Source: Desulfatibacillum sp. (lineage in GTDB: Bacteria; Desulfobacterota; Desulfobacteria; Desulfobacterales; SpSt-501). From it: a DNA stretch of 64,000 bases. Location: contig DYEU01000015.1 of the NCBI GenBank assembly GCA_020725555.1, positions 1-64,000 of the forward strand. The letters are read 5' to 3'. The notes below the pieces were generated by a model. That model made no database searches. It saw only the letters and a list, made by a program, of their open reading frames with translations, and was not told the origin of the DNA. Positions 1 to 64,000 of the stretch are shown piece after piece. A program made the position numbers and the translations under genes. How positions within the stretch are numbered: the stretch's first letter is position 1; the number at the start of each line of letters is the position of its first letter.

Positions 1-969
<969 letters not shown>

Positions 970-1021
970 GGCGGAACGCCCCGCGGCGGGGGGGCTGCGC
1001 GAACGAGGCTCTTCTTCCTTC

Positions 1022-1050
1022 TTGACAGGAACCGGGGCTCCTGGTAATTT
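1022..1050 (+). promoter_or_regulatory. Sigma-70 promoter of the tRNA-Val / tRNA-Asp unit
   Basis: A perfect -35 box TTGACA (1022-1027) is followed after exactly 17 bases by TAATTT (1045-1050), in a short AT-rich patch within very GC-rich DNA. The predicted start of transcription is near 1057, about 15 bases before tRNA-Val, as expected for a tRNA promoter. Confidence 0.85.
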
Positions 1051-1071
1051 CAAATTTTATTGCGAGGGTTG

Positions 1072-1144
1072 GGGCGGATAGCTCAGCCGGGAGAGCGTCG
1101 GCCTTACAAGCCGAAGGTCACAGGTTCGATCCCTGTTCCGCCTA
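1072..1144 (+). tRNA. tRNA-Val (anticodon TAC)
   Basis: A full cloverleaf can be folded by hand: a 7-bp acceptor stem GGGCGGA/TCCGCCT (first pair G-U), D stem GCTC/GAGC, anticodon stem TCGGC/GCCGA with loop CTTACAA giving anticodon TAC at 1105-1107, and T stem ACAGG/CCTGT with loop TTCGATC. The discriminator is A1144. The 3' CCA is not encoded, because CCC follows. It is co-transcribed with tRNA-Asp 54 bases downstream. Confidence 0.97.
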
Positions 1145-1198
1145 CCCCGCCGGTACGAGGGGGCGGGCGGAAGAAAAAGCCACGGCACAACGCATCGC

Positions 1199-1276
1199 GG
1201 GGGCGTAGCTCAGTTTGGTTAGAGCGCCGGCCTGTCACGTCGGAGGTCGCGAGTTCGAGCCTCGTCGTCCCCGCCA
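1199..1276 (+). tRNA. tRNA-Asp (anticodon GTC)
   Basis: The acceptor stem is GGGGGCG/CGTCCCC. The D stem is GCTC/GAGC with a 10-base loop. The anticodon stem is CCGGC/GTCGG with loop CTGTCAC, giving anticodon GTC at 1234-1236. The T stem is GCGAG/CTCGT with loop TTCGAGC. The discriminator is G1273 and CCA is encoded at 1274-1276, unlike in the preceding tRNA-Val. It is the second gene of the two-tRNA unit. Confidence 0.97.
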
Positions 1277-1282
1277 TTCCTT

Positions 1283-1324
1283 CCGCAAGGGCCGGAGAGC
1301 AATCGAAGGCCCTTGCGGCGTTTT
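1283..1324 (+). terminator. Rho-independent terminator of the tRNA unit
   Basis: A perfect 11-bp stem (CCGCAAGGGCC at 1283-1293 with GGCCCTTGCGG at 1308-1318) encloses a 14-base loop and is followed by CGTTTTG. It lies 6 bases after the CCA of tRNA-Asp, so it most likely ends the tRNA transcript. Confidence 0.85.
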
Positions 1325-1379
1325 GAACCTCCCCCGGGGACCGGTGGAAGGCGCCGGGGGGGCCGGGGGGCGAGACACC

Positions 1380-1967
1380 ATGGCACCGGCGGCCGCCGCG
1401 CTTCTCCTGCTCCTGGTCCTGGGGATCCCCGGGACCCTCCGCGCCGGCGGCGGGGAGGGGGGGGAGCCGGAGGCCGTGCGGCCCGGGGTCGTGGTGGCCG
1501 AAGTGCTCGACATGAAGGGCCGCGTCGAGGCCGTCGACCCGGCGCGGCGCTGGCTTACCCTGCAGGGCCCCCGCAACCGGCCCCTCAGGCTCAAGGTCGC
1601 CCCCGGGGTCAAGCGGTTCGACCAGGTCCGCAAGGGCGACACGGTCGCGGTCGGCTTTCTGGAATCCGTGGCCGTGGCCGTCCAGACCGGGCCTTCCCGC
1701 ACGAACGCGCCGCCCGTCGGCCGCCTCCTTTCGGTCGCCCCGAAGGGAAACGGCGGGGTCTTCATTGCCGAGACCTTCCGCCTGGATGCCGTCCTCGAAG
1801 CCGTGGACCTGAAAGGGCGCCTGCTGACCGTCCGCGGCGCGGACGGCGGGCTGCGCGTCGTGCCCGTGTTCGCCGGCATCAAAAGGCTCGAGACCCTGCG
1901 CAAGGGGCAGTCCCTTGCGCTCTGGCTGACGGAGCCCATCGCGATCCGCATCGAGAGGGGGAAATGA
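1380..1967 (+). CDS. Exported protein of unknown function made of two tandem repeats
   Basis: I do not recognise this family. The ATG at 1380 was chosen because it starts a typical Sec signal peptide (residues 1 to about 22, a poly-Leu core ending near LRAGG); a longer frame reaching back into the tRNA is spurious. The mature part of about 170 residues shows an internal duplication. Each unit of about 60 residues has the pattern G-R(V/L)-x-x-V-D, then a strand L(T)(L/V)(Q/R)G, then (P/F)G(V/I)K(R)-(F/L)-x(3)-RKG-(D/Q), then a closing strand rich in Val, Ile and Ala. This suggests two small beta-barrels in the periplasm. The stop codon overlaps the start of mlaA (ATGA), so the two are translationally coupled and the protein may act in outer-membrane lipid homeostasis. 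That role is inference only. Confidence 0.75.
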   Translation: MAPAAAALLLLLVLGIPGTLRAGGGEGGEPEAVRPGVVVAEVLDMKGRVEAVDPARRWLTLQGPRNRPLRLKVAPGVKRFDQVRKGDTVAVGFLESVAVAVQTGPSRTNAPPVGRLLSVAPKGNGGVFIAETFRLDAVLEAVDLKGRLLTVRGADGGLRVVPVFAGIKRLETLRKGQSLALWLTEPIAIRIERGK

Positions 1968-2737
1968 AGGCGGTGGAGAGGGAAGAACGGGGGACTGCGG
2001 CGGCCGCGCGGCTTCTCGCCGCCTTCCTGGTGCTCGCGCTCGCCTTCCTTTCTTCCCCCCCCGCGGGGTTGGCCGCCCCGGCCGCCGCTGCGGCCGAGGA
2101 AGAGGACGAGGAGGATACCGGGGCGGTCACCGTCGCCGACCCCCTCGAGCACCCCTTCAACCGCGACATGTACGTCCTGAACGACTTTCTCGTGCTCTAC
2201 GTCCTCGAGCCGGCCGCGCGCCTCGAAAAGGCCCTCGTCCCCGTGGAGCTGCGCACCGCCTTCCGCAACGTGCTCCGGAACCTCCGCTTCCCGGTGCGCT
2301 TCGCGAACAGCCTGCTCCAGGCCAAGTGGGACAAGGCGGCCGACGAGTTCGCCTCCTTCTTTCTCAACACCACGGTCGGCTTGCTGGGGATCGCCGAGGT
2401 CGCCACCGCGGCCTTCCCCGGCCTGCGGCAAAGCCCCGAGGACATGGGCCAGACGCTCGCCGTCTGGGGCTGGCAGGAGAGCGCCTACCTCATGCTGCCC
2501 TTCTTCGGGCCTTCCACCCTGCGCGATCTGCTGGGGAGAGTGCCCGACCTCGTCCTGGATCCCCTCTTCTTCATGAACGATCCGACACTCTCCTTCGGGC
2601 TGCGGGGCATCGAGGCGGTGAACGACACGAGCTTCCGCATCGGCGACTACGAGGCCATTCAGCGCGCCGCGCTCGACCCGTACATCGCCATCCGCAACGG
2701 CTACATCCAGAACCGCACCAAGCTCATTTCCGAGTAG
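1964..2737 (+). CDS. mlaA: MlaA (VacJ) family outer-membrane lipid asymmetry protein
   Basis: MlaA sits in the outer membrane and removes misplaced phospholipids from the outer leaflet, handing them to the periplasmic MlaC and inner-membrane MlaFEDB machinery. The 257-residue product matches the family: [16 protein letters not shown] near residue 60, [14 protein letters not shown] near 125, [24 protein letters not shown] near 155, and the closing [11 protein letters not shown]-x-QNR. The start ATG overlaps the stop of the preceding repeat protein. The signal region (residues about 15-40) ends in an Ala/Pro-rich segment with no cysteine, so the lipobox of typical MlaA lipoproteins is missing; the protein may be non-lipidated. 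The partner genes mlaEFD are at 34.4-37.0 kb. Confidence 0.92.
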
Positions 2738-2774
2738 CGGCGGGCGCGGCCTTCCCGGGGGGGCGTCCACATCC

Positions 2775-4373
2775 ATGAACCGCGAACAGCAGCAATTGGC
2801 CGAAGGGGTCCTCTTCACCGACGAGTACCAGCTCACCATGGCCCAGATGTACTTCCGCCTGGGCCTGCACGAGACCCCCGCCCAGTTCGATTATTTTTTC
2901 CGGAGCTACCCCGACTACGGCGCCCACAAGGCGGGCTTCTGCGTCTTCGCCGGCCTGGACTGGCTGCTCGACTGGATGGCGGAATCGCGCTTCGGGCCGG
3001 CCGAGCTCGACTGCCTGCGTTCCCAGACCGGCCGGGCGGGGACCCCGCTCTTCGGCGCCGACTTTCTCGCCTGGCTGGGACGGCACGGCTCCTTCGAGGC
3101 GCTCTCCATGCGGGGGGTCGCCGAGGGCCGCGTCGTGCACCCCCACGTGCCCCTCGTCGTGGTCACCGGGCCGCTCGCCGTGGCCCAGATCCTGGAGACC
3201 GCGCTGCTCAACCAGTTGAACTACCAGACGCTGATCGCCACCAAAGCGGCCCGCATCCGCGAGAGCGGGCGCGGCCAGCTCGTGATCGAGTTCGGGGCCC
3301 GCCGCGGCCACGGCAAGGGGGTGACGGCCGGCGCGCGGGCCGCCCTGATCGGCGGGGCGGACTTCAGCTCCAACGTGGGGATTTCCCACGTCCTGGGCCT
3401 CCCCCCCAAGGGCACCCACGCCCACAGCATGGTCCAGGCCTTCCTCGCCCTCGGGATGAGCGAGCTCGACGCCTTCCGCGCCTTCGCCGAAACCTACCCC
3501 GACGACTGCGTGCTGCTGGTCGACACGATCGACACCCTGGGGTCGGGGATCCCCAACGCCATCCGGGTCTTCGAGGAGCTGCGGCGCCGCGGCCACCGCC
3601 CGGTCGGGATCCGCCTCGACTCCGGGGATCTCGCCCACCTGAGCCTGCAGGCGGCCAAGATGCTCGATGCGGCCGGCTTTCCCGACGCGACGATTTTCCT
3701 TTCCAACGAGCTCGACGAGCTGAGCATCTGGCAGATCTTGACCCAGATCGCCGAGGAGGCCGGCCGCAACGGGGTGGACGCCGACCGCATCATCGGCCGC
3801 CTCGCCTACGGCGTGGGGACGCGCCTGGTCACCTCCGCGGGGGATGCCGCGCTGAGCGGCGTCTACAAGCTGGTCGCGCTGCGGCGGGAAGGGAAATGGG
3901 TCCCGGCGATGAAGCTCTCCGAGTCGCCCGCGAAGATGCCCATCCCCGGGGACAAGCGCGTCTGGCGCCTCTACGACCGGCGGGGCAAGGCGACCGCCGA
4001 TCTCGTGGCCGCGCGCGAGGAGGAGCCCTCCGCCCAGCAGGAGATCGTGCTGCGGCACCCGAACGAGACGAGCCTGCACCGCCGGCTGCGGCGGGGCGAT
4101 CTCCAGGCGGTCGAGCCGCTGCTCGAGGAGGTGCTCTGCGAGGGCCGGCGCCTGCTTGCGCCTGCCGAGATCGAGCAGATGCGGGCCAGGCGCCGGGCGG
4201 ACGTCGAGCGGCTCGACCCCGGCGTCAAGCGGCTCATGAACCCCCACATCTACCACGTCTCGCTTTCGGAGAAGATGTGGCAGCGAAAGCAGCGCCTGAT
4301 CGCGGCGATGCGCGCCGGGCTGCCGCGCCGCGAACCCCTTCCGCCCGATCCCGCAACGCCTACTTCCGCCTGA
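2775..4373 (+). CDS. pncB: Nicotinate phosphoribosyltransferase
   Basis: This cytoplasmic enzyme joins nicotinate and PRPP to give nicotinate mononucleotide in the Preiss-Handler NAD salvage route, with ATP hydrolysis. The 532-residue product carries the family landmarks: the N-terminal [15 protein letters not shown], the FGARRGHG segment near residue 175, the THAHSM segment near residue 215 with the histidine that is phosphorylated in the family, and the PRPP-site [13 protein letters not shown] near residue 280. The length fits the long bacterial type. It follows mlaA by 37 bases and may be co-transcribed. Its last 14 bases overlap the convergent UPF0316 gene. Confidence 0.95.
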
Positions 4374-4920
4374 ACACCGCGCGCCAGCCGCCCCGCTCCG
4401 CAGGGCCGGGGCGCGGGAAGCGGCAGATGTCGCGCGGCATGTCGGTCACCCAGAAGGCCTCGGGGTCCTCCCGCGAGATCGCCTCGAGCCAGCGCGGCAG
4501 GTCCCGCCGGCGGCAGGCGATGTATAGCTCGTCGATCGGCCCCTGCATGCCTTCCCCGCGGAAGAGGGTGACCGGCTGCCCCTCGGCCCGCAGCCGGCGG
4601 GCGATCTCCGCGCCGGCGCGCCGCGTGAAGACGCGGAGCACGATGTGGCCGAGGGCGATGCGGCGCTCGAGAGCGATGCCCAGCAGGTTGCCGGTGGCGA
4701 AGCCGAAGGCGTAGAAGAGGGCGAGAACGGGCTGGTCGCGCACCTGCTGCACGACCGTGCTGACGACCGCGATCCAGATCAGGATTTCGAAGATCGCCAG
4801 GAAAAAGGCGGCGACGCTGCGGCCCTGGACGGTGATGATCGTGCGCACGGTGCCGAGGGACACGTCGCAGATGCGGGCAAGGAAGATGAACAGCCCGGTG
4901 AGCAGGGTCTCGGGTTCCAT
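4360..4920 (-). CDS. UPF0316 family membrane protein (DUF5698 + DUF2179)
   Basis: The 186-residue product belongs to the UPF0316 family, whose biochemical role is unknown. The N-terminal half (residues about 5-75) has three hydrophobic segments, including [20 protein letters not shown] and [21 protein letters not shown], which is the DUF5698 membrane part. The C-terminal half (about 95-180) is the soluble DUF2179 domain, similar to the ligand-binding tail of YitT-type proteins, with [18 protein letters not shown] and the closing [12 protein letters not shown]. The gene is transcribed opposite to pncB and overlaps its 3' end by 14 bases. A promoter is visible upstream. Confidence 0.88.
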
Positions 4921-4979
4921 CGTGGGGGCGTCTCCCGGCCCCGGCGGGGCCTCGGGGGGCCGCGGCGCAGGCCGGGCGA

Positions 4980-5008
4980 GCTATCGCAGAATCCCTCCTT
5001 CAAGTCAA
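4980..5008 (-). promoter_or_regulatory. Probable sigma-70 promoter of the UPF0316 gene
   Basis: On the minus strand a TTGACT -35 box (5003-5008) is followed after 17 bases by GATAGC (4980-4985). This leaves a leader of about 55 bases before the ATG at 4920. The -10 box is weak but the spacing is ideal. Confidence 0.55.
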
Positions 5009-5049
5009 CCGCGGCGGGGGCGAAGCGAAGGAAAGCCAAGGAGGCGGTG

Positions 5050-6294
5050 ATGGCGGAGCGGGTGCTCGTGGTCGGCGGCGGGGTGATCGGGATCGCCTGC
5101 GCCGTCTTTTTGCAGCGGGCGGGCTGCCGCGTCACGCTGCTCGAACGGGACACCGTCGGCGGCGGGGCCTCGCGCGGCAACTGCGGCCTCCTCTACGGGA
5201 GCGATCTCGTGCCCCTGTGCCACCCGGGTGCGGTCGCACACGGGCTGCGGCTGCTGCTCGCCGGGGGCTCGCCGCTCGTCGTGCGGCCGAGCCTCGACCC
5301 CGCGCGCCTGGCCTGGTTTGTCCGCTTCGCCCGCCATTGCCGCCCCGCGCGGCTGGCGCCCGCGATGCGCGCCCGGGCCCGGCTGCTCTCCAGCGCGGTC
5401 GCCCTCTACACCGAGGCCTTCGCCCGCGGGGAACTTTTTGCCGCCGAGCCGCCGGCCGGGGTGCTCCTCGTCTTCGAAGGCGAGGAGGGCCTCCGCGCCT
5501 ACCGGGAAACCAACCGCCTTCTTGCGCCCTGGGGGTGCGCCGCCGAGGAGGTGCCCGCCGCGCGGCTTGCGGAGATCGAGCCCGCGCTGCGGCCCGGGGC
5601 GGCCGGGGGCTTCTGGCATCGAGCCGACCGCCACCTGCGGCCCGAGCGGCTGATGGACTCCTGGAAACAGGCGGCGCTGCGGGCCGGGGTCGAACTGCGC
5701 GAAGGCGCAACGGCCTTCGGCTTCCGCCGGGAGGGGGACCGCATCGCGGCGGTCCTGGCGGATGCGGGCGAATTCGCGGCCGATCAGGTGGTCCTCGCCG
5801 CCGGGGCCTGGACCGCGCCCCTGGCCCGCAAGGCGGGGATCCGGCTTCCGATCCAGCCGGGCAAGGGCTACAGCCGGACCCATCCCCTCTCCGGGCGGCC
5901 CCCGGCCGTGCCCTGCTACTTCTACGAGCGGCGCGTCGTCGTGACCCCCTTCGCGGACGGGGTGCGCCTGGGCGGGACGATGGAGTTCGCGGGCTTCGAC
6001 CTCGCCCTCGACCCGGACCGCCTCGAGGCCCTGGCGCATGCCGCGGCGGCGGGGCTTCTTGAGCCGCCCGCCGCCGCACCGTGCGAATGCTGGGCCGGCC
6101 TGCGGCCCATGAGCCCCGACGACCTGCCCCTGATCGGCCGGGCCCCCGGCGGCTCCAACCTCTGGGTCGCCTCCGGCCACGGCATGCTCGGACTCACCGC
6201 GGCCCCGGCGACCGGCCGGCTGCTCGCCGAGCTGGTGACGGGGCGGAGACCCCACATCGACCCGCGGCCCTTCAGCCCGCGGCGCTTTCGCTGA
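5050..6294 (+). CDS. FAD-dependent oxidoreductase, D-amino-acid dehydrogenase (DadA)-like
   Basis: The 414-residue product is a member of the DAO family, which oxidises secondary or D-amino acids to imino acids using FAD. The N-terminal Rossmann motif [19 protein letters not shown] (residues 6-24) and [17 protein letters not shown] match DadA-like enzymes. A second FAD contact near the C-terminus, [17 protein letters not shown] followed by [18 protein letters not shown], is also typical. The start is set by a strong AAGGAGG (5038-5044) five bases before ATG. Substrate cannot be read from sequence; D-alanine, D-proline or hydroxyproline stereoisomers are candidates. The gene lies 11 kb from the hydroxyproline dehydratase locus and is not in its operon. 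Its 3' end overlaps the convergent chemoreceptor gene by 23 bases. Confidence 0.85.
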
Positions 6295-8098
6295 GCGGGG
6301 CGGACTCCTTGCCCGCCGCGTGTCGGCGCACGCCGCTGGGCGGCGCCTTCTCGTCCGCAGCGGCCGTCCCGACCATCGCGGCCAGCTCCCGGACGATGGC
6401 GTTCACCGTCTCGGCCTGGCGGCTCATCTCGGCCGCGGCCCCTGCGGACTCCTCGGCACCCGCCGCGTTCTGCTGCACACCGCGGTCCATCTCGGCGGCG
6501 GCGCGGTTGATCTGCTCGATGCCCTGGGCCTGCTCTTCCGAGGCGACGGCGATTTCACGCAGCAGTTCCCCCACCTTGCGCGTGCGCGCGGCGACCTCGG
6601 CGAACTCGCCGCTCGTCTGACCCACCTCGGAGGTCCCCTGACGGATCGTCGCCACGGTGCCCTCGATCAGGCCGGCGGTGTTCCGCGCCGCCTCGGCCGC
6701 GCGCAGGGCGAGGGCCCGCACCTCGTCGGCGACCACGGCGAAGCCCGCCCCCGCCTGGCCCGCGCGGGCCGCCTCCACCGCCGCGTTCAGGGCGAGGAGG
6801 TTGGTCTGGAAGGCGATTTCGTCGATCGTCTTGATGATGCGCGAGGTTTCCTCGCTCGAGCGGGAGATCTCCCCCATGGCGCGGTTGAGGCGCTCCATGG
6901 AGGCGCCCGCCTTTTCCACGGCCTGGTTCGCCTCCTGCATCAGCCGGTCGGCCTGACGCGCGTGATCGGCGTTCTGCTTGGTCATGGAGGACATCTCCTC
7001 GAGCGAGGAGGTCGTCTCCTCGAGCGAGGAGGCCTGGGCGGCGGATTGCTGGGCGAGGCTCTCGCTCGCCTTCGACACCTGGGCCGCGGCGGCGCTCACC
7101 TCGGCGGCCCCCTGGCCAAGGCGGGTCACGACCCCCTGGATCGGCCGCTGGATCTCGCGGCGGACGATCCAGGCGATGAGCACGGCCACGAGCGTCGCCG
7201 CCCCGAGCACGACGGCGGCGAGGATGTTGCGGAGCTGCCGGGCCGGGGCGAGGATTTCGGACATCGGCTGCAGAACCGCCAGCGACCAGCCGGCGAAGGC
7301 GACCGGCCCGTAGCTCACCAAGTAGTCGCCCTCCTCGAGGGCGAGCGCCAGGGACCCCTCGGCCGAGCCGGAGAGCGCCTCGGCGAGGCGCTGCATCCCC
7401 GGAACGTCCTGCAGGGTCTGCTTCATCACGCGCGCCGGGTCGGGGTGGGCGAGAAAACGGCCGCCCGCGTCGGTGAGGCAGACGAAGCCCTTTTCGCCGA
7501 CGCGGATGCGCGCGGCCTTCTCGTTCAGGGCGGCGAGCCGCCAGCCGAGGCCCGCGACCCCCATCGTCCGGTCCTGGTGGACGAGGGCGGTGGCGATCGT
7601 GAGCACGCCGGAGCCGTCGGCCGCCCGGCGGACCTCGCCGATGACCGGCTCCCGGGAGCCTCGGGCGCGGCGGTACACCTCGTCCTGGGCGATGCTTTTG
7701 CCCTTGAATTCGCCCTTCACCGTGTCGCCCACCACCGTCCCCCGGTCGTCGGTCACGTAAAAGAAGGCGTAGGCCTGGGGGTCGTGGAACACGGTCGTGT
7801 TCATGTTCAATTTGAAGTCGGCGAGATCGTAGATGCCGCTGTCGGCGATCGACTTGAGCATGTCCACGAGGGTCGCGTCCCGCAGGGCGGCGTTCTTGAG
7901 CAGATCGGTCTGTTCGCGCACCTGCTGGGTCACCTGCTCGGTGACGACCGCGCGGATGTCCTCGAGGCTCTCCCGCGCCAGGCGCTCCATGGCGCCCGAG
8001 GACCAGAAGACGCTGAAGGCGCCCACCCCGAGCAGGGGCAGGGCGAGAAGCACGAGTCCCCCGATGACCAGTTTTTTCCCCAGGCTGATCCGATGCAT
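6272..8098 (-). CDS. Methyl-accepting chemotaxis protein with a periplasmic dCache-type sensor
   Basis: The 608-residue product is a transmembrane chemoreceptor. It has a first membrane helix (residues about 10-32), a periplasmic sensor of about 250 residues with Cache-like features ([32 protein letters not shown]), and a second membrane helix around residues 295-318. The cytoplasmic signalling domain has the conserved hairpin tip [21 protein letters not shown]. Only a fragment of a HAMP domain ([11 protein letters not shown]) links membrane and signalling helices, so the HAMP relay seems shortened. The start ATG follows AAGGAGAG by about 9 bases. A sigma-28 promoter lies upstream, which places it in the motility regulon. 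No che or flagellar gene is in the window. Ligand unknown. Confidence 0.93.
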
Positions 8099-8171
8099 GA
8101 ACGCCGCTCTCCTTTCCACCGTCCGATGGGTTCCCCTTCCCCCCGACCCTGGGGCGGGGGGCCTGCGGGGC

Positions 8172-8198
8172 TTATCGGCCCTTCGGTGCGTTTTCTTA
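8172..8198 (-). promoter_or_regulatory. Sigma-28 (FliA) promoter of the chemoreceptor gene
   Basis: On the minus strand TAAGAAAA (8191-8198) is followed after exactly 11 bases by GCCGATAA (8172-8179). The enterobacterial FliA consensus is TAAAGTTT-N11-GCCGATAA, so the -10 element is identical and the spacing exact. Transcription would start near 8163, giving a 65-base leader to the chemoreceptor ATG at 8098. Confidence 0.85.
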
Positions 8199-8262
8199 AG
8201 CACGGGCGGAAAGGCCCGCTCCCGCAAGGGGAGGGGGGGATCCCGGCACCGGGGGCCGGGGC

Positions 8263-9708
8263 CTACTTGCGGTAGAACTCGGGGACGACGAGGATGAGGA
8301 GGGTATAGATCTCCAGCCGCCCGAGGAGCATGAGAACGGTCAGGATCCCCTTGGCCGGGTCGGAGAGCGGGGCGAAGGTCTGGGAGGGGCCGACCGCGCC
8401 GAAGCCGGGGCCGGTGTTGCCCAGCGCGGTCGCGGCCGCCCCGGCGGCGCTCACGAGGTCGAGTCCGGTGAAGGCGAGGAAGAGGGCGCCCGCGGCGAAG
8501 AGCAGGACGTAGAGGGCGATGAAGGCGAGGATGCTGTGGGCGATGTCCTCCGTCACCACGCGGCCGCCCAGCTTCAGGCGGCTCACCGCGTGGGGGTGGA
8601 TCAGGAGGTAGAGTTCGCGGTAGCAGTGCTTGAGGGCGACGATCACGCGCAGGCATTTCATGCCGCCGCCCGTCGAGCCGGCGCAGGCGCCGATGAACAT
8701 GCTGCCGAACAAGAGCAGGCGGGCGGCGTCGGGCCAGCGGTCGTAGTCGGCCGTCGCGTACCCCGTGGTGGTGAGGATCGAGACCACCTGGAAGGCCCCG
8801 TAGCGCAAGGCCTCCCCCCAGCCTTCGTAGACGGCGCCGTGGATCGACGCGGAGACCGCCGCGACCAGGCTGGCCGCGAGCAGGAGATAGAACCGGCACT
8901 CGGAGTCGCGCCAGAAGGCGAGGCCGTCGCCGGTCAGGAGGCGGTAGTGGAGGGTGAAGTTGATCCCGGCGAGCACCATGAAGGCGAGGATCACGAGATC
9001 GACGTAGAGGCTGTCGAAGTGCTGGATGGAGGCGTTCCACGGCGAAAAGCCGCCGGTGGGCAGCGTGGTGAGCGCATGGCTGACCGCGTCGAAGAGCCCC
9101 GTCCCGCCCGCGGCGAGGAGCGCCGCCTCCGCGAGGGTGAAGAGCACGTAGACCTTCCAGAGAACCTTCGCCGTGTCGCGCATGTGGGGCCGCAGCCGGT
9201 CCGGGACGGGGGTCGGGGCCTCGGCCTTGTAGAGCTGCATGCCCCCCACCTTGAGGAAGGGGAGGATGGCGATCGAAAGCACGATGATCCCCATGCCCCC
9301 CAGCCACTGGATGAAGCTGCGCCAGAAAAGGATGCTCCGCGGCAGGACTTCGATGTCGGCGAGGATGGTCGAGCCGGTGGTCGTGAAGCCCGAGACGGAC
9401 TCGAAGAGGGCGTCGGCCCAGGAGAGCCCCAGGCCGAGGCGGAAGGGCAGCGCGCCGAAGACCCCCGCCGCGATCCAGCCGCAGGAGACGATCGCCATCC
9501 CCTCGCGCGCGGTGAGCACCTCGGCCGTCCGCCGGCGAAGCAGCAGGTGCAGGCCGAGGCCGCAGCCGAGGGTGGCCGCGGCGGAGAGCCCAAGCGGCCG
9601 CCAGGCCGCCTCGCCCCAGAGGAGGGCGAGCAGCAGCGGGACGAGGAGGGTGGCGCCGATGACGAGCACGAGCAGGCTCGTCACGTTGAGGACGTACCCC
9701 CAGCGCAT
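8263..9708 (-). CDS. trkH: Trk-type potassium uptake channel subunit
   Basis: This is the membrane pore of a Trk K+ uptake system. The 481-residue protein has the four-fold membrane-pore-membrane plan with four filter loops: [10 protein letters not shown] (about residue 105), [10 protein letters not shown] (about 215), [12 protein letters not shown] (about 310) and [11 protein letters not shown] (about 430). Each has the filter glycine. The ATG overlaps the stop of trkA by one base (ATGA on the minus strand), so the two subunits are translationally coupled. A second, unlike pore gene (KtrB type) lies 3.6 kb away. Confidence 0.95.
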
Positions 9709-11072
9709 CAGAAGTACTCCAGCTTGACCGCGAGCAGCCGCTCGATGCGGGGGACGGCCTCGCGCAGGGCGAAAAGGATCACGCGGTCCCCCGGCTCGAT
9801 CACGCTCTCGCCCGTGGGCAGGATGATCCGGCCCTCGCGGATGACCGCCGCGACCATCGCCCCTTTCGGGAAGTCGATCTCCCGCAGCGGCCGGCCGACG
9901 ATGTCCGAGGTTTCGAGCGCCACGGCCTCGAGCACCTCGGCCTGCTCGCCCTGGATCGCCATGGCCGAGAGGACCTTCCCCTTGCGGATGTGCTGCAGGA
10001 TGGAGTTGATCGCCGAAAGCCGCGGGCTCACGACCTGCTCGATCCCGATCGCCTTCATCAGCGGGAAGTAGCCGAACCGGTCGATCTTGCAGATCGCCTT
10101 GCGCGCCCCGAGCCGGGTGGCGAGGAGCGCGGTGAGGATGTTCGTCTCCTCGTCCTGGGTCACGGTGACGACGACGTCCATGTCGCGGACGTTTTCTTCC
10201 TGGAGCAGGTCCTGGTCGGAGCCGTCGCCGCAGAGGACGACGGTGTGGCCCAGCTTTTCGGCGAGCAGGCTGCAGCGGTCGGCGCTTTTCTCGATCACCT
10301 TGGCGGCGATCCCCTTTTCCTCGAGCCGGGCGGCCAGGCGCAGGCCGATCCGGCCGCCGCCGACGATCAGCACCCGGCGGACCGGGGACTCCCGCTTGCC
10401 GAAGGCGGCGAGGTTGTCGAACAGACGCTCCTGCTCGCTGATGAAGTAGGCGAGGTCGCCGGGTCGCAGCCGGTCCTTGCCCCGCGGGACGATCAGCCGG
10501 CTTTCGCGCACCAGCGCGGCGATCAGGGGGCGCACCGGGCCGGGGAGGCCGGGCAGCTCGGAAAGGGCTTTCCCGGCGAGCGGGGATTTCGCGTCGATCG
10601 CGATCCCGACGAGCTGGATCCGGCCGCCCGCGAAGCTGCCCACGTCCACGGCGCCGGGGACGCTCATGAGCTGCAGGATGGTCTGGACCACCTCCGTTTC
10701 GGGGTTGATGATCGTCTGGATGTGCGGCGGCCGCTCCCGCAGGTTCGCGGCGAACTGGTCGAAGGATTCGTCGCGGATGCGCGCGATCTTGGTCGTGTGC
10801 GGGGCGAGGAGATCGGCGGTTAGGCAGGCGACGAGGTTGGTTTCGTCGCGGTCGGTCACGGCGAGAAGGATCTCGGCGCCGCGGATGCCGGCCCCCCGCA
10901 GGACCTCGGGGTTGCTCCCGGAGCCCAGGATCGTCTGGACGTCGAGCTGGTCCTCCACCCGCCGGATGGCCTCGGGGCTTTCGTCGATGAGCACGACGTC
11001 CTTTTCCTCGAGCGAAAGCTGCCGGGCGATGTGGAAGCCGACCTCCCCCGCACCGACGATCACGATCTTCAT
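9708..11072 (-). CDS. trkA: Trk system potassium uptake regulatory protein, two RCK units
   Basis: TrkA is the cytoplasmic NAD(H)- and nucleotide-binding ring that gates TrkH. The 454-residue protein has two RCK_N-RCK_C units in tandem. The first begins [16 protein letters not shown] (GxGxxG at residues 7-12) and the second [16 protein letters not shown] at about residue 228. The second RCK_C ends with GDRVILFAL. The start has a good ribosome site (GGGAGGCGGAG directly upstream) and a sigma-70 promoter 50-75 bases upstream. It is the first gene of the trkA-trkH operon. Confidence 0.96.
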
Positions 11073-11117
11073 CTCCGCCTCCCGCCGCGGAAAACGAGCC
11101 TGCGGCGTGCGCGGCGG

Positions 11118-11146
11118 AGACTATCCCCGCGAGGAATCGGTGTCAA
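11118..11146 (-). promoter_or_regulatory. Sigma-70 promoter of trkA-trkH
   Basis: A perfect TTGACA (11141-11146, minus strand) is followed after 17 bases by TAGTCT (11118-11123). The start site would be near 11111, giving a leader of about 40 bases. Confidence 0.75.
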
Positions 11147-11170
11147 GGCGGGCCCCCGCGGCTCAAGAGG

Positions 11171-11201
11171 GCTTGCGCCGCAGGGTGTGCGCGGCGCAAG
11201 C
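11171..11201 (-). terminator. Terminator hairpin between ktrBA and trkAH
   Basis: A perfect 11-bp inverted repeat (GCTTGCGCCGC at 11171-11181, GCGGCGCAAGC at 11191-11201) with a 9-base loop lies between the end of ktrA and the trkA promoter. The following bases on the minus strand (CCTCTTG) are only weakly T-rich. It most likely ends or slows the ktrBA transcript. Confidence 0.6.
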
Positions 11202-11263
11202 GGCATTCCGAGGAAGCGCCGGCGGGTGCCTGCGGGCGGTCCCCCGGCCGCGGGGTTCGGTGG

Positions 11264-11911
11264 TCAGCGGAGGCGGCCGATGTCCTCCACGCGGCCGATG
11301 ATGACGAGGATGTCGCTGTCCTTGATCACCGCGCTGGCCTTCGGCACGAGCTGGATTTTCTCGGTCAGCACATCCCGGGTGGCGATGACCTGCAGGTTGT
11401 ATTTCCTGCGCAGGTCGAGCTCGGCCAGGGTTTTGCCGATGAAGGAGGTCGGGGGAGCCAGTTCGACGATGGTGTATTCCTCGGAGATGGGGAGAAACTC
11501 GAGGATGTTGGGGGAGATGATGCTCCGGGCCACCTTGTGCGCCATCTCGCGCTCGGGGATGATGGCCTCGCTCGCCCCGACCTTGAGCAGGATCCGCCTG
11601 TGGTCGTCGTTGGGCACCTTGACGATGATCGTTTCCACCTTCAATTCCTTGAGGTGCAGCGTGAGGAGCGTGCTCGCGGCCAGGTCCTCGCCGAAGCTGA
11701 TGATCGCGATGTCCTTCGGCTGGATGCCGAGGCTCTCGAGCACCTCCCGGTCGCTCGCATCCGCCACCACGGCCTTGGTGCTGTAGTCCTTCAACTTCTG
11801 CACCACGTCAGGGTTCTTGTCGATCGCGATGACCTCGATGCCGCCTTCGTAGAGATTGCGGGCGAGTTGCGACCCGAAGATCCCCAGGCCGATGACCACC
11901 ACGCGCTTCAT
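11264..11911 (-). CDS. ktrA: KtrA-type potassium channel regulatory subunit (single RCK unit)
   Basis: The 215-residue protein has one RCK_N domain (VIGLGIFGSQLARNL, GxGxxG at about residues 7-12, acidic DKNPD after the second strand) followed by RCK_C with LAPPTSFIGKTLAELDLRRKY and a closing DILVIIGRVEDIGRL. This is the length and plan of KtrA, the gating ring of the Na+-dependent Ktr K+ transporter, rather than the double-length TrkA next door. It lies 12 bases downstream of ktrB and is surely in the same operon. The symbol is a family-level assignment. Confidence 0.92.
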   Translation of the reverse strand: MKRVVVIGLGIFGSQLARNLYEGGIEVIAIDKNPDVVQKLKDYSTKAVVADASDREVLESLGIQPKDIAIISFGEDLAASTLLTLHLKELKVETIIVKVPNDDHRRILLKVGASEAIIPEREMAHKVARSIISPNILEFLPISEEYTIVELAPPTSFIGKTLAELDLRRKYNLQVIATRDVLTEKIQLVPKASAVIKDSDILVIIGRVEDIGRLR

Positions 11912-11923
11912 CGCGGATCCCCC

Positions 11924-13327
11924 CTATCCCACCATGACCCCTTCTTCGGCGTAGCGGAAAGGCCTGCGCACGGAGTTGCGGGCGAGCGAGAAGGCCAGGG
12001 TCAACACGCCGACCCGTCCGGCGAACATGGTGAGAATGACGGCCAGCTTCCGGGGCGTGTTCAGCGTGGGCGTCAGATTCATGGAGAGGCCGACCGTGCC
12101 GAAGGCCGACACCGCTTCGAAGATGTACTCGGCCAGGCGTTGCCGGCTCTGGGCGAGGCTGCCCCCGTTTTCCTCCGCGAGCACCAGCACCGACACCGTG
12201 AAGCCGATGAACATCAGCGAAGCCAGGACAAGCGCGATCGTCCGCTGCAGGATGTCCCGCGGGATGGTGCGGTTGAAGGCATGGACGTCTTCAAAGCCCT
12301 TGAGCCGGCTCCACAGGATCATGAACAGCAACCCGGCGCTGGTGGTCTTGACGCCGCCGCCGGTCGAGCCGGGGGAGGCTCCGATGAACATGAGCGCCAC
12401 GAGCAGCAGGATGGTCCCGTTGGCGAGGGCCCCGATCTCTACGGTGTTGAAGCCCGCGGTGCGCGCGGTGACCGACTGGAAGAGGCAGACCCATAGCCGG
12501 TCCGCCCAGGGGAGGCCGCTCAGGGCCCGGTCGCGCTCGAAGAGGAAAAAAAGCCCCGCTCCGGCGGCGATGAGAACGGCGGAGGCGATCAGCACGATGC
12601 GGGTATGGACCGACAGCCTGCGGTGGTTGCCGAAGACCCGTCGGTAGAGCTCGTCTAACACGAGAAAGCCGATCCCGCCGGCCACGATCAACGCCATGAC
12701 CGTGACGTTGACCGCCGCATCCCCCTGGAAGCCGACGAGGCTGTCGCGGAACAGCGAAAACCCGGCGTTGTTGAAGGCGGAGATCGCATGGAATGCGGCA
12801 AGGTAGAGGGCCTCGTCCCAGGGGATCTCGCGGCAGAAGCGGACCCAGAGCACAAGGGTGCCGGCGCCCTCGCACAGGGCGGTCGAGACGAAAATGAATT
12901 TCAGGACATCGGCGAGATCACGGCGCGGGGCATAGAGAAAGACCGACCGCAGGATATCCTGCTCCTTGGTGTCCAACCCGCGGCCGAGGATGATGAAGAA
13001 CATGGCGGAGAAAGTGAGGATGCCGAGGCCCCCGACCTGGACGAGGCCGAGCAGGATCCCCTGGCCGACCCGGCTCAGGTCCTCGCTTACGGAGATCGTG
13101 GACAGGCCGGTCACGCAAACGGCCGACGTCGCGGTGAACAGAGCGTCGACCCACCCGATCGCGCCCGCGGGCGATGAAATCGGCAGATCAAGGAGCACCG
13201 CGCCGCCGAGAATCATTCCGGCGAAGCTCAGGGCGAAGGTTCTCTCCGGCGAAAGATGGCGCCCCACCCAGCGACCGACGCCCAGACCTCGCCGGCGAAC
13301 CCCATCCATCAACCGTGCCGGGTGCAT
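11924..13327 (-). CDS. ktrB: KtrB-type potassium transporter pore subunit
   Basis: The 467-residue membrane protein of the Trk/Ktr/HKT superfamily has four filter loops: TSAVCVTGLST, SAFNNAGFSLF, SVTARTAGFNT and SAFGTVGLSMN. The spacing and the N-terminal ERTFALSFAGMILGGAVLLDLP match KtrB rather than TrkH. The start at 13327 was preferred because GGAGGG lies about 8 bases upstream; the frame extends 84 codons further but that part is low-complexity and unlike any Ktr protein. It pairs with ktrA. Together with trkAH the window encodes two full K+ uptake systems. Confidence 0.93.
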   Translation of the reverse strand: MHPARLMDGVRRRGLGVGRWVGRHLSPERTFALSFAGMILGGAVLLDLPISSPAGAIGWVDALFTATSAVCVTGLSTISVSEDLSRVGQGILLGLVQVGGLGILTFSAMFFIILGRGLDTKEQDILRSVFLYAPRRDLADVLKFIFVSTALCEGAGTLVLWVRFCREIPWDEALYLAAFHAISAFNNAGFSLFRDSLVGFQGDAAVNVTVMALIVAGGIGFLVLDELYRRVFGNHRRLSVHTRIVLIASAVLIAAGAGLFFLFERDRALSGLPWADRLWVCLFQSVTARTAGFNTVEIGALANGTILLLVALMFIGASPGSTGGGVKTTSAGLLFMILWSRLKGFEDVHAFNRTIPRDILQRTIALVLASLMFIGFTVSVLVLAEENGGSLAQSRQRLAEYIFEAVSAFGTVGLSMNLTPTLNTPRKLAVILTMFAGRVGVLTLAFSLARNSVRRPFRYAEEGVMVG

Positions 13328-13535
13328 GACGCATCCCTCCGTACCCGGAAAGCCAGCCCCCCGGGGAGTACGGCGGGGAGCCTGAGGGCCGGATCTGTCT
13401 CGGGAGGGCCTTTCCCCCCACTCTCCGCCTCGGTCGCCCCAGGGGAAGTGGCGGCTCCGCCCGGGCGCCGTGCGGACCCCGCAGGGTCGTTTCCCCGGGG
13501 TCTTCGCCGGCCTTCCCTGGCTGCAAACAAACGGG

Positions 13536-14207
13536 TCAGCCCTCGATGACGGGGTGGGCCCTCGGCTTGCGACGCGCAAGCTGCATGCGGACGAACTCCA
13601 CGGCCGCCGGGATCCCGGGAATGAGGACCAGGGCCACGATCACCAGGCTGAAATGCTCCTGGATCACGGGCAGGTTCCCGAACCAGTACCCCGCGGGGAC
13701 GAAAAGCAGCACCCAGAGGGCCGCGCCGAAGACGTTGAAGAAAAAGAAGCGGGGGTAGGCCATGCTCCCGATCCCGGCGACGAAGGGGGCGAAGGTGCGG
13801 ATGATGGGCAGGAAGCGGGCGATCACGATCGTCTTGCCGCCGTGCCTGCGGTAGAAGGCGTTCGTGCGGTGCAGGTATTCCTTGTTCAGGAAGCGGCCGT
13901 GGTCCTCGTGAAAGACCCGCGGCCCCACGTAGTGGCCGATCGCATAGTTCACGCTGTCCCCGATCACGGCGGCGGAGAGCAACACGGCGATCGCCGCCCC
14001 CAGGTCGAGGGCGCCGATCGCGGCCATGGAGCCGGCCGCGAAGAGGAGCGAATCGCCCGGGAGGAAAGGGGTCACGACGAGCCCGGTTTCGCAGAAGACG
14101 ATCACGAAGAGGATCGCGTAGACCCAGAGCCCGTAGAGCGCGCAAAGCCCCTGCAGGTGGCGGTCGATGTGCAGGATGAAATCGACGACGAGGCTGAGGT
14201 ACTCCAT
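13536..14207 (-). CDS. DedA family membrane protein
   Basis: The 223-residue protein is a DedA/VTT family member. These inner-membrane proteins are proposed to move phospholipids or undecaprenyl phosphate between leaflets. It shows the family marks ETGLVVTPFLPGDSLLFAAG (about residues 38-57), the GDSVNYAIGHYVG segment and FARFLP-like ARFLPIIRTFAPFVAGIG (about 120-137), with several hydrophobic helices. The start ATG at 14207 opens on MEYLSLVVDFILHID; a longer frame upstream runs through a terminator-like hairpin and is unlikely. It lies 208 bases upstream of ktrB, and no clear promoter is visible between them. Confidence 0.93.
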   Translation of the reverse strand: MEYLSLVVDFILHIDRHLQGLCALYGLWVYAILFVIVFCETGLVVTPFLPGDSLLFAAGSMAAIGALDLGAAIAVLLSAAVIGDSVNYAIGHYVGPRVFHEDHGRFLNKEYLHRTNAFYRRHGGKTIVIARFLPIIRTFAPFVAGIGSMAYPRFFFFNVFGAALWVLLFVPAGYWFGNLPVIQEHFSLVIVALVLIPGIPAAVEFVRMQLARRKPRAHPVIEG

Positions 14208-14240
14208 CGGGCGGTCCCGGGCCTTTCTTCTTGGGGTACA

Positions 14241-14276
14241 AAACGCCGTCTGCCCGGCGGGGCCAGACGGATTTTT
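14241..14276. terminator. Terminator-like hairpin usable on both strands
   Basis: CCGTCTG (14246-14252) pairs with CAGACGG (14264-14270). The plus-strand side is followed by ATTTTT and the minus-strand side by CGTTTTG, so it could end transcription from either direction. On the minus strand it lies between the sulfite-oxidase-like gene and dedA. A TTTGCT-17-TATCTT promoter-like pair just upstream of it (minus strand) would make it an attenuator of dedA instead. Confidence 0.5.
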
Positions 14277-14323
14277 CCAAGATACCACAGCAGCGCGGGA
14301 AAGCAAACGGGATCCCGGCCGCC

Positions 14324-15370
14324 TCAGGCGACCGTGACCGACACCGCATGCTCCTCGACCCCGTTGTTGCCGTAGCCGAGGACGTTCCAGGAGGCGTGCC
14401 GGGGCTGAAGGCGCCCTGTCGTGTCGCGGGCGCGCGCGAGAATCCGCGCCGGCCCCGGCTGCGCCGGGGTCCAGGGAAGCTGCCAGTGCCGCCAGGCGTA
14501 GCGGGCGGAGGGGCCCAGGAGCTCGGCCGCCCGCCAGCTCCCGCCCCCATCGCAGGAGACCTCGACCGCCTCGAGCTCCTCCTCGCCCGCCCAGGCGGCG
14601 CCCAGCAGGAAAAAAGGCTTCCCCGCCGGGAGCGCCTCGCCGGGCCGGGGCCGGAGGATCACCGCCTTGAGCGGCATTGCGGTCACCGGCTCGCCGGAGG
14701 CGGGGTCCTCACCCTTCTGGAACACGCGGTAGACCCGGTCCATGAAGAACCCCGACCACGGCCGATCGAGGACGACGATGCGCTTGAGCCACTTGACGCA
14801 GTTCGCCCCGGTCCAGCCGAGGGCGAGCGCGCGCAGCGGGTAGCCGTGCCGCAGCGGCAGCGGCTCGCCGTTCATCTCCCAGGCGAGGAGCGTCGTGGAA
14901 AGCGCCTTTTCGAGGGGCAGGCTGCGGATGAAGGGGACGCCCGCACGGCCGAGGGGCCGGTCCATGCCCGCGAAGGCGACGTGCGCGGCGGCGGGTTTGA
15001 GGCCTGCGGCCGCCAGCACCTCCCGCAGCCAGGTGCCGCCCCAGACGGCGTTTCCGACCCCGCCCACGGTCCAGGGGTTCCCGGCGGCGCGCTCGGCGAG
15101 GAGGGCGCGGCCGTTTCCGGAGCATTCGAGCGTGTCGGCCGCGACCGCCCGGGGGAGCCCCAGCAGATCCTCCATCGCCAGCCGCAGCGGGCGCTCCACC
15201 TCGCCCTCGACGCAGAGCCGGTAGCGCCGCAGGTCGACCTTGCGGCGGGGAACGGCGCCCTGGTTGCGTTCGAAGAAGACGCGGTTGGGCGTGATCCAGG
15301 AGAGCAGATGCTCCGGCGGGGTTTCCGCGTTGGGCGGGCGTTCGCTCAGGATGCGCAGGCGGTTGTTCAC
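14324..15370 (-). CDS. Sulfite-oxidase-like molybdopterin oxidoreductase
   Basis: The 348-residue product has an oxidoreductase molybdopterin-binding domain (residues about 40-225) and a Mo-cofactor dimerisation domain (about 240-345, with VEVSCDGGGSW and ARARDTTGRLQP). The molybdenum-ligating cysteine is in TLECSGNGR near residue 85. PLRALALGWTGANCVKWLKRI is the usual substrate-pocket strand. The GTG start is supported by GGAGGG six bases upstream. There is no Tat or Sec signal, although relatives such as SorA are periplasmic, so this protein should be cytoplasmic or exported with a partner. No haem partner is adjacent. Sulfite is the family substrate, but a different oxidant or substrate is possible. 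Confidence 0.87.
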   Translation of the reverse strand: MNNRLRILSERPPNAETPPEHLLSWITPNRVFFERNQGAVPRRKVDLRRYRLCVEGEVERPLRLAMEDLLGLPRAVAADTLECSGNGRALLAERAAGNPWTVGGVGNAVWGGTWLREVLAAAGLKPAAAHVAFAGMDRPLGRAGVPFIRSLPLEKALSTTLLAWEMNGEPLPLRHGYPLRALALGWTGANCVKWLKRIVVLDRPWSGFFMDRVYRVFQKGEDPASGEPVTAMPLKAVILRPRPGEALPAGKPFFLLGAAWAGEEELEAVEVSCDGGGSWRAAELLGPSARYAWRHWQLPWTPAQPGPARILARARDTTGRLQPRHASWNVLGYGNNGVEEHAVSVTVA

Positions 15371-15443
15371 GGCGGCCCTCCGGGGTGGGGGAAGAAGCGA
15401 AAGGAGGTCTCGCCGGCCAGTTCAGCGCGACGGTGCGGAAATG

Positions 15444-17006
15444 TCAAGCGGGAGGTCCCGCAAGCCGGCGCGCCAGCGCCCGGGCGGTGGGGGTCCGCGA
15501 CAGACCCGCCCCGCCCGTGCAGCGGAGCTCCGGGGGCAGACGGCTTCCCACGTCGGCCATGGCGTCGATCGTCTCGTCGAGCGGGATGACGGGGTCGAAG
15601 CCCGCGAGCGCGAGGTTTGCGCAGGAGAGGGCGTTGGCCACGGCGAGCACGTTGCGGCCGAGGCAGGGGACTTCCACGCGGTTGGCGACCGGGTCGCAGA
15701 CGAGGCCGAGCACGTTCTGCAGCGCCATCGAGGCCGCGGCCGCGGCGGCAAGCACCCCGCCGCGGCGCAGGGTCACGAGCGCCGCGGCGGCCATGGCCGA
15801 GGCCGCCCCGCACTCGGCGAGGCAGCCGGCGAGCTCGGCCGCAAAGGTCGCGCGGGCGGCGATGAAGACCCCGACCAGGCCGGCCGCGAGCAGACCGGCC
15901 GCGGCTTCCTCCTCGCCCAGGCCCAGGGCCTCGGTGAACCCGAGCACGGCGCCGGGCACCGCCCCGCAGGAGCCGGCCGTGGGGAGGGCGACGATCGTCC
16001 CGAAGGCGCTCTTCACCTCCATCAACGCGGCGGCGTAGTGGATCATGCGGTTCAGGGCGCCGGCCTCGATCAGCCGGCCGGCCGCCAGGGCCTCGCCGAA
16101 CGCCGGGGCCTGGGCGGGGAGGAGCCGGCCGGGAAACGCGGTCCCGGCGATCCCCTGGGCGACGGAGCGGGCGAGGATGCCGGCGATCCGCCGCATGCGG
16201 CCGACCACCTCGTCCTCGGGGAGGCCGCCGCGGGCGCTCTCGTAGACCGCGGCGAGGCGCGCGAGATCGAGGCCGCGGTCCCGGTTCCAGGCGAGCATCT
16301 CGCGGCAGGAAAGAAAGGGGACCCGCACCCCCGGACGCGTGAGCACGGGAAGCACGGGGCGGATGCGGCGCACCCAGCGCACGCCGGGCCGGGCGGCGAC
16401 GTCGCGGAGGGTCTCCTCGGGGAGGGGGGCGGGGGTGCGGATTTCGACCAGGGCCGGCGGCGCCCCGCCGTGCGCGAGGATCTCGGCCCCGCCGGGGAGC
16501 CGCGGCGGGAGGTCGGCCGGGGAGAACCCCCCGCCCGCGCCGAGGAGGGTCACGTGACGGTCGCCGCGGAGCGACAGGGGGATCTCGTCGACGGCGATCA
16601 CCTCGACCATCCCGCCGCCGGTCGAGAGCGCCCTCATCGTGTGCGTCTCGCCCCCGCCCTCGAGGGCGATGCGGTAGGTGTTCGGGTGGGGGTCGCCGAA
16701 GCGGCCGATGCGGATCTCGACGGCGATGCCGGCTGCGGCGAGGGCGCCCGCCGCGTCGGCGAGGCGCGCGTCGTCTGTCTCCCAGCCGAGCAGCCCGCCG
16801 AAGAACCCCGCGTCCGAGCCCTGTTCGGCGTGGGTGCGGGCGAGAGAGCCCTCGGCGTCGAACTCCAGGCGCACCCGTTCGATGCGGCCCCCCATGAGGT
16901 CCCGCGCGATGAGCCCGATGCGCACCGCGGCCGCACAGTGGGAGCTCGACGGCCCGCGCATGACCGGGCCGATCACGTCGTTGAAGATGCTGGGGGGAAG
17001 CTCCAT
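15444..17006 (-). CDS. sdaA: L-serine ammonia-lyase (iron-sulfur type)
   Basis: The enzyme deaminates L-serine to pyruvate and ammonia using a [4Fe-4S] cluster. The 520-residue single chain has the beta domain first (PSSSHCAAAVRIGLIARDL at about residues 20-38, ending near 160) and the alpha domain after it. The cluster cysteines are in PTAGSCGAVPG, AECGAASAM and GLVCDPV. ATG 17006 was preferred over GTG 17015 because GGAG lies about 8 bases before it. It starts 31 bases after the hypD stop on the same strand, so it is the third gene of a hypE-hypD-sdaA operon. This is an unusual partner for hypD, which is usually linked to pyrroline-5-carboxylate reductase. Confidence 0.94.
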   Translation of the reverse strand: MELPPSIFNDVIGPVMRGPSSSHCAAAVRIGLIARDLMGGRIERVRLEFDAEGSLARTHAEQGSDAGFFGGLLGWETDDARLADAAGALAAAGIAVEIRIGRFGDPHPNTYRIALEGGGETHTMRALSTGGGMVEVIAVDEIPLSLRGDRHVTLLGAGGGFSPADLPPRLPGGAEILAHGGAPPALVEIRTPAPLPEETLRDVAARPGVRWVRRIRPVLPVLTRPGVRVPFLSCREMLAWNRDRGLDLARLAAVYESARGGLPEDEVVGRMRRIAGILARSVAQGIAGTAFPGRLLPAQAPAFGEALAAGRLIEAGALNRMIHYAAALMEVKSAFGTIVALPTAGSCGAVPGAVLGFTEALGLGEEEAAAGLLAAGLVGVFIAARATFAAELAGCLAECGAASAMAAAALVTLRRGGVLAAAAAASMALQNVLGLVCDPVANRVEVPCLGRNVLAVANALSCANLALAGFDPVIPLDETIDAMADVGSRLPPELRCTGGAGLSRTPTARALARRLAGPPA

Positions 17007-17037
17007 GGCGTCCACTCCGGGGATGAGCGGCCGGGCC

Positions 17038-19398
17038 TCAGCCCGCCGCGTGGGCCGTACGGCGCAGGATCTCCTCCTGGATGCCGGGGTCGAGGTCCAC
17101 GAAGAAATCGCTGTAGCCCGCCACGCGCACCAGGAGGTCGCGGTGCTCCTCGGGCCGCCGTTGCGCGCGGCGCAGGGTTTCGTCGTCCACGATGTTGAAC
17201 TGCACGTGGTGGCCGTTTAACCGGAAGTAGGTGCGGATGAGGCGGGCGAGCTTCGCGAGGTCGGCCTCGCCTTGAAGCACCTCGGGCAGAAAGCGCAGGT
17301 TGAGGAGCGTGCCGCCCGCGCGCGCCTGGTCGATCCGGGAGAGCGAGCGCAGGACCGCCGTCGGGCCGGAGCGGTCGGCGCCCTGGACGGGGGAGGCGCC
17401 GTCGGAGACCGGCTCGCCGGCGTGCCGGCCGTCGGCCGAGGCCGCGAGCATGCGGCCGAAGTAGACGTGGCAGGTGGTGGACAGGAGGTTGAGGTGCCAG
17501 CGGCCGCCGCGCGTGTTCGGCCGGCCGTCGATCGCCTGGAGGAGCGAGCCGTAGACGCGCTGCAGCAGGCGGTCGGCGCGTTCGTCGTCGTTGCCGTAGC
17601 GGGGGGTCCGGTTGCGCAGCCTGAGCCGCAGGGGCTCCTCGCCGGCGAAGTCGCCGGCGAGCGCCGCGACGAGGCGGGGCAGCGAGGTCGCGCCCTGCTC
17701 GAAGACGTGGGTGCGGACGGCGGAGAGCGAATCGACGGCGGTCCCGATGCCGACGCAGGCGATGAAGGAGGTGTTGTAGCGCGGCCCGCCGTCGGTGTAG
17801 TCGCGGCCGCGGGCGATGCAGTCGTGGATCAAAACGGAGAGAAACGGCGCGGGGCACATCCGGGCGACGATGCGCTCGATGCGGTGGCTCATCCGGACCT
17901 TGAGCTCGACCGCCCAGCGGAGCTGGGTTTCGAAGGCGGCGTAGAGCGCCTCGAAGCCGGAAAACGTCTCCGGCTTGCCGCTGCGCGGGCCGAGCGGTCG
18001 TCCCGTGCGCAGGTCGCAGCCGTCGTTCAGGGCGAGCTCGAGGATCTTGGGGACGTTGAGGTAGCCGGTGAGGAAATAGGCCTCCTTGCCGAAGGCCCCG
18101 GTTTCGATGCAGCCGCTGGTTCCGCCCTCGCGGGCGTCGGCGAGGGTTTTCCCCGCGGCGAGGAGCTCCTGGACCACGAGATCGGCGTTGAAGACGGAGG
18201 GGTAGCCGAACCCCTTGCGGATCACGCGGCAGGCCTCGAGGAGAACGGACTCCGGCGTGCGCGCGCTCACATGGAGGCTGGGCTGCGGCTGGAGCAGCCG
18301 CAGCTCCTCGGCCACCTCGAGGAGGAGGGTGGTGACCTCGGAGGCGCCGCTTTCGCCCTCCGGCGTGAGCCCGGCCAGGTTGATCTGGGTGAAATCGTTG
18401 TAGGTGCCGCTTTCGCTCGCCGTGACGCCGACCTTCGGCGGGGCGGGATGGTTGTTCACCTTGATCCAGAAACAGGACAGGAGCTCCTTGGCCTTCTCCC
18501 GCGTGAGGGTCCCCTCGCGCAGCCCCTGCTCGTAGAACGGCCGCAGGTGCTGGTCGAGGTGCCCCGGGCTCATGGCGTCCCAGCCGTTGAGCTCGGTGAT
18601 CACGGCGAGGTGGACGAACCAGTAGGCCTGGAGGGCTTCCCAGAAGTCCCGCGGGGCATGGGCGGGGACGCGGCGGCAGACCGCGGCGATGCGGCTGAGC
18701 TCGGCCTTCCGGGCGGGGTCGGGCTCGGCCGCGGCCGCCTCCGCGGCGAGCGCGGCATGCCGGCCGGCGTAGGCGATGACCGCCTCGCAGGCGATGTCCA
18801 TGGCGCGAAGCTGCTCGGCGCGCTCGAAGGCATGGGGGTCGGCGAGGTCATCGAGGGCGGCGAGCCGTGCGGCGATCTCCGCCCTCCGCTCGAGCAGGCC
18901 CCGGCGGTAGATCGTGCCGTCGAGCGCGGTGTGCCCCGGGGCCCGCTGTTCCATGAACTCGGTGAAGAGCCCGGCCTCGTAGGCCGCGCGCCACTCGGGG
19001 CTCGCCTCTTGGAAGATGCGTTCGCGGACCGTGCGGCCCTGCCAGAAGGGGATCACCTCGGCCTCGTAGCGCGCGATGTCCTCGGCCTCGATGCGGTAGG
19101 CGATGCGCGGCCGGGTGGCGAGCCGCCGCAAGTCCTCGGCACTGTGGCAGGTCCATTCGGGGAAGGTGGGAACGCTGCGGGGGGCCGGGCCGCGCTCGCC
19201 CACGATCAGCTCGTCCTGCCCGAGATGAATCGATTGCGCCGTCAGGAGGTCGCGCAGGATCAAGGCGCGCATCACGGGGACCGAGTGGCGGCCGAGATGG
19301 CGCTTGGCCGACGCGGTGACGAGCAGCGCGCGTTCGATCGAGAGGGTGACGGGGGTTTGCAGGCTGCGCTCGCGCAGCCGTTCGATGCGCGGGGTCAT
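17038..19398 (-). CDS. hypD: trans-4-hydroxy-L-proline dehydratase (glycyl radical enzyme)
   Basis: This anaerobic enzyme dehydrates trans-4-hydroxy-L-proline to (S)-1-pyrroline-5-carboxylate by radical chemistry. The 786-residue chain contains the glycyl radical loop RVAGYSD (Gly761) and the thiyl/base loop SGCIETGAFGKEAY (Cys430, Glu432). The substrate residues I recall for the characterised Clostridioides difficile enzyme are all found at a constant offset of -4: His156, Asp274, Ser330, Asp335, Phe336, Cys430, Glu432, Tyr446, Thr641 and Gly761. That pattern separates it from choline, glycerol, isethionate and benzylsuccinate members of the family. The ATG overlaps the hypE stop (ATGA). No pyrroline-5-carboxylate reductase (proC) is in the window, so the next step must be encoded elsewhere. 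Confidence 0.93.
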   Translation of the reverse strand: MTPRIERLRERSLQTPVTLSIERALLVTASAKRHLGRHSVPVMRALILRDLLTAQSIHLGQDELIVGERGPAPRSVPTFPEWTCHSAEDLRRLATRPRIAYRIEAEDIARYEAEVIPFWQGRTVRERIFQEASPEWRAAYEAGLFTEFMEQRAPGHTALDGTIYRRGLLERRAEIAARLAALDDLADPHAFERAEQLRAMDIACEAVIAYAGRHAALAAEAAAAEPDPARKAELSRIAAVCRRVPAHAPRDFWEALQAYWFVHLAVITELNGWDAMSPGHLDQHLRPFYEQGLREGTLTREKAKELLSCFWIKVNNHPAPPKVGVTASESGTYNDFTQINLAGLTPEGESGASEVTTLLLEVAEELRLLQPQPSLHVSARTPESVLLEACRVIRKGFGYPSVFNADLVVQELLAAGKTLADAREGGTSGCIETGAFGKEAYFLTGYLNVPKILELALNDGCDLRTGRPLGPRSGKPETFSGFEALYAAFETQLRWAVELKVRMSHRIERIVARMCPAPFLSVLIHDCIARGRDYTDGGPRYNTSFIACVGIGTAVDSLSAVRTHVFEQGATSLPRLVAALAGDFAGEEPLRLRLRNRTPRYGNDDERADRLLQRVYGSLLQAIDGRPNTRGGRWHLNLLSTTCHVYFGRMLAASADGRHAGEPVSDGASPVQGADRSGPTAVLRSLSRIDQARAGGTLLNLRFLPEVLQGEADLAKLARLIRTYFRLNGHHVQFNIVDDETLRRAQRRPEEHRDLLVRVAGYSDFFVDLDPGIQEEILRRTAHAAG

Positions 19399-20363
19399 GA
19401 GGCTTCTCCTTGGATGCGCACCGTGAGGCCGAACGAGGAGAGCAGGCGGGCGGCCTCCTCGAGGGCCTCCGCGGCGGGGGGGGAGGTCCCGGACAGCGGG
19501 GGCTCGAGCCCCAGCCGGCGGTACTTGCCGGCCGCGGCGCGGTGGTAGGGCAGCAGATCGACGGGCGGGCGTCGCGGCAGGCGGGCGAGGAAGGCGCCGG
19601 CCGCGGCGAGGTCCTCATGGCCGTCGTTGATGCCGGGAACGAGGGGCATGCGCACGACGAGCTCGGCACCGGCCGCGCTGAGCCGGGCGAGGTTTTCGAG
19701 GATGAGGCCGTTATCGACCCCGGTCGCGCGGCGGTGTTTGACCGGATCGATCCCCTTGAGGTCGTAGAGGAAAAGGTCGGTCCGGCGGGCCGCCGCGGCG
19801 AGCAGGCCGGGGTCGGCGTAGCCCGAGGTGTCGACGGCGCGGTGGATGCCCCGCCGGCCCAAGCCCTCCAGGGCCGCGAGCAGGAACGCGGGCTGGGCGA
19901 GGGGCTCGCCCCCGGAAAAGGTGACCCCGCCGCCGCTTTCTTCGTAAAAGGGAAGGTCCCTCTCGAGCGTCTCGAGAAGCGTCTCGAGCCGCACCGCGCG
20001 CTCGGTCCGCTCGAGGGCCTCGGCGGGGCAGGCGTCGGCGCAGCGGCCGCAGCGGCGGCAACGGGATGGGTCGAGGCGGATTTTCCCTGCGGCGGCGATG
20101 CAGGCCCCGGTCGGGCAGGAGGCGACGCAGGCCCCGCAGCCGACGCAGCGCCGCCCATCCCAGACGACCGCCGGCAGGTCCCGGCGGTGCTCCGGGTTGT
20201 GACACCAGAGGCAGGCGAGGGGGCAGCCCTTGAGAAAGACCGTCGTCCGGATCCCGGGGCCGTCATGGGTCGCAAAGCGCATGATGTGGAAGACCATCCC
20301 CTCCGCCGCGGAGGGGTCGCCTGCGGCACGGACCGTCGGGGGGGCGGGATCGAAGGCCGTCAT
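19395..20363 (-). CDS. hypE: Glycyl radical enzyme activating protein (radical SAM) for HypD
   Basis: The activase uses S-adenosylmethionine and a [4Fe-4S] cluster to create the glycyl radical on HypD. The 322-residue protein has the radical SAM triad CPLACLWC (Cys47, 51, 54) after the family motif RFATHDGPGIRTTVFLKG. It then has a two-cluster ferredoxin insert, CVGCGACVASCPTGAC and CRRCGRCADACP, found in most activases other than classical PflA. VTFSGGEPL follows. The ATG at 20363 and a GTG two codons earlier are both possible; neither has a good ribosome site. The gene is the first of the operon and is preceded by a long leader of about 300 bases. Confidence 0.93.
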   Translation of the reverse strand: MTAFDPAPPTVRAAGDPSAAEGMVFHIMRFATHDGPGIRTTVFLKGCPLACLWCHNPEHRRDLPAVVWDGRRCVGCGACVASCPTGACIAAAGKIRLDPSRCRRCGRCADACPAEALERTERAVRLETLLETLERDLPFYEESGGGVTFSGGEPLAQPAFLLAALEGLGRRGIHRAVDTSGYADPGLLAAAARRTDLFLYDLKGIDPVKHRRATGVDNGLILENLARLSAAGAELVVRMPLVPGINDGHEDLAAAGAFLARLPRRPPVDLLPYHRAAAGKYRRLGLEPPLSGTSPPAAEALEEAARLLSSFGLTVRIQGEAS

Positions 20364-20660
20364 GGGCACGGTGCGGCGGGCCAGGGAGCCGGGCCTTCCC
20401 CGGCGGCTTGCGTGTTGTCGGGGGACGCTGTCGGGCGGCCCGCGGGCCGCCCCGGTCGTTCAGGGCTCGACCCCGGGGTTTCGCGGCCGCCGGGCGCGAG
20501 CCGCAGCGAGGTTCTCACGCGACGCCTTCCTTTCCAAGCCGCGCGTGCGTTCTTGCCGCAGCCTCGAGGCCGGGGGGCCTTGCGGACGGTTGCGGCGGTT
20601 CCCGAAGCCCGGAACCCGGGGCTCTCCGGGTTCGAAAAAAACATCACCGCGCGCCACTCA
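20364..20660 (-). other. Long 5' leader of the hypE-hypD-sdaA transcript
   Basis: If transcription starts near 20675, the hypE message has an untranslated leader of about 300 bases. It holds no convincing gene: open frames here are Arg/Pro-rich and look like composition artefacts. It does contain a perfect 8-bp hairpin (GAACCCGG at 20612-20619, CCGGGTTC at 20626-20633). On the minus strand this hairpin is directly preceded by a run of seven T. I do not recognise a riboswitch fold. Confidence 0.4.
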
Positions 20661-20672
20661 TGTGGTCTGAAC
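20661..20672. promoter_or_regulatory. Candidate GntR operator at the hypE start site
   Basis: The 12 bases TGTGGTCTGAAC here are repeated exactly at 20777-20788. On the minus strand the element begins about 10 bases after the -10 box of the hypE promoter, i.e. at roughly +3 to +14. The core TGGTCTGA resembles half of the TGGTC-x-GACCA sites bound by FadR-subfamily GntR regulators, one of which is encoded next door. Confidence 0.6.
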
Positions 20673-20681
20673 ACCTGAAGA

Positions 20682-20711
20682 GATTTACCCCTGCCCGGGA
20701 AAAGCTGTCAA
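20682..20711 (-). promoter_or_regulatory. Sigma-70 promoter of hypE-hypD-sdaA
   Basis: On the minus strand TTGACA (20706-20711) is followed after 18 bases by TAAATC (20682-20687), or after 17 by GTAAAT. It lies in an AT-rich patch. The predicted start near 20675 abuts the candidate operator. Confidence 0.7.
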
Positions 20712-20739
20712 GAGATAAATTTGAATTTATTTTGTGGGC

Positions 20740-20768
20740 TTGACGGCTCTCGGAGAAGAAACTAAACT
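20740..20768 (+). promoter_or_regulatory. Sigma-70 promoter of the GntR regulator gene
   Basis: TTGACG (20740-20745) is followed after 17 bases by TAAACT (20763-20768). Transcription should start near 20775, directly before the second operator copy. Confidence 0.72.
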
Positions 20769-20776
20769 GCCTGCGC

Positions 20777-20788
20777 TGTGGTCTGAAC
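20777..20788. promoter_or_regulatory. Candidate GntR operator at the regulator's own start site
   Basis: This is the second exact copy of TGTGGTCTGAAC, 116 bases from the first. It sits at about +3 to +14 of the regulator promoter, the same relative position as the first copy has to the opposite promoter. This suggests autoregulation by roadblock repression. Confidence 0.6.
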
Positions 20789-20828
20789 TTCAGATCCCTT
20801 GGCGTTCTCTTCCTCTTCCGGGTTTTTC

Positions 20829-21530
20829 ATGCACTTCGAGGCCATTCAGCGCAGCAGCGCCCCCGACAAGGTCGCCGAGCAGCTCCTGGCGCGCATCAAG
20901 TCCGGCGAGCTCGCCCCCGGCACGCGCCTTCCGCCGCAGCGCGAGCTCGCGCGGCAGTTCGGGGTGGGGCGATCTTCGGTGCGCGAGGCCCTGAATGCCC
21001 TCTCCGTCATGGGGTTCCTCGAGGTCTTCCAGGGCAAGGGGACCTTCGTCGCCCGGGAGATCCCGGGGGCCGACCCCCCGGCGGCCGCGTTGCGCGCGGC
21101 GTTCCAGGCGGAGAGCCTGCTCGACCTCCTCGAGCTGCGCGAGACCCTCGAGTGCCGTGCCGCCGAGCTCGCCGCCGAGAGGATCGAAAGCAGCCAGCTC
21201 GCGGGGCTCCGGCGCTGCCTCCAGGCCCTCGAGCACGCGGGCGACGATTACCCCTCCTTTCTCGCCGCCGATTTCGACTTTCACCGCCGGCTCTGTGAAG
21301 CCTCGGGAAACCGGGCCTTCGCCGAAATCTTGAACCCCCTTCTCGCCCGCGTGGCCGAGCAGCACGAGCGGCTGAAGACCGGACTCCTCTCCCGCGGCTA
21401 CCGCGAACACTCGATCCGCACCCTGAAGCAGTTGACCGCCTGCCTGGAGCGCGAGGACGGGCGCGGCGCCCGGGAATGGATGCGCGACCACCTCTACGCC
21501 ATCCGCAGCGAGCTCAAGGACGTCCTCTGA
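20829..21530 (+). CDS. GntR family regulator, FadR (FCD) subfamily
   Basis: The 233-residue protein has an N-terminal winged helix of the GntR type (GTRLPPQRELARQFGVGRSSVREALNAL split over residues about 30-58, then FLEVFQGKGTFVA). It is followed by an FCD ligand-binding domain (about 95-228) with the metal/ligand marks DFDFHRRLCEASGN and a late HL. ATG 20829 was preferred over an in-frame TTG at 20799, since the winged helix starts soon after it. It is divergent from hypE-hypD-sdaA, and both promoters carry the same 12-base element, so it very likely controls that operon and itself. The effector could be hydroxyproline or pyrroline-5-carboxylate (inference). Confidence 0.92.
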   Translation: MHFEAIQRSSAPDKVAEQLLARIKSGELAPGTRLPPQRELARQFGVGRSSVREALNALSVMGFLEVFQGKGTFVAREIPGADPPAAALRAAFQAESLLDLLELRETLECRAAELAAERIESSQLAGLRRCLQALEHAGDDYPSFLAADFDFHRRLCEASGNRAFAEILNPLLARVAEQHERLKTGLLSRGYREHSIRTLKQLTACLEREDGRGAREWMRDHLYAIRSELKDVL

Positions 21531-21559
21531 GCGACGCCTTCCCCGGCGCCGCCCTCTTT

Positions 21560-21577
21560 TTGTATCCTCGAATACAA
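21560..21577. repeat. Short inverted repeat TTGTAT-6-ATACAA
   Basis: A perfect 6-bp inverted repeat lies between the 3' ends of the GntR gene and the convergent ynjC gene. It is preceded by a T-rich run (CTCTTTTTG). It could be a weak terminator stem or a GntR-like site (GTAT-x-ATAC pattern); its position between two gene ends favours transcription termination. Confidence 0.3.
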
Positions 21578-21638
21578 CGAATCTCCCCTCCCCCCTGCGG
21601 CGGGCCCTATCGCGCCGGGCGGGGCGGCGCGCTCTTCG

Positions 21639-23348
21639 TCAAAAGCGGCGGCGCGCGCCGAGAGCCAGCGCCGCCGCAAAGACGGCGAGCGGCAAGGCCG
21701 CCTGCGCCAGGGCATAGATCCCGGTCACGCGCGGGTCGTTGCCGCTGGCGAGCGTCACCGCCTCCACGGTGAGGGTGGTCAGGCGGCCGGCGCCGGCGAA
21801 GAGGGTCGGCAGGTACTGGTTGGCGGAGACGGCGAAGCCCACGGCGAAGGCGAACAGGACCGCGCGCCGCATGAGCGGCAGCTCGACCCTGAGGAAGCTG
21901 CGTGCCCGCGAACCGCACAGGCTGAGGGCGACGGTGCGGTAGCGCAGGTCGAAGGCCCGCCAGGGGTCGGCAAGCGAAAGGAAGAGATAGGGGAAGACGA
22001 AGAGCAGGTGGCTGCCGACGAGCGCCGTCCAGGTGCCGTCGAGGCCCAGCCGGACGAGCAGGACCTGCAGCCCGGAGAGAAAGGCGATCTGCGGCACGAG
22101 AAGCGGCGTGTAGAGGAGCCACAGGGTGCGGGCGGCCGGGTTGCGGCCGTTCACGCGCTCGTTTTGCAGGCAGCCGATCACGAGGAAGAGCCCCACGGCG
22201 GCCGCGGCGAGCGCCGCGGCGAAGGTGACCCCGGCGGGCCGCAGGAGCTCGGGGGCATGCCGCATCCAATGGGCGAGCGTCCAGGCGGAGGGGAGCGCCT
22301 GCGGGAAGAACCAGGAGCGGGAGAGCGAGCCGAGGGCGAGCGCCAGCGCCCCCCCGAGCGAAAGCAGGACCGGAAGCCCCGCCACGGCGCCGAAGAAACC
22401 GGAGACGGCCGGACCCTCGGGCACCCGGGCCCCCCCGCGGCAGACGAGCCGGCGGCCGAGACCGCCGGCCGCGCACTCCCCGAGACGCCAGACGCCGATC
22501 GCGGCGACGGTGAGCGCAAGCTGCAGCAGGGCGCCCGCCGAGGCCGGGAAGAAAAGCCCGAGGTCGCGGTCGGTGAAGAGCCGGAAGAGGAGCACGCTGA
22601 AGGGCGGGGGCTCGGTCGGCGCGAGGATGACGGCGACGTCCACCACAGAGAGCGAGAAGGCGAGCACGGCGTAGACCGGGAGCCGGATCTGGCGGTAGAG
22701 CTGGGGGATGAGGACATGCAGCCAGGCTGCGGCGCGGCCGTGTCCGAGGGTGCGGCAGACGGCGAGCTGTTCGCGGACGCGGATCTGCTCGAGCGCCGCC
22801 ACGGCCATGAAGAGGAGGTAGGGGATTTCCTTGAGCGTCAACCCCAGGACGAGGCAGAGCCCGAAGGGGTCGTGAACGATGGCGATGTCCGGCGGGCGCT
22901 GCCAGCCGGTGAGGCCCGGGGAGAGGAGCCGGCTCACCCAGCCGGAGGGGGCGATGAGGAAGGCCAGGCCGATCGCGGCCGCGGCGTGCGGCAGGGCGAG
23001 CAGCGGGGCGAGCATTCGGCTGAGCCAGCGGAAGAGGCGGCTGCCGTGGAGCGTGGCGCACAGGCCGAGCACCGCGGCGAGCGAGACCGCCGCGGCGAGA
23101 AACCCCGTGCGCAGGGTGAGCCCGAGCGAGGCCCCCAGGCCGGGAACGGCGAACAAGCGGCGCCAGGGGTCCAGGCCGGGGGCCGTTCCCCCCAGGGCGG
23201 GCAGGTAGCCGAAGGCGGCCAGCGCCGTGGAGGCGAGCCCGGCGAGCACCGGGGCGAGGAAGAGCAGCAGGGCCGCCGCCGGGAAGAGGGCCAGCAGCGG
23301 CGAGCCTGAGCCGCGCTTGCCCGTCAGCGGGAGTACCGCCGTTCCCAT
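21639..23348 (-). CDS. ynjC: ABC transporter permease, fused double unit (YnjC/ThiP-like)
   Basis: The 569-residue membrane protein contains two permease units in one chain, as in YnjC and ThiP. Each has about six hydrophobic helices and an EAA-type loop; the second reads CGSRARSFLRVELPLM near residue 480 and the first CRTLGHGRAAAWLHVLIPQL near 205. The start ATG at 23348 lies within the end of ynjB (25-base overlap). A long upstream frame is only the antisense-free shadow of ynjB. It is the last gene of the SDR-radical SAM-ynjD-ynjB-ynjC operon. The substrate of YnjBCD transporters is not established. Confidence 0.9.
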   Translation of the reverse strand: MGTAVLPLTGKRGSGSPLLALFPAAALLLFLAPVLAGLASTALAAFGYLPALGGTAPGLDPWRRLFAVPGLGASLGLTLRTGFLAAAVSLAAVLGLCATLHGSRLFRWLSRMLAPLLALPHAAAAIGLAFLIAPSGWVSRLLSPGLTGWQRPPDIAIVHDPFGLCLVLGLTLKEIPYLLFMAVAALEQIRVREQLAVCRTLGHGRAAAWLHVLIPQLYRQIRLPVYAVLAFSLSVVDVAVILAPTEPPPFSVLLFRLFTDRDLGLFFPASAGALLQLALTVAAIGVWRLGECAAGGLGRRLVCRGGARVPEGPAVSGFFGAVAGLPVLLSLGGALALALGSLSRSWFFPQALPSAWTLAHWMRHAPELLRPAGVTFAAALAAAAVGLFLVIGCLQNERVNGRNPAARTLWLLYTPLLVPQIAFLSGLQVLLVRLGLDGTWTALVGSHLLFVFPYLFLSLADPWRAFDLRYRTVALSLCGSRARSFLRVELPLMRRAVLFAFAVGFAVSANQYLPTLFAGAGRLTTLTVEAVTLASGNDPRVTGIYALAQAALPLAVFAAALALGARRRF

Positions 23349-24535
23349 TCGGCCACGATCCGGTTCATCCAGGAGGGGTGCGGCTCCGGCAGGGCCCGGC
23401 CGAGCTCTTCCGGGGAGAGGGTCGCCACCCCCCGCGGCAGCGCGGCGAAACGCCGCCGGTCCTCGGGGGCGAGCCGGTCGAGGTCGAGGACCGTGGGGTT
23501 CCCCATCCCCTCGGGGTGCATCGCCCGGGCCTGGGACTCGGGGGTGAGCAGAAAGTCGGCGACGACCAGCGCCCCTTCCTTGTGGCGCGCGTTGTAGGGG
23601 ATGGCGACGAAGCTCGTGTTGCCGATCGTCCCCCGCTCCAGCACGAAGGTGCGCACGGTCGGCGGGAGGATGCCGCGGGCGATGCCGGCGGTCGCCTCGT
23701 TGGGGTTGAAGGAGATCATGATGTCGATTTCCCCGTCGGCGAGCAGCGCGCGCATGGCCGGCCCCGATTCGGGGAACTGCTCGCCGCGGCGCCACAGCAG
23801 CGGCTTGAGCTCCTCGTACCAGCGCCACAGCGGGGCGGAGCGGGCGAGGAATTCCTCCTCGCCCACGGGCCGGACCAGCCGGCCCGGGTCGTCGATCAGC
23901 TCGTAGAGCGCTTGCTTGAGAAAGGTCGAGCCGAGAAAGTTGCGGATGCGCGGGTGGGTGATGCGGCCGGGGTTCGCCCGCGCCCAGTCGAGCATCGCCG
24001 GGATGGATCGCGGCGGGCGCGGAAGGCGCGCCGCGTCGTAGACGTAGACGATCCGGGCCATGCGCCAGGGGGATTCGTACCCCTCGGTCGGCACGGTGAA
24101 GTCGATCACCGTCGAGGGCTTGCCCGCGGTGTCGACGAGGCCGAAGTGCGGCAGCCGGTGCGTGAAGGGGCCGAAGAGGAGGCCCTGCTCCTTCATGGCG
24201 AGAAAGTTCTCGCCGTTGATCCAGATCAGATCGATCGAGCCGCCCTCGTGGCGGCCGGCCGCCTTCTCGGCGACCACCCGCGAGACGGCCTCGGCGGTGA
24301 GGGAGAGCTTGACGTGGACGAGATTCACGCCCGCGGTTTCCTTCACGCGGCGGCCGACCCAGGCGATGAAGGCGTTGGTCGGCTCGTCGCCCGCCCAGGC
24401 GTTCCAGTAGACGTCCTGCCCGCGCGCCCGCTCGAGGATCCCCTCCCAGGTGGGGGGGAGGCCCTGGGCTTCGGCGAGGCGGAGGGCGGCGAAGACCGCC
24501 GCCGTGACGGTCAGGGAACGGAGTGCGGCGATCAT
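23324..24535 (-). CDS. ynjB: ABC transporter substrate-binding protein, YnjB-like
   Basis: The 403-residue protein has a signal peptide (residues 1 to about 23, SLTVTAAVFAALRLAEAQG) and then the YnjB hallmark GQDVYWNAWAGDEPTNAFI near residue 40. It also has WINGENFLAMKEQGLLFGPF and a closing NRIVAEWERRY. YnjB-like proteins form their own branch of type-II periplasmic binding proteins related to thiamine and iron binders. No cysteine lipobox is present, so it should be free in the periplasm. It overlaps ynjD by 4 bases and ynjC by 25 bases. Confidence 0.92.
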   Translation of the reverse strand: MIAALRSLTVTAAVFAALRLAEAQGLPPTWEGILERARGQDVYWNAWAGDEPTNAFIAWVGRRVKETAGVNLVHVKLSLTAEAVSRVVAEKAAGRHEGGSIDLIWINGENFLAMKEQGLLFGPFTHRLPHFGLVDTAGKPSTVIDFTVPTEGYESPWRMARIVYVYDAARLPRPPRSIPAMLDWARANPGRITHPRIRNFLGSTFLKQALYELIDDPGRLVRPVGEEEFLARSAPLWRWYEELKPLLWRRGEQFPESGPAMRALLADGEIDIMISFNPNEATAGIARGILPPTVRTFVLERGTIGNTSFVAIPYNARHKEGALVVADFLLTPESQARAMHPEGMGNPTVLDLDRLAPEDRRRFAALPRGVATLSPEELGRALPEPHPSWMNRIVAEWERRYSR

Positions 24536-25263
24536 GGAGCATCCTCCCGGTTGCGTGCGGCGGGTGCGCCCGGGTCTTCTCTCCCGTCCCGGAGGCCCGG
24601 CCCGAGCTGCAGCAGCGGGCCACCCGCGGCGCGGGCGTCCTCGGGGTCGTGGGTGACGAGGAGTGTCGGCAGCCCCTCGGCCCGCACGTGGTCGAAGACG
24701 AATTGCCGGATGGCGGCCTTGAGCGGGGCGTCGAGCCGGGAAAAGGGCTCGTCGAGCAGGACGGCGCGGGGCCGCGAGAGCAGCGTGCGCATCAGGGCGA
24801 CCCGGGCCCGCTGGCCGCCGGAAAGGGTCGCCGGGTCGCGGTCCTCCATGCCGGGGAGGCCCGCCTCGGCGAGCGCCCGGCGCACAAGCTCCCGCCTGGC
24901 CCGGCGGCCGGGGATTTCCCGCGGGATCGCAAAGAGGAGGTTTTCGCCGACCGTGAGGTGCGGGAAGAGCAGGTCGTCCTGGAAGAGGATGCCGATCCGG
25001 CGGCGCTCGACGGGGAGCCGGCTCACCTCGCGGCCGTCGACCCAGATCTCGCCCTGCGCCGCGAAGGCGGCATCCAGCGTGCCGCACAGGTAGGAGAGCA
25101 GGCTCGACTTGCCCGCCCCGCTCGGGCCCATGACGGTGGCGACCTCGCCGGGGGCGACCGCGAGGGTCAGCCCGGCGACCAGCTCCGTCCCGTTCAGGGC
25201 GATCCGCACCCCGCAAAGCGCGAGTCCCGCCCGCCCGGGGCGCTTGGGTGCCGGGGCGTTCAT
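24532..25263 (-). CDS. ynjD: ABC transporter ATP-binding protein, YnjD-like
   Basis: The 243-residue ATPase has Walker A GPSGAGKSS (about residue 47), Q-loop ILFQDDLLFPHLTVGENL, signature TLSGGQRARVALMRTL, Walker B AVLLDEPFSRLD and the switch histidine LLVTHD. DDLLFPHLTVGENL is typical of YnjD and thiamine/iron importers. The ATG at 25263 is inside the last codons of the radical SAM gene (4-base overlap), and its stop overlaps the ynjB start. The tight coupling with a radical SAM enzyme and an SDR is not usual for ynj operons. Confidence 0.93.
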   Translation of the reverse strand: MNAPAPKRPGRAGLALCGVRIALNGTELVAGLTLAVAPGEVATVMGPSGAGKSSLLSYLCGTLDAAFAAQGEIWVDGREVSRLPVERRRIGILFQDDLLFPHLTVGENLLFAIPREIPGRRARRELVRRALAEAGLPGMEDRDPATLSGGQRARVALMRTLLSRPRAVLLDEPFSRLDAPLKAAIRQFVFDHVRAEGLPTLLVTHDPEDARAAGGPLLQLGPGLRDGREDPGAPAARNREDAP

Positions 25264-26306
25264 CGGCTCCCCCCCCGGCGGCGGGCCTCGCGGAGCCGGG
25301 CGAGAAGGGGCGCCAGGTGCTCCTCGTGGATGCGGTCGCAGCCGATGCAGCGGTTGTGGTAGGGGCGGCCCGCGGGGTCGACGGTCCGGGAGAGCTCGAG
25401 GAAGCGGTCCGGGTCGACCCCGAAGGAGAGCCCCATGCGCTCGGGGACCCCGGCGGTGATCGCCTCGAAGGGGGGGACCCCCACCAGGCTTTCCAGGATC
25501 GCGGCGAGCGGCTCCTCGGCGAGGTTGCCGTAGGGGAGCCGGGTCTTGCGGCAGCAGGGGTAGAGGTTGCCCTCGGGGTCGACGGCCGCCTCGGAGCCGC
25601 TTCGCCCCAGGTTGAGGAAATGCATGCCCCCGGACCAGCCGGCGCAGAAATTGTCCGCCCAGCACGCGGTCGAGAGCCCGTTGCGCCAGGCGCGGCCGCT
25701 CGGCCAGAGCTTGCCGATCCATGCCTCCGGGGTCGCCCCGAAGAAGCTGTAGCGGGGGCCCTCCTCGTCCACCCAGCGGCGCCGCTCGGCCGAGAGGGCC
25801 GAGGGCCGGACCCCGGCCCGGGCGAAGGCCGCGCTGAGCCGCTCGCGGAGCCCCGCGGCACGGCCCGCGCCGCCGTGGAAGTCGTCGATCGAGGAGACCG
25901 AGATCATCCAGACCCCGCGCTGGAGAAGCTCCGCGATGACGGCCTCGGTGAGGAGATCGCCCGCCGTCTGGACGACGAGCCGCACCCCCGCGCCGTAGCG
26001 CTCCCGCAGAAGATCGAGCAGCGGGTAGAGCAGGCGGCTGCGCGTCGGCTCCAGCAGCACCTCCCCCCCCGAGAGGACGATGCGGCCGGGCCGCGTGCGA
26101 AACCCGCCGCGGCCGTCTTCTTCCTCGAGGTCGCGGTAGGCGAACGTCCCGGGCAGATGCGGCACCACCCGCCGGGCGACCTCCCAGGCCGCGGCCGTGA
26201 GCCGCTCCCGCTCCCCGGCCGGGTAAGGCCGGAAACGCTCGTCGTAGCAGTGGGGGCAGGCACGGGTGCAGACCCAGGTGATCGACCAGTAGAGCGACTC
26301 GAGCAT
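25260..26306 (-). CDS. Radical SAM protein with SPASM-like C-terminal cysteines
   Basis: The 348-residue enzyme has the radical SAM triad CTRACPHC at Cys13, Cys17 and Cys20, and the SAM-binding GGE segment IVLSGGEVLLEP near residue 80. Its C-terminal third holds an auxiliary-cluster pattern CWADNFC, GNLYPCCRKTRLPYGNLAEE and NRCIGC, resembling a SPASM domain. SPASM enzymes modify peptides or proteins, but no precursor peptide gene is adjacent, and the neighbours (SDR upstream with a 3-base gap, ABC importer downstream with a 4-base overlap) suggest a small-molecule substrate. I do not recognise a characterised subfamily. Confidence 0.85.
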   Translation of the reverse strand: MLESLYWSITWVCTRACPHCYDERFRPYPAGERERLTAAAWEVARRVVPHLPGTFAYRDLEEEDGRGGFRTRPGRIVLSGGEVLLEPTRSRLLYPLLDLLRERYGAGVRLVVQTAGDLLTEAVIAELLQRGVWMISVSSIDDFHGGAGRAAGLRERLSAAFARAGVRPSALSAERRRWVDEEGPRYSFFGATPEAWIGKLWPSGRAWRNGLSTACWADNFCAGWSGGMHFLNLGRSGSEAAVDPEGNLYPCCRKTRLPYGNLAEEPLAAILESLVGVPPFEAITAGVPERMGLSFGVDPDRFLELSRTVDPAGRPYHNRCIGCDRIHEEHLAPLLARLREARRRGGSR

Positions 26307-26309
26307 CGG

Positions 26310-27080
26310 TTACGGGATCCCTCCCATGGCGGCGGTCAGGCCGCCGTCGACGATGAGCGTCTGGCCGGTGATGAACGCCGCCGCGGGCGAGGCGAGAAAG
26401 AGCGCCGCCCGGGCGATGTCCTGCGGCTCGGCCCAGCGCGCCAGCGGGGTGCGCGCCCTCACGGCCGCCTCGAGGCCGGGGTCGCTCCACTGGGAGCGCG
26501 TGAGGTCGGTGCGCGTGAAGCCCGGGGCGACGGCGTTCACGCGGATCCCCTGCGGGGCCCATTCCACGGCGAGCGCCCGGGTGAGCTGGCGCAGCCCCGC
26601 CTTGGTCATGGCGTAAGCGGCAACCCCCGGCCGGGCGATTTCGCCCAGGATCGAGGAGATGTTGACGATCGCGCCGGGCTTCCCCGCGGCGATCCGCTCC
26701 CGGGCGAAGGCGGCGGAGAGGAAAAAGGCGGAGGTGAGGTTGAGGTCGAGCAGGCGGCGGAAGTCCTCCGCCGCGAGCTCCGCGGCCGCCCCGCGGAGGA
26801 TGCCGCCGGCGTTGTTGACGAGGATGTCGATCCCGCCGGTTTCGGCGGTGAGCCGCTGGAAGACGCCGGGGGCCTCCTCCGGCTGGGTGAGGTCCAGGGC
26901 CGCGGTCCACACCCGGCCGGCGGCGAAGCGGCCGGCCGCCTCCTCGAGCCGCCGGCGGTCCCGGGCGAGAAGCACGATCGCGGCCCCGGCGGCGGCGAAG
27001 ACCTCGGCGATCGCCAGCCCGATGCCGCGGCTTGCCCCCGTGACGAGGGCGGTTTGGCCATCGAGGCGGAAGTCGTCCAT
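26310..27080 (-). CDS. Short-chain dehydrogenase/reductase (SDR)
   Basis: The 256-residue protein is a classical SDR that uses NAD(P)H to interconvert an alcohol and a ketone. It has the cofactor motif TGASRGIGLAIAEVF (residues about 14-28), NNAGG near 90, the catalytic serine region SSILGEIARPG, YAMTK as the YxxxK pair, and NAVAPGFTRTDL after it. It most resembles 3-oxoacyl-reductase or gluconate-dehydrogenase type SDRs; substrate not readable. The ATG follows GGAGGG by 5 bases. It is the first gene of the five-gene operon running to ynjC, with a promoter about 85 bases upstream. Confidence 0.92.
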   Translation of the reverse strand: MDDFRLDGQTALVTGASRGIGLAIAEVFAAAGAAIVLLARDRRRLEEAAGRFAAGRVWTAALDLTQPEEAPGVFQRLTAETGGIDILVNNAGGILRGAAAELAAEDFRRLLDLNLTSAFFLSAAFARERIAAGKPGAIVNISSILGEIARPGVAAYAMTKAGLRQLTRALAVEWAPQGIRVNAVAPGFTRTDLTRSQWSDPGLEAAVRARTPLARWAEPQDIARAALFLASPAAAFITGQTLIVDGGLTAAMGGIP

Positions 27081-27160
27081 GGCATCCCTCCGGGGAGCGG
27101 CGCCCGGAGCTCGGGGCGCGCCGGGCGCGGCCTGCGAGGCGGGGCTCTCCCGGGGGTTTC

Positions 27161-27188
27161 AGTAAACCACTTTCCCCCTCTTGTGCAA
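27161..27188 (-). promoter_or_regulatory. Promoter of the SDR-radical SAM-ynjDBC operon
   Basis: On the minus strand TTGCAC (27183-27188) is followed after 16 bases by TTTACT (27161-27166), in the only AT-leaning part of the intergenic region. It drives the five-gene operon. Confidence 0.55.
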
Positions 27189-27204
27189 GGCGGGGCCAAG
27201 GATC

Positions 27205-27233
27205 TTGCATCCGGCGCGGCGATTGCCTATGTC
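27205..27233 (+). promoter_or_regulatory. Promoter of the hydroxypyruvate reductase gene
   Basis: TTGCAT (27205-27210) is followed after 17 bases by TATGTC (27228-27233). It is back to back with the SDR promoter, so the two units may share control. Confidence 0.5.
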
Positions 27234-27291
27234 TCGGCCCCAAGCGACCCATCGACCCCTTTGCCGCGAACCGAACGAGGGAGGACCCCCC

Positions 27292-28488
27292 ATGGCCGGC
27301 CGCGAATGGATCACCCACCACCCCCAGGGCGAGCGGCGCGTCGTCGTCACCCAGGAGCTTCCCGGAGCGCGCTGGCTGGCGATCCTCCGCGCGGCCGGCT
27401 GCCGCGTCGACGTCTGCCGCGCCGATCTCCCCCTCACGGCGGCGGAGATCCGCGCGGCGATCGGCGGCCGCTGCGACGGCGCGATCGGCCAGGTGGCCGA
27501 GACCTGGGGCGAGGAGGAGTTTTCCGCCCTGCGGGCGGCCGGGGGGCGCGCCTACAGCAACTATGCCGTGGGCTACAACAACGTGGATCTCGCCGCGGCC
27601 ACCCGCTGCGGGGTCGCCGTCGGCAATACCCCGGGCGTGCTCACCGAGACGACGGCCGAGCTCGCCGCGGCGCTGGCGCTGGCCGCCGCGCGGCGGCTCC
27701 CCGAGGCCGAGCGCTTTCTCCGGGCGGGGAAGTTCCGCGCCTGGCTGCCCACGCTGCTTTTGGGGACGCTCTTGCGCGGCAAGACGGCGGGGATCGTCGG
27801 CGCCGGCCGGATCGGGGTCGCCGCGGCGCGCATCTTCGTGGAAGGCTTCCGCATGAACCTGCTCTACTTCGACCCGCAGCCCCAGCCGGCGCTCGAGGCG
27901 CGCGTGCGCGCCTTCGCCGCGTTTCTGCGGGCCCAGGGCGAGCCCGACGTCTTCTGCCGCCGTGCCGCACGCCTCGAGGAGCTGCTCGCCGCCGCCGATC
28001 TCGTGAGCCTGCACACGCCCCTCACGGCCGAGACCCGCCACTTGATCGACGCCCGGCGGCTGGCGGCGATGAAGCCCGATGCGATCCTCGTGAACACAAG
28101 CCGCGGTCCCGTGATCGACGAGGAAGCCCTGGCCGCCCACCTGCGGCGGCACCCCGGCTTCCGGGCCGGGCTCGACGTCTACGAGCGCGAGCCCGAGGTG
28201 GCCGCCGGCCTGCTCGAGCTCGAAAACGTGGTGCTCTTGCCGCATATCGGGTCGGCGACCCCCGAGGCGCGCGAGGGCATGGCCGTGCTCGCCGCCGCCA
28301 ACGTCGCCGGCAGGCTCCTCGGCCACCCCGCCTGGAACCGGCCCGAGATCGGGGCCTTTCTCGGCGACTCCCCCCCGGCGGCCTCCCCCAGCATCCTGAA
28401 CGCGCGGGAGCTGGGCATCCCCCTCTTCGGGGGAGGCGGCGGCGGGGCGGCGGATTCCGGCTTGCATCCGGCGGCGGATCGGGAATAA
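27292..28488 (+). CDS. Hydroxypyruvate reductase of the plant peroxisomal (HPR1) type
   Basis: The enzyme reduces hydroxypyruvate (and probably glyoxylate) to D-glycerate (glycolate) with NAD(P)H. The 398-residue product is closer to plant peroxisomal HPR1 than to usual bacterial glycerate dehydrogenases. Shared segments I can recall include CDGAIGQVAETWGEEEFSAL, AVGYNNVDLAAAT, VGNTPGVLTETTAELAA and the insertion FLRAQGEPDVFCRRA. The Rossmann motif VGAGRIGVAAARI is near residue 165. The catalytic Arg (NTSRGPVIDE), Glu (DVYEREPE) and His (LPHIGSATPE) are present. It lacks a peroxisomal tail, as expected. ATG 27292 has GGGAGGA 7 bases upstream; a longer frame upstream is unsupported. Confidence 0.92.
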   Translation: MAGREWITHHPQGERRVVVTQELPGARWLAILRAAGCRVDVCRADLPLTAAEIRAAIGGRCDGAIGQVAETWGEEEFSALRAAGGRAYSNYAVGYNNVDLAAATRCGVAVGNTPGVLTETTAELAAALALAAARRLPEAERFLRAGKFRAWLPTLLLGTLLRGKTAGIVGAGRIGVAAARIFVEGFRMNLLYFDPQPQPALEARVRAFAAFLRAQGEPDVFCRRAARLEELLAAADLVSLHTPLTAETRHLIDARRLAAMKPDAILVNTSRGPVIDEEALAAHLRRHPGFRAGLDVYEREPEVAAGLLELENVVLLPHIGSATPEAREGMAVLAAANVAGRLLGHPAWNRPEIGAFLGDSPPAASPSILNARELGIPLFGGGGGGAADSGLHPAADRE

Positions 28489-28491
28489 GAT
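28462..28491 (+). promoter_or_regulatory. Probable promoter of gdhA
   Basis: TTGCAT (28462-28467) and TAAGAT (28486-28491) with an 18-base spacer overlap the last codons and stop of the preceding gene. Transcription would begin about 108 bases before the gdhA start. Confidence 0.5.
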
Positions 28492-28605
28492 CGCTGTGGG
28501 GGAGTCGATCATCGGCAAGGCGGAGCGACCTGGGGCGATGCCTCCCGGGGGCGCCCCGGGACGGCACGGTAACCTTACAGCTGGAGAAAAGGAAAGGAGA
28601 GGCCG

Positions 28606-29955
28606 ATGTCCGACATCATGGCGTACGTCAAAGCCCGTGACCCGCACGAGAGGGAGTTCCACCAGGCGGTGCAGGAGGTCATGGACTCGATCCAGCCCGT
28701 CCTGGACCGCAACCCCGTCTACCGCCGCGCGCGGATCCCGGAGCGCCTGGTCGAGCCCGAACGCGTGATCCTCTTCCGCGTCCCCTGGGTCGACGACCAG
28801 GGGGTCATCCAGGTGAACCGCGGCTTTCGCGTCCAGATGAACAGCGCGATCGGCCCCTACAAGGGCGGCCTGCGGTTTCACCCCTCCGTGAACCTCGGCA
28901 TCCTCAAGTTCCTCGCCTTCGAGCAGGTCTTCAAGAACGCCCTCACCACCCTGCCGATGGGCGGCGGCAAAGGGGGCTCGGATTTCGACCCCAAGGGCAA
29001 GTCCGACGGCGAGGTCATGCGCTTCTGCCACAGCTTCATGTGCGAGCTCTTCCGCCACATCGGCCCGGACACCGACGTCCCCGCCGGCGACATCGGGGTG
29101 GGGGCGCGGGAGATCGGCTTTCTCTTCGGCATGTACAAGAAGCTCAAAAACGAGTTCAGCGGCGTGCTCACCGGCAAGGGGCTGAACTGGGGCGGGAGCC
29201 TCATCCGGCCCGAGGCGACGGGCTACGGGGTCGTCTACTTCGCGGCCGAGATGCTCGCCACCCGCAACCAGACGCTCGAGGGCAAACGCTGCCTCGTTTC
29301 CGGCTCCGGCAACGTCGCCCAGTTCACCGTGCAGAAACTCCTGGACATGGGCGCCAAGCCCCTCACGCTCTCGGACTCCAACGGCTCCATCTACGACGAG
29401 GAGGGGATCACCCGTGAAAAACTCGCCTGGGTGATGGAGCTGAAAAACGTCCGGCGCGGCCGGATCCGCGAGTACGCCGAGAAATTTCCGCGCGCGGTCT
29501 ACACCCCCGCCGACCCGGCGCTCGACCACAACCCGCTCTGGGACCACCCCGCCGACTGTGCCTTTCCCTGCGCCACGCAAAACGAGATCAACGGCAAAGA
29601 CGCCCAGAACCTCATCCGGAACGGCGTCTTCCTCGTCGCCGAGGGCGCCAACATGCCGACCACCCCGGAGGGGGTCGACCTCTTCATCGAGCACAAGCTG
29701 CTCTACGGGCCGGGCAAGGCGGCCAACGCGGGCGGCGTGTCCGTCTCCGGGCTGGAGATGACCCAGAACAGCATGCGCCTCTCCTGGACACGCGAGGAGG
29801 TGGACCGCAGGCTGCAGATGATCATGAAGAGCATCCACCGCTCCTGCGTGGAGGCGGCGGAGCGCTACGGGATGAAGGGCAATTACGTGGCCGGGGCGAA
29901 CATCTCCGGCTTCCTCAAGGTGGTGGACGCCATGATGGACCAGGGCGTGGTGTAG
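28606..29955 (+). CDS. gdhA: NADP-type glutamate dehydrogenase
   Basis: The enzyme interconverts 2-oxoglutarate plus ammonia and glutamate. The 449-residue product is the hexameric 450-residue type, which is mostly NADP-specific and assimilatory. It has the glutamate-site motif GPYKGGLRFHPSVN (about residue 85), the catalytic lysine region LPMGGGKGGSDFDPKGKSD (about 120-140), and the dinucleotide fold VSGSGNVAQF (about 235). GGAAAGGAGAG lies about 6 bases upstream of ATG. A GC hairpin follows the stop. It would recycle nitrogen released by the serine and proline-type degradation encoded nearby. Confidence 0.97.
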   Translation: MSDIMAYVKARDPHEREFHQAVQEVMDSIQPVLDRNPVYRRARIPERLVEPERVILFRVPWVDDQGVIQVNRGFRVQMNSAIGPYKGGLRFHPSVNLGILKFLAFEQVFKNALTTLPMGGGKGGSDFDPKGKSDGEVMRFCHSFMCELFRHIGPDTDVPAGDIGVGAREIGFLFGMYKKLKNEFSGVLTGKGLNWGGSLIRPEATGYGVVYFAAEMLATRNQTLEGKRCLVSGSGNVAQFTVQKLLDMGAKPLTLSDSNGSIYDEEGITREKLAWVMELKNVRRGRIREYAEKFPRAVYTPADPALDHNPLWDHPADCAFPCATQNEINGKDAQNLIRNGVFLVAEGANMPTTPEGVDLFIEHKLLYGPGKAANAGGVSVSGLEMTQNSMRLSWTREEVDRRLQMIMKSIHRSCVEAAERYGMKGNYVAGANISGFLKVVDAMMDQGVV

Positions 29956-29973
29956 CCCGGGCCCGCCGGATCG

Positions 29974-29995
29974 CCCCGGCCGGCTTCGGCCGGGG
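29974..29995 (+). terminator. GC-rich hairpin after gdhA
   Basis: A perfect 9-bp stem (CCCCGGCCG at 29974-29982, CGGCCGGGG at 29987-29995) with loop GCTT lies 19 bases after the gdhA stop. There is no T run, so it may only be a partial or Rho-assisted terminator, or an mRNA-stabilising stem. Confidence 0.45.
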
Positions 29996-30033
29996 CCCCA
30001 ACCCCGGGAACGGCAGCCGCTGCCCCCTTTCCT

Positions 30034-31314
30034 ATGGACATCCGGCCGATTCCCCCTTCCGCGCGCACCCTGGGAGGAAAGGACTATTTTTTTCTCTGGG
30101 CCGGGGTGGCGATCTCGCTTGCCGAGATCTGGGCCGGGGGCTTTCTCGCCCCGCTCGGTTTCCGGCAAGGGCTCTGGGCGATCCTCCTCGGCCATCTGAT
30201 CGGCAACACCCTGATGGCGCTCGCCGGGGTGATCGGCTCCGAGCAGGGGATCATGTCCATGGTGTCGGTGCGGCCCGCCTTCGGGATCCGGGGGGCGGCG
30301 CTCGCCGCGGGGCTCAACATCGTCCAGCTGATCGGCTGGGCGGCCATCATGCTGATCATCGGCGGCCGGGCCGGGGCGACCCTCGGCAAGGCGGCCGGCG
30401 GCTGGCTCGCCTCCGACGCCTTCTGGATCCTGGCCATCGGCGCGGGGACGCTGCTCTGGGCGCTGTGGACCGGAAGCCGGCTCTGGCGGCTTCTCCAGGG
30501 GGTGTCGGTTGCGGCCCTGGGGGTCGTGCTGGTGCTCATGACCGGGGTCGCCTTCGGCGGGAGGCTTGCCCCGCAGCCGACCGCCGCCGGGGCGGCGGGG
30601 AGCCTTCCCTTCATGGCCGGGCTCGACCTCGTGATCGCCATGCCGGTGTCCTGGATGCCGCTGGTCGCCGATTACGCGCGCTTCGCCCGCCGCACGGGGA
30701 GCGCCTTCTGGAACACCTGGTGGGGCTATTTTCTCGTTTCCTCCTGGATGTACCTCCTCGGCCTGCAGGTGACCCTGCTCACCGGCGCACGCGACCCGGG
30801 CGGGGTGGTGCTCGAGACCCTGGGGGCGATCGGGCTTGCCGGGCCGGCGCTCTTTCTGGTCGTCTTTTCGACGATCACCTCGGACTTCCCCGACGTCTAC
30901 TCGGCGAGCTGCTCGGCGCTCAACATCTCCCAGCGGCTGAGCGGCCGCTCGCTGATGTGGCTTGCGGGGCTGGTCGCGATCGGCGTCGCCCTCGTCTTCC
31001 CCATGGAGCAGTACGAGAACTTTCTCTTCTTCATCGGGGCCATGTTCACCCCGCTCTTCGGCGTCGTCCTGACGGACTACTTTCTCGTGCGCCGGCGGGG
31101 GATCGACCTCGAGGCCCTCTACCGCGCAGACGGCCCCTACGCCTACCGCCGCGGCTGGAATCCCGCCGCCGTTATCGCCTGGGCCGCGGGCTTCGCCCTC
31201 TACGAGGCGATCACCCTGGGGCGGCTGCCCGTGGGCGGAACGCTCCCGGCGGTCTTCGCCTCCGCCCTGCTCTACCGGCTCCTAACCCGGGGACGTCCAT
31301 TCACATATCATTAG
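30034..31314 (+). CDS. NCS1 family permease (CytX/CodB-like)
   Basis: The 426-residue protein is an inner-membrane NCS1 transporter with about 12 hydrophobic segments. LAEIWAGGFLAPLGF (about residue 30), the GIRGAALAAGLNIVQLIGWAAIM stretch (about 88-110, read in parts) and SWMPLVADYARFAR (about 205) match the nucleobase:cation symporters. Proteins of this shape and length are often annotated CytX, a proposed hydroxymethylpyrimidine transporter in thiamine salvage. No thiamine riboswitch is visible in the 78-base gap upstream, so cytosine, purine or another heterocycle is equally possible. Confidence 0.85.
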   Translation: MDIRPIPPSARTLGGKDYFFLWAGVAISLAEIWAGGFLAPLGFRQGLWAILLGHLIGNTLMALAGVIGSEQGIMSMVSVRPAFGIRGAALAAGLNIVQLIGWAAIMLIIGGRAGATLGKAAGGWLASDAFWILAIGAGTLLWALWTGSRLWRLLQGVSVAALGVVLVLMTGVAFGGRLAPQPTAAGAAGSLPFMAGLDLVIAMPVSWMPLVADYARFARRTGSAFWNTWWGYFLVSSWMYLLGLQVTLLTGARDPGGVVLETLGAIGLAGPALFLVVFSTITSDFPDVYSASCSALNISQRLSGRSLMWLAGLVAIGVALVFPMEQYENFLFFIGAMFTPLFGVVLTDYFLVRRRGIDLEALYRADGPYAYRRGWNPAAVIAWAAGFALYEAITLGRLPVGGTLPAVFASALLYRLLTRGRPFTYH

Positions 31315-31347
31315 CGCTGGATTGCGGCGTGACGAGGGGAGGTGCCG

Positions 31348-32327
31348 ATGATGTGGCGCGTCGTCCTGCTTGCCGCGGCCGCGGCGGCCTCGTGCCTGGC
31401 GGCCGGCCTGCCCGCCCGGGGTGAGGGCCGCGGGATCCCGGCGGCGGAGACGGTCGTTCTCAGCGCCGCCTGGGGGTCGGGTCCTGCGGACCTCGGGGTC
31501 GCCGCTCCCCCGAGGCCAACCCCGAGGGGCCGATGAGCTTCGCCTTGGGGGAAAAGGGCGCGGTCTTCGTCCTCGACCAGCGGAACCGGCGGATCCAGGT
31601 CTTCGCCGGCGGAATAAGGCAACGCGCGCTCCCCTTGGATCGGGAACGCTGGATCGACCTGGACGCGGCCCCCGGCGGCGGGGTGGCCCTTCTCGACAAC
31701 CACCCGCCGGGTGAGTTGCGGTTTCTCGATGCCGCCGGCAAACCCGTTTCCTCGATCGCCCTGGAGGGGCGGCTGATCGCCTGGGCGGCCGAGGCCCTCC
31801 AGGTTCAGCTCGTCCCTGCGGGACCCTGGGCGGGCGCTTGGGTGGTGGTCAGCGCCGGCCCCGGCCCCCATCGCTCGGTGCGGCTGGCCGGGCCCGAAGG
31901 CGCCCCGCTGCCGCGGATCTCCGCCCCCGGCCTCTTCGCCGCCGACGGGGAGACGCTTTTCGATGCCTGGAGCGAAGGCGAGCGGACGCTCGTCGTCACC
32001 CGCTTCGAGAAGGGCTCCTTCTCCCGGTTCGAGGAAGCCCGCATCGAGGCCGGCCCCATCCACGCCGTGCACGGCGTCTGGATGCGCGGCGACGGGACCC
32101 TTTGCGTCGCCGCCGCCCTCGCCGACGGCGACGCCGTTCGTGAAGTGGGGATCGTCCTGGACAGGGAACTGAAGGAGCGGGGGCGGTTTTCGATCGGCCG
32201 GGAGGAAACCCCCCATGAGATCTGGCGGCCGGTCCGCGCCGGCGCCGACGGGGCCCTCTACCGCATGAGCGTGGACCGCGACCGGAAGGTGCGCGTGAGG
32301 AAATTCACGGCCCCCCCCGGCCGCTGA
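31348..32327 (+). pseudogene. NHL-repeat-like exported protein, frameshifted in a C run
   Basis: Two overlapping frames together give one protein. The first (31348-31506) begins with a signal peptide after GGGGAGG and ends out of frame at 31534. The second continues as PEANPEGPMSFALGEKGAVF, then VLDQRNRRIQVF and about 240 more residues of a beta-propeller-like chain. The joint lies in the five-C run 31507-31511: one extra C restores a continuous frame of about 327 codons. No other stop interrupts it, so this is either a very recent mutation, a phase-variable tract or a sequencing error. The function of the intact protein is unknown; the NHL-like start suggests periplasmic binding. Confidence 0.75.
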
Positions 32328-32329
32328 AG

Positions 32330-32352
32330 GCGGCCGCCCGGCGGGCGGCCGC
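32330..32352. terminator. GC-rich hairpin between convergent genes
   Basis: A perfect 10-bp stem (GCGGCCGCCC at 32330-32339, GGGCGGCCGC at 32343-32352) with a 3-base loop lies between the frameshifted gene and the convergent ABC-F gene. There is no T run. Confidence 0.45.
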
Positions 32353-32404
32353 GGCTGAGGGCCCGGGGATCCGGAACCTCCCCGCGCGGGGTCATCCTGA
32401 TATC

Positions 32405-34276
32405 CTAATGGACGTCCCCTGATTCGAGTTCCTGCAGCTCGCGCTCGAAGCCGCCGGCGAGGCGCTCGTGCTCGCGGGTCGCGCGGTCGAGGGCGTCGAA
32501 GAGGCGGTCGCTTTCCTGCCGGCGGGCGTGCATCGCCTGGGCCACCGCGGCGATCCTGCCGCCGTCGCCCTCCCGGCTCGCCTCCTGCATGGCCCGGGTG
32601 AGCGCGGCGAGCTCGGCATCCAGGCGCTCGATGTCCCCCTCCAGCCGCCGCATCTCCTCCTCGAGCGGCCGCAGCGCCCGCGTCCGCCGGGCGGCGATTT
32701 CGGCGCGGCGCCGTTTGAGGTCGCGCCGGGCGGCCCGCGGGGGCTCGGCTGCGGTGCGGGCGGCCGAGGGGGTGGGCGCCGGGGGGGCCTTGTCGTCCTG
32801 CCAGCCCCCCTTTTCCAAAAACTCGGCATAGGTCCCCTCGAAGAGCTCGATCCCGCTCCCGCGAAAGACGATCAGCCGCTCGGCGAGCGCATGGAGGAAC
32901 ATCTCGTTGTGGGTGACGAGGACGACCGCCCCGGAGAAGGCGTCCAGGGCCGCGAGGAGTGCGTCGCAGGCCTCGAGATCGAGGTGGTTCGTCGGCTCGT
33001 CGAGCAGCAGGAGGTTTGCCGGGGTGGCGATGACCTTGCCGAGGAGCACGCGGCTTTTCTCCCCGCCGGAGAGGACGCGGATCGGCTTGAGCGCCTCGTC
33101 CCCGGGAAAGAGCATCGCCCCGCAGATGTCGCGCGCGCGCTGGCGGTCGACGCCGGCCTCCGCGTAGAGGATCTCCTCCTCGACGGTGCGGTTGGGCACG
33201 AGGTGGCCCACGTGCGTCTGCTCGAAAAAGCCCATGCGGAGCGCCGGCGGGCGAAGCACCTCGCCCGCCTCCGGCGCAAGCACCCCGGCCAGGATCTTGA
33301 GGAGGGTCGTTTTGCCGCGCCCGTTCGGGCCGACGATCGCGACCCGCTCGCCGGTAGCGACGCTGATCGTGAAGTCCTCGATCAGCGGCTCCCCCGGCCG
33401 CCACCCGAAGCGGATGCCGCGCGCCTGCAGGGCGATCTTCCCGGGCAGCGGCGCTTCGCGGAAGGAGAACTCGAGGGTTTTCAGCTTCTCCAGCTTCTGC
33501 CGCCGCCCCATCTTCTCGAGGGTCTTGATGCGCGACTGGACCAGCCCGGCCAGCCGTGCCTTGGCCCGGAAGCGGCTGATGAAGAGCTCGATCTCGCGGC
33601 GGCGCCGCTCGTCGTTCAGGCGGGTCTTCTCATAGACCTCCTCCTCCTGGGCGATCTGGCTGTAATAGGTGTCGGTCGTCCCGGCGATCTTGCGGATGCG
33701 GCAGCGGTGGATGCCCATCACGTGGGTGACGACGCGGTCCATGAACGCGCGGTCATGGCTGATGACGATCAGCTCGCCCGGCCACTGGTTGAGAAAGCGC
33801 TCCACCCAGCGGATCGAGGTGATGTCGAGGAAGTTCGTCGGCTCGTCGAGGAGAAGCAGGTTCGGCTCGGCGAGGAGCGCCTTGGCGAGGTTCAGGCGCA
33901 CGAGAAAGCCGCCCGAGAACTCCTCCGGGGCACGGTCGAAATCCTCGCCGGCGAACCCCAGGCCGGCGAGGATTTTCTCGGCCTTCCAATGGCTTGCCGC
34001 TTCATCGGCCGGCAGCGCGCTCATGGCCTCCGCGAGGATCGTGGGCTGCGAAAAGTCGAGCTCCTGGCGCAGGAACCCGATGCGGTAGCCCTTGGGGATG
34101 ACCAGTTGCCCGGAGTCGGCGCTTTCCTCGCCCGCCAGGATCCTCAGGAGCGTCGTCTTGCCGTGGCCGTTGCGGCCGACGAGGCCGATGCGCTCCCGCG
34201 GGTTGAGGGTGAAATCGACGGCGTCGAAGAGCACCCGGTCGCCGTAGCTCTTGCAGAGTTTTTCAGCGCGGATCAT
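32405..34276 (-). CDS. ABC-F family ATPase (ribosome-associated type)
   Basis: The 623-residue soluble protein has two ABC domains and no membrane segments. ABC-F proteins act on ribosomes to resolve stalled or antibiotic-blocked states. Walker A motifs are GRNGHGKTT (about residue 35) and GPNGRGKTT (about 320). Signatures are FSGGFLVRLN, with a non-standard F, and LSGGEKSRVL. The linker between them has FRAKARLAGLVQSRIKTLEKM, close to the YheS/ABCF3 type. A charged coiled coil of about 100 residues closes the protein (residues 525-615). It faces the mlaE operon head to head. The exact subfamily is uncertain. Confidence 0.93.
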   Translation of the reverse strand: MIRAEKLCKSYGDRVLFDAVDFTLNPRERIGLVGRNGHGKTTLLRILAGEESADSGQLVIPKGYRIGFLRQELDFSQPTILAEAMSALPADEAASHWKAEKILAGLGFAGEDFDRAPEEFSGGFLVRLNLAKALLAEPNLLLLDEPTNFLDITSIRWVERFLNQWPGELIVISHDRAFMDRVVTHVMGIHRCRIRKIAGTTDTYYSQIAQEEEVYEKTRLNDERRRREIELFISRFRAKARLAGLVQSRIKTLEKMGRRQKLEKLKTLEFSFREAPLPGKIALQARGIRFGWRPGEPLIEDFTISVATGERVAIVGPNGRGKTTLLKILAGVLAPEAGEVLRPPALRMGFFEQTHVGHLVPNRTVEEEILYAEAGVDRQRARDICGAMLFPGDEALKPIRVLSGGEKSRVLLGKVIATPANLLLLDEPTNHLDLEACDALLAALDAFSGAVVLVTHNEMFLHALAERLIVFRGSGIELFEGTYAEFLEKGGWQDDKAPPAPTPSAARTAAEPPRAARRDLKRRRAEIAARRTRALRPLEEEMRRLEGDIERLDAELAALTRAMQEASREGDGGRIAAVAQAMHARRQESDRLFDALDRATREHERLAGGFERELQELESGDVH

Positions 34277-34323
34277 GGCCGCACGCGGCTCCTGCGGGCG
34301 GCGCGCGCGGCGGCGGCCTCGTC

Positions 34324-34352
34324 TTGACTTTGGCGGGGAAGTCGCATAAAGA
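34324..34352 (+). promoter_or_regulatory. Sigma-70 promoter of mlaE-mlaF-mlaD
   Basis: TTGACT (34324-34329) is followed after 17 bases by TAAAGA (34347-34352), in a marked AT-rich island. The start site should be near 34359, about 75 bases before the chosen mlaE ATG. Confidence 0.75.
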
Positions 34353-34433
34353 AAATTTTAATGGAAAATTAGCAAGTTGTCAGCTACGGCACCTTTCGCC
34401 GCGGCAACGCCGAAACCATTCTATATAGCAGAC

Positions 34434-35234
34434 ATGGCCCAAATTGTCATCTTCAAAAAGCCGCTCACCGGGCTCGGCCGCGAGGCGATCCTGGCCGTGG
34501 GCTACCTGGGGCGCCTGTTTCTCTTCTTCCTGCGGGGGTTCCTGCTCGCCTTCCAGCCGCCCTTCCAGTTCGACAAGGTCCGGCAGCAGATCTACTTCAT
34601 CGGCATGAAGTCGGTCTTCGTCATCTGCCTCACGGCGGGCTTCACGGGGATGGTGCTCGGGCTCCAGGGATACTACGCCCTGGTCAAGTACGGCTCCACC
34701 TCGGCCCTCGGCTCGGCGGTCGCGCTCTCGCTGGTGCGCGAAATGGGTCCGGTGCTCACGGCCATCATGGTGATCGCGCGGGCGGGCTCGGCCATGGCGG
34801 CCGAGATCGGGATCATGCGCATCTCCGAGCAGATCGACGCCCTGGAGACCATGGACATCGACCCGATGCGCTACCTCATCAGCCCGCGCGTCGCCGCCGC
34901 CCTGATCTGTTTCCCGCTCCTCACCGCGCTCTTCGACGTGGTGGGCCTCTACGGCGGCTACCTCTCCGGCTCGGTGCTGCTCGGCGTGAACCCGGCCTTC
35001 TACTTCGCGCGCGCGCAGTCGAGCGTGGAGATGGCCGACATCGTGGGCGGGTTCCTCAAGTCGCTCGTGTTCGCGGCGATCGTGGTGGCGATCTGCTGCT
35101 ATCAAGGCTATTACACCCACACCCGCGCCGAGTTCGGCGCCAAGGGGGTGAGCCAGTCGACCACCTCGGCCGTGGTGATCTCCTGCGTGCTGATCCTGGT
35201 GGCCGATTACGTGCTGACCACCTTCCTGATGTAG
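34434..35234 (+). CDS. mlaE: MlaE-type lipid transport permease
   Basis: This inner-membrane permease of the Mla system moves phospholipids between the inner membrane and the periplasmic MlaD/MlaC chain. The 266-residue product has the MlaE features: GFTGMVLGLQGYYAL (about residue 65), LVREMGPVLTAIMVIARAGSAMAAEIG (read in parts, about 100-125), EQIDALETMDIDPMRYL and ISPRVAAALICFPLL. ATG 34434 was chosen over a TTG at 34377 because the family starts soon before GREAILAVG; neither has a strong ribosome site. It is followed by the ATPase after 6 bases. Confidence 0.95.
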   Translation: MAQIVIFKKPLTGLGREAILAVGYLGRLFLFFLRGFLLAFQPPFQFDKVRQQIYFIGMKSVFVICLTAGFTGMVLGLQGYYALVKYGSTSALGSAVALSLVREMGPVLTAIMVIARAGSAMAAEIGIMRISEQIDALETMDIDPMRYLISPRVAAALICFPLLTALFDVVGLYGGYLSGSVLLGVNPAFYFARAQSSVEMADIVGGFLKSLVFAAIVVAICCYQGYYTHTRAEFGAKGVSQSTTSAVVISCVLILVADYVLTTFLM

Positions 35235-35240
35235 CCGGCG

Positions 35241-36455
35241 ATGGAAGCCGCCCCCCTCATCGAGCTGCGCAACGTGGTGAAGACCCTCGGCCCGACGCGG
35301 GTGCTCGACGGGGTCGACCTCAAGATCTATCGCGGCGAGATCACCGCGGTCATCGGCAAGAGCGGCTCGGGCAAGAGCGTGCTCCTCAAGCACATCATCG
35401 GGCTCTTCGAGCCCGACGAGGGCGACATCCTCATCGAGGGCCGCAGCCGCGCCGAGCGCTCCGCCGCGGAGAAACGGGAGCTCAAGCGCAAGTTCAGCTA
35501 CGTCTTCCAGGACACGGCGCTCTTCGATTTCCTCACGGTGTTCGAAAACATCGCCCTGCCGCTCTCCGAGAGGCGGGACCGAAGCCCGGAGGAGATCGGA
35601 CGGCGGGTGCGGGAGAAGCTCCACCAGCTCGACCTGGGCGACGTCGGCGAGAAATACCCCTCCCAGCTTTCGGGGGGGATGAAGAAGCGCGTCGCGCTCG
35701 CCCGCGCGCTCGTGACCGACCCGGAGATCGTCCTCTTCGACGAGCCCACGACGGGCCTGGACCCGATCCGCAAGAACGCGGTGCACAGCATGATCCTCGA
35801 GTACCAGCAGCGCTACGGGTTCACCGGCGTCGTGGTGAGCCACGAGATCCCGGACATCTTCTTCATCGCCCAGCGCGTGGCCATGATCGACGAGGGCAAG
35901 ATCCGCTTCGAGGGCACCCCGGAGGAGATTCAGCGGGCCGCGGATCCCGAGGTGCGCGCCTTCATCGAGGGGCTGGAGAGCCCGCGCGACGACCTGACCG
36001 GGATCGACTCGCACCCGATCGGGCAGAAGCGGCTGCTGCAGGAGATGATCCGCCTGCAGCGGCACGAGATCCCCTTCTCGATCGTGCTCTTGGCGATGGA
36101 GAGCCGCGCGGGCACCGAGCGCATCGGGGGGCACGAGGCGGGCCAGCAGGTCTTCAAGCTCTTCGCCAACCACGTGACCCAGAACACCTACATCACCGAC
36201 ACTTGCTTCCGCTTCGACATCAACAAGATCATGGTCGTTTTGCCGGACACCAACCGCGAGCAGGCGGAGCGCTTCTGCCGCAAAATTTCGCGCACCCTCG
36301 AGGGCCACCCGCTGCTCGACGCCCTGGAGGAGAACGCGGGCTTCCGTTACGCGGTCCGCGCGGGGATCGCCCAGGCCAGACCGGGCTTGGACCTGGGGGA
36401 CCTGGTCGCGGAGGCCCAGCAAGGGCTTGCGGTGTTTTACGAATCGCGGCCGTAG
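35241..36455 (+). CDS. mlaF: MlaF-type ATPase with a degenerate GGDEF-like C-terminal domain
   Basis: Residues 1-245 form a normal MlaF ATPase: Walker A IGKSGSGKS (about 38-46), Q-loop YVFQDTALFDFLTV, signature LSGGMKKRVALARAL (about 143-157), Walker B IVLFDEPTTGLD and switch VVSHEIPD. Typical MlaF stops near residue 260. Here about 140 further residues follow. They read like a diguanylate cyclase fold: FSIVLLAMESRAG at the first strand, then FRFDINKIMVVLPDT (323-337) where RYGGDEFAVLLPDT would stand in active enzymes, then REQAERFCRKI and RAGIAQA. The GGDEF loop is replaced by DINKI, so it should not make c-di-GMP; a regulatory role is likely. Confidence 0.92.
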   Translation: MEAAPLIELRNVVKTLGPTRVLDGVDLKIYRGEITAVIGKSGSGKSVLLKHIIGLFEPDEGDILIEGRSRAERSAAEKRELKRKFSYVFQDTALFDFLTVFENIALPLSERRDRSPEEIGRRVREKLHQLDLGDVGEKYPSQLSGGMKKRVALARALVTDPEIVLFDEPTTGLDPIRKNAVHSMILEYQQRYGFTGVVVSHEIPDIFFIAQRVAMIDEGKIRFEGTPEEIQRAADPEVRAFIEGLESPRDDLTGIDSHPIGQKRLLQEMIRLQRHEIPFSIVLLAMESRAGTERIGGHEAGQQVFKLFANHVTQNTYITDTCFRFDINKIMVVLPDTNREQAERFCRKISRTLEGHPLLDALEENAGFRYAVRAGIAQARPGLDLGDLVAEAQQGLAVFYESRP

Positions 36456-36525
36456 CCGGAATCCACCGCCGTCGGGCGGCCCGCCTCGCCGCGGCCGCCC
36501 CCGGCGCCATCGCAAGGGGTCCCGT

Positions 36526-36993
36526 ATGCGTCAATCGTCGGTCGAACTGGGGGTCGGTCTCTTCGTGCTGCTGGGCATCGTCTGCGTCGGCTACCTCACC
36601 TTCCGGCTGGGGGAGGTCGAGGTGCTGGGGGAGAAATTCTACCCCCTCAACGCCCGCTTCACCTCGGTCACCGGCCTCAAGGTCGGCGCCCAGGTGGAGA
36701 TCGCGGGCGTGCAGGTGGGCCGCGTCGATGCGATCGTCCTCGACCCGCGCGACCTGACGGCGCTGGTCCGCCTGCGCATCCGCGAGGGGATCGTGCTGAC
36801 CGAGGATGTCATCGCCTCGGTCAAGACGGCGGGTCTCCTGGGGGACAAGTACGTCCAGATCTCCCCCGGCGGGAGCGACCGCGTGCTCAAGCCCGGGGAC
36901 ACGATCGTCGAGACCGAGCCGCCGCTCGACATCGAGGCCCTGGTCAGCAAGTACGCCTTCGGCCGCTTGAACGCGCCCGAGAAATCGGAGTGA
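36526..36993 (+). CDS. mlaD: MlaD-type MCE-domain protein
   Basis: MlaD forms the periplasmic hexameric MCE ring that receives lipids from the MlaFE complex. The 155-residue product has one N-terminal membrane helix (residues about 7-25, LGVGLFVLLGIVCVGYLTF) and one MCE domain with FTSVTGLKVGAQVEIAGVQVG (about 45-65, read in parts), VKTAGLLGDKYVQISPGG and a short tail. ATG 36526 was chosen because it lies directly before the membrane helix. It is the last gene of mlaEFD. Genes for MlaC and MlaB are not in the window. Confidence 0.94.
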   Translation: MRQSSVELGVGLFVLLGIVCVGYLTFRLGEVEVLGEKFYPLNARFTSVTGLKVGAQVEIAGVQVGRVDAIVLDPRDLTALVRLRIREGIVLTEDVIASVKTAGLLGDKYVQISPGGSDRVLKPGDTIVETEPPLDIEALVSKYAFGRLNAPEKSE

Positions 36994-37013
36994 GCCGGGG
37001 GGGCGTCCCGGCC

Positions 37014-37040
37014 TTGACAGATCCGCCGCCGCCGTAACAT
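37014..37040 (+). promoter_or_regulatory. Possible promoter of the DUF1844-ispE unit
   Basis: TTGACA (37014-37019) is perfect, but the best -10 candidate TAACAT (37035-37040) is only 15 bases away; CATTTA at 37038-37043 gives 18. It lies 40 bases before the DUF1844 start. Confidence 0.45.
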
Positions 37041-37080
37041 TTAACCGGACGCCACACGCAAGGGGAATCCAGGAGGCGCT

Positions 37081-37509
37081 ATGGCCGCAGAGGAAAAAGG
37101 CTTTGTGGTGAAAGACCGTCGCGTTTTTTCTCAGGAAGGCCAGCCGCCCGCGGGGGAGACGGGCCGGTCCGCGGGACGGCAGGACCCCCCGCCCGGGGAG
37201 CCGCGGGAGAGCCGGGGGGGGCAGGCCGCCCCGGGTGCGGGCGAGGCCCCCAAGGAGGCGCCGCTGCCGCAGATCACCTTCCCCACCTTCCTCGCCTCGC
37301 TCAACGCCTCGGCGCTGGTGCACCTCGGGGTGATCGAGGACCCCACGACCGGCAAGGCCGAGGCCAACCTGCCGATGGCCAAGCAGACGATCGATCTCTT
37401 GAGCCTCATCCAGGAAAAGACCGCCGGCAACCTGACCGCCGACGAGGAGACCATGCTCAAGAGCATCCTCTACGATCTGCGCATCCTCTACGTGAAGCAG
37501 AAAGGATGA
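37081..37509 (+). CDS. DUF1844 domain protein
   Basis: The 142-residue protein has a variable, Pro/Gly-rich first half (residues 20-62) and a conserved DUF1844 half starting at LPQITFPTFLASLNASALVHLG (read in parts) and ending SILYDLRILYV. DUF1844 proteins are small, widespread in Desulfobacterota and of unknown function. A GGAGG lies 5 bases before the ATG. The stop overlaps a possible early start of ispE, so the two are co-transcribed. Confidence 0.92.
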   Translation: MAAEEKGFVVKDRRVFSQEGQPPAGETGRSAGRQDPPPGEPRESRGGQAAPGAGEAPKEAPLPQITFPTFLASLNASALVHLGVIEDPTTGKAEANLPMAKQTIDLLSLIQEKTAGNLTADEETMLKSILYDLRILYVKQKG

Positions 37510-37532
37510 GGCCGGCAGCGGGAGGCGCGGCC

Positions 37533-38447
37533 ATGGCCCTGCGCATTCTCTGCCCGGCCAAGGTGAACCTCTTTCTCCACGTCCTCGGCCGCCGGCCGGA
37601 CGGCTACCACGACATCTTCAGCCTGCTCTGCGGCATCGGCATCTACGACGAGATCCGCCTGCGCCCGAGCCCCGAGGGCGTCCGGGTCTCCTGCTCCGAC
37701 CCCGCCCTCCCCGCGGACGAGGGCAACCTCGCCGCCGCCGCGGCCCGGCGCTTCGGCGAAGCCCTCGGCCGGCCGGTCGGCGTCGAGATCCGCCTGGAGA
37801 AGCGCATTCCCGTCGCCGCCGGCCTGGGCGGGGGGAGCAGCGATGCGGCGGGGGTGCTCCTGGGCTTGAACCGGCTCCACGGCCAGCCCTTCGGCGCCGA
37901 GCGGCTGCGGCGGATCGGCCGCAGCCTGGGGGCCGACGTCCCCTTTTTCCTGTTCGGCCCCCCGGCCCTCGCCAGGGGGATCGGCGACGAGCTCGAGGCC
38001 TGCCCGGCCCTGCCCCCGCTGCACGCGCTCGTGGTGACCCCCGCTTTCGGCGTATCCACTCGAATGGTTTACCAAAAATTCGATTTGGAATTGACAAGAG
38101 CGGAAAAACGGCCTACAAGGGCCCATTTCGAAAGCACCGTGTTCTCGCCGGGCCGGCACCTCTGGAACGACCTGGAAACGGTGACCCTGGCCCGAGCCCC
38201 CGAGCTTCGCCGCGTGAAAGACATGCTCCTCGCCGCCGGGGCCGAAGGCGCCCTGATGAGCGGAAGCGGGCCGAGCCTCTACGGCCTCTTCGGGGAGCGC
38301 AAGGCGGCGCTGCGCGCGGCGCGCGCCCTGCCCCGCGGGAAAGGGTGGCGTTTTTTTTGCGCCGAGCTGCTTTCGCAGGCCGCCCCGCGGATCGAGGAGG
38401 AAGGGGGATCGGAGGCGGCCGGGGCCCCGCGCGGGCGTTCAGGGTAG
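37533..38447 (+). CDS. ispE: 4-diphosphocytidyl-2-C-methyl-D-erythritol kinase
   Basis: IspE phosphorylates CDP-methylerythritol in the non-mevalonate isoprenoid route, using ATP. The 304-residue product is a GHMP kinase: KVNLFLHVLGRRPDGYHDI at the N-terminus (catalytic Lys in AKVNLFL), the glycine-rich loop PVAAGLGGGSSDAAG near residue 95, and the third motif MSGSGPSLYGLF near residue 245. ATG 37533 is preferred because GGGAGG lies 7 bases upstream; an in-frame ATG at 37506 overlapping the DUF1844 stop is the alternative. The order ispE / tRNA-Gln / prs / rplY / pth is conserved in many Desulfobacterota. Confidence 0.96.
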   Translation: MALRILCPAKVNLFLHVLGRRPDGYHDIFSLLCGIGIYDEIRLRPSPEGVRVSCSDPALPADEGNLAAAAARRFGEALGRPVGVEIRLEKRIPVAAGLGGGSSDAAGVLLGLNRLHGQPFGAERLRRIGRSLGADVPFFLFGPPALARGIGDELEACPALPPLHALVVTPAFGVSTRMVYQKFDLELTRAEKRPTRAHFESTVFSPGRHLWNDLETVTLARAPELRRVKDMLLAAGAEGALMSGSGPSLYGLFGERKAALRAARALPRGKGWRFFCAELLSQAAPRIEEEGGSEAAGAPRGRSG

Positions 38448-38467
38448 TGCCCCGGGCCTGAATCTTC

Positions 38468-38542
38468 TGGGGCGTCGTCAAGCGGTAAGACACAGGATTT
38501 TGGTTCCTGCATTCGGAGGTTCGAATCCTCCCGCCCCAGCCA
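38468..38542 (+). tRNA. tRNA-Gln (anticodon TTG)
   Basis: The acceptor stem is TGGGGCG/CGCCCCA. The anticodon stem CAGGA/TCCTG has loop TTTTGGT, giving anticodon TTG. The T stem is GGAGG/CCTCC with loop TTCGAAT. The discriminator is G38539 and CCA is encoded at 38540-38542. The U1-A72 first pair is a known identity feature of tRNA-Gln. Confidence 0.97.
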
Positions 38543-38611
38543 CCGCTTCCCCGGCGGGGAGCCTCCTCCGATGGAGGGCTCGCGGCGGGGCGCGGATGCC
38601 GAGGTCGGCAG

Positions 38612-39556
38612 ATGAAAGCGAACGACATCTTCATTTTCTCCGGCAACTCGAACCGGCCGCTCGCCGCCCGGATCTGCGAGTACCTGAAGCTCCCTCTGGG
38701 CGGGGCGAAGGTCACGACCTTCAGCGACGGGGAGATCCAGATCGAGATTCACGAGAACGTCCGCTCGCGGGACGTCTACGTCGTGCAGTCGACCTGCGCG
38801 CCGGTGAACGACAACCTGGTCGAGCTGCTGCTGATGATCGACGCCTTCAAGCGCTCCTCCGTGAGGCGGATCACGGCGGTGATGCCCTATTACGGCTACG
38901 CGCGCCAGGACAAGAAGGTGGCCCCGCGGGTGCCGATCAGCGCCAAGCTCGTGGCCGACATGCTGACCGTGGCCGGGGCGAACCGGGTGATCACCATGGA
39001 CCTGCACGCGGGGCAGATCCAGGGCTTCTTCAACATCCCCGTGGACAACCTCTTCGCCGCGCCCGTGCTGATCGCCCACATCCGCCGCCTCTTCGACGGG
39101 GACCTCGTCATCGTGTCGCCCGACGCCGGCGGGGTGGAGCGCGCCCGGGCCTTCGCCAAGCGGCTGGACGCGGACCTGGCGATCATCGACAAGCGGCGCT
39201 CGGCCCCCAACCAGGCCAAGGCCATGGCCGTCATCGGCAACGTCGAGGGCAAGGTGGCGGTCATCCTGGACGACATGGTCGACACGGCCGGCACCCTCGT
39301 CGAGGCCGCCGAGGCGCTCGTGAACGCGCGGGCCCGGGAGGTCCACGCCTGCTGCGCCCATCCCGTGCTCTCGGGCCAGGCCGTGGAACGCATCCGGCGC
39401 TCGCCGCTGAAAAGCGTCGTCGTCACCGACACGATCCCCCTGAAGGCCGACGCCCAGGCCTGCGAGAAGATCAGCGTGCTCTCGATCGCCGAGCTCGTGG
39501 GCGAGGCCATCATCCGCAGTCACCGGGGGGACTCGGTCACCTCGCTGTTCGTCTGA
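38612..39556 (+). CDS. prs: Ribose-phosphate pyrophosphokinase
   Basis: The enzyme makes PRPP from ribose 5-phosphate and ATP for nucleotide, histidine, tryptophan and NAD synthesis (including pncB in this window). The 314-residue product shows [20 protein letters not shown] (about residues 33-52), [10 protein letters not shown] (about 95) and the flexible loop VDKRR-like [11 protein letters not shown]. The PRPP-binding motif [15 protein letters not shown] lies near 220. It follows tRNA-Gln and precedes rplY by 63 bases. Confidence 0.97.
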
Positions 39557-39619
39557 ACGGGTAGCGATGTCCCGGGCGCCGCGGCGCCCGGAGGGTTTTC
39601 AAAGAAGGAGGGTCACCCA

Positions 39620-40279
39620 TTGGAACAGATCGCATTGACCGCCGCACCCCGGACGGGCCGGGGCAACGGGCCCGCCCGCCGCTTGCGGCAAAGCGGGCAG
39701 GTGCCGGCGATTCTCTACGGCCCCGGAACCGAACCGCGCCCGATCGCCGTCCCGGCGCGGGATCTCGAGCATGCCTTTCAGAAGGGCAACATCCAGCGGA
39801 CCATTTTCGCCCTCGACCTCCAGAACGGCGCGTCGGGCTCGCGGCTCGCCGTCATCAAGGAGCTGCAGACCCACCCGGTCACGGGACGCTTCCTGCACGT
39901 CGATTTCTACGAGATCGACCTGAGCCGCAAGCTGCGGGTGCGCGTGCCGCTGGCACCCCGGGGCAAGGCCAAGGGCGAGGAGCTGGGCGGGATGCTGCAG
40001 GTCATCGAGCGGGAGATCGAGGTGCTCTGCCTGCCGCGGGAGATCCCCGAGCGGATCGAGGTCGACGTGAGCCCCCTCGGCATCGGCGAGACCCTGCACG
40101 TGCGGGACCTGACGCTTCCGCCGGGGGTCGAGCTGCCGCCGGGCGCCAACTACACGGTGATCACGATCGTCAGCCAGAAGGCCGAGGCCGCCCCGGCGGC
40201 GGCCGCGGCCGAAGCCGGCGCCCCGGAGGAGGCCGCCGAGGCGGCCGCCCCGGCCGAAGAGAAATCGGGCGAGGCGTGA
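39620..40279 (+). CDS. rplY: 50S ribosomal protein L25, long Ctc form
   Basis: L25 binds 5S rRNA. The 219-residue product is the long (Ctc) form with the RNA-binding domain first (residues about 1-95, RTGRGNGPARRLRQSGQVPAILYG read in parts) and the TL5 C-terminal beta domain next. It ends in an Ala/Glu-rich tail. The start codon is TTG at 39620, chosen because a strong AAGGAGG (39605-39611) lies 8 bases upstream and no ATG is suitable. It is co-transcribed with pth. Confidence 0.95.
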   Translation: MEQIALTAAPRTGRGNGPARRLRQSGQVPAILYGPGTEPRPIAVPARDLEHAFQKGNIQRTIFALDLQNGASGSRLAVIKELQTHPVTGRFLHVDFYEIDLSRKLRVRVPLAPRGKAKGEELGGMLQVIEREIEVLCLPREIPERIEVDVSPLGIGETLHVRDLTLPPGVELPPGANYTVITIVSQKAEAAPAAAAAEAGAPEEAAEAAAPAEEKSGEA

Positions 40280-40291
40280 GCCGGGGCCCCG

Positions 40292-40918
40292 ATGGCGGAA
40301 GAGGGCCTGCGCCTGGTCCTCGGGCTGGGAAACCCGGGGCCCCGCTACGCGGCGACGCGGCACAACATCGGGTTCCGGGTTCTCGACCGCCTGGCCGAGG
40401 CGTTCGGGATCGAGGTGGGCCGGGAGAAGTTCGGCGCCGCCTGGGGGCGGGGCCGGATCCACGGGGTGGAGGTCGTGCTCGCCAAGCCGCTCGAATACAT
40501 GAACTGCAGCGGCCCGCCCGCGCGGCGGATCGCGGACTTCTTCCGCATCGCCGGGCCGGATGCGATCGTGATCCATGACGACATCGACCTGGAGTTCGGC
40601 AGGTTGCACATCAAAGCGAAAGGAGGGCATGGCGGACACAACGGGGTCCGCTCGCTGATCGAATCCTTCGGGCACGGGGACTTCGTCCGCGTGCGGGTCG
40701 GCATCGGCCGCACGCACCTGGGCGGCCGGCCGGTGGCCGACTACGTGCTGGAGCCCTTCAGCGCGGAGGAGCAGCAAGCCCTGCCCGGGCTGATCGAGCG
40801 GGCCAAGGACGCGGTGGCGACGATCCTGAGCAAGGGAGTCCAAAGCGGCATGAACCAGTTCAACCCCAAACCGCCCTGCGGGCAGTGCGAACCTGGGAAT
40901 GGAGGGAGGAGAGGATGA
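40292..40918 (+). CDS. pth: Peptidyl-tRNA hydrolase
   Basis: Pth releases tRNA from peptidyl-tRNAs that drop off ribosomes. The 208-residue product has [18 protein letters not shown] at residues 9-26 with the catalytic histidine in RHNIGF. Asparagine (EYMNCSG) and [23 protein letters not shown] (read in parts) complete the family pattern. It starts 12 bases after the rplY stop, and its own stop overlaps the hppA start codon (ATGA). The C-terminal tail ends in a Gly/Asn-rich segment. Confidence 0.96.
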
Positions 40919-42948
40919 ATTACCTACCGTTGGTCTGTACCTTCATCGGAATCGTGGGGGTGTTGTACGCGATCATCGTGGCCGGCACGGTGAAGAGCGC
41001 GCCGGCGGGCAACGATCGCATGCGGCAGATCTCGGGTGCCATCGCCGAGGGCGCGATCGCCTACCTGAACCGCCAGCTCAAGAGCGTGGGCGTCGCGGGC
41101 ATCGTCATCTTCATCATCATCGCCGTCACCATGAAGCTCTCGACGGCCGTCGGCTTCCTGGTCGGGGCGGTGGCCTCCTACCTCGCCGGCTACATCGGCA
41201 TGCGGGTCTCGGTCATCGCCAACGTCCGCGTCGCCGAGGCGGCGCGCAGGGGCCTCAACGCCGCCCTCCAGCTCGCCTTCCGCGGCGGGTCCGTGACCGG
41301 CATGATGGTGGCGGGTCTCGCGCTGACGGCCGTCGCCGGCTATTACTACGTGATGCTGCAGCTGGGCCATTCCAGCCGCGATGCGGTGATCGCGCTGGTC
41401 GCCCTCGGCTTCGGCGGCAGCCTGATTTCGATCTTCGCGCGGCTGGGCGGCGGCATCTTCACCAAGGGCGCCGACGTCGGGGCCGACCTCGTCGGCAAGG
41501 TGGAGGCGGGGATCCCCGAGGATGACCCGCGCAACCCGGCGGTCATCGCCGACAACGTGGGCGACAACGTGGGCGACTGCGCCGGCATGGCGGCCGACCT
41601 CTTCGAGACCTACGCCGTGACGGCCGTGGCGGCGATGCTCCTGGGGAACCTCCTCTTCCCCAAGGTCGCCGTCGCGACCGAGTTCCCGCTCGTCCTGGGC
41701 GCCATCTCCATCGTGGCCTCGATCATCGCCGTCTTCTTCGTGCGGCTGGGCAAGAACGAATACATCATGGGCGCCCTCTACAAGGGCATGTTCGGCAGCG
41801 CCATCCTGGCGGCGATCGGCTTTTTCTTCGCCTCGCAGAACATGATCGCCGGGCTCACGATCGACGGCCGGGCGATCAGCGGCATGAACATCTACCTCGC
41901 CAGCCTCGTCGGCCTCATCCTCACGGTGGTCATCGTCGTCATCACCGAGTACTACACGGGCAAGTACGGCCCGGTGAAAGGGGTGGCCAACGCCTCCACC
42001 ACCGGCCACGCCACCAACATCATCGCCGGGCTGGCGCTCAGCATGCAGGCCACCGCGGCGCCGGTGCTGGTGATCTGTCTCGCGATCGGGCTCGCCTACT
42101 ACTTCGCCGGCCTCTACGGCATCGCCATGGCCGCCATGGCCATGCTCTCCATGACCGGCATGGTGATCGCCGTCGACGCCTACGGCCCCATCACCGACAA
42201 CGCCGGCGGCATCGCCGAGATGGCCGAGCTCGAGGACAGCGTCCGGGCGGTCACCGACCCGCTGGACGCGGTGGGCAACACCACCAAGGCCGTGACCAAG
42301 GGCTACGCGATCGGCTCGGCGGGGCTGGCGGCTCTCGTGCTCTTCGCCGCCTACACCCAGGAGTTCGTGCTCCACGGCGGCTCCGCGGAGCTCAAGTTCG
42401 ACCTGAGCGACGTCCACGTCATCATCGGGCTCTTCATCGGCGGGCTGCTGCCCTACCTCTTCGCCTCCATCGCCATGATGGCGGTCGGCAAGGCGGGCGG
42501 GGCGGTGGTGGAGGAGGTGCGCCGCCAGTTCCGCGAGATCCCGGGCATCATGGAAGGGACCGGGAAACCGGATTACGCGGCCTGTGTGGACATCGTGACC
42601 AAGTTCGCCCTGAAGGAGATGATGATCCCGGCCCTGCTCCCGGTCGTGGCCCCGATCCTGGTGGGGCTGATCCTGGGCAAGATCGCCCTCGGCGGGCTGC
42701 TGATCGGCAGCATCGTGACGGGCCTCTTCGTCGCCATCTCCATGACCACGGGCGGCGCCGCCTGGGACAACGCCAAGAAATACATTGAAGACGGCCACCT
42801 CGGCGGCAAGGGCAGCGACGCCCACAAGGCCGCCGTGACGGGCGACACCGTCGGCGACCCCTACAAGGACACCGCCGGCCCGGCCGTCAACCCCATGATC
42901 AAGATCCTGAACGTCGTGGCCCTGCTGCTGGTCCCCTTCATCATGTAG
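40915..42948 (+). CDS. hppA: Membrane proton-pumping pyrophosphatase, K+-independent type
   Basis: The enzyme couples pyrophosphate hydrolysis to ion pumping across the inner membrane. The 677-residue protein has about 16 hydrophobic helices and the pyrophosphate site [18 protein letters not shown] followed by [19 protein letters not shown] (both near residue 190). In [10 protein letters not shown] (about residue 460) a Lys stands where K+-dependent enzymes have Ala, and Thr follows three positions later; this is the known mark of K+-independent, H+-pumping enzymes. A strong GGAGGGAGGAGAGG precedes ATG. The gene ends the rplY-pth-hppA unit at a clear terminator. Confidence 0.96.
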
Positions 42949-42990
42949 CCTGCAGCCCAGGGCCCGCCGACGCGACGGGTCGCTTTGCCG

Positions 42991-43022
42991 GGATTGGCGC
43001 CGCAAGGCGCCAATCCTTTTTT
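42991..43022 (+). terminator. Strong Rho-independent terminator after hppA
   Basis: GGATTGGCGCC (42991-43001) and GGCGCCAATCC (43006-43016) form a perfect 11-bp stem closed by a GCAA tetraloop, followed by six T (43017-43022). It is the clearest terminator in the window. Confidence 0.95.
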
Positions 43023-43023
43023 G

Positions 43024-43052
43024 TTGCTTCCGCAAGCCGATTGTGGTAAGCA
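43024..43052 (+). promoter_or_regulatory. Probable promoter of carD
   Basis: TTGCTT (43024-43029) and TAAGCA (43047-43052) are separated by 17 bases, directly after the hppA terminator. A leader of about 60 bases would follow. Confidence 0.55.
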
Positions 43053-43119
43053 AAATTTACGTGATTTTCACCCGGCGCAAGCCGGTCGTTATCCCTCCCT
43101 CGAAGAACAGGTGGCAGTC

Positions 43120-43686
43120 ATGGCAGGCAAACCGGCAGGAAAGACGAGGAAAACCGAAACGGGCCGGACGGCCCCCAAGGTCAAGAAATCGCGTTTCCGG
43201 GTGGGGGATCTCGCCGTCTATCCGGCCCACGGCGTGGGGCAGATCCAGGCGGTGGAAAGCCGCGTCGTCAACGGTGAAAAGCACGACTTCTACATCCTGC
43301 GGGTTCTCGAAAACGGCATGACGATCATGATCCCCACCCACAACGCCGACACGGTGGGGCTGCGGAACCTGATCGACGCCAAGGAAATCCCCAAGGTCTA
43401 CGCGGTGATGAAGACCAAGCGGGACCTGGCGAACGACAACCAGACCTGGAACCGGCGCTACCGCGAATACATGGACAAGATCAAGACCGGTTCCCTCTAC
43501 GACGTGGCCGAGGTCTTCCGCGATCTCTTCCGCCTGAAGATGACCAAGGACCTCTCCTTCGGCGAGCGCAAGCTCTACGACACCGCCCAGGTGCTGCTCG
43601 TGAAGGAACTGTCGCGGGCGAAGAAGACCGACGAGAAGACGATCATCACCGAGATCGAGTCCCTCTTTTCGCACGAGGCCGCCTGA
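43120..43686 (+). CDS. carD: CarD family transcriptional regulator
   Basis: CarD-type proteins bind the RNA polymerase beta subunit and stabilise open promoter complexes, or act with specific partners as in Myxococcus. The 188-residue product begins with a Lys-rich leader (residues 1-27) and then the RNA polymerase interaction domain FRVGDLAVYPAHGVGQIQAVE (read in parts). It is followed by the helical DNA-contacting half, DNQTWNRRYREYMDKIKTGS and KDLSFGERKLYDTAQ. ATG 43120 was chosen; a GTG at 43111 is in frame. The gene has its own promoter and precedes rluD by 16 bases. Confidence 0.93.
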   Translation: MAGKPAGKTRKTETGRTAPKVKKSRFRVGDLAVYPAHGVGQIQAVESRVVNGEKHDFYILRVLENGMTIMIPTHNADTVGLRNLIDAKEIPKVYAVMKTKRDLANDNQTWNRRYREYMDKIKTGSLYDVAEVFRDLFRLKMTKDLSFGERKLYDTAQVLLVKELSRAKKTDEKTIITEIESLFSHEAA

Positions 43687-43702
43687 GCGCCCGCCGCCGC
43701 CG

Positions 43703-44695
43703 ATGGCAGGGGAGGGCGCCTTCCGCTTCGCGGTCGAGGCCGAGGCCGCGGGGCGGCGGCTCGATCTCTTTCTCGGCGAGCGCCTGCCCTCCGTTTCCCG
43801 CTCCTTCGCCGCGGAGCTGATCGCCTCCGGCCGGGTCCTCGTGGACGGCCGGCCGCGCAAGCCGGCCTACCGCCTCAAGGCGGGCCAGTGCGTGAGCGGG
43901 TCGCTCCCGCCGCCGCGGCCGGCGGTCTTCCGCCCCGAGCCGATCGCCCTCGACGTCCTCTACGAGGACGAGCACCTGATCGTGATCTGCAAGCCGCCGG
44001 GGATGGTGGTGCACCCCGCCCCGGGGCACGATTCGGGGACGCTCGTCCATGCCCTGCTGCATCGCTGCCCCACGCTGGAGGCCCTGCGCGGGGAGCTTCG
44101 CCCCGGGATCGTCCACCGCCTCGACAAGGACACCTCCGGCGCCCTCGTCGCGGCCAAGGACGCCGCGAGCCTCGAGCGCCTTGCCGCGCAGTTCAAGAGC
44201 CGCAGCGTGGAAAAGCGCTACCTCGCGCTCGCCCACGGGGTCCCCGCCGCCGCCCAGGGGACCGTCCGCCTGCCGATCGGCCGCGACCCGGTCGACCGCA
44301 AGAAAATGAGCGTCCGCAGCCGCAAGGCCCGGCCGGCCGAGACCGGCTGGCGCCTCCGGCGGAGCTGGGCCGGGGCGGCCAGCCTTCTCGAGCTGCGCCT
44401 GATCACGGGCCGCACCCACCAGATCCGCGTCCACCTCGCCGCGGTCGGCCACCCGGTGGTCGGCGACCCGGTCTACGGCCGCCGCCGCGCGGCGAAGGCG
44501 GCGGCGGGCGGACTCGGCGCGACCCTCGCCGCGGCCCCGCGGCAGATGCTCCACGCCTGGCGGCTCTGCTTCGATCACCCCGCGACCGGCGAGCGGCTTT
44601 CCTTCGTCTGCCCCCCGCCGCCGGACATGGCCGGGCTGATCGCCCGGCTGGACGCGGCCTCAGACCCCGCCCCCGCCGCCGGGGGTCCCGCCTGA
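43703..44695 (+). CDS. rluD: RluD-family 23S rRNA pseudouridine synthase
   Basis: The 330-residue protein has an S4 RNA-binding domain (residues about 10-65, GRRLDLFLGERLPSVSRSF) and the pseudouridine synthase domain with the catalytic aspartate in HRLDKDTSGALVAAK (about residue 137). GRTHQIRVHLAAVGHPVVGDPVYG (read in parts) lies near 235. This matches RluD, which modifies the 1911-1917 loop of 23S rRNA; RluC-like specificity cannot be excluded. The last 36 bases overlap the convergent radical SAM gene. Confidence 0.93.
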   Translation: MAGEGAFRFAVEAEAAGRRLDLFLGERLPSVSRSFAAELIASGRVLVDGRPRKPAYRLKAGQCVSGSLPPPRPAVFRPEPIALDVLYEDEHLIVICKPPGMVVHPAPGHDSGTLVHALLHRCPTLEALRGELRPGIVHRLDKDTSGALVAAKDAASLERLAAQFKSRSVEKRYLALAHGVPAAAQGTVRLPIGRDPVDRKKMSVRSRKARPAETGWRLRRSWAGAASLLELRLITGRTHQIRVHLAAVGHPVVGDPVYGRRRAAKAAAGGLGATLAAAPRQMLHAWRLCFDHPATGERLSFVCPPPPDMAGLIARLDAASDPAPAAGGPA

Positions 44696-46441
44696 GGCCG
44701 AAGACTCCGCCCCCCCGCCGGCTTGCAGGGCGGGGCAGGCGCCGCAGGCCTCGCATCCCGCCCCGGGCCGGCAGGCCGGGCCGTCGAGGCCCGCAAGCGC
44801 CCGCTCGTACTCCTGCCGCAGGTAGTCCCGCGAGACCGGGTGGTCGATGAAATCCCACGGCAGGGTCTCCTCCGCGGGGCGCTCGCGCAGGACGAACCAG
44901 TCGGCGTTCAGCACCGACTCTCGCAACGCCCGGCGCCAGTTGCCCCCCGCGGCGTGAACGCCGAGCAGGAGCTCCCCCACGCGGCGGTCGCCGCGGGCGA
45001 GCAGGGCCTGGACGTAGGCCCAGCGCGGGACGTCGGCGTGCAGGCGGACGTTGGGCACGCGGCGCAGCTCGCGCTCGAGGAGGGCGATCCGGGCCTTGAG
45101 CTCGGCCGTGTCGGCCATGGCCGCCCACTGGAACGGGGTGACGGGCTTGGGGACGAAGGCGTTCACGCTCACGGTGAGGGTCCCGATTGCGCCGCGGCCG
45201 CGGCTGGAGCGGAGAAACTCGTGGCGGATGCGCTTGACGAGGGAGGCGATCTCCGCCGCGTCCTCGCGGGTCTCGGTCGGCAACCCGATCATGAAATAGA
45301 GCTTGAGGTTGGGGATCCCGGCCGCGACCAGCCGGGAGGCGGCGGCGAGGATCTGCCCCTCGGTCAACCCCTTGCGGATCACGCGCCGCAGCCGCTCGCT
45401 TCCGGCCTCCGGGGCGACGGTCGCCGTCTTGACCCCGCTTTCCCGCAGGGCCGCGAGGCGCTCGGGGCTGAGCGTGTCGGCCCGCAGCGAGCTGAAGGAG
45501 AAGCGCACCCCGCGGGCGGCGAAGCGGCCGCAGAGGGAATCGAGCGCCGGGTGGTCGGAAACGGCCGCCCCCACGAGGCCGACCTGGGGCAGCCGATCGG
45601 CCGCCGCGGCGACGGCCTCGTCCAGGCGCTCGGCGGAGTGCATCCGCGGGGGGCGGTACAGGAACCCCGCGCTGCAGAAGCGGCAGCCCCGGCTGCAGCC
45701 GCGGCCCGTCTCGATCAGCACGCTGCGGCCGAACACCGTGTGCGGGGTGAGGACCGCGCTTGCGGCGGGCGGGCGGCAGTCGAGGTCCGCGCAGACCGGG
45801 CTGCGGATCCGCTCCGGCACGTCCGCGAGCGGCTCGCGGCCGGCGATCTCCCCCGAGGCGTCGTAGGCCACGCGGTAGAAGGCGGGCACGTAGGCCCCCG
45901 GCACGCGGCGGGCGAGCAGGCGCAGGCGCGCGTCGCGATCCCTCTCCGCGCGCAGGGCCTCCACGAACGCGGGCACGGTGCACTCGGCCTCGCCGAGGAG
46001 GACGCAGTCGACCAGGGGGGCGAGCGCCTCGGGGTTGAGGCTTAGGGCGACGCCCCCGCCGACGATGAGGGGGTCGTCCGCCCGCCGCGCGGCGGCGAGG
46101 GGGGCGAGCCCCGCCCGCGCGAGCATGCGCACCAGGTTGAGGGCGTCGTTTTCGAAGGAGAGCGAAAAGGCGACGACCTCCGCCGCGGCGACCGGCCGGC
46201 CGGACTCGAGGGTGCGGAGCGGCGCCTCGTCGGGGTCGCCTTCCTCGGGCAGAAACGCCCGTTCGCAGACCACGTCGTCGAAGGCGTTCAGCAGGCGGTA
46301 GACCGCCTGGAACCCCAGGTTCGACATGCCGACGGCGTAGCGGTTGGGGTAGAGGAGCGCGATGGGGATGCGGCCGCGCCAGGACTTGCGGACCGCCCCG
46401 GTCTCCTCCGCGAGCAGACGCTCTCGTGTGGCATCGCGCAT
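44660..46441 (-). CDS. B12-binding radical SAM protein, TIGR03960 type
   Basis: The 593-residue protein starts with a B12-binding-like region (residues about 20-160, YPNRYAVGMSNLGFQAVYRLLN and GGGVALSLNPEALAPLVDCVLLGEAE, each read in parts). A radical SAM domain follows with CSRGCRFC (Cys249, 253, 256) and LYFMIGLPTET near residue 375. The tail is Cys- and Gly-rich (CRPGAGCEACGACPAL), an unusual late cysteine cluster. In other genomes this family is often fused or next to a DUF2344 protein and rng/rpmA-type genes; here it follows ftsZ instead. Its reaction is not established. It overlaps rluD by 36 bases. Confidence 0.87.
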   Translation of the reverse strand: MRDATRERLLAEETGAVRKSWRGRIPIALLYPNRYAVGMSNLGFQAVYRLLNAFDDVVCERAFLPEEGDPDEAPLRTLESGRPVAAAEVVAFSLSFENDALNLVRMLARAGLAPLAAARRADDPLIVGGGVALSLNPEALAPLVDCVLLGEAECTVPAFVEALRAERDRDARLRLLARRVPGAYVPAFYRVAYDASGEIAGREPLADVPERIRSPVCADLDCRPPAASAVLTPHTVFGRSVLIETGRGCSRGCRFCSAGFLYRPPRMHSAERLDEAVAAAADRLPQVGLVGAAVSDHPALDSLCGRFAARGVRFSFSSLRADTLSPERLAALRESGVKTATVAPEAGSERLRRVIRKGLTEGQILAAASRLVAAGIPNLKLYFMIGLPTETREDAAEIASLVKRIRHEFLRSSRGRGAIGTLTVSVNAFVPKPVTPFQWAAMADTAELKARIALLERELRRVPNVRLHADVPRWAYVQALLARGDRRVGELLLGVHAAGGNWRRALRESVLNADWFVLRERPAEETLPWDFIDHPVSRDYLRQEYERALAGLDGPACRPGAGCEACGACPALQAGGGAESSASGGTPGGGGGV

Positions 46442-46547
46442 GGCGAACCCCCCGGCCTTCGGGGCGGCCGCCCGCCGCAGGCCGCCCTGCAGATACTCCT
46501 AAGGCCTCGGCCCGGATCCCGCAAGCGGCGGCCGGGGGCGCGTCCGC

Positions 46548-47765
46548 TCAGTCCGCCTTGCGCCTGAGGAAGGTCGGCACGTCGAGATCGTTTTCGTCGA
46601 ACCCCGGCCGGCCCCAGCCGCGGCAGGAGGCCCCCTCGCCCTCGCAGGCCGCCCGGCGCTGGCGCAGGAAGGTCGGCTCGTCGAGGTCGACGATGTCGCG
46701 GCGCTCCATGTCGGCCGGGGTGATGTCGCGCACCTTGCCGCGCGGCGCGGCGGCGACCACACGGGGCAGGCGCTTCTCCTCGGCCCGGCCCTTTTCGCGG
46801 GGCTCCTCGGCCTCGGCGCCGATGCCGGTGGCGATCACCGTGACCCGCATCTCCTCGCCCAGGCTTTCGTCCACCGAGGTCCCCCAGAAGATCTCCGCCT
46901 CGTCGCCCACTTCCTTGTGGATGCGCTCGGAGGCCTCGGCGACCTCCTCGAACTCCATGCTGCTCGAGGCGGTGATGTTCATGAGCACGCCGCGCGCCCC
47001 GCGGATCGAGATGTCCTCGAGCAGGGGGTGCGAGATGGCCTTTTCCGCGGCCTCGACGGCGCGGTTTTCGCCGGCGGCGATGCCGATGCCCATGAGCGCC
47101 ATGCCGGCCTTGGACATCGTGGTGCGCACGTCGGCGAAATCCAGGTTGACCAGCCCCGGCATCATGATCAGGTCGGTGATGCCCTTGACGGCGTGCAGGA
47201 GAATCTCGTCCGCCTTGAGGAACATCTCCATCAGGGTCGCCTTCTTCGAGGCGAGCGCCCGCAGGCGGTCGTTGGGGATGGTGATCGCCGTGTCGACCAC
47301 CTTTTTCAGCTCGGCCAGGCCCTGCTCGGCGATCTGGGCCCGCTTGCGGCCCTCGAAGCTGAAGGGCTTGGTCACCACCGCCACCGTGAGGGCGCCGAGC
47401 TCGCGGCAGATCTCGGCGATCACGGGGGTGGCGCCGGTCCCCGTGCCCCCGCCCAGCCCCGCGGTGATGAAGACCATGTGGCTCTCGCGCAGCACGTTGC
47501 GGATCTGCTCGGCGTTCTCGAGCGCCGCGTCGCGGCCGATCTGGGGGTTGGCCCCCGCGCCCAGGCCCTCGGTGATGCTTTCGCCGAGCTGGATGCGGAC
47601 CTCGGCCTGGGAGATCTCCAACGCCTGGGCGTCGGTGTTGGCGGCGATGAACTTCACGCCCTGGAGCCCGGAGCGGATCATGTTGTTGATCGCGTTGCCT
47701 CCGGCTCCCCCGACCCCGATCACCTTGATCCTGGCCGACTTCTCGTTGTCGATGTAGGTGAACAT
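46548..47765 (-). CDS. ftsZ: Cell division GTPase FtsZ with a doubled C-terminal binding peptide
   Basis: FtsZ polymerises into the Z ring at mid-cell. The 405-residue product has the tubulin signature GGGTGTGAT near residues 105-113 and the N-terminal KVIGVGGAGGNAINNM. The conserved C-terminal peptide that binds FtsA occurs twice: LDEPTFLRQ at about 361-369 and LDVPTFLRR at about 394-402, followed by the terminal KAD. AGGAGGG lies about 7 bases upstream of ATG. It is the last gene of the mraZ-ftsZ run, 46 bases after ftsA. Confidence 0.97.
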   Translation of the reverse strand: MFTYIDNEKSARIKVIGVGGAGGNAINNMIRSGLQGVKFIAANTDAQALEISQAEVRIQLGESITEGLGAGANPQIGRDAALENAEQIRNVLRESHMVFITAGLGGGTGTGATPVIAEICRELGALTVAVVTKPFSFEGRKRAQIAEQGLAELKKVVDTAITIPNDRLRALASKKATLMEMFLKADEILLHAVKGITDLIMMPGLVNLDFADVRTTMSKAGMALMGIGIAAGENRAVEAAEKAISHPLLEDISIRGARGVLMNITASSSMEFEEVAEASERIHKEVGDEAEIFWGTSVDESLGEEMRVTVIATGIGAEAEEPREKGRAEEKRLPRVVAAAPRGKVRDITPADMERRDIVDLDEPTFLRQRRAACEGEGASCRGWGRPGFDENDLDVPTFLRRKAD

Positions 47766-47811
47766 GGTTTCGCCCTCCTGTGCGTGATTGCCGGGTTCCG
47801 GGACGGGCCGT

Positions 47812-49044
47812 TCAGACGACGTCCTGGAACCACCGTTTCATGCGGTTCATCACCCGGTGAAAGATGTTCTTGTCGCGGATGCGGAACTTGCGCCGCTCCT
47901 GGCGCCGGTTGCGGGCGCCGTAGAGCACCAGGCCCACGCCGGTCGCGTAGATCGGGTTGTTGACCACGTCGATGAGGCCCTCGATCCCCCGCGGGGTCCC
48001 GATGCGGGCGGGCAGGCCGAAGACCGCCTCGGCCGCGTCGCCCACGCCCTCGAGAAGCGCCCCGCCGCCGGCGAGCACGATCCCCGCGTGGACCATCGCC
48101 CCCACCTGGGCGCGCTGGATTTCGCGCTGCAAGAGCTGGAAGATCTCCTCCATGCGCGGCTCCAGGATCTCGCCCAGGATCTGCCGCGGCAGCTTGCGGG
48201 GCTCCCGGCCGCTCATGCCCGGGACCTCGATCACCTCCTCGGGCCGGATGGAGCGCGCCAGGCAGCTGCCGAAGCGGCGCTTGATCTTCTCGGCTTCGGG
48301 GTGCGGGCAGCGCAGGCCGATGGCGATGTCGTTGGTCAGGTTGTCGCCCCCCAGGGCAAGGACGAAGGTGTGCCGGATGTGCTTGCCGGCGAAGACGGCG
48401 AGATCCGTCGTCCCTCCCCCCAGGTCGAGCAGCGCGCAGCCGAGCTGCTTTTCCTCCTCGCTCAGCACGGCCTCGGCGGAGGCCAGGCTCTGGAGCACGA
48501 TGTCGCAGACGTCGAGCCCGGAGCGGTTGGCGCATTTCACCAGGTTGTGCGCCGCGGCCACGGCGCCGGTGACGATGTGGATCTTGGCCTCCAGCCGCAC
48601 CCCGGTCATGCCGACGGGGTTCTGGATGCCGGGCTGCCCGTCGACGATGAACTCCTGGGGCAGGACGTGGATCACCTCGCGGTCCATGGGGATGGCGACC
48701 GCGCGGGCGGCGTCGATCACGCGCTCGACGTCCTGCGGGGTGATCTCCGGCCCCTTGATGCCGACCACCCCCCGGCTGTTGAAGCCGGCGATGTGGCCGC
48801 CGGCGATCCCCGTGTAGACCGAGGAGATCTCGCAGCCGGCCATCAGCTCGGCCTCCTCCACTGCCTTCTTGATCGACTCCACGGTGGCCTCGATGTTCAC
48901 CACGACCCCCTTGCGCAGGCCGACCGAGGGGTGGGTGCCCACACCCACGATGTTGACGCGATCGCCCGTGACCTCGCCCACCACGGCGCAGATCTTGGTG
49001 GTTCCGATGTCCAGGCCGACGAGAAGGTCCTCTTTGGACGGCAT
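47812..49044 (-). CDS. ftsA: Cell division protein FtsA
   Basis: FtsA is an actin-like ATPase that anchors FtsZ to the membrane and recruits later division proteins. The 410-residue product begins LLVGLDIGTTKICAVVGEV (phosphate loop 1), has LLDLGGGTTDLAVFAGKHIRHT (phosphate 2, about residue 205, read in parts), VLAGGGALLEGV (about 320), and ends in an amphipathic helix FHRVMNRMKRWFQDVV that should bind the membrane. It lies 6 bases after ftsQ and 46 before ftsZ. Confidence 0.97.
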   Translation of the reverse strand: MPSKEDLLVGLDIGTTKICAVVGEVTGDRVNIVGVGTHPSVGLRKGVVVNIEATVESIKKAVEEAELMAGCEISSVYTGIAGGHIAGFNSRGVVGIKGPEITPQDVERVIDAARAVAIPMDREVIHVLPQEFIVDGQPGIQNPVGMTGVRLEAKIHIVTGAVAAAHNLVKCANRSGLDVCDIVLQSLASAEAVLSEEEKQLGCALLDLGGGTTDLAVFAGKHIRHTFVLALGGDNLTNDIAIGLRCPHPEAEKIKRRFGSCLARSIRPEEVIEVPGMSGREPRKLPRQILGEILEPRMEEIFQLLQREIQRAQVGAMVHAGIVLAGGGALLEGVGDAAEAVFGLPARIGTPRGIEGLIDVVNNPIYATGVGLVLYGARNRRQERRKFRIRDKNIFHRVMNRMKRWFQDVV

Positions 49045-49050
49045 GACGCT

Positions 49051-50019
49051 TCAGCCTCCGGGATGAGCCTGCGGCCGGCCCGCCTCCGGCGGGGCCTCGA
49101 GCCCCACCAGGATCCGTTGCGGGTCGGTGAAATCCAGCCGCTGGTACGGGGCCATTTCGGGATGGGCCCGGAAAAAGTTGTGCACCTCCGCCAGGCGCGC
49201 GAGCTTGCGGTCGTAGGCGTCCCAGCCGAGATCGATGCGGCGCTCGCCCTCGCGCAGGAAGACCGTCAGCCCGAGCTGGCGGTCGACGCGGATCCGCCGG
49301 ATGGCGGCGGGCGGGAGGATCTCCCCCGCGGCGGCCGCCTGCTCGAGAAAGGCCAGCACTGCGGCGAGCGGGCGGCCGGGGGGACGGCGTTTCTCGGGGG
49401 AAAACAGGCCCAGGCCCCCGCGCAGCGGCGCAGGCTGCGCCTCGGAGCGGTCGGCCACGCGCAGCTCCTCAGCGGCCAGGCCCTCGATCTCCGGCAGATC
49501 CGGCGGGTCCGTGGGGTCGGCCTCCTTGAAGATCTCGCCGGCCTCGTTGAGCAGGAAGCCCCCGCCGAGCGCCACCCGGGCGATCGCCCGGTGCTCGCGC
49601 ACCCGGATGTGCAGGCCGGCGGGGATCTCCCGGCGCAGCTCCGCCTCGCGGATCCAGGGGTGCGCGAGCAGCCGGCGCCGTGCGGCCGAGAGGTTGAGCC
49701 CCAGGAGGTTCATGCCGCTTTGCACCCCGGCCGTCTCCAGGATCTCGGGGGCCGTGAGGCGGGCGGCCCCGGCGACCTCGATGCGGCGGGCCGGGAAGAA
49801 ATCCCCGCGCGTGAGGAGGTCGTGGAGGAAAACGAAGACCAAGCCCATGGCGGCGGCGAGCCCCGCCGCCGCGACCGCCCCGAGGGCGGCCGCAAGGCGG
49901 CTGCGGCGGCGGAGGCGGGAGCGCCTCTCGTCGCGGCGGCTGCGGTTGCGCCGGGGCGGGCGGCCCTGGAAGAAGCGCTCGAGGTCCCGGCCGGCCGTCG
50001 TCTGTCGGCTCCTGCGCAT
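49051..50019 (-). CDS. ftsQ: Cell division protein FtsQ
   Basis: FtsQ links cytoplasmic and periplasmic parts of the divisome. The 322-residue product has a long, Arg-rich cytoplasmic tail (residues 1-41), one membrane helix (about 42-67), and a POTRA domain starting FFPARRIEVAGAARLTAPEIL (read in parts). The FtsQ domain follows, with HPWIREAELRREIPAGLHI and REHRAIARV. ATG 50019 was chosen: it lies 5 bases after the murC stop and gives the expected membrane topology. murB and ddl, which usually lie between murC and ftsQ, are absent. Confidence 0.93.
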   Translation of the reverse strand: MRRSRQTTAGRDLERFFQGRPPRRNRSRRDERRSRLRRRSRLAAALGAVAAAGLAAAMGLVFVFLHDLLTRGDFFPARRIEVAGAARLTAPEILETAGVQSGMNLLGLNLSAARRRLLAHPWIREAELRREIPAGLHIRVREHRAIARVALGGGFLLNEAGEIFKEADPTDPPDLPEIEGLAAEELRVADRSEAQPAPLRGGLGLFSPEKRRPPGRPLAAVLAFLEQAAAAGEILPPAAIRRIRVDRQLGLTVFLREGERRIDLGWDAYDRKLARLAEVHNFFRAHPEMAPYQRLDFTDPQRILVGLEAPPEAGRPQAHPGG

Positions 50020-50024
50020 GCCCC

Positions 50025-51392
50025 TCAGGTCTCCTCGAGCAAGTCCCGGCCCACCTTCCAGACGTCCCCCGCCCCGAGGGTGAGCAGGAGGTCCCGGGGG
50101 GTCAGGCTTTCGCGCAGCTCGGCCGCGGCCGCCGCGATTCCGGGAAGGAAGCGGGCCTGTTTGTGGCCGTGGTCGACGATCGCCCGGCAGAGGGCCTCGG
50201 CGCTCACCCCCTCGAGCGGCGCCTCGCCGGCCCCGTAGATCGGCAGGACGATCAGCCGGTCGGACTGGTAGAAGGCCCGGGCGAAGTCGTCGAAGAGCGC
50301 CCGCGTGCGCGTGTAGCGGTGCGGCTGGAAGACCACGACCAGCCGCCGCTCCGGCCAGCATGCGCGGAGCGCCTGGAGGGTCATCTTGATTTCCGTGGGG
50401 TGGTGGCCGTAGTCGTCGACCAGGATCGCGCCGCGGAACTCGCCGCGCACCTCCATGCGCCGCTGGACGCCGGGCAGCCGCTCCAGGGCCCCGCGCACGT
50501 CGTCGAGCGGGATCTCCAGCTCGCTGGCGACGGCGATGCCGGCCGCGGCGTTGTAGACGTTGTGGATGCCGGGCAGGTTGATCCGGAAGGCGCCGAGGGG
50601 GCGTCCCCGGAGGCTCAGCGTGAAGCGGCCGGAGCGCCCCTCGAAGGCGACCTCGCCGATCTGGAAGTCGGCCTGCCGGTTCATGCCGTAGGTGACGAAG
50701 CGTTTCTGGATCCGGGGGATGAGGTCCTGGGTGGGGGGGTCGTCCAGGCAGAGGACCGCGAGGCCGTAGAAGGGGATGCGGTCGAGAAAGGAGAGGAACG
50801 CCTCCTGCACCGCGGCGAGGTCTCGGTAGTAGTCGAGGTGTTCGCGGTCGATGTTGGTGACCACGGCGATGGCCGGCGCGTAGCGCAGAAACGAGCCGTC
50901 GCTCTCGTCGGCCTCGGCCACGATGAAGTCGCCGCGGCCCAGGACGGCGTTGGTCCCCACGCCCATGATCTTGCCGCCGACCACCACCGTCGGGTCGAGG
51001 CCGCCCGCGGCGAGCAGCGCGGCGATGATCGAGGTCGTGGTCGTCTTGCCGTGGGCGCCGGCCACGGCGATGCTGTACTTGAGGCGCATCAGCTCGGCGA
51101 GCATCTCCGCCCGGGGGATGACGGGGATGCCCGCGCGGTGGGCGGCCTGGACCTCCGGGTTGTCCCCCCGGACGGCCGAGGAGACGACGACCACGTCGGC
51201 CCCCTCGATCTGGCGCGCGTCGTGACCGAGGAAGATCGCGCCCCCCAGCGCGGCCAGCCGCTCGGTCAGATCCGAGCGCCGCAGGTCCGACCCCGAGACC
51301 CGGTAGCCGAGGTTGAGCAGGAGCTCGGCGATGCCGCTCATGCCGATGCCGCCGACGCCCACGAAATGGATGTGGTAGCGTTTACGGTACAC
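50025..51392 (-). CDS. murC: UDP-N-acetylmuramate--L-alanine ligase
   Basis: MurC adds L-alanine to UDP-MurNAc with ATP in the cytoplasm. The 455-residue product has the N-terminal Rossmann region HFVGVGGIGMSGIAELL (residues 9-25), the ATP loop GAHGKTTTTSIIAALL (about 112-127), and the Mur central motif DEHLDYY-like DREHLDYYRDL with the C-terminal VVVFQPHRYTRT. It starts with GTG, supported by family alignment. It overlaps the end of murG by 11 bases. Confidence 0.96.
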   Translation of the reverse strand: MYRKRYHIHFVGVGGIGMSGIAELLLNLGYRVSGSDLRRSDLTERLAALGGAIFLGHDARQIEGADVVVVSSAVRGDNPEVQAAHRAGIPVIPRAEMLAELMRLKYSIAVAGAHGKTTTTSIIAALLAAGGLDPTVVVGGKIMGVGTNAVLGRGDFIVAEADESDGSFLRYAPAIAVVTNIDREHLDYYRDLAAVQEAFLSFLDRIPFYGLAVLCLDDPPTQDLIPRIQKRFVTYGMNRQADFQIGEVAFEGRSGRFTLSLRGRPLGAFRINLPGIHNVYNAAAGIAVASELEIPLDDVRGALERLPGVQRRMEVRGEFRGAILVDDYGHHPTEIKMTLQALRACWPERRLVVVFQPHRYTRTRALFDDFARAFYQSDRLIVLPIYGAGEAPLEGVSAEALCRAIVDHGHKQARFLPGIAAAAAELRESLTPRDLLLTLGAGDVWKVGRDLLEET

Positions 51393-52521
51393 GATCCTCC
51401 CCCCGCTCCCCCGTCCGCGCCGCGATCAGGCGCAGGCATTCGTCGACCACGGCGGCCGCGGCCCGCGGTCTTCCCAGTGCCGCCGCCCGGCGGCCGCGTT
51501 CCGCGAGCAGCGCCGGCTCCCGCATCAGCTCGGCCAGGCGTTCCGCGAGCCGGGCCCCGGTGAGCTCGGCCTCGGGGATCATCTCCGCCGCCCCGGCCGC
51601 GACCAGCCGGAGGGCGTTTTCGGTCTGGTGGTCGGCGGCCGCGTAGGGAAAGGGGACGAAGATCGCCGGCCGCCCCAGGGCCGTGATTTCCGCGACCGTC
51701 GTCGCCCCCGCCCGGCAGACGACGAGATCGGCCCGGCGGTAGGCCGCGGCCATGTCGTGGAAGAAGGCCTCGACCCGGGCGGGGATGCCGGCGCCCGCAT
51801 AGGCCGCGCGCACCGCCTCCTCGTCGGCGGATCCGGTCTGGTGGAGGACGAAGAGCCGCCCCCCCAGGGCCGCGAGCGCGGGCAGGGCCTCGATCAGCGC
51901 CGTGTTCAGGCGGTGCGCCCCCTGGCTGCCGCCCAGGACGAGGAGCGTGAACCGCCCGGGGTCGGGCGAAGGGGGCGCCGGGGCCTCGGCCGCCGCGGCG
52001 ATCCCGCGGCGGAGGGGGTTCCCCGTCCAGCAGGCCTTGCCCTCGGGAAAGGCCGCGGCCGTCTCGGGAAAGGAGACGAACACGCGCGCCGCGAACCGCG
52101 CGAGCAGGCGGTTCGTCGCCCCGGGCCGGCTGTTCTGCTCGCACAGGGCGACCGGTGCGCCCAGCAGCCGGCCGGCGAGCACGACCGGCCCCGCGGCGTA
52201 GCTCCCCAGACCGAGGACCAGGTCCGGGCCGAAGGCGCGCAGATGGCGTGCCGCCTGGAGCAGGGCGATGGGCAGCTTGGCCGCGGCGCGGAGCTTCTGC
52301 CACCGCCCCCGGCCGCGGAGGCCCTCGACCGCGATCGCGGCGAGCGGAAAGCCCGCGCGGCCGAGGGCCTGCCGCTCGAAGTCGTTTCCCCGGCTGATGA
52401 AGAGGACCCGCGTTTCCGGGAACCGGCGCCGGAACTCCTCGGCGACGGCGATCCCCGGGAAGAGATGCCCCCCGGTGCCGCCGCCGCCGATCGCGATCCG
52501 CAAGGAGGTCTCCGCGTTCAT
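51382..52521 (-). CDS. murG: UDP-GlcNAc transferase MurG (lipid II synthesis)
   Basis: MurG transfers GlcNAc to lipid I at the inner face of the membrane to form lipid II. The 379-residue product has the first glycine loop IAIGGGGTGGHLFPGIAVA (residues 9-27), the second GLGSYAAGPVVLAGRLLGAP near 100, LGGSQGAHRLN near 190, and the donor-site VVCRAGATTVAEITALGRPAIFVPFPYAAADHQ (near 265, read in parts). ATG 52521 overlaps the ftsW stop (ATGA). A far longer frame upstream is an artefact of GC-rich DNA. Confidence 0.97.
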   Translation of the reverse strand: MNAETSLRIAIGGGGTGGHLFPGIAVAEEFRRRFPETRVLFISRGNDFERQALGRAGFPLAAIAVEGLRGRGRWQKLRAAAKLPIALLQAARHLRAFGPDLVLGLGSYAAGPVVLAGRLLGAPVALCEQNSRPGATNRLLARFAARVFVSFPETAAAFPEGKACWTGNPLRRGIAAAAEAPAPPSPDPGRFTLLVLGGSQGAHRLNTALIEALPALAALGGRLFVLHQTGSADEEAVRAAYAGAGIPARVEAFFHDMAAAYRRADLVVCRAGATTVAEITALGRPAIFVPFPYAAADHQTENALRLVAAGAAEMIPEAELTGARLAERLAELMREPALLAERGRRAAALGRPRAAAAVVDECLRLIAARTGERGEDRVP

Positions 52522-53672
52522 GCCCGCATCCCCGCGCCGCCCCGGGCGCTGGCGGCGATGTTCATGAGGACCCCCAGGGCCGCCATGTTCAGGACGAGGG
52601 AGGTTCCGCCGTAGCTGAGAAAGGGCAGCGTCAGGCCCTTGGTCGGCAGCAGGGCGAGGGCGACCCCCATGTTGATCACGACCTGCAACCCGAGGGCCGC
52701 CGTGATCCCCGCCGCGAGGTAGGTGCCGAAGAGGTCCGGCGCCCGGCGGGCGATCCCGATGCCGCGCCAGAGGATCAGCGCGAAAAGAAGGACGATCAGC
52801 GCCGCCCCCGCGACGCCCAGCTCCTCGCCGATGACCGCGAAGATGAAGTCCGTGTGCGGCTCCGGGAGGTAGAAGAGCTTCTGGTGGCTCTTGCCGAGGC
52901 CCGACCCCCACCAGCCCCCGCTGCCGAAGGCCATGAGCGAGTGGGTCGCCTGGTAGCCCTGGTCGTTGGCGTAGCGCCAGGGATCCCAGAAGCTCTCCCA
53001 GCGCCGCCGGCGGTAGCCCGCGGACTGCAGGTGCACCCAGCCGAGCAGGCACCCGACCCCCAGGGTGCCGAGGAGAAAGGTCAGCCGGGCGCCGCCGAGG
53101 AAGAGCATCAGCCCGGACAGCGCGGCGAGGATCGCGGCGGAGCCGAAATCGGGCTGCTTGAGGACGAACGAGGCGAGGACGCCGGTGACGAAGAGATGCG
53201 GCAAAAACCCGATCGACAGCTCCCGCATGCGGCCGGCCTTCTTCTCCATCGAGTAGGCGAGGTAGACGATCAGGGCGAAGCGCGCGATCTCCGAGGGCTG
53301 GAACTGCAGCGGCCCCAGGCGCAGCCAGCGGCTCGCCCCGCCCGCCGTGACGGCCCAGGGCGAGAAGAGCACGGCCGCCAGCAGCGCCGCGGCGACCCCG
53401 AGCAGGGGATAGGCGAGCGGCCGGTAGAGCCGGTAGGGCACGTGGCGGCAGACGACGAGCAGGCAGATGCCCGCCGCGGCGAAGGCGGCCTGCTTCTTGA
53501 GGAAGTAGAACTCGGAGCCGAATTTCTGGGCGGCCAGCGCCGAGCTCGCGCTGTAGACCATGACGATGCCCACCCCCACGAGGAAGAGCGCGGGGAAGAG
53601 CAACGCGAGATCGTAGGCCGGCGCCCTGACCCGCCGGAGGGGCGGGTGGGATGTCGCGGCGGCGGTCGTCAT
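52518..53672 (-). CDS. ftsW: Septal peptidoglycan polymerase FtsW
   Basis: FtsW is the SEDS-family glycosyltransferase that polymerises lipid II at the septum together with FtsI. The 384-residue product has about ten hydrophobic helices. It shows the family marks VYSASSALAAQKFG near residue 42, LQFQPSEIARFALIVYLA, KQPDFGSAAI (catalytic Asp region), HTDFIFAVIGEELG and PLPFLSYGG-like TLPFLSYGGTSL. It is coupled with murG by a 4-base overlap and follows murD by 24 bases. Confidence 0.97.
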   Translation of the reverse strand: MTTAAATSHPPLRRVRAPAYDLALLFPALFLVGVGIVMVYSASSALAAQKFGSEFYFLKKQAAFAAAGICLLVVCRHVPYRLYRPLAYPLLGVAAALLAAVLFSPWAVTAGGASRWLRLGPLQFQPSEIARFALIVYLAYSMEKKAGRMRELSIGFLPHLFVTGVLASFVLKQPDFGSAAILAALSGLMLFLGGARLTFLLGTLGVGCLLGWVHLQSAGYRRRRWESFWDPWRYANDQGYQATHSLMAFGSGGWWGSGLGKSHQKLFYLPEPHTDFIFAVIGEELGVAGAALIVLLFALILWRGIGIARRAPDLFGTYLAAGITAALGLQVVINMGVALALLPTKGLTLPFLSYGGTSLVLNMAALGVLMNIAASARGGAGMRA

Positions 53673-53696
53673 CGGCGGCCCTTTCCAGACCTCGGT

Positions 53697-55082
53697 TCAT
53701 CGCCTCGACCCCGGGGGGCGCTCCGGGCGGCGGCCGGCCAGGCGCAAGACCTCCCGCCGGAAGTCCTCCCCCCGCTCGCGGTAGTCGGCGTAGCGGTCGA
53801 AGCTGGCGCAGCCGGGGGCGAGGAGCACGGTGCCCCCGGCCGGGCTGCGGGCGAACGCCTCCTCCACCGCCTCGCGCATGGAGGCGACCTCCCGCACCGG
53901 CACCTTTCCCGCGAGCGCCCGGCGGATGCGTTCCTGCCCGCCCAGGAGCAGGACCTCCCGCACCCGCGATTCCAGGGCCTCGCCCAGCGCGCCGAAGTCC
54001 CCGCCCTTGTCGATCCCGCCCATGAGCAGAACGACCGGGCCCTCCAGGCTTTCGAGCCCGCGCCGGACGGCGTCCACGTTGGTCGCCTTGGAGTCGTTGA
54101 TGAAGGTGACCCCCTCCACGACGGCGACCCGCTCGAGGCGGTGCGCCCCGGGGCGGTAGGCGGCGAGCCCGCGCCGGACGCCCTCGAGGGTCGCCCCGCA
54201 GGAGAGGGCGGCGAGCGCGGCCGCGGCCGCGTTCTCGCGGTTGTGCGCCCCGGGGGCGCGGAAGTCCGCCAGGGGGATCTCGGCGGCGGGGCCTCCGGGG
54301 AGCCGCACCGCGATCGCCTTCGGGCCGATGGACGCCTCGACCTCGCCCGGCGGGAGCCGGCGGCTGAAGAAGAGCCTGCGCGCGGCGACCTCGCCGGCCC
54401 GCCTCGCGATCTCGGGGTCGTCGGCGTTGAGGACGGCCGCGTCCTCGGGCCCCTGGCGGCGGAAGAGGCGCATCTTGGAGGCGGCGTAGGCGGCGAAATC
54501 GGGGTAGCGGTCGAGGTGGTCGGCCGTGAGGTTGAGCAGCACCCCCACGCGCGGCCGGAAGGTCTCGCAGCCGTCGAGCTGGAAGCTGCTCACCTCGACG
54601 ACGAGGACCTCGGCCGGCGCGGCGGCGTCCGCGTAGGCGATCAACGGGGTGCCGATGTTCCCGCCGATGAAGACCTTCCGGCCCGAGGCGGACAGCATGG
54701 CCCCGGCGAGTTCGGTGACCGTGGTCTTGCCGTTGGTCCCGGTGACGGCGAGGATCGGCGCGGCGACGAACCGGAAGGCGAGCTCGAGCTCGCCGATCAC
54801 CGGCACGCCGCGGCGGCGGGCCGCGGCGAGCGGCGCAAGGGAAAGCGGCACCCCGGGGCTCACCACGACGAGGTCGGCCGAGGTGAAGGACGCTTCCCGG
54901 TGGCCTCCCAGCTCGAGCCGGACCCCGAGCGCCTCGAGCTCCGCGACCGCCGGTCCGAGGCGCTCGGCCGGCGCCTGGTCGGTGGCGCACACGATCGCCC
55001 CGCGCCGGCGCAAAAAGCGCGCCGCCGCCAGCCCGCTCCGGGCCAGGCCCACGACCAGCACGCGTCGTCGGTTCAATTCCAC
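53697..55082 (-). CDS. murD: UDP-N-acetylmuramoyl-L-alanine--D-glutamate ligase
   Basis: MurD adds D-glutamate to UDP-MurNAc-L-Ala. The product has VLVVGLARSGLAAARFL at the start, the ATP loop AVTGTNGKTTVTELAG near residue 110, NLTADHLDRYP near 178, and NDSKATNVDAVRRGLESL near 315, all standard. The start is uncertain: I chose GTG 55082, which gives the usual MELNRRRVLVVG beginning (461 residues). GTG 55097 after AGGAGGCC is an alternative. The frame extends to GTG 55187 but that part is not MurD-like. Confidence 0.94.
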   Translation of the reverse strand: MELNRRRVLVVGLARSGLAAARFLRRRGAIVCATDQAPAERLGPAVAELEALGVRLELGGHREASFTSADLVVVSPGVPLSLAPLAAARRRGVPVIGELELAFRFVAAPILAVTGTNGKTTVTELAGAMLSASGRKVFIGGNIGTPLIAYADAAAPAEVLVVEVSSFQLDGCETFRPRVGVLLNLTADHLDRYPDFAAYAASKMRLFRRQGPEDAAVLNADDPEIARRAGEVAARRLFFSRRLPPGEVEASIGPKAIAVRLPGGPAAEIPLADFRAPGAHNRENAAAAALAALSCGATLEGVRRGLAAYRPGAHRLERVAVVEGVTFINDSKATNVDAVRRGLESLEGPVVLLMGGIDKGGDFGALGEALESRVREVLLLGGQERIRRALAGKVPVREVASMREAVEEAFARSPAGGTVLLAPGCASFDRYADYRERGEDFRREVLRLAGRRPERPPGSRR

Positions 55083-55191
55083 GGCAGGCTCCGCCACGGC
55101 CTCCTCATGCGGCGTCCCCGCCCGCTTCGCCCGCCGCCGGAGGAGGGCGGCCGGCCGGTGACGGGCGCAAGCGGACGGGGCGCACACCGGT

Positions 55192-56271
55192 CTACCTCAA
55201 CTTCAGCGTGCTCAGCGCGAGCAGCGCGAGCGCGATGGCGATGATCCAGAAGCGGACGATCACCTTGGGCTCCGGCCAGCCCTTGAGTTCGAAATGGTGG
55301 TGCAGCGGCGCCATGCGGAAGATGCGCCGCCCGCCCGTCATCTTGAAAAACCCCACCTGGAAGATCACCGACAGGGCCTCGATCACGAACAGCCCGCCGA
55401 CGAGCAGCAGCAGGATCTCCTGCTTGGTGATCACGGCGATGACCCCGAGGGCCGCGCCCAGGGAAAGCGAGCCCGTGTCCCCCATGAACACCTCGGCGGG
55501 GTAGGCGTTGAACCAGAGAAACCCCAGCCCCGCCCCGGCGATCGCCCCGCAGAAGACCGCCAGCTCCCCGGCGCCCGGCACGTAGGGGATCTGCAGGTAC
55601 TGGGCGATCTTCACGTGGCCGGCGACGTAGGCGAAGATCATGTAGGTCGCGGCGGCGATGCTCATGGGGCCGATGGCCAGCCCGTCCAGGCCGTCGGTCA
55701 GGTTGACCGCGTTCGAGGCCCCCACGATCACGAGCGCGGCGAAGGGCAGGTAGCCCCAGCCGAGGTCGGGCGTCACCGTCTTCAGAAAGGGGATCGTCAC
55801 CTCGGCCGAAAACTGCGGGTGGGCGACGACGAGGCCGCCGGCGACCAGGGCGAGCGCCGTCTGCAGCAGGAGCTTGCTCTTCACCCCGAGCCCCCGGCTC
55901 TGCTTCTTGATCTGCATGAGGTAGTCGTCGATGAAGCCGATGCCGCCGAAGCCGACGAGGACGAAGAGCGCGATCCAGACGTAGGGGTTGCCGAGATCGC
56001 TCCAGAGGAACGTGGAAACCGTGACCGCGCCCACGATCAGGACGCCGCCCATGGTCGGCGTGCCCGCCTTGCCGAGGTGGCTCTGCGGGCCGTCCTCGCG
56101 GATGTACTGGCCGACCTGGAGGGCCGCAAGCTTGCGGATCACCCAGGGGCCGAGGAGGAAGCAGATGAAGAACGCGGTCAGGCTGGCGTAGATCGTCCGG
56201 AACGTGATGTAGCGGAAGACGTTCAGGACCGAGAAGACCGTGTGCAGCGGATAGAGCAGCAGGTAGAGCAT
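55192..56271 (-). CDS. mraY: Phospho-MurNAc-pentapeptide transferase MraY
   Basis: MraY is the membrane enzyme that makes lipid I by moving phospho-MurNAc-pentapeptide to undecaprenyl phosphate. The 359-residue product has ten expected helices and the signature loops [15 protein letters not shown] (about residues 64-78), [16 protein letters not shown] (catalytic Asp pair, about 113), [13 protein letters not shown] (about 190) and [15 protein letters not shown] (about 322). It lies 9 bases after murF. The gap to murD depends on which murD start is used. Confidence 0.98.
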
Positions 56272-56280
56272 GACCCTGGG

Positions 56281-57723
56281 TTATCCTTCCCGGCGCAAGG
56301 CCGCCTCGAGGAGCGCGACGATCGCCTCCATGCCCGCCGCCCGCGAGCCCTTGACGAGCACCCAGTCCCCGGCGCGGACCTCCGCGGCGAGGGCGGCGCC
56401 GATCTCCTCGCGCGAGCCGGTGACGACGGAGGCGGCGGCGAGCCCCGCCGCGACCGCGCCCGCGGCCACCTCCTCCCGCCAGGGCCCGCAGGCGTAGAGC
56501 CGCGCCGCGCCGGAGCGGGCGGCAAGCCGCCCCATCTCGCGATGCAGGGCGGCGGCCGCGGGGCCCAGCTCGCGCATTTCGCCCAGCACCAGGAGGCCGC
56601 GCGCCGCGCCCCGCAGGGCGCGGAGGGTTTCGACGGCCGCCTCCACGGAGGCGGGGTTGGCGTTGTAGGTGTCGTCGATCACCGTGACCCCGCCGGGCAG
56701 GCGCCGGAGCTCGAGCCTGCCGGGGGCGGGCCGGAAGGCGGCGAGCCCGGAGGCGATCTCCTCGGGCGAAAGGCCGAGGAGCCGCCCGGCGGCGGCCGCG
56801 GCGAGCGCGTTGCCGACGAGAAAGGCGCCGGGGGCGGGGAGGCGCACGCGGGCGCGACCGGCCTCGGTCACCAGCTCGAAGGCCGTGCCCCCCGGCTCGA
56901 GGGCGATTTCCGCCGCGCGCACGCGCGCCTCGGGATGCAGGCCGAAGAGCAGGACCTCGCGGCCGCACTCCCGGGCAAGGCGGAGAAGCCGCGGGTCGTC
57001 CGCGTTCAGCACGGCGCGGCCGCCCGCGGGGAGGCCGCGGACGAGGGCGGATTTCTCCGCGAGGACCCCCTCGAGCGAGCCCAGCCCCTCGAGGTGCGCC
57101 GGCCCGATGTTGGTGATCAGGCCCGCCTCGGGGGTGCAGATTTCGGTCAGCCGCGCGATTTCGCCGGGGCGGTTCGTGCCGAGCTCGAGCACCGCGGCCT
57201 CGTGGGTCGGCTCGAGCCGGAAGAGGGTGAGGGGGACGCCGACGAGGTTGTTCCAGTTCCGCTCCGGCTCGAGCACCGCGAAGCGCCGGCCGAGCACGGC
57301 GGCAGCCATGCGGCGGGTGGTGGTCTTGCCGTTGGAGCCCGTGATCGCGAGCACGAAGGCCCGGCGGCGGCGGCGGTGGAAGCGGGCGAGATCGCCGAGC
57401 GCCCGGAGCGTGTCGGCGACGGCGATGCCGGCGGCTTCCCGTGAGGCGGCGAGAAGCCCGGACACGGCCCCCGCCTCCGCCCTATCGACGAGCACCCCGC
57501 CCGCGCCCCGCCGCAGGGCTTCGGCGACGAAGGCATGGCCGTCGTGGCGTTCGCCGCGCAGGGCGACGAAGAGCTCGCCCGGCCTGAGGTGCCGCGTGTC
57601 GGTCGAGATGCCCGGGAACCCCGCCGGCCGGGCGTCGCCGAGGAGTTCGCCGCCCGTTGCGCCAAGGAGGTCTTCCAGGCTCCAGGCCGCCGCGCCGGGG
57701 GAAAGCGGTCTGGGGGCGGTCAC
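56281..57723 (-). CDS. murF: UDP-MurNAc-tripeptide--D-alanyl-D-alanine ligase
   Basis: MurF adds the D-Ala-D-Ala dipeptide to complete UDP-MurNAc-pentapeptide. The 480-residue product has DTRHLRPGELFVALRGERHDGHAFV (read in parts) at residues about 40-65, the ATP loop ITGSNGKTTTRRMAA near 127, NIGPAHLEGLGSLEGV near 200, and VIDDTYNANPASVEAAV near 350. It starts with GTG, overlapping the murE stop. The order murE-murF-mraY-murD is the classic dcw order. Confidence 0.97.
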   Translation of the reverse strand: MTAPRPLSPGAAAWSLEDLLGATGGELLGDARPAGFPGISTDTRHLRPGELFVALRGERHDGHAFVAEALRRGAGGVLVDRAEAGAVSGLLAASREAAGIAVADTLRALGDLARFHRRRRRAFVLAITGSNGKTTTRRMAAAVLGRRFAVLEPERNWNNLVGVPLTLFRLEPTHEAAVLELGTNRPGEIARLTEICTPEAGLITNIGPAHLEGLGSLEGVLAEKSALVRGLPAGGRAVLNADDPRLLRLARECGREVLLFGLHPEARVRAAEIALEPGGTAFELVTEAGRARVRLPAPGAFLVGNALAAAAAGRLLGLSPEEIASGLAAFRPAPGRLELRRLPGGVTVIDDTYNANPASVEAAVETLRALRGAARGLLVLGEMRELGPAAAALHREMGRLAARSGAARLYACGPWREEVAAGAVAAGLAAASVVTGSREEIGAALAAEVRAGDWVLVKGSRAAGMEAIVALLEAALRREG

Positions 57724-59252
57724 GGCGCGCCTCCTTCGCGGCCCGAAAGCGCGGCCGCGGCCTCCTCGCGGTCGTCGAAGCGGTGCCGCTCGCGGCCCAC
57801 GATCTGGTAGGTCTCGTGCCCCTTGCCGGCGATGAGGACGATGTCCCCGGGCCGCGCCAGCCCGACGGCGAGGGCGATCGCGCGGCGGCGGTCGGCCTCG
57901 CGCACGAAGACCCGGCCGGGCGCGGCCGCGCGGGCCGCGCGCGCATCCCGCTCCTCGGCCCCCGCGGCCTTGAGGCCCGGGACGATCTCCTCGAGGATCG
58001 CCTCCGGGTTCTCCCCGCGCGGGTTGTCGGAGGTGAGGACGGCGAGATCGCTCAGGCGGCCGGCGATTTCGCCCATGAGCGGCCGCTTGGCCCGGTCGCG
58101 GTCCCCGCCGCAGCCGAAGACGCAGAGCAGCCGTCCCGTTCCCTTCAGGGCCCGGAGGGTGCCGAGGGCGTGTTCGAGGGCGTCCGGGGTGTGGGCGTAG
58201 TCGACGTAGACCCGCCGCGGGTCGCCGGGGGCCACGCGCTCGAGGCGGCCGGGGACGGCCGCCAGGGCGGCGATGCCCGCGGCCACTTCCGGGGCGGGGA
58301 CCCCCAGGGCGTGGGCCGCGCCGGCCGCGCAGAGGATGTTTTCGAAGTTGTGGCGGCCGACGAGCGGCGAGGCGATCGGGACCTCGCGGCCGGAGAGCCG
58401 GATCCGGCCGCGCAGGCCCTCGAGGTCGCAGGCCAGGAGTTCCCCGTGGACGGCGCAGTCGGCGGCGGTGCCCACCCGCAGAACCCGGGGCAGGCCGGCG
58501 GCGAGTCCCCGGCCGAAGTCGTTTTCGGTGTTGATCACGGCGACGGCGTTGCCCGCCTTGGGCCCGCGGGCGAGGTACTCGCTGAAAAGCCGGCGCTTGG
58601 CCGCCCCGTAGCGCGCCATGTCGCCGTGGAAATCGAGGTGGTCCTGGCTCAGGTTGGTGAAGACGGCGACGTCGATCCAGCAGGCGTGGATGCGGGCGAG
58701 TTCGATCGCGTGCGAGGAGGCCTCGAGCACGACGTGGGTGACGCCTTCCGCGCGCATGGCCCGCAGGGTGCGCTGCAGGTCGAGGGCGTCGGGGGTCGTG
58801 ACCGGGGCTTCCTGCACGCGGGAGGCCCAGCGGACGTTGACCGTGCCGATCACGCCGACCGTGCGGCCCGCGGCGCGCAGGATGCTCTCCAGGAGGTAGG
58901 TCACGGTCGTCTTGCCGTTGGTGCCGGTGACCGCCGTGACCACGAGCTCCCGGGAGGGGTCCCCGTAGAAGGCGGCCGCGAGCTCGGCCAGCGCGCGGCG
59001 CGAGTCGGCGACGCGCACGAGGGGGACGGGCAGCGAATGCCCCTCCTCGGCGACGACCGCCGCCGCCCCGCGGGCGAGCGCCTCGGGAATGAAGCGGTGC
59101 CCGTCGGCCGCCGTGCCGCGGACCGCCACGAAGAGCCCGCCCGGGGCCGTCTCCTGCGCGCGGTGGTGCAGCGAGCCGATCTCGGGCCCCTCGCCGACGA
59201 GGCCCGACACGGCGAGGGGCTCGAGGCGGGCGATCAGGGAGGCGAGCCTCAT
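57720..59252 (-). CDS. murE: UDP-MurNAc-L-Ala-D-Glu--meso-diaminopimelate ligase
   Basis: MurE adds the third residue of the peptidoglycan stem. The 510-residue product has the ATP loop AVTGTNGKTTVTYLLE near residue 110 and NLSQDHLDFHGDM near 200. LTSDNPRGENP near 415 carries the DNPR motif that marks meso-diaminopimelate specificity, as in Gram-negatives. ATG 59252 overlaps the ftsI stop (4 bases), and the murE stop overlaps the murF start. The AQETAPGGLFVAVRGTAADGH region at the N-terminus binds the UDP-sugar. Confidence 0.97.
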   Translation of the reverse strand: MRLASLIARLEPLAVSGLVGEGPEIGSLHHRAQETAPGGLFVAVRGTAADGHRFIPEALARGAAAVVAEEGHSLPVPLVRVADSRRALAELAAAFYGDPSRELVVTAVTGTNGKTTVTYLLESILRAAGRTVGVIGTVNVRWASRVQEAPVTTPDALDLQRTLRAMRAEGVTHVVLEASSHAIELARIHACWIDVAVFTNLSQDHLDFHGDMARYGAAKRRLFSEYLARGPKAGNAVAVINTENDFGRGLAAGLPRVLRVGTAADCAVHGELLACDLEGLRGRIRLSGREVPIASPLVGRHNFENILCAAGAAHALGVPAPEVAAGIAALAAVPGRLERVAPGDPRRVYVDYAHTPDALEHALGTLRALKGTGRLLCVFGCGGDRDRAKRPLMGEIAGRLSDLAVLTSDNPRGENPEAILEEIVPGLKAAGAEERDARAARAAAPGRVFVREADRRRAIALAVGLARPGDIVLIAGKGHETYQIVGRERHRFDDREEAAAALSGREGGAP

Positions 59253-60988
59253 CCGCGCCCCCCGCCGTCGACGGCCACCCTGAGTTTCCCGCCCCCGGCC
59301 GGGGCGGGGGGGACGTTCAGCCGGGTGAGGGTCGCCTGCGCGATCTTCTTGAACACCGGCGCCGCGACCGCCCCGCCGTAGACCTGCCCCTTCGGCTCGT
59401 CGATGACCACGAGCACGGTGATCCGCGGGTCCTCCGCCGGGGCGAAGCCGATGAAGGAGGCGAGGTGCCGGTCGTTGACGTACTGGCCGCGCTCGTCCAC
59501 CTTGCGCGCCGTGCCCGTCTTGCCGCAGGCGGTGTAGCCGTCGAGCGCGGCGAGGACGCCCGTTCCGCCCGGCAGGAGCACGCTCTGCAGGATCTCCCGC
59601 AGCGTGCGCGCGGTCTCGGGCCGGATCGCGCGGCCGACGGCGACCGGCGCGAAGCGCTCCACCTCGCGCCCCTCGGCGTCGGTGACCGCGCTCACGAGGT
59701 GCGGTTTCATGAGCACCCCGCCGTTGGCGATGGCCGAGACGGCGCTGGCGAGCTGGAGCGCGGAAGCCGACATGCCGTGGCCGAAGGAGATGGCCGCGGT
59801 GTCGATCTCCGCCCATTTCCGGTAGGGGGGCAGCAGGCCGCTCGTCTCCGCCGGGCTGTCGATCCCCGTCTTGCGGCCGAAGCCGAAGCGGCTGAGGGTC
59901 TCGTGAAGCCTTTCGGGGCCGACCGTGCCGCCGATCTTGGCCGCCCCGATGTTGCTCGAGTAGCGGATGATGTCCTGGAAGCTCAGCACGCCGTAGTGGT
60001 GCACATCGTGCACGGTGTGCCGGCCGATCTGGTAGCGGCCGTTTTCGCAGTGGAAGGTCGAGCGCGGGGAAATCGGTGTGTGCTCGAGCGCCGCGGCGGC
60101 GAGGAAGATCTTCATGATCGAGCCGGGCTCGAAGGGGTCGGTCACCGCCCGGTTGCGCCACAGCGGCCGCGGCGCCTCCTCGTAGGCGTTGGGGTTGAAG
60201 GAGGGGGCGATCGCCAGGGCGAGGATCGCCCCGGTGGCCGGTTCCATCACGATCGCCATCCCGGAGCGCGCCCGCGCGGCGGCGACCGCCTCGTTCAGCG
60301 CCGACTCGGCCAGGTACTGGATGCCGTGGTCGAGGGTGAGGATCACGTTCTTGCCGTCCGGGTCGCGGCCTGCGGGGAGCTCGGTGAGGAAGCCGGCGCG
60401 GCGCGCGTCCTTGAGCACCTTGACGCTCACCTCGGAGGGGCGGAGGAAGGCGTCGTAGTAGAACTCGACCCCCTCGAGCCCGCGGCCGTCCACGCCGGTG
60501 AAGCCGAGCACGTGGGCCGCCAGCGAGCGGTTCGGGTAGAAGCGGTTGGTTTCGGAGACGAACTCGATCCCCGGCAGGTGTTTGCGGCGCAGGGCCTCGG
60601 TCTCGCGCGGGCCGGCCTGGCGCTTGATCCAGACGAACTTGCGCGGGGAGTCGAGCCGCTCGCGGACCTCCTGCGGCTTCATCCGCAGAGCCGCGGCGAG
60701 CTCGCGCACGGCGGCCTCGCGGTCCGGGATTTCCGCCGGCCGGGCCGCGATCGAGGAGACGGTCACGCTGACCGCCATTTCCTGGCCGCGGCGGTCGTAG
60801 ATCGTGCCGCGCTTGCCCGCGGTTTTGACCTCGTCCTCGACCTGGTCGGCGGCCTTGCGCGAAAGGCGCGGGCCGTCGAAGGCCTGCAGCATCACCGCCC
60901 GGGCGCAGATCCCGGCGAGCGCCGCGGTGAAGCCGAGCCCCAGGAGCCACAGGCGCAGCCGGAGGGTGCGGTGGGTGTCCTTTCTCAT
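59249..60988 (-). CDS. ftsI: Septal penicillin-binding protein 3 (transpeptidase) FtsI
   Basis: FtsI cross-links septal peptidoglycan and works with FtsW. The 579-residue product has a short cytoplasmic tail, one membrane helix (residues about 12-32), a PBP dimerisation domain (about 55-200, RGTIYDRRGQEMAVS) and the transpeptidase domain. The active-site motifs are S290-x-x-K293 (PGSIMK), S344-S-N346 and K490-T-G492. There is no PASTA domain at the C-terminus, so it is a short, Gram-negative type. ATG 60988 overlaps the ftsL stop. Confidence 0.96.
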   Translation of the reverse strand: MRKDTHRTLRLRLWLLGLGFTAALAGICARAVMLQAFDGPRLSRKAADQVEDEVKTAGKRGTIYDRRGQEMAVSVTVSSIAARPAEIPDREAAVRELAAALRMKPQEVRERLDSPRKFVWIKRQAGPRETEALRRKHLPGIEFVSETNRFYPNRSLAAHVLGFTGVDGRGLEGVEFYYDAFLRPSEVSVKVLKDARRAGFLTELPAGRDPDGKNVILTLDHGIQYLAESALNEAVAAARARSGMAIVMEPATGAILALAIAPSFNPNAYEEAPRPLWRNRAVTDPFEPGSIMKIFLAAAALEHTPISPRSTFHCENGRYQIGRHTVHDVHHYGVLSFQDIIRYSSNIGAAKIGGTVGPERLHETLSRFGFGRKTGIDSPAETSGLLPPYRKWAEIDTAAISFGHGMSASALQLASAVSAIANGGVLMKPHLVSAVTDAEGREVERFAPVAVGRAIRPETARTLREILQSVLLPGGTGVLAALDGYTACGKTGTARKVDERGQYVNDRHLASFIGFAPAEDPRITVLVVIDEPKGQVYGGAVAAPVFKKIAQATLTRLNVPPAPAGGGKLRVAVDGGGRG

Positions 60989-61272
60989 GGCAGCACCACG
61001 ATCTGGCGGGCCGACGGCATCCCCATCCCCAGCTGCTCGCCGGCGATGCGCGCGATGCGCTGGGGCGCCTTGAGCCGCGCCAGTTCGATCTTCAAGTTGG
61101 CCTGGAGTTCGTTCAGCCGCTGCTGTTCGCGCACGAGCTGCGAGATCTCGTAGCCCACCTGCACGCACTGCATGCGGACCCAGGCGTAGCCGAGGAGCTC
61201 GCCGATGAAGAGGGCGAAGAGGACGACCCAGACGGCGACCCATCGCGGCGGCAGTCGGCGGGCGGCGCCCAT
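60985..61272 (-). CDS. ftsL: Cell division protein FtsL
   Basis: FtsL is a small bitopic membrane protein that forms a trimer with FtsQ and FtsB. The 95-residue product has one membrane helix (about residues 11-31, VAVWVVLFALFIGELLGYAW) and a periplasmic leucine-zipper-like coiled coil (YEISQLVREQQRLNELQANL), then the short FtsL-type ending RIARIAGEQLGMGMP. ATG 61272 is preferred because GGGAGG lies 9 bases upstream; GTG 61290 overlapping the rsmH stop is the alternative. Sequence is poorly conserved in this family, but length, topology and position between rsmH and ftsI are decisive. Confidence 0.9.
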   Translation of the reverse strand: MGAARRLPPRWVAVWVVLFALFIGELLGYAWVRMQCVQVGYEISQLVREQQRLNELQANLKIELARLKAPQRIARIAGEQLGMGMPSARQIVVLP

Positions 61273-61286
61273 GGCCCCGGCCTCCC

Positions 61287-62165
61287 TCACACCCGCGCGG
61301 CGGCCCGCAGCCGGGCGCTGCGCGCGAGCGGGTTGGCGGCGATCTCCTCCGGCTGCGGCCGCAGCGGACGCCGCGTGAGGATCGCAAGCGGTCCCGGCGC
61401 CTCGCGGCGGCCGGCGAGGGTGCGGAAGCGCTGTTTCACGATCCGGTCCTCGAGCGAGTGAAAGGCGAGGATGCAGACGCGTCCGCCGGGCCGCAGCAGG
61501 CCGGGGACCCGGTCGAGGAAGGCCTCGAGGCGCTCGAGCTCGCGGTTGACGGCGATCCGCAGCGCCATGAAGACGCGGGTCGCGGGGTGGATCCGGCCGT
61601 GCCGGCCGCCGGGGGTCGCCGCGAACAGCAGCCGGACGAGATCGGCGGTCGTGCGCAGGGGGCGCCGGGGGCGTTCGCGGACGATGGCGCGCGCGATGCG
61701 GCGCGCGTGGCGCTCCTCGCCGTAGCCGTGGAAGAGGTCGGCCAGCTCCTCCTCGCCAAGACGGGCGAGCAGGTCCGCCGCCGTCGTTTCGCCTCGCGGG
61801 TCCATGCGCATGTCGAGCGGCTCCTCGCGGCGAAAGCTGAAGCCGCGTCCCGAAGACTCCAGCTGGTCGAGGGAAATGCCCAGGTCGAGCACGATGCCGT
61901 CCACCGCCGCGACACCCCGCTCCGCGAGCACCTCCGCGAGGCGCGCGAAGTTTTCCTGCACGAGTTGGACGCGGTCGCCGAAGGGCTCGAGCACCCTTGC
62001 CGCCCGCGCGATCGCCTCCGGGTCCTGGTCGAGGCCGATCAGGCGGCCCCCCGGGGAGCTCGCCTCGAGGATCGCCGCCGCGTGCCCGCCGCCCCCCACG
62101 GTGCCGTCCACGTAAAGGCCTCCCGGCCGGCAGGCGAGCAGCGCGAGCACCTCGGCGCGCATCAC
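61287..62165 (-). CDS. rsmH: 16S rRNA (cytosine-1402-N4)-methyltransferase
   Basis: RsmH methylates N4 of C1402 in the ribosomal P site, using SAM. The product has the SAM loop DGTVGGGGHAAAILE (residues about 19-33), DGIVLDLGISLDQLES near 88, MRMDPRGETTAADLL, and ALRIAVNRELERLEAFL near 205, all characteristic. The N-terminus is odd. The family motif H-V/I-P-V-M is present in the frame, but the codons for H-V-P lie upstream of the first standard start (GTG 62165), and the frame has no ATG, GTG or TTG further up. Either the protein starts inside the motif or a rare start codon is used. mraZ lies just upstream. Confidence 0.94.
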   Translation of the reverse strand: MMRAEVLALLACRPGGLYVDGTVGGGGHAAAILEASSPGGRLIGLDQDPEAIARAARVLEPFGDRVQLVQENFARLAEVLAERGVAAVDGIVLDLGISLDQLESSGRGFSFRREEPLDMRMDPRGETTAADLLARLGEEELADLFHGYGEERHARRIARAIVRERPRRPLRTTADLVRLLFAATPGGRHGRIHPATRVFMALRIAVNRELERLEAFLDRVPGLLRPGGRVCILAFHSLEDRIVKQRFRTLAGRREAPGPLAILTRRPLRPQPEEIAANPLARSARLRAAARV

Positions 62166-62190
62166 CGGGACGTGGCGGGGGGCCTTCGGC

Positions 62191-62637
62191 TCAGATGCCC
62201 AGCTTGGCGATTTCGTTTCTGGCCTCCGGGTCCTTGAGGTCGTTGGCCAGCATGAGCTCCTCGTTCTCGTAGTTCTCGCGCGACCAGATCTCGAAGTGGT
62301 CGAGAACCCCCACCAGCACGATCTCCTTGTTCAGCCCGGCGTACTGCCGCAGGGCCGGGGGGATCAGCAGCCGGTCCTGCTTGTCGCAGGCGCACTCGTG
62401 GGCCCCGCCGATGAAGACGCGGCGGAAGCGGCGCATGACCTCGCTTTTCTCGGCGAGCTTGAGGATCCGCTCCTCGAGCCGGTTCCAGGAAGACATGGGA
62501 AAGGCGACGAGGCAGCGGTCCATGCGGGAGATCATGATCCCGTCGCCGTTTTCGGAGCGCAAGAGTTCCCGGAACCGGCTGGGGATGACGATCCGGCCCT
62601 TGTCGTCGATCGTGTGGTAAGAGCTCCCGCGGAACAT
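62191..62637 (-). CDS. mraZ: Transcriptional regulator MraZ
   Basis: MraZ is a ring-forming DNA-binding protein that represses (in some species activates) its own dcw operon. The 148-residue product has two SpoVT-AbrB-type units: YHTIDDKGRIVIPSRFRELL at residues 6-25 and ACDKQDRLLIPPALRQYAGL near 82-101. ATG 62637 gives the usual MFRG start; a longer frame to 62667 would run over the operator. It is the first gene of the cluster. Four TGG repeats spaced 9 to 10 bases apart lie directly upstream. Confidence 0.96.
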   Translation of the reverse strand: MFRGSSYHTIDDKGRIVIPSRFRELLRSENGDGIMISRMDRCLVAFPMSSWNRLEERILKLAEKSEVMRRFRRVFIGGAHECACDKQDRLLIPPALRQYAGLNKEIVLVGVLDHFEIWSRENYENEELMLANDLKDPEARNEIAKLGI

Positions 62638-62644
62638 GGGGCGA

Positions 62645-62676
62645 CCAGTTGCTCCACTTTCAACCACTTTACTCCA
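62645..62676 (-). promoter_or_regulatory. MraZ operator: four TGG repeats at 9-10 base spacing
   Basis: On the minus strand the sequence reads TGGAG, TGGTT, TGGAG, TGGTC, with the TGG triplets at 62676-62674, 62666-62664, 62656-62654 and 62647-62645. The spacing of 10, 10 and 9 bases is the known layout of MraZ binding boxes in dcw promoters. The array begins at the -10 box and runs to 8 bases before mraZ. Confidence 0.85.
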
Positions 62677-62704
62677 TTAAACGCGAAACCGGGGCGGGAG
62701 TCAA
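62676..62704 (-). promoter_or_regulatory. Sigma-70 promoter of the mraZ division cluster
   Basis: On the minus strand TTGACT (62699-62704) is followed after 17 bases by TTTAAT (62676-62681). The start site near 62669 lies inside the MraZ repeat array, so MraZ binding would block transcription. Confidence 0.8.
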
Positions 62705-62988
62705 GCGAAAAAAAGATTTTTTGCATGATTTTCAATTCTTATTCACGGAGGAAAACCGCGGGGGGAGTGGTCACGGGGCGGCCCGGGCCGGCGGCGGGAG
62801 GCGCGCATCCCTCCGGGTCGTCAAGGAAATGGCGCCCGCGGGCGGCCGAGAGAAGGCCGGAAGGGGGCTGCGGCACCGTGGGCCCCGGGGGCGGCGATGA
62901 AGAAATTTACATGTTTTTTCAGGCTGTTGGTTCTCATTTCGCTTTCGTTTCGCCCCGCCTTCGCGGCCGCTGCAGGTGAAGGGGCGGC
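62705..62988. other. Intergenic region between mraZ and the flippase gene
   Basis: This divergent spacer starts with an AT-rich stretch (62703-62757) that contains the near-palindrome AAAAAAAGATTTTTT (62707-62721). It continues into GC-rich DNA without a clear gene. A short frame from ATG 62897 encodes a signal-peptide-like start (MKKFTCFFRLLVLISLS) but then runs into the flippase gene out of frame; I regard it as doubtful. No clear promoter for the flippase gene was found. Confidence 0.4.
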
Positions 62989-64000
62989 ATGCCTATTGCA
63001 GAATTTTCGGCCGCGGTTCTTCTTAGAACAAATTCAATGTTTTTCCAAGCGGTTGATTCACAGTCCGGGCTGGAATCGACGGGGCGGAGCCGTATCGCAG
63101 CTTTTTCCCCACCCAGCGTCAACGAGCAGATCCTGCGGAACAGCCTGTGGAATGCGCTCGGGAAGTTCGTCTGCGTTCCGCTCAACCTGCTTCTCGTCCC
63201 GTTCGTGCTCGCCTGCCTCGGGGCCGAGCGCTACGGGCTCTGGGTCGCCCTCTTCGCCCTGGTCGACTACGCGATGCTTTTCGACTTAGGCGTCGGCGCG
63301 GCCACGATCAAGCTTGCCGCCGAATTCAAGACCGATACGCAGGCCGGCCGGCTGGGAAGCCTGGCGGCGACCGCCCTGCTGTTCTGCCTGCTCTTCGTCC
63401 CCCCGCTTGCGGCCGCTTGCGGGTTCGCCGCGGAGATCCTCGCTGTTTTGCGCCTTGCCCCGGCCGACCCGGAGGAGGCCGTCCGTGTGTTCCGCTGGGT
63501 CCTCGCCCTCTTTGCCCTGACCCAGCTGCAGAGCGTGTTCCGGAACCTCCTGATCGGCCTCCAGCAGATTCATTTCACGAACCTCTGCGAAATCGTCTAC
63601 TTTCTTCTCTACGCGCTCGTCACGGTGCTCATCCTGCGGGGCGGCGGCGGGATGGGCGAGCTCGTGGCGGGGGTGTTCGTGCTGCGGGCCGCGCTGGGGG
63701 TGGCCGAGGTGCTGCTTTTTCTGCGCGCCACACCGCGGGGGCTGCGGTCTTCGTGGCGACCCGACCGCCGCATCGCCTCGCGCCTCCTCGGCTACGGCGG
63801 CAGGCTGCAGCTCACCTCCCTTGCGGGCCTGTTGAACTTCCAGTACGACAAGCTGCTGATCGGCTATGTCCTGCGCACCGAGTTCATCGCCTTCTACGAA
63901 CTGGGAAGCAAGCTCGCCGCGCTGGTGCGCTTCGTCCCCTCGGCCCTGCTCGCGCCGTTGATTCCGGCCGCTTCCGAACTCTCCGCCCGTAACGAGACGG
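62989..64000 (+). CDS. Wzx-type polysaccharide/lipid-linked oligosaccharide flippase (3' end outside the window)
   Basis: The frame is open from ATG 62989 to the end of the window (337 codons). The chain has repeated hydrophobic helices with short polar loops. RNSLWNALGKFVCVPLNLLLVPFVLACLGAERYGLWVALFAL (read in parts, about residues 52-93) matches the first two helices of the MOP/Wzx flippase family, with the marker L-G-x-x-x-Y-G-L-W. DLGVGAATIKLAAEF follows. YDKLLIGYVL near residue 285 also fits. Such proteins move undecaprenyl-linked sugars across the inner membrane for O-antigen or exopolysaccharide. The N-terminal 45 residues are atypical; ATG 63037 is an alternative start. It probably begins a polysaccharide locus. 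Confidence 0.82.
   Translation, partial: MPIAEFSAAVLLRTNSMFFQAVDSQSGLESTGRSRIAAFSPPSVNEQILRNSLWNALGKFVCVPLNLLLVPFVLACLGAERYGLWVALFALVDYAMLFDLGVGAATIKLAAEFKTDTQAGRLGSLAATALLFCLLFVPPLAAACGFAAEILAVLRLAPADPEEAVRVFRWVLALFALTQLQSVFRNLLIGLQQIHFTNLCEIVYFLLYALVTVLILRGGGGMGELVAGVFVLRAALGVAEVLLFLRATPRGLRSSWRPDRRIASRLLGYGGRLQLTSLAGLLNFQYDKLLIGYVLRTEFIAFYELGSKLAALVRFVPSALLAPLIPAASELSARNET

Follow-up and report, generated by a model that had tools for sequence, protein, structure and literature searches.

What does the YnjBCD importer carry into the cell, and does an enzyme gene encoded with it point to the answer? The cargo of this importer is not established; a recurrent radical SAM partner is a handle on its purpose, and an enzyme family that travels with YnjBCD in small operons lacking further pathway genes offers a direct way to test for the cargo. 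The locus lies in a 64,000-nucleotide stretch of DNA from Desulfatibacillum sp. (the window), with the following features.

26310..27080, minus strand: SDR oxidoreductase, 256 aa, first gene of the operon (PF13561; GGAGGG ahead of the ATG)
25260..26306, minus strand: radical SAM/SPASM protein, 348 aa, unnamed subfamily (C13-x3-C17-x2-C20, GGE at 80-82, five more conserved cysteines)
24532..25263, minus strand: YnjD, ABC importer ATPase, 243 aa (PF00005; GPSGAGKSS, LSGGQ and LLDEP by eye)
23324..24535, minus strand: YnjB, substrate-binding protein, 403 aa (NF008633; tree)
21639..23348, minus strand: YnjC, fused double permease, 569 aa (weak matches to binding-protein-dependent permeases)
27081..27180, no strand: divergent gap of 100 bases separating the operon from a 2-hydroxyacid dehydrogenase gene, presumably the promoter region

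The five genes form one operon on the minus strand (27080 to 21639), ordered SDR, radical SAM/SPASM, YnjD, YnjB and fused YnjC. Their frame coordinates give spacings of +3, -4, -4 and -25 bases, in agreement with the overlapping and abutting genes of the preliminary description. Another genome of the same genus (G002) keeps this gene order; therefore, the arrangement in the window is not due to chance. A sigma-70-like promoter was not matched in the divergent gap (the promoter scan gave only a site at 20740), and Rfam gave 0 matches at gathering score between 15000 and 36000. In unannotated loci, genes were called with a simple composition-based script, so errors in start positions and in some gene calls are possible, and some families were named by eye (purA-, serA-, selB-, cysS-, TauE-, PHP- and aconitase-like genes and the kinase of G005).

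The importer is of the YnjBCD type: its binding protein matches NF008633 at 486.5 bits (cut-off 203), and a permease and an ATPase are encoded together with it. It resembles the E. coli type in this high score, the fused permease, the short ATPase and the single operon. YnjD matches the ABC ATPase family PF00005 (112.3 bits, cut-off 25), YnjC matches nothing in Pfam at E<=0.1, and the hydrophobic N-terminal stretch of YnjB resembles, by eye, a signal sequence. A tree built from 22 YnjB proteins places those of the window and G002 together with the Rhizobium sullae and G604 proteins (support 100/99); the latter two genomes both have a fused permease, and in G604 ynjB is also linked to the radical SAM gene. 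YnjB of G004, a genome of the same genus with a split permease, falls outside this group. The solved structure nearest to YnjB by sequence is the polyamine-binding PotD (E 7e-4); an AlphaFold model built from two rows (pLDDT 37) was not used. PMC3688515 lists E. coli ydjXYZ-ynjABCD as a member of the FNR regulon and a predicted transporter; another paper calls YnjBCD a putative transporter that BaeR raises, and a third tabulates it as a polyamine binder. Judged by title and abstract, none of the papers listed in literature searches deals with this radical SAM family or with the YnjBCD cargo.

The enzyme belongs to the radical SAM superfamily, with C13/C17/C20 (CxxxCxxC) and G80/G81/E82 (GGE) present in all 22 aligned rows. 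The extra cluster cysteines noticed earlier are conserved in every row that has the position (C221 in 22/22, C251 and C252 in 20/20, C320 and C323 in 21/21), giving eight conserved cysteines in the family. Judged from its C-terminal auxiliary-cluster cysteines, the protein can be assigned to the SPASM/twitch group. The window protein reaches 24.3 bits with PF04055 (Radical_SAM), below the cut-off of 29.5, and 22.6 bits with PF13186 (SPASM; cut-off 21.5); at E<=0.01, these profiles match 21 and 20 of the 22 members, respectively. It exceeds no NCBIfam cut-off and falls in no named family, a point in favor of the preliminary description, which placement in a known family with an unrelated role would have refuted. 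Its assignment would name a radical SAM family left without one by the curated libraries searched.

The AlphaFold model of the enzyme is of low confidence (mean pLDDT 57). Searched with Foldseek, this model gave as its top solved structure BtrN, a cyclitol dehydrogenase (E 2.3e-4, TM-scores to query 0.30-0.34), and lower in the list AprD4 (E 8.1e-3, TM-score to query 0.22), with viperin and a peptide maturase ranking between them. The solved-structure search for the family gave one match, a calmodulin-like protein (E 0.39). A viperin or defence role was rejected, with 23.3 bits for pVip in PADLOC and 22.6 bits against 180 for viperin in NCBIfam, only the radical SAM core being covered. Within PHROGs, nothing matched the radical SAM protein or YnjB.

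SPASM-type cysteines raise the possibility of a maturase acting on a peptide (RiPP) or protein, with an overlooked precursor. Weak matches at E<=0.01 to DynA (17/22 members) and YhhB (14/22) point the same way, and the window protein shares CxxxCxxC and C-terminal cluster cysteines with DynA, YhhB and StsB. However, it lies far below their cut-offs (20.9 bits against 450 for DynA), and no precursor gene was found in the window. The operon interior leaves no space for one, and the frames of at least 20 aa touching its flanking gaps all overlap neighboring genes. Those on the operon strand include one of 73 aa (21494-21715), for which nothing better than E 0.98 was found across 23 related loci, and one of 92 aa (27159-27437), which among these loci matches only G002 (E 3.6e-9); that match sits at the homologous 2-hydroxyacid dehydrogenase gene, to which the frame is antisense. 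These frames are not conserved as peptides, and in five of the seven loci where it adjoins ynjB, the radical SAM gene is followed directly by ynjD or ynjB. With scores this low and no precursor in the window, the RiPP maturase was rejected, as the preliminary description had anticipated, and we consider any such maturase very improbable.

The radical SAM gene was found in 22 genomes, with remnants in one more, and ynjB adjoins it in 7 of the 22, the window included. In all seven, the radical SAM gene lies upstream of ynjB on the same strand. Under a crude independence model assuming a 4-Mb genome, the chance of finding ynjB within 10 kb is 0.005 per genome. Presence of ynjB anywhere was also more frequent in the 23 genomes with the gene or its remnants (10/23) than in 42 control genomes without it (4/42; Fisher p 0.003, with controls hand-picked from lists and not matched by phylogeny). 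At E<=1e-40, ynjB was found nowhere in 12 of the 22 genomes, one of which (G609) has an edge fragment beside the radical SAM gene. Plasmid carriage was rejected, with no match among 72,556 plasmid records at E<=1e-5, and so was viral carriage, none of the 25 viral-contig stretches that matched the patterns being a relative. Weak matches across the phylum (8 genomes besides that of the window, E 1e-5 to 8e-4) were not confirmed, the 22-row profile recovering only the window's genome of 395 at 1e-20.

The coupling first described between the enzyme and ynjDBC recurs in other genomes, and the refuting outcome named with it, no co-occurrence elsewhere, did not occur; the coupling holds for a part of the family only, as 15 of the 22 have no adjacent ynjB (for G480, G481 and G482, the neighborhood is partly cut off by contig ends). 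This majority would fit a radical SAM gene with an independent cellular role, to which ynjBCD is merely a frequent neighbor. So would the purA- and serA-like genes (named by eye) around it in G603 and G707, and the at least three changes of linkage required on the radical SAM tree. Yet the seven linkages are spread over that tree, in the window's genus as well as in the class of the Sphingomonas MAG, always with the same strand and order, and we regard an independent role as unlikely.

The SDR (PF13561, 226.4 bits, cut-off 27) has a homolog in G002, 58.8% identical, which likewise precedes the radical SAM gene. It had been presented as part of the unit; as a wider conserved member it does not stand, for it lies beside the radical SAM gene in only these two of the seven linked loci, and no SDR match was found there in the other five. 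AprD3, the partner of AprD4, is also an SDR, and the pairing in the window and G002 resembles that system; the fold match to AprD4 and BtrN, obtained from the poor model, is weak. No aminoglycoside genes were seen here, which sets the locus apart from both. According to PMC5461906, AprD4/AprD3 is an established radical SAM diol dehydratase with its NADPH-dependent reductase partner.

Other gene families recur near the radical SAM gene and other YnjBCD operons: TIGR04282/TIGR04283 transferases, an APH-type kinase, TVP38, a mercuric-reductase-like flavoenzyme and DUF547. A single stretch of G690 holds TIGR04283, TIGR04282, the radical SAM gene, the kinase, YnjB, a TauE-like gene (by eye) and YnjC, with no ynjD found within its 20 kb. 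The locus of G004 has YnjB, two permeases, the ATPase, an APH kinase and a TIGR04282-TIGR04283 protein, and that of G005 resembles it (kinase by eye). Both transferases are above cut-off beside the radical SAM gene in G690 and G538, and TIGR04282 alone is above it in G771 and below it in G779. The kinase and transferase genes lie outside the window operon, and TIGR04282 is common in these clades (25/42 control genomes). In records of Aliiroseovarius, Rhodobacteraceae SC52, Pseudoalteromonas and Klebsiella, a CDP-alcohol phosphatidyltransferase gene adjoins ynjBCD or lies close by; the two proteins tested bear a weak likeness to inositol-phosphate head-group synthases (68.8 and 61.4 bits, cut-off 180).

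Starting from the operon, the recurrent adjacency of the radical SAM gene and ynjB, and the recurrent kinase, TIGR04282/TIGR04283 and TVP38 company, we tentatively propose as possible that YnjBCD brings in a polar compound resembling a polyol or sugar, which the enzyme and a dehydrogenase partner remodel and which a kinase, nucleotidyl- and glycosyltransferases place on a lipid or glycan. YnjBCD would take up the compound, probably polyol-, cyclitol- or sugar-like; the radical SAM enzyme would abstract hydrogen from it, oxidizing or dehydrating it; and the operon SDR may reduce the carbonyl so formed, by analogy with AprD4/AprD3. Beyond the operon, the APH-type kinase would phosphorylate the compound, nucleotide activation would fall to the TIGR04282 protein (CofC-like by name), and transfer of the compound onto a glycan or membrane lipid to either TIGR04283 or a CDP-alcohol phosphatidyltransferase. 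We infer the substrate class, the reaction and the order of these steps. The genome of the window may use an unlinked TIGR04282-TIGR04283 gene (G000 contig 28) for this pathway. The preliminary description already suggested import followed by remodelling, which is not supported as stated there and is kept here as part of the proposal. Counted against the polyol reading are the 15 of 22 genomes without adjacent ynjB, the 12 with none found anywhere at E<=1e-40, the stretch of G690 without ynjD, the kinase and transferase genes outside the operon, the SDR in two loci and the low-confidence model behind the Foldseek lead.

The same transferases allow another explanation, in which the enzyme acts like ArsS, transferring adenosyl or ribosyl onto a small molecule, such as a metalloid, that YnjBCD imports, and TIGR04282/TIGR04283 finish an arsenosugar-like product. 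NCBIfam names both families arsenosugar biosynthesis glycosyltransferases, and both occur beside the radical SAM gene. Plasmid ArsS loci keep similar company (DUF547 with TIGR04283, also TIGR04282), and a stretch of Burkholderia glumae has both transferases, MTA phosphorylase and TVP38/flavoenzyme without ArsS. The 23 genomes carrying the gene or its remnants have no ArsS above cut-off; this absence holds only at the 300-bit cut-off of TIGR04167, because ArsS-like radical SAM matches of 56-70 bits occur in several of them, which weakens the case. Although the neighbor families are common to both, the window protein is not ArsS: membership was rejected on that cut-off, it gave no ArsS match at E<=0.001 in the NCBIfam search, and the resemblance is limited to CxxxCxxC (hhalign probability 2, E 0.023, 14 columns, with an ArsS profile of only two rows). 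ArsS-like chemistry seems to us a rather improbable account.

Redox-related neighbors suggest instead a system handling sulfur, selenium or another redox-active oxyanion, in which the importer would work with rhodanese, a flavin disulfide reductase, DoxX/MauE and TVP38, and the radical SAM enzyme would be a maturase or reductase. Immediately after ynjC, G002 has genes for MauE, rhodanese and C_GCAxxG_C_C, followed by one resembling selB (by eye); in G914, G913 and G916, a mercuric-reductase-like protein is encoded upstream of the radical SAM gene (the G916 protein was tested); and the FNR listing of the E. coli genes agrees with such a role. A Klebsiella record adds two TVP38 genes, an AhpD-like gene and a sulfurtransferase around ynjBCD. 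However, the structure closest to YnjB is the polyamine-binding PotD, glycosyl- or lipid-transfer genes are also neighbors, and the SDR is the only redox gene of these in the window operon; oxyanion handling appears decidedly unlikely.

Extending the polyol reading to the importer at large, YnjBCD might be part of an unrecognized pathway of polyol-like uptake, phosphorylation, nucleotide activation and attachment to a membrane lipid or glycan, with the radical SAM family as its remodelling step, filling the position of ArsS in arsenosugar loci; we think this quite doubtful. The enterobacterial system of the Klebsiella record differs from the window in being surrounded by the genes named above and a CDP-alcohol phosphatidyltransferase, with neither a radical SAM nor an SDR gene.

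The unnamed radical SAM gene of the window (25260-26306, minus strand) codes for a real and recurrent partner of YnjBCD, an ABC importer without established cargo; its function is inferred. It belongs to a five-gene operon on the minus strand (27080-21639), described beforehand as tightly packed, and the spacings of +3, -4, -4 and -25 bases were confirmed. A GGAG-type ribosome-binding stretch precedes the start of all operon genes but ynjC (4/5). The first gene codes for a classical SDR that, among the best 25 of 234 NCBIfam families, passes only NF005559, a broad SDR subfamily (235.2 bits against a cut-off of 215). The radical SAM protein carries the radical SAM motif, narrowly passes the Pfam cut-off for SPASM and misses that for Radical_SAM. 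YnjD is the importer ATPase, YnjB is identified with certainty (486.5 bits, cut-off 203), and the fused permease YnjC, 569 residues long, matched no Pfam model at E<=0.1. Other genes observed around the operon are:

15444-17015, serine-dehydratase-like gene adjoining the next two genes
17038-20369, minus strand, activase gene and glycyl radical enzyme that comes close to trans-4-hydroxy-L-proline dehydratase, narrowly missing the cut-off of 1100 with 1055.5 bits
27181-28488, plus strand, divergent 2-hydroxyacid dehydrogenase gene
28606-29955, plus strand, gene resembling glutamate dehydrogenase by eye, 1.5 kb off the operon start

A homolog of the 2-hydroxyacid dehydrogenase gene also precedes the SDR in G002, a same-genus genome, so this gene may belong to the unit in the window's genus. 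A gdhA gene likewise lies near ynjBCD in a Klebsiella record, a shared proximity that is probably coincidental.

Within the genomes searched, the radical SAM gene is sparse and patchy. Of 96 genomes, made up of the window's own plus 95 relatives, only the window's and G002 (64% identity), one of six same-genus genomes, carry it, and in a phylum sample of 395 genomes the window's own was the sole match to a 22-row profile at 1e-20. Two short peptide patterns, scanned against the species-genome collection, yielded four relatives: the G002 contig (Deltaproteobacteria MAG, groundwater), a Syntrophobacteraceae MAG (G480), a Sphingomonas MAG (G482) and a MAG titled Actinomycetota with a scaffold named Acidobacteria (G481). 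Profile searches matched 14 of 289 genomes in the class to which G482 belongs (this genome, 12 more, and G516, which has just remnants), 6 of 162 in that of G481 (G481 among them) and only G480 among 39 genomes of its order. The total is 22 genomes plus the one with remnants, counting full copies, copies cut by a contig end and that of G771, split between two frames (locus L062); G914 has two copies. The split copy and the remnant of G516 (L063) suggest loss of the gene in some lineages. Neither viral contigs nor plasmid records yielded a relative.

Neighborhoods were read up to the contig ends for all 22 genomes and G516. The proposed coupling of the importer to both enzymes recurs elsewhere for the radical SAM gene, which adjoins ynjB in 7 of the 22 (the window, G002, G539, G604, G690, G538 and G609, the last counted from a match of 35 residues at the end of a contig); at these linked loci the SDR is confined to the window and G002. 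The radical SAM gene lies upstream of ynjB on the same strand in all seven. It is followed by ynjD in the window (overlap of 4) and G002, and directly by ynjB in G539, G604 and G609; an APH-type kinase intervenes in G690, where ynjD was not found within the 20-kb stretch, and an opposite-strand pair of the transferase families TIGR04282 and TIGR04283 in G538. Genome-wide searches at 1e-40 detected ynjB in 10 of the 23 genomes that carry the gene or its remnants versus 4 of 42 that lack it, one of these four (G005) being a fragment below the cut-off (Fisher p 0.003, a guide only, with controls hand-picked from the non-matching lists). The 13 of 23 genomes in which ynjB was not found at this threshold argue against a strict need of the radical SAM gene for ynjB.

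In the YnjB tree (22 rows), the window and G002 group with Rhizobium sullae and G604 (support 100/99), and all four have the fused permease. YnjB of G004, from the same genus, and of G008 form a separate group (100/100), with two separate permease genes in the members read here. Since both YnjB group and permease layout differ, the window's operon is not the G004 version, and it probably arrived together with the radical SAM gene. The ynj-linked loci are scattered over the radical SAM tree. A minimum of three changes is needed, compatible with an old link followed by losses as well as with repeated joining.

C13, C17, C20, GGE and C221 are invariant in the 22-row alignment. The extra cluster cysteines of the preliminary description were borne out: besides C221, positions 251, 252, 320 and 323 are cysteine wherever present; in the G480 protein a gap of five residues removes the CC pair. 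The window protein stays far below the cut-off of every NCBIfam model (viperin scores highest, with 22.6 against 180), the strongest E-value listed across the 22 members was 1.3e-6 (peptide maturase DynA), and sequence searches found no credible solved relative. With an AlphaFold model built from five rows (mean pLDDT of 57, with good quality in part of the barrel only), Foldseek placed BtrN first (E 2.3e-4), followed by the peptide maturase ChlB, viperin and AprD4 (E 1e-3 to 8e-3), a ranking that may serve as a lead, no more, towards small-molecule radical enzymes. Close to its linked locus, G690 has another radical SAM gene (L048, 13462-14877), whose product weakly resembles the tetraether synthase Tes (58 bits, cut-off 450) and TrsS (44.4, cut-off 490).

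Several families recur beside the radical SAM gene. TIGR04283 and TIGR04282 are above cut-off in G690 and G538, and TIGR04282 is above it in G771 and below it in G779. A mercuric-reductase-like flavoenzyme, grouped by BLAST, lies upstream in G914 (both copies), G913 and G916 (NF004991, 731.7 against 620 in G916), and within 5 kb we found TVP38 in G916 and G480 and DUF547 in G480 and G690. Loci of ynjBCD without the radical SAM gene have a TVP38/flavoenzyme fusion, DUF547 and a CDP-alcohol phosphatidyltransferase in Pseudoalteromonas; this phosphatidyltransferase in two Rhodobacterales records; two TVP38, AhpD-like, sulfurtransferase and CDP-alcohol phosphatidyltransferase genes in Klebsiella; an APH kinase with TVP38 in G008; and an APH kinase with a TIGR04282-TIGR04283 protein in G004. 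None of these families was recognized next to ynjB in a Peptoclostridium record or the loci of G779, G913, G914 and G497. In the window's genome, a TIGR04282-TIGR04283 gene lies on another contig (C28) among sugar-phosphate genes (by eye). Of the 23 genomes that have the radical SAM gene or its remnants, 21 contain TIGR04282, versus 25 of the 42 others (p 0.009), so adjacency is more informative than mere presence, which says little. Plasmid loci of the radical SAM protein ArsS share some of these neighbor families.

The best explanation, which we hold tentatively, would be that an imported hydroxylated compound is remodeled by the radical SAM enzyme and the dehydrogenase, then phosphorylated, activated and transferred. 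Such an order (import, phosphorylation, activation, transfer) is suggested by the recurrence of importer, kinase, nucleotidyltransferase-like protein, glycosyltransferase and phosphatidyltransferase, a full set seen in no single locus read here. According to excerpts of PMC5461906, AprD4 performs remodeling of that kind with the NADPH-dependent reductase AprD3. The CDP-alcohol enzymes weakly resemble inositol-phosphate head-group synthases (68.8 and 61.4 bits, cut-off 180), and this likeness and the BtrN fold lead would favor a polyol or cyclitol. Among solved structures, polyamine-binding PotD is nearest to YnjB by sequence (E 7e-4), so an amino group on the cargo is possible. E. coli YnjB is entered as a polyamine-binding protein in a review table (PMC9397018), a listing of the FNR regulon includes ydjXYZ-ynjABCD as predicted proteins and a predicted transporter (PMC3688515), and BaeR overexpression slightly raises ynjA and ynjB (PMC2731931). 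Excerpts on arsenic report that radical SAM enzymes form carbon-arsenic bonds on the arsenosugar and arsinothricin routes (PMC12159101) and that a TIGR04167 (ArsS) protein and arsenite methyltransferase fusions have selenoprotein forms (PMC13188914). The window's family is not covered in these excerpts on YnjBCD, AprD4/AprD3 and arsenic radical SAM enzymes.

Straight after ynjC, G002 has MauE, rhodanese and C_GCAxxG_C_C genes (L065, 10909-12491), and beyond them a selB-like and then a cysS-like gene (by eye). On contig 20 of G482 (6350-7468), TIGR04282 and ArsS-like radical SAM matches fall in one 718-residue open frame, possibly a transferase-radical SAM fusion. In the window's genus (loci L098, L099, L133, L124 and L123), a TIGR04282-TIGR04283 gene and then a PHP-domain-like gene lie downstream of an aconitase-like gene; in G004 the split-permease ynj operon with the APH kinase lies in between, and G005 looks alike.
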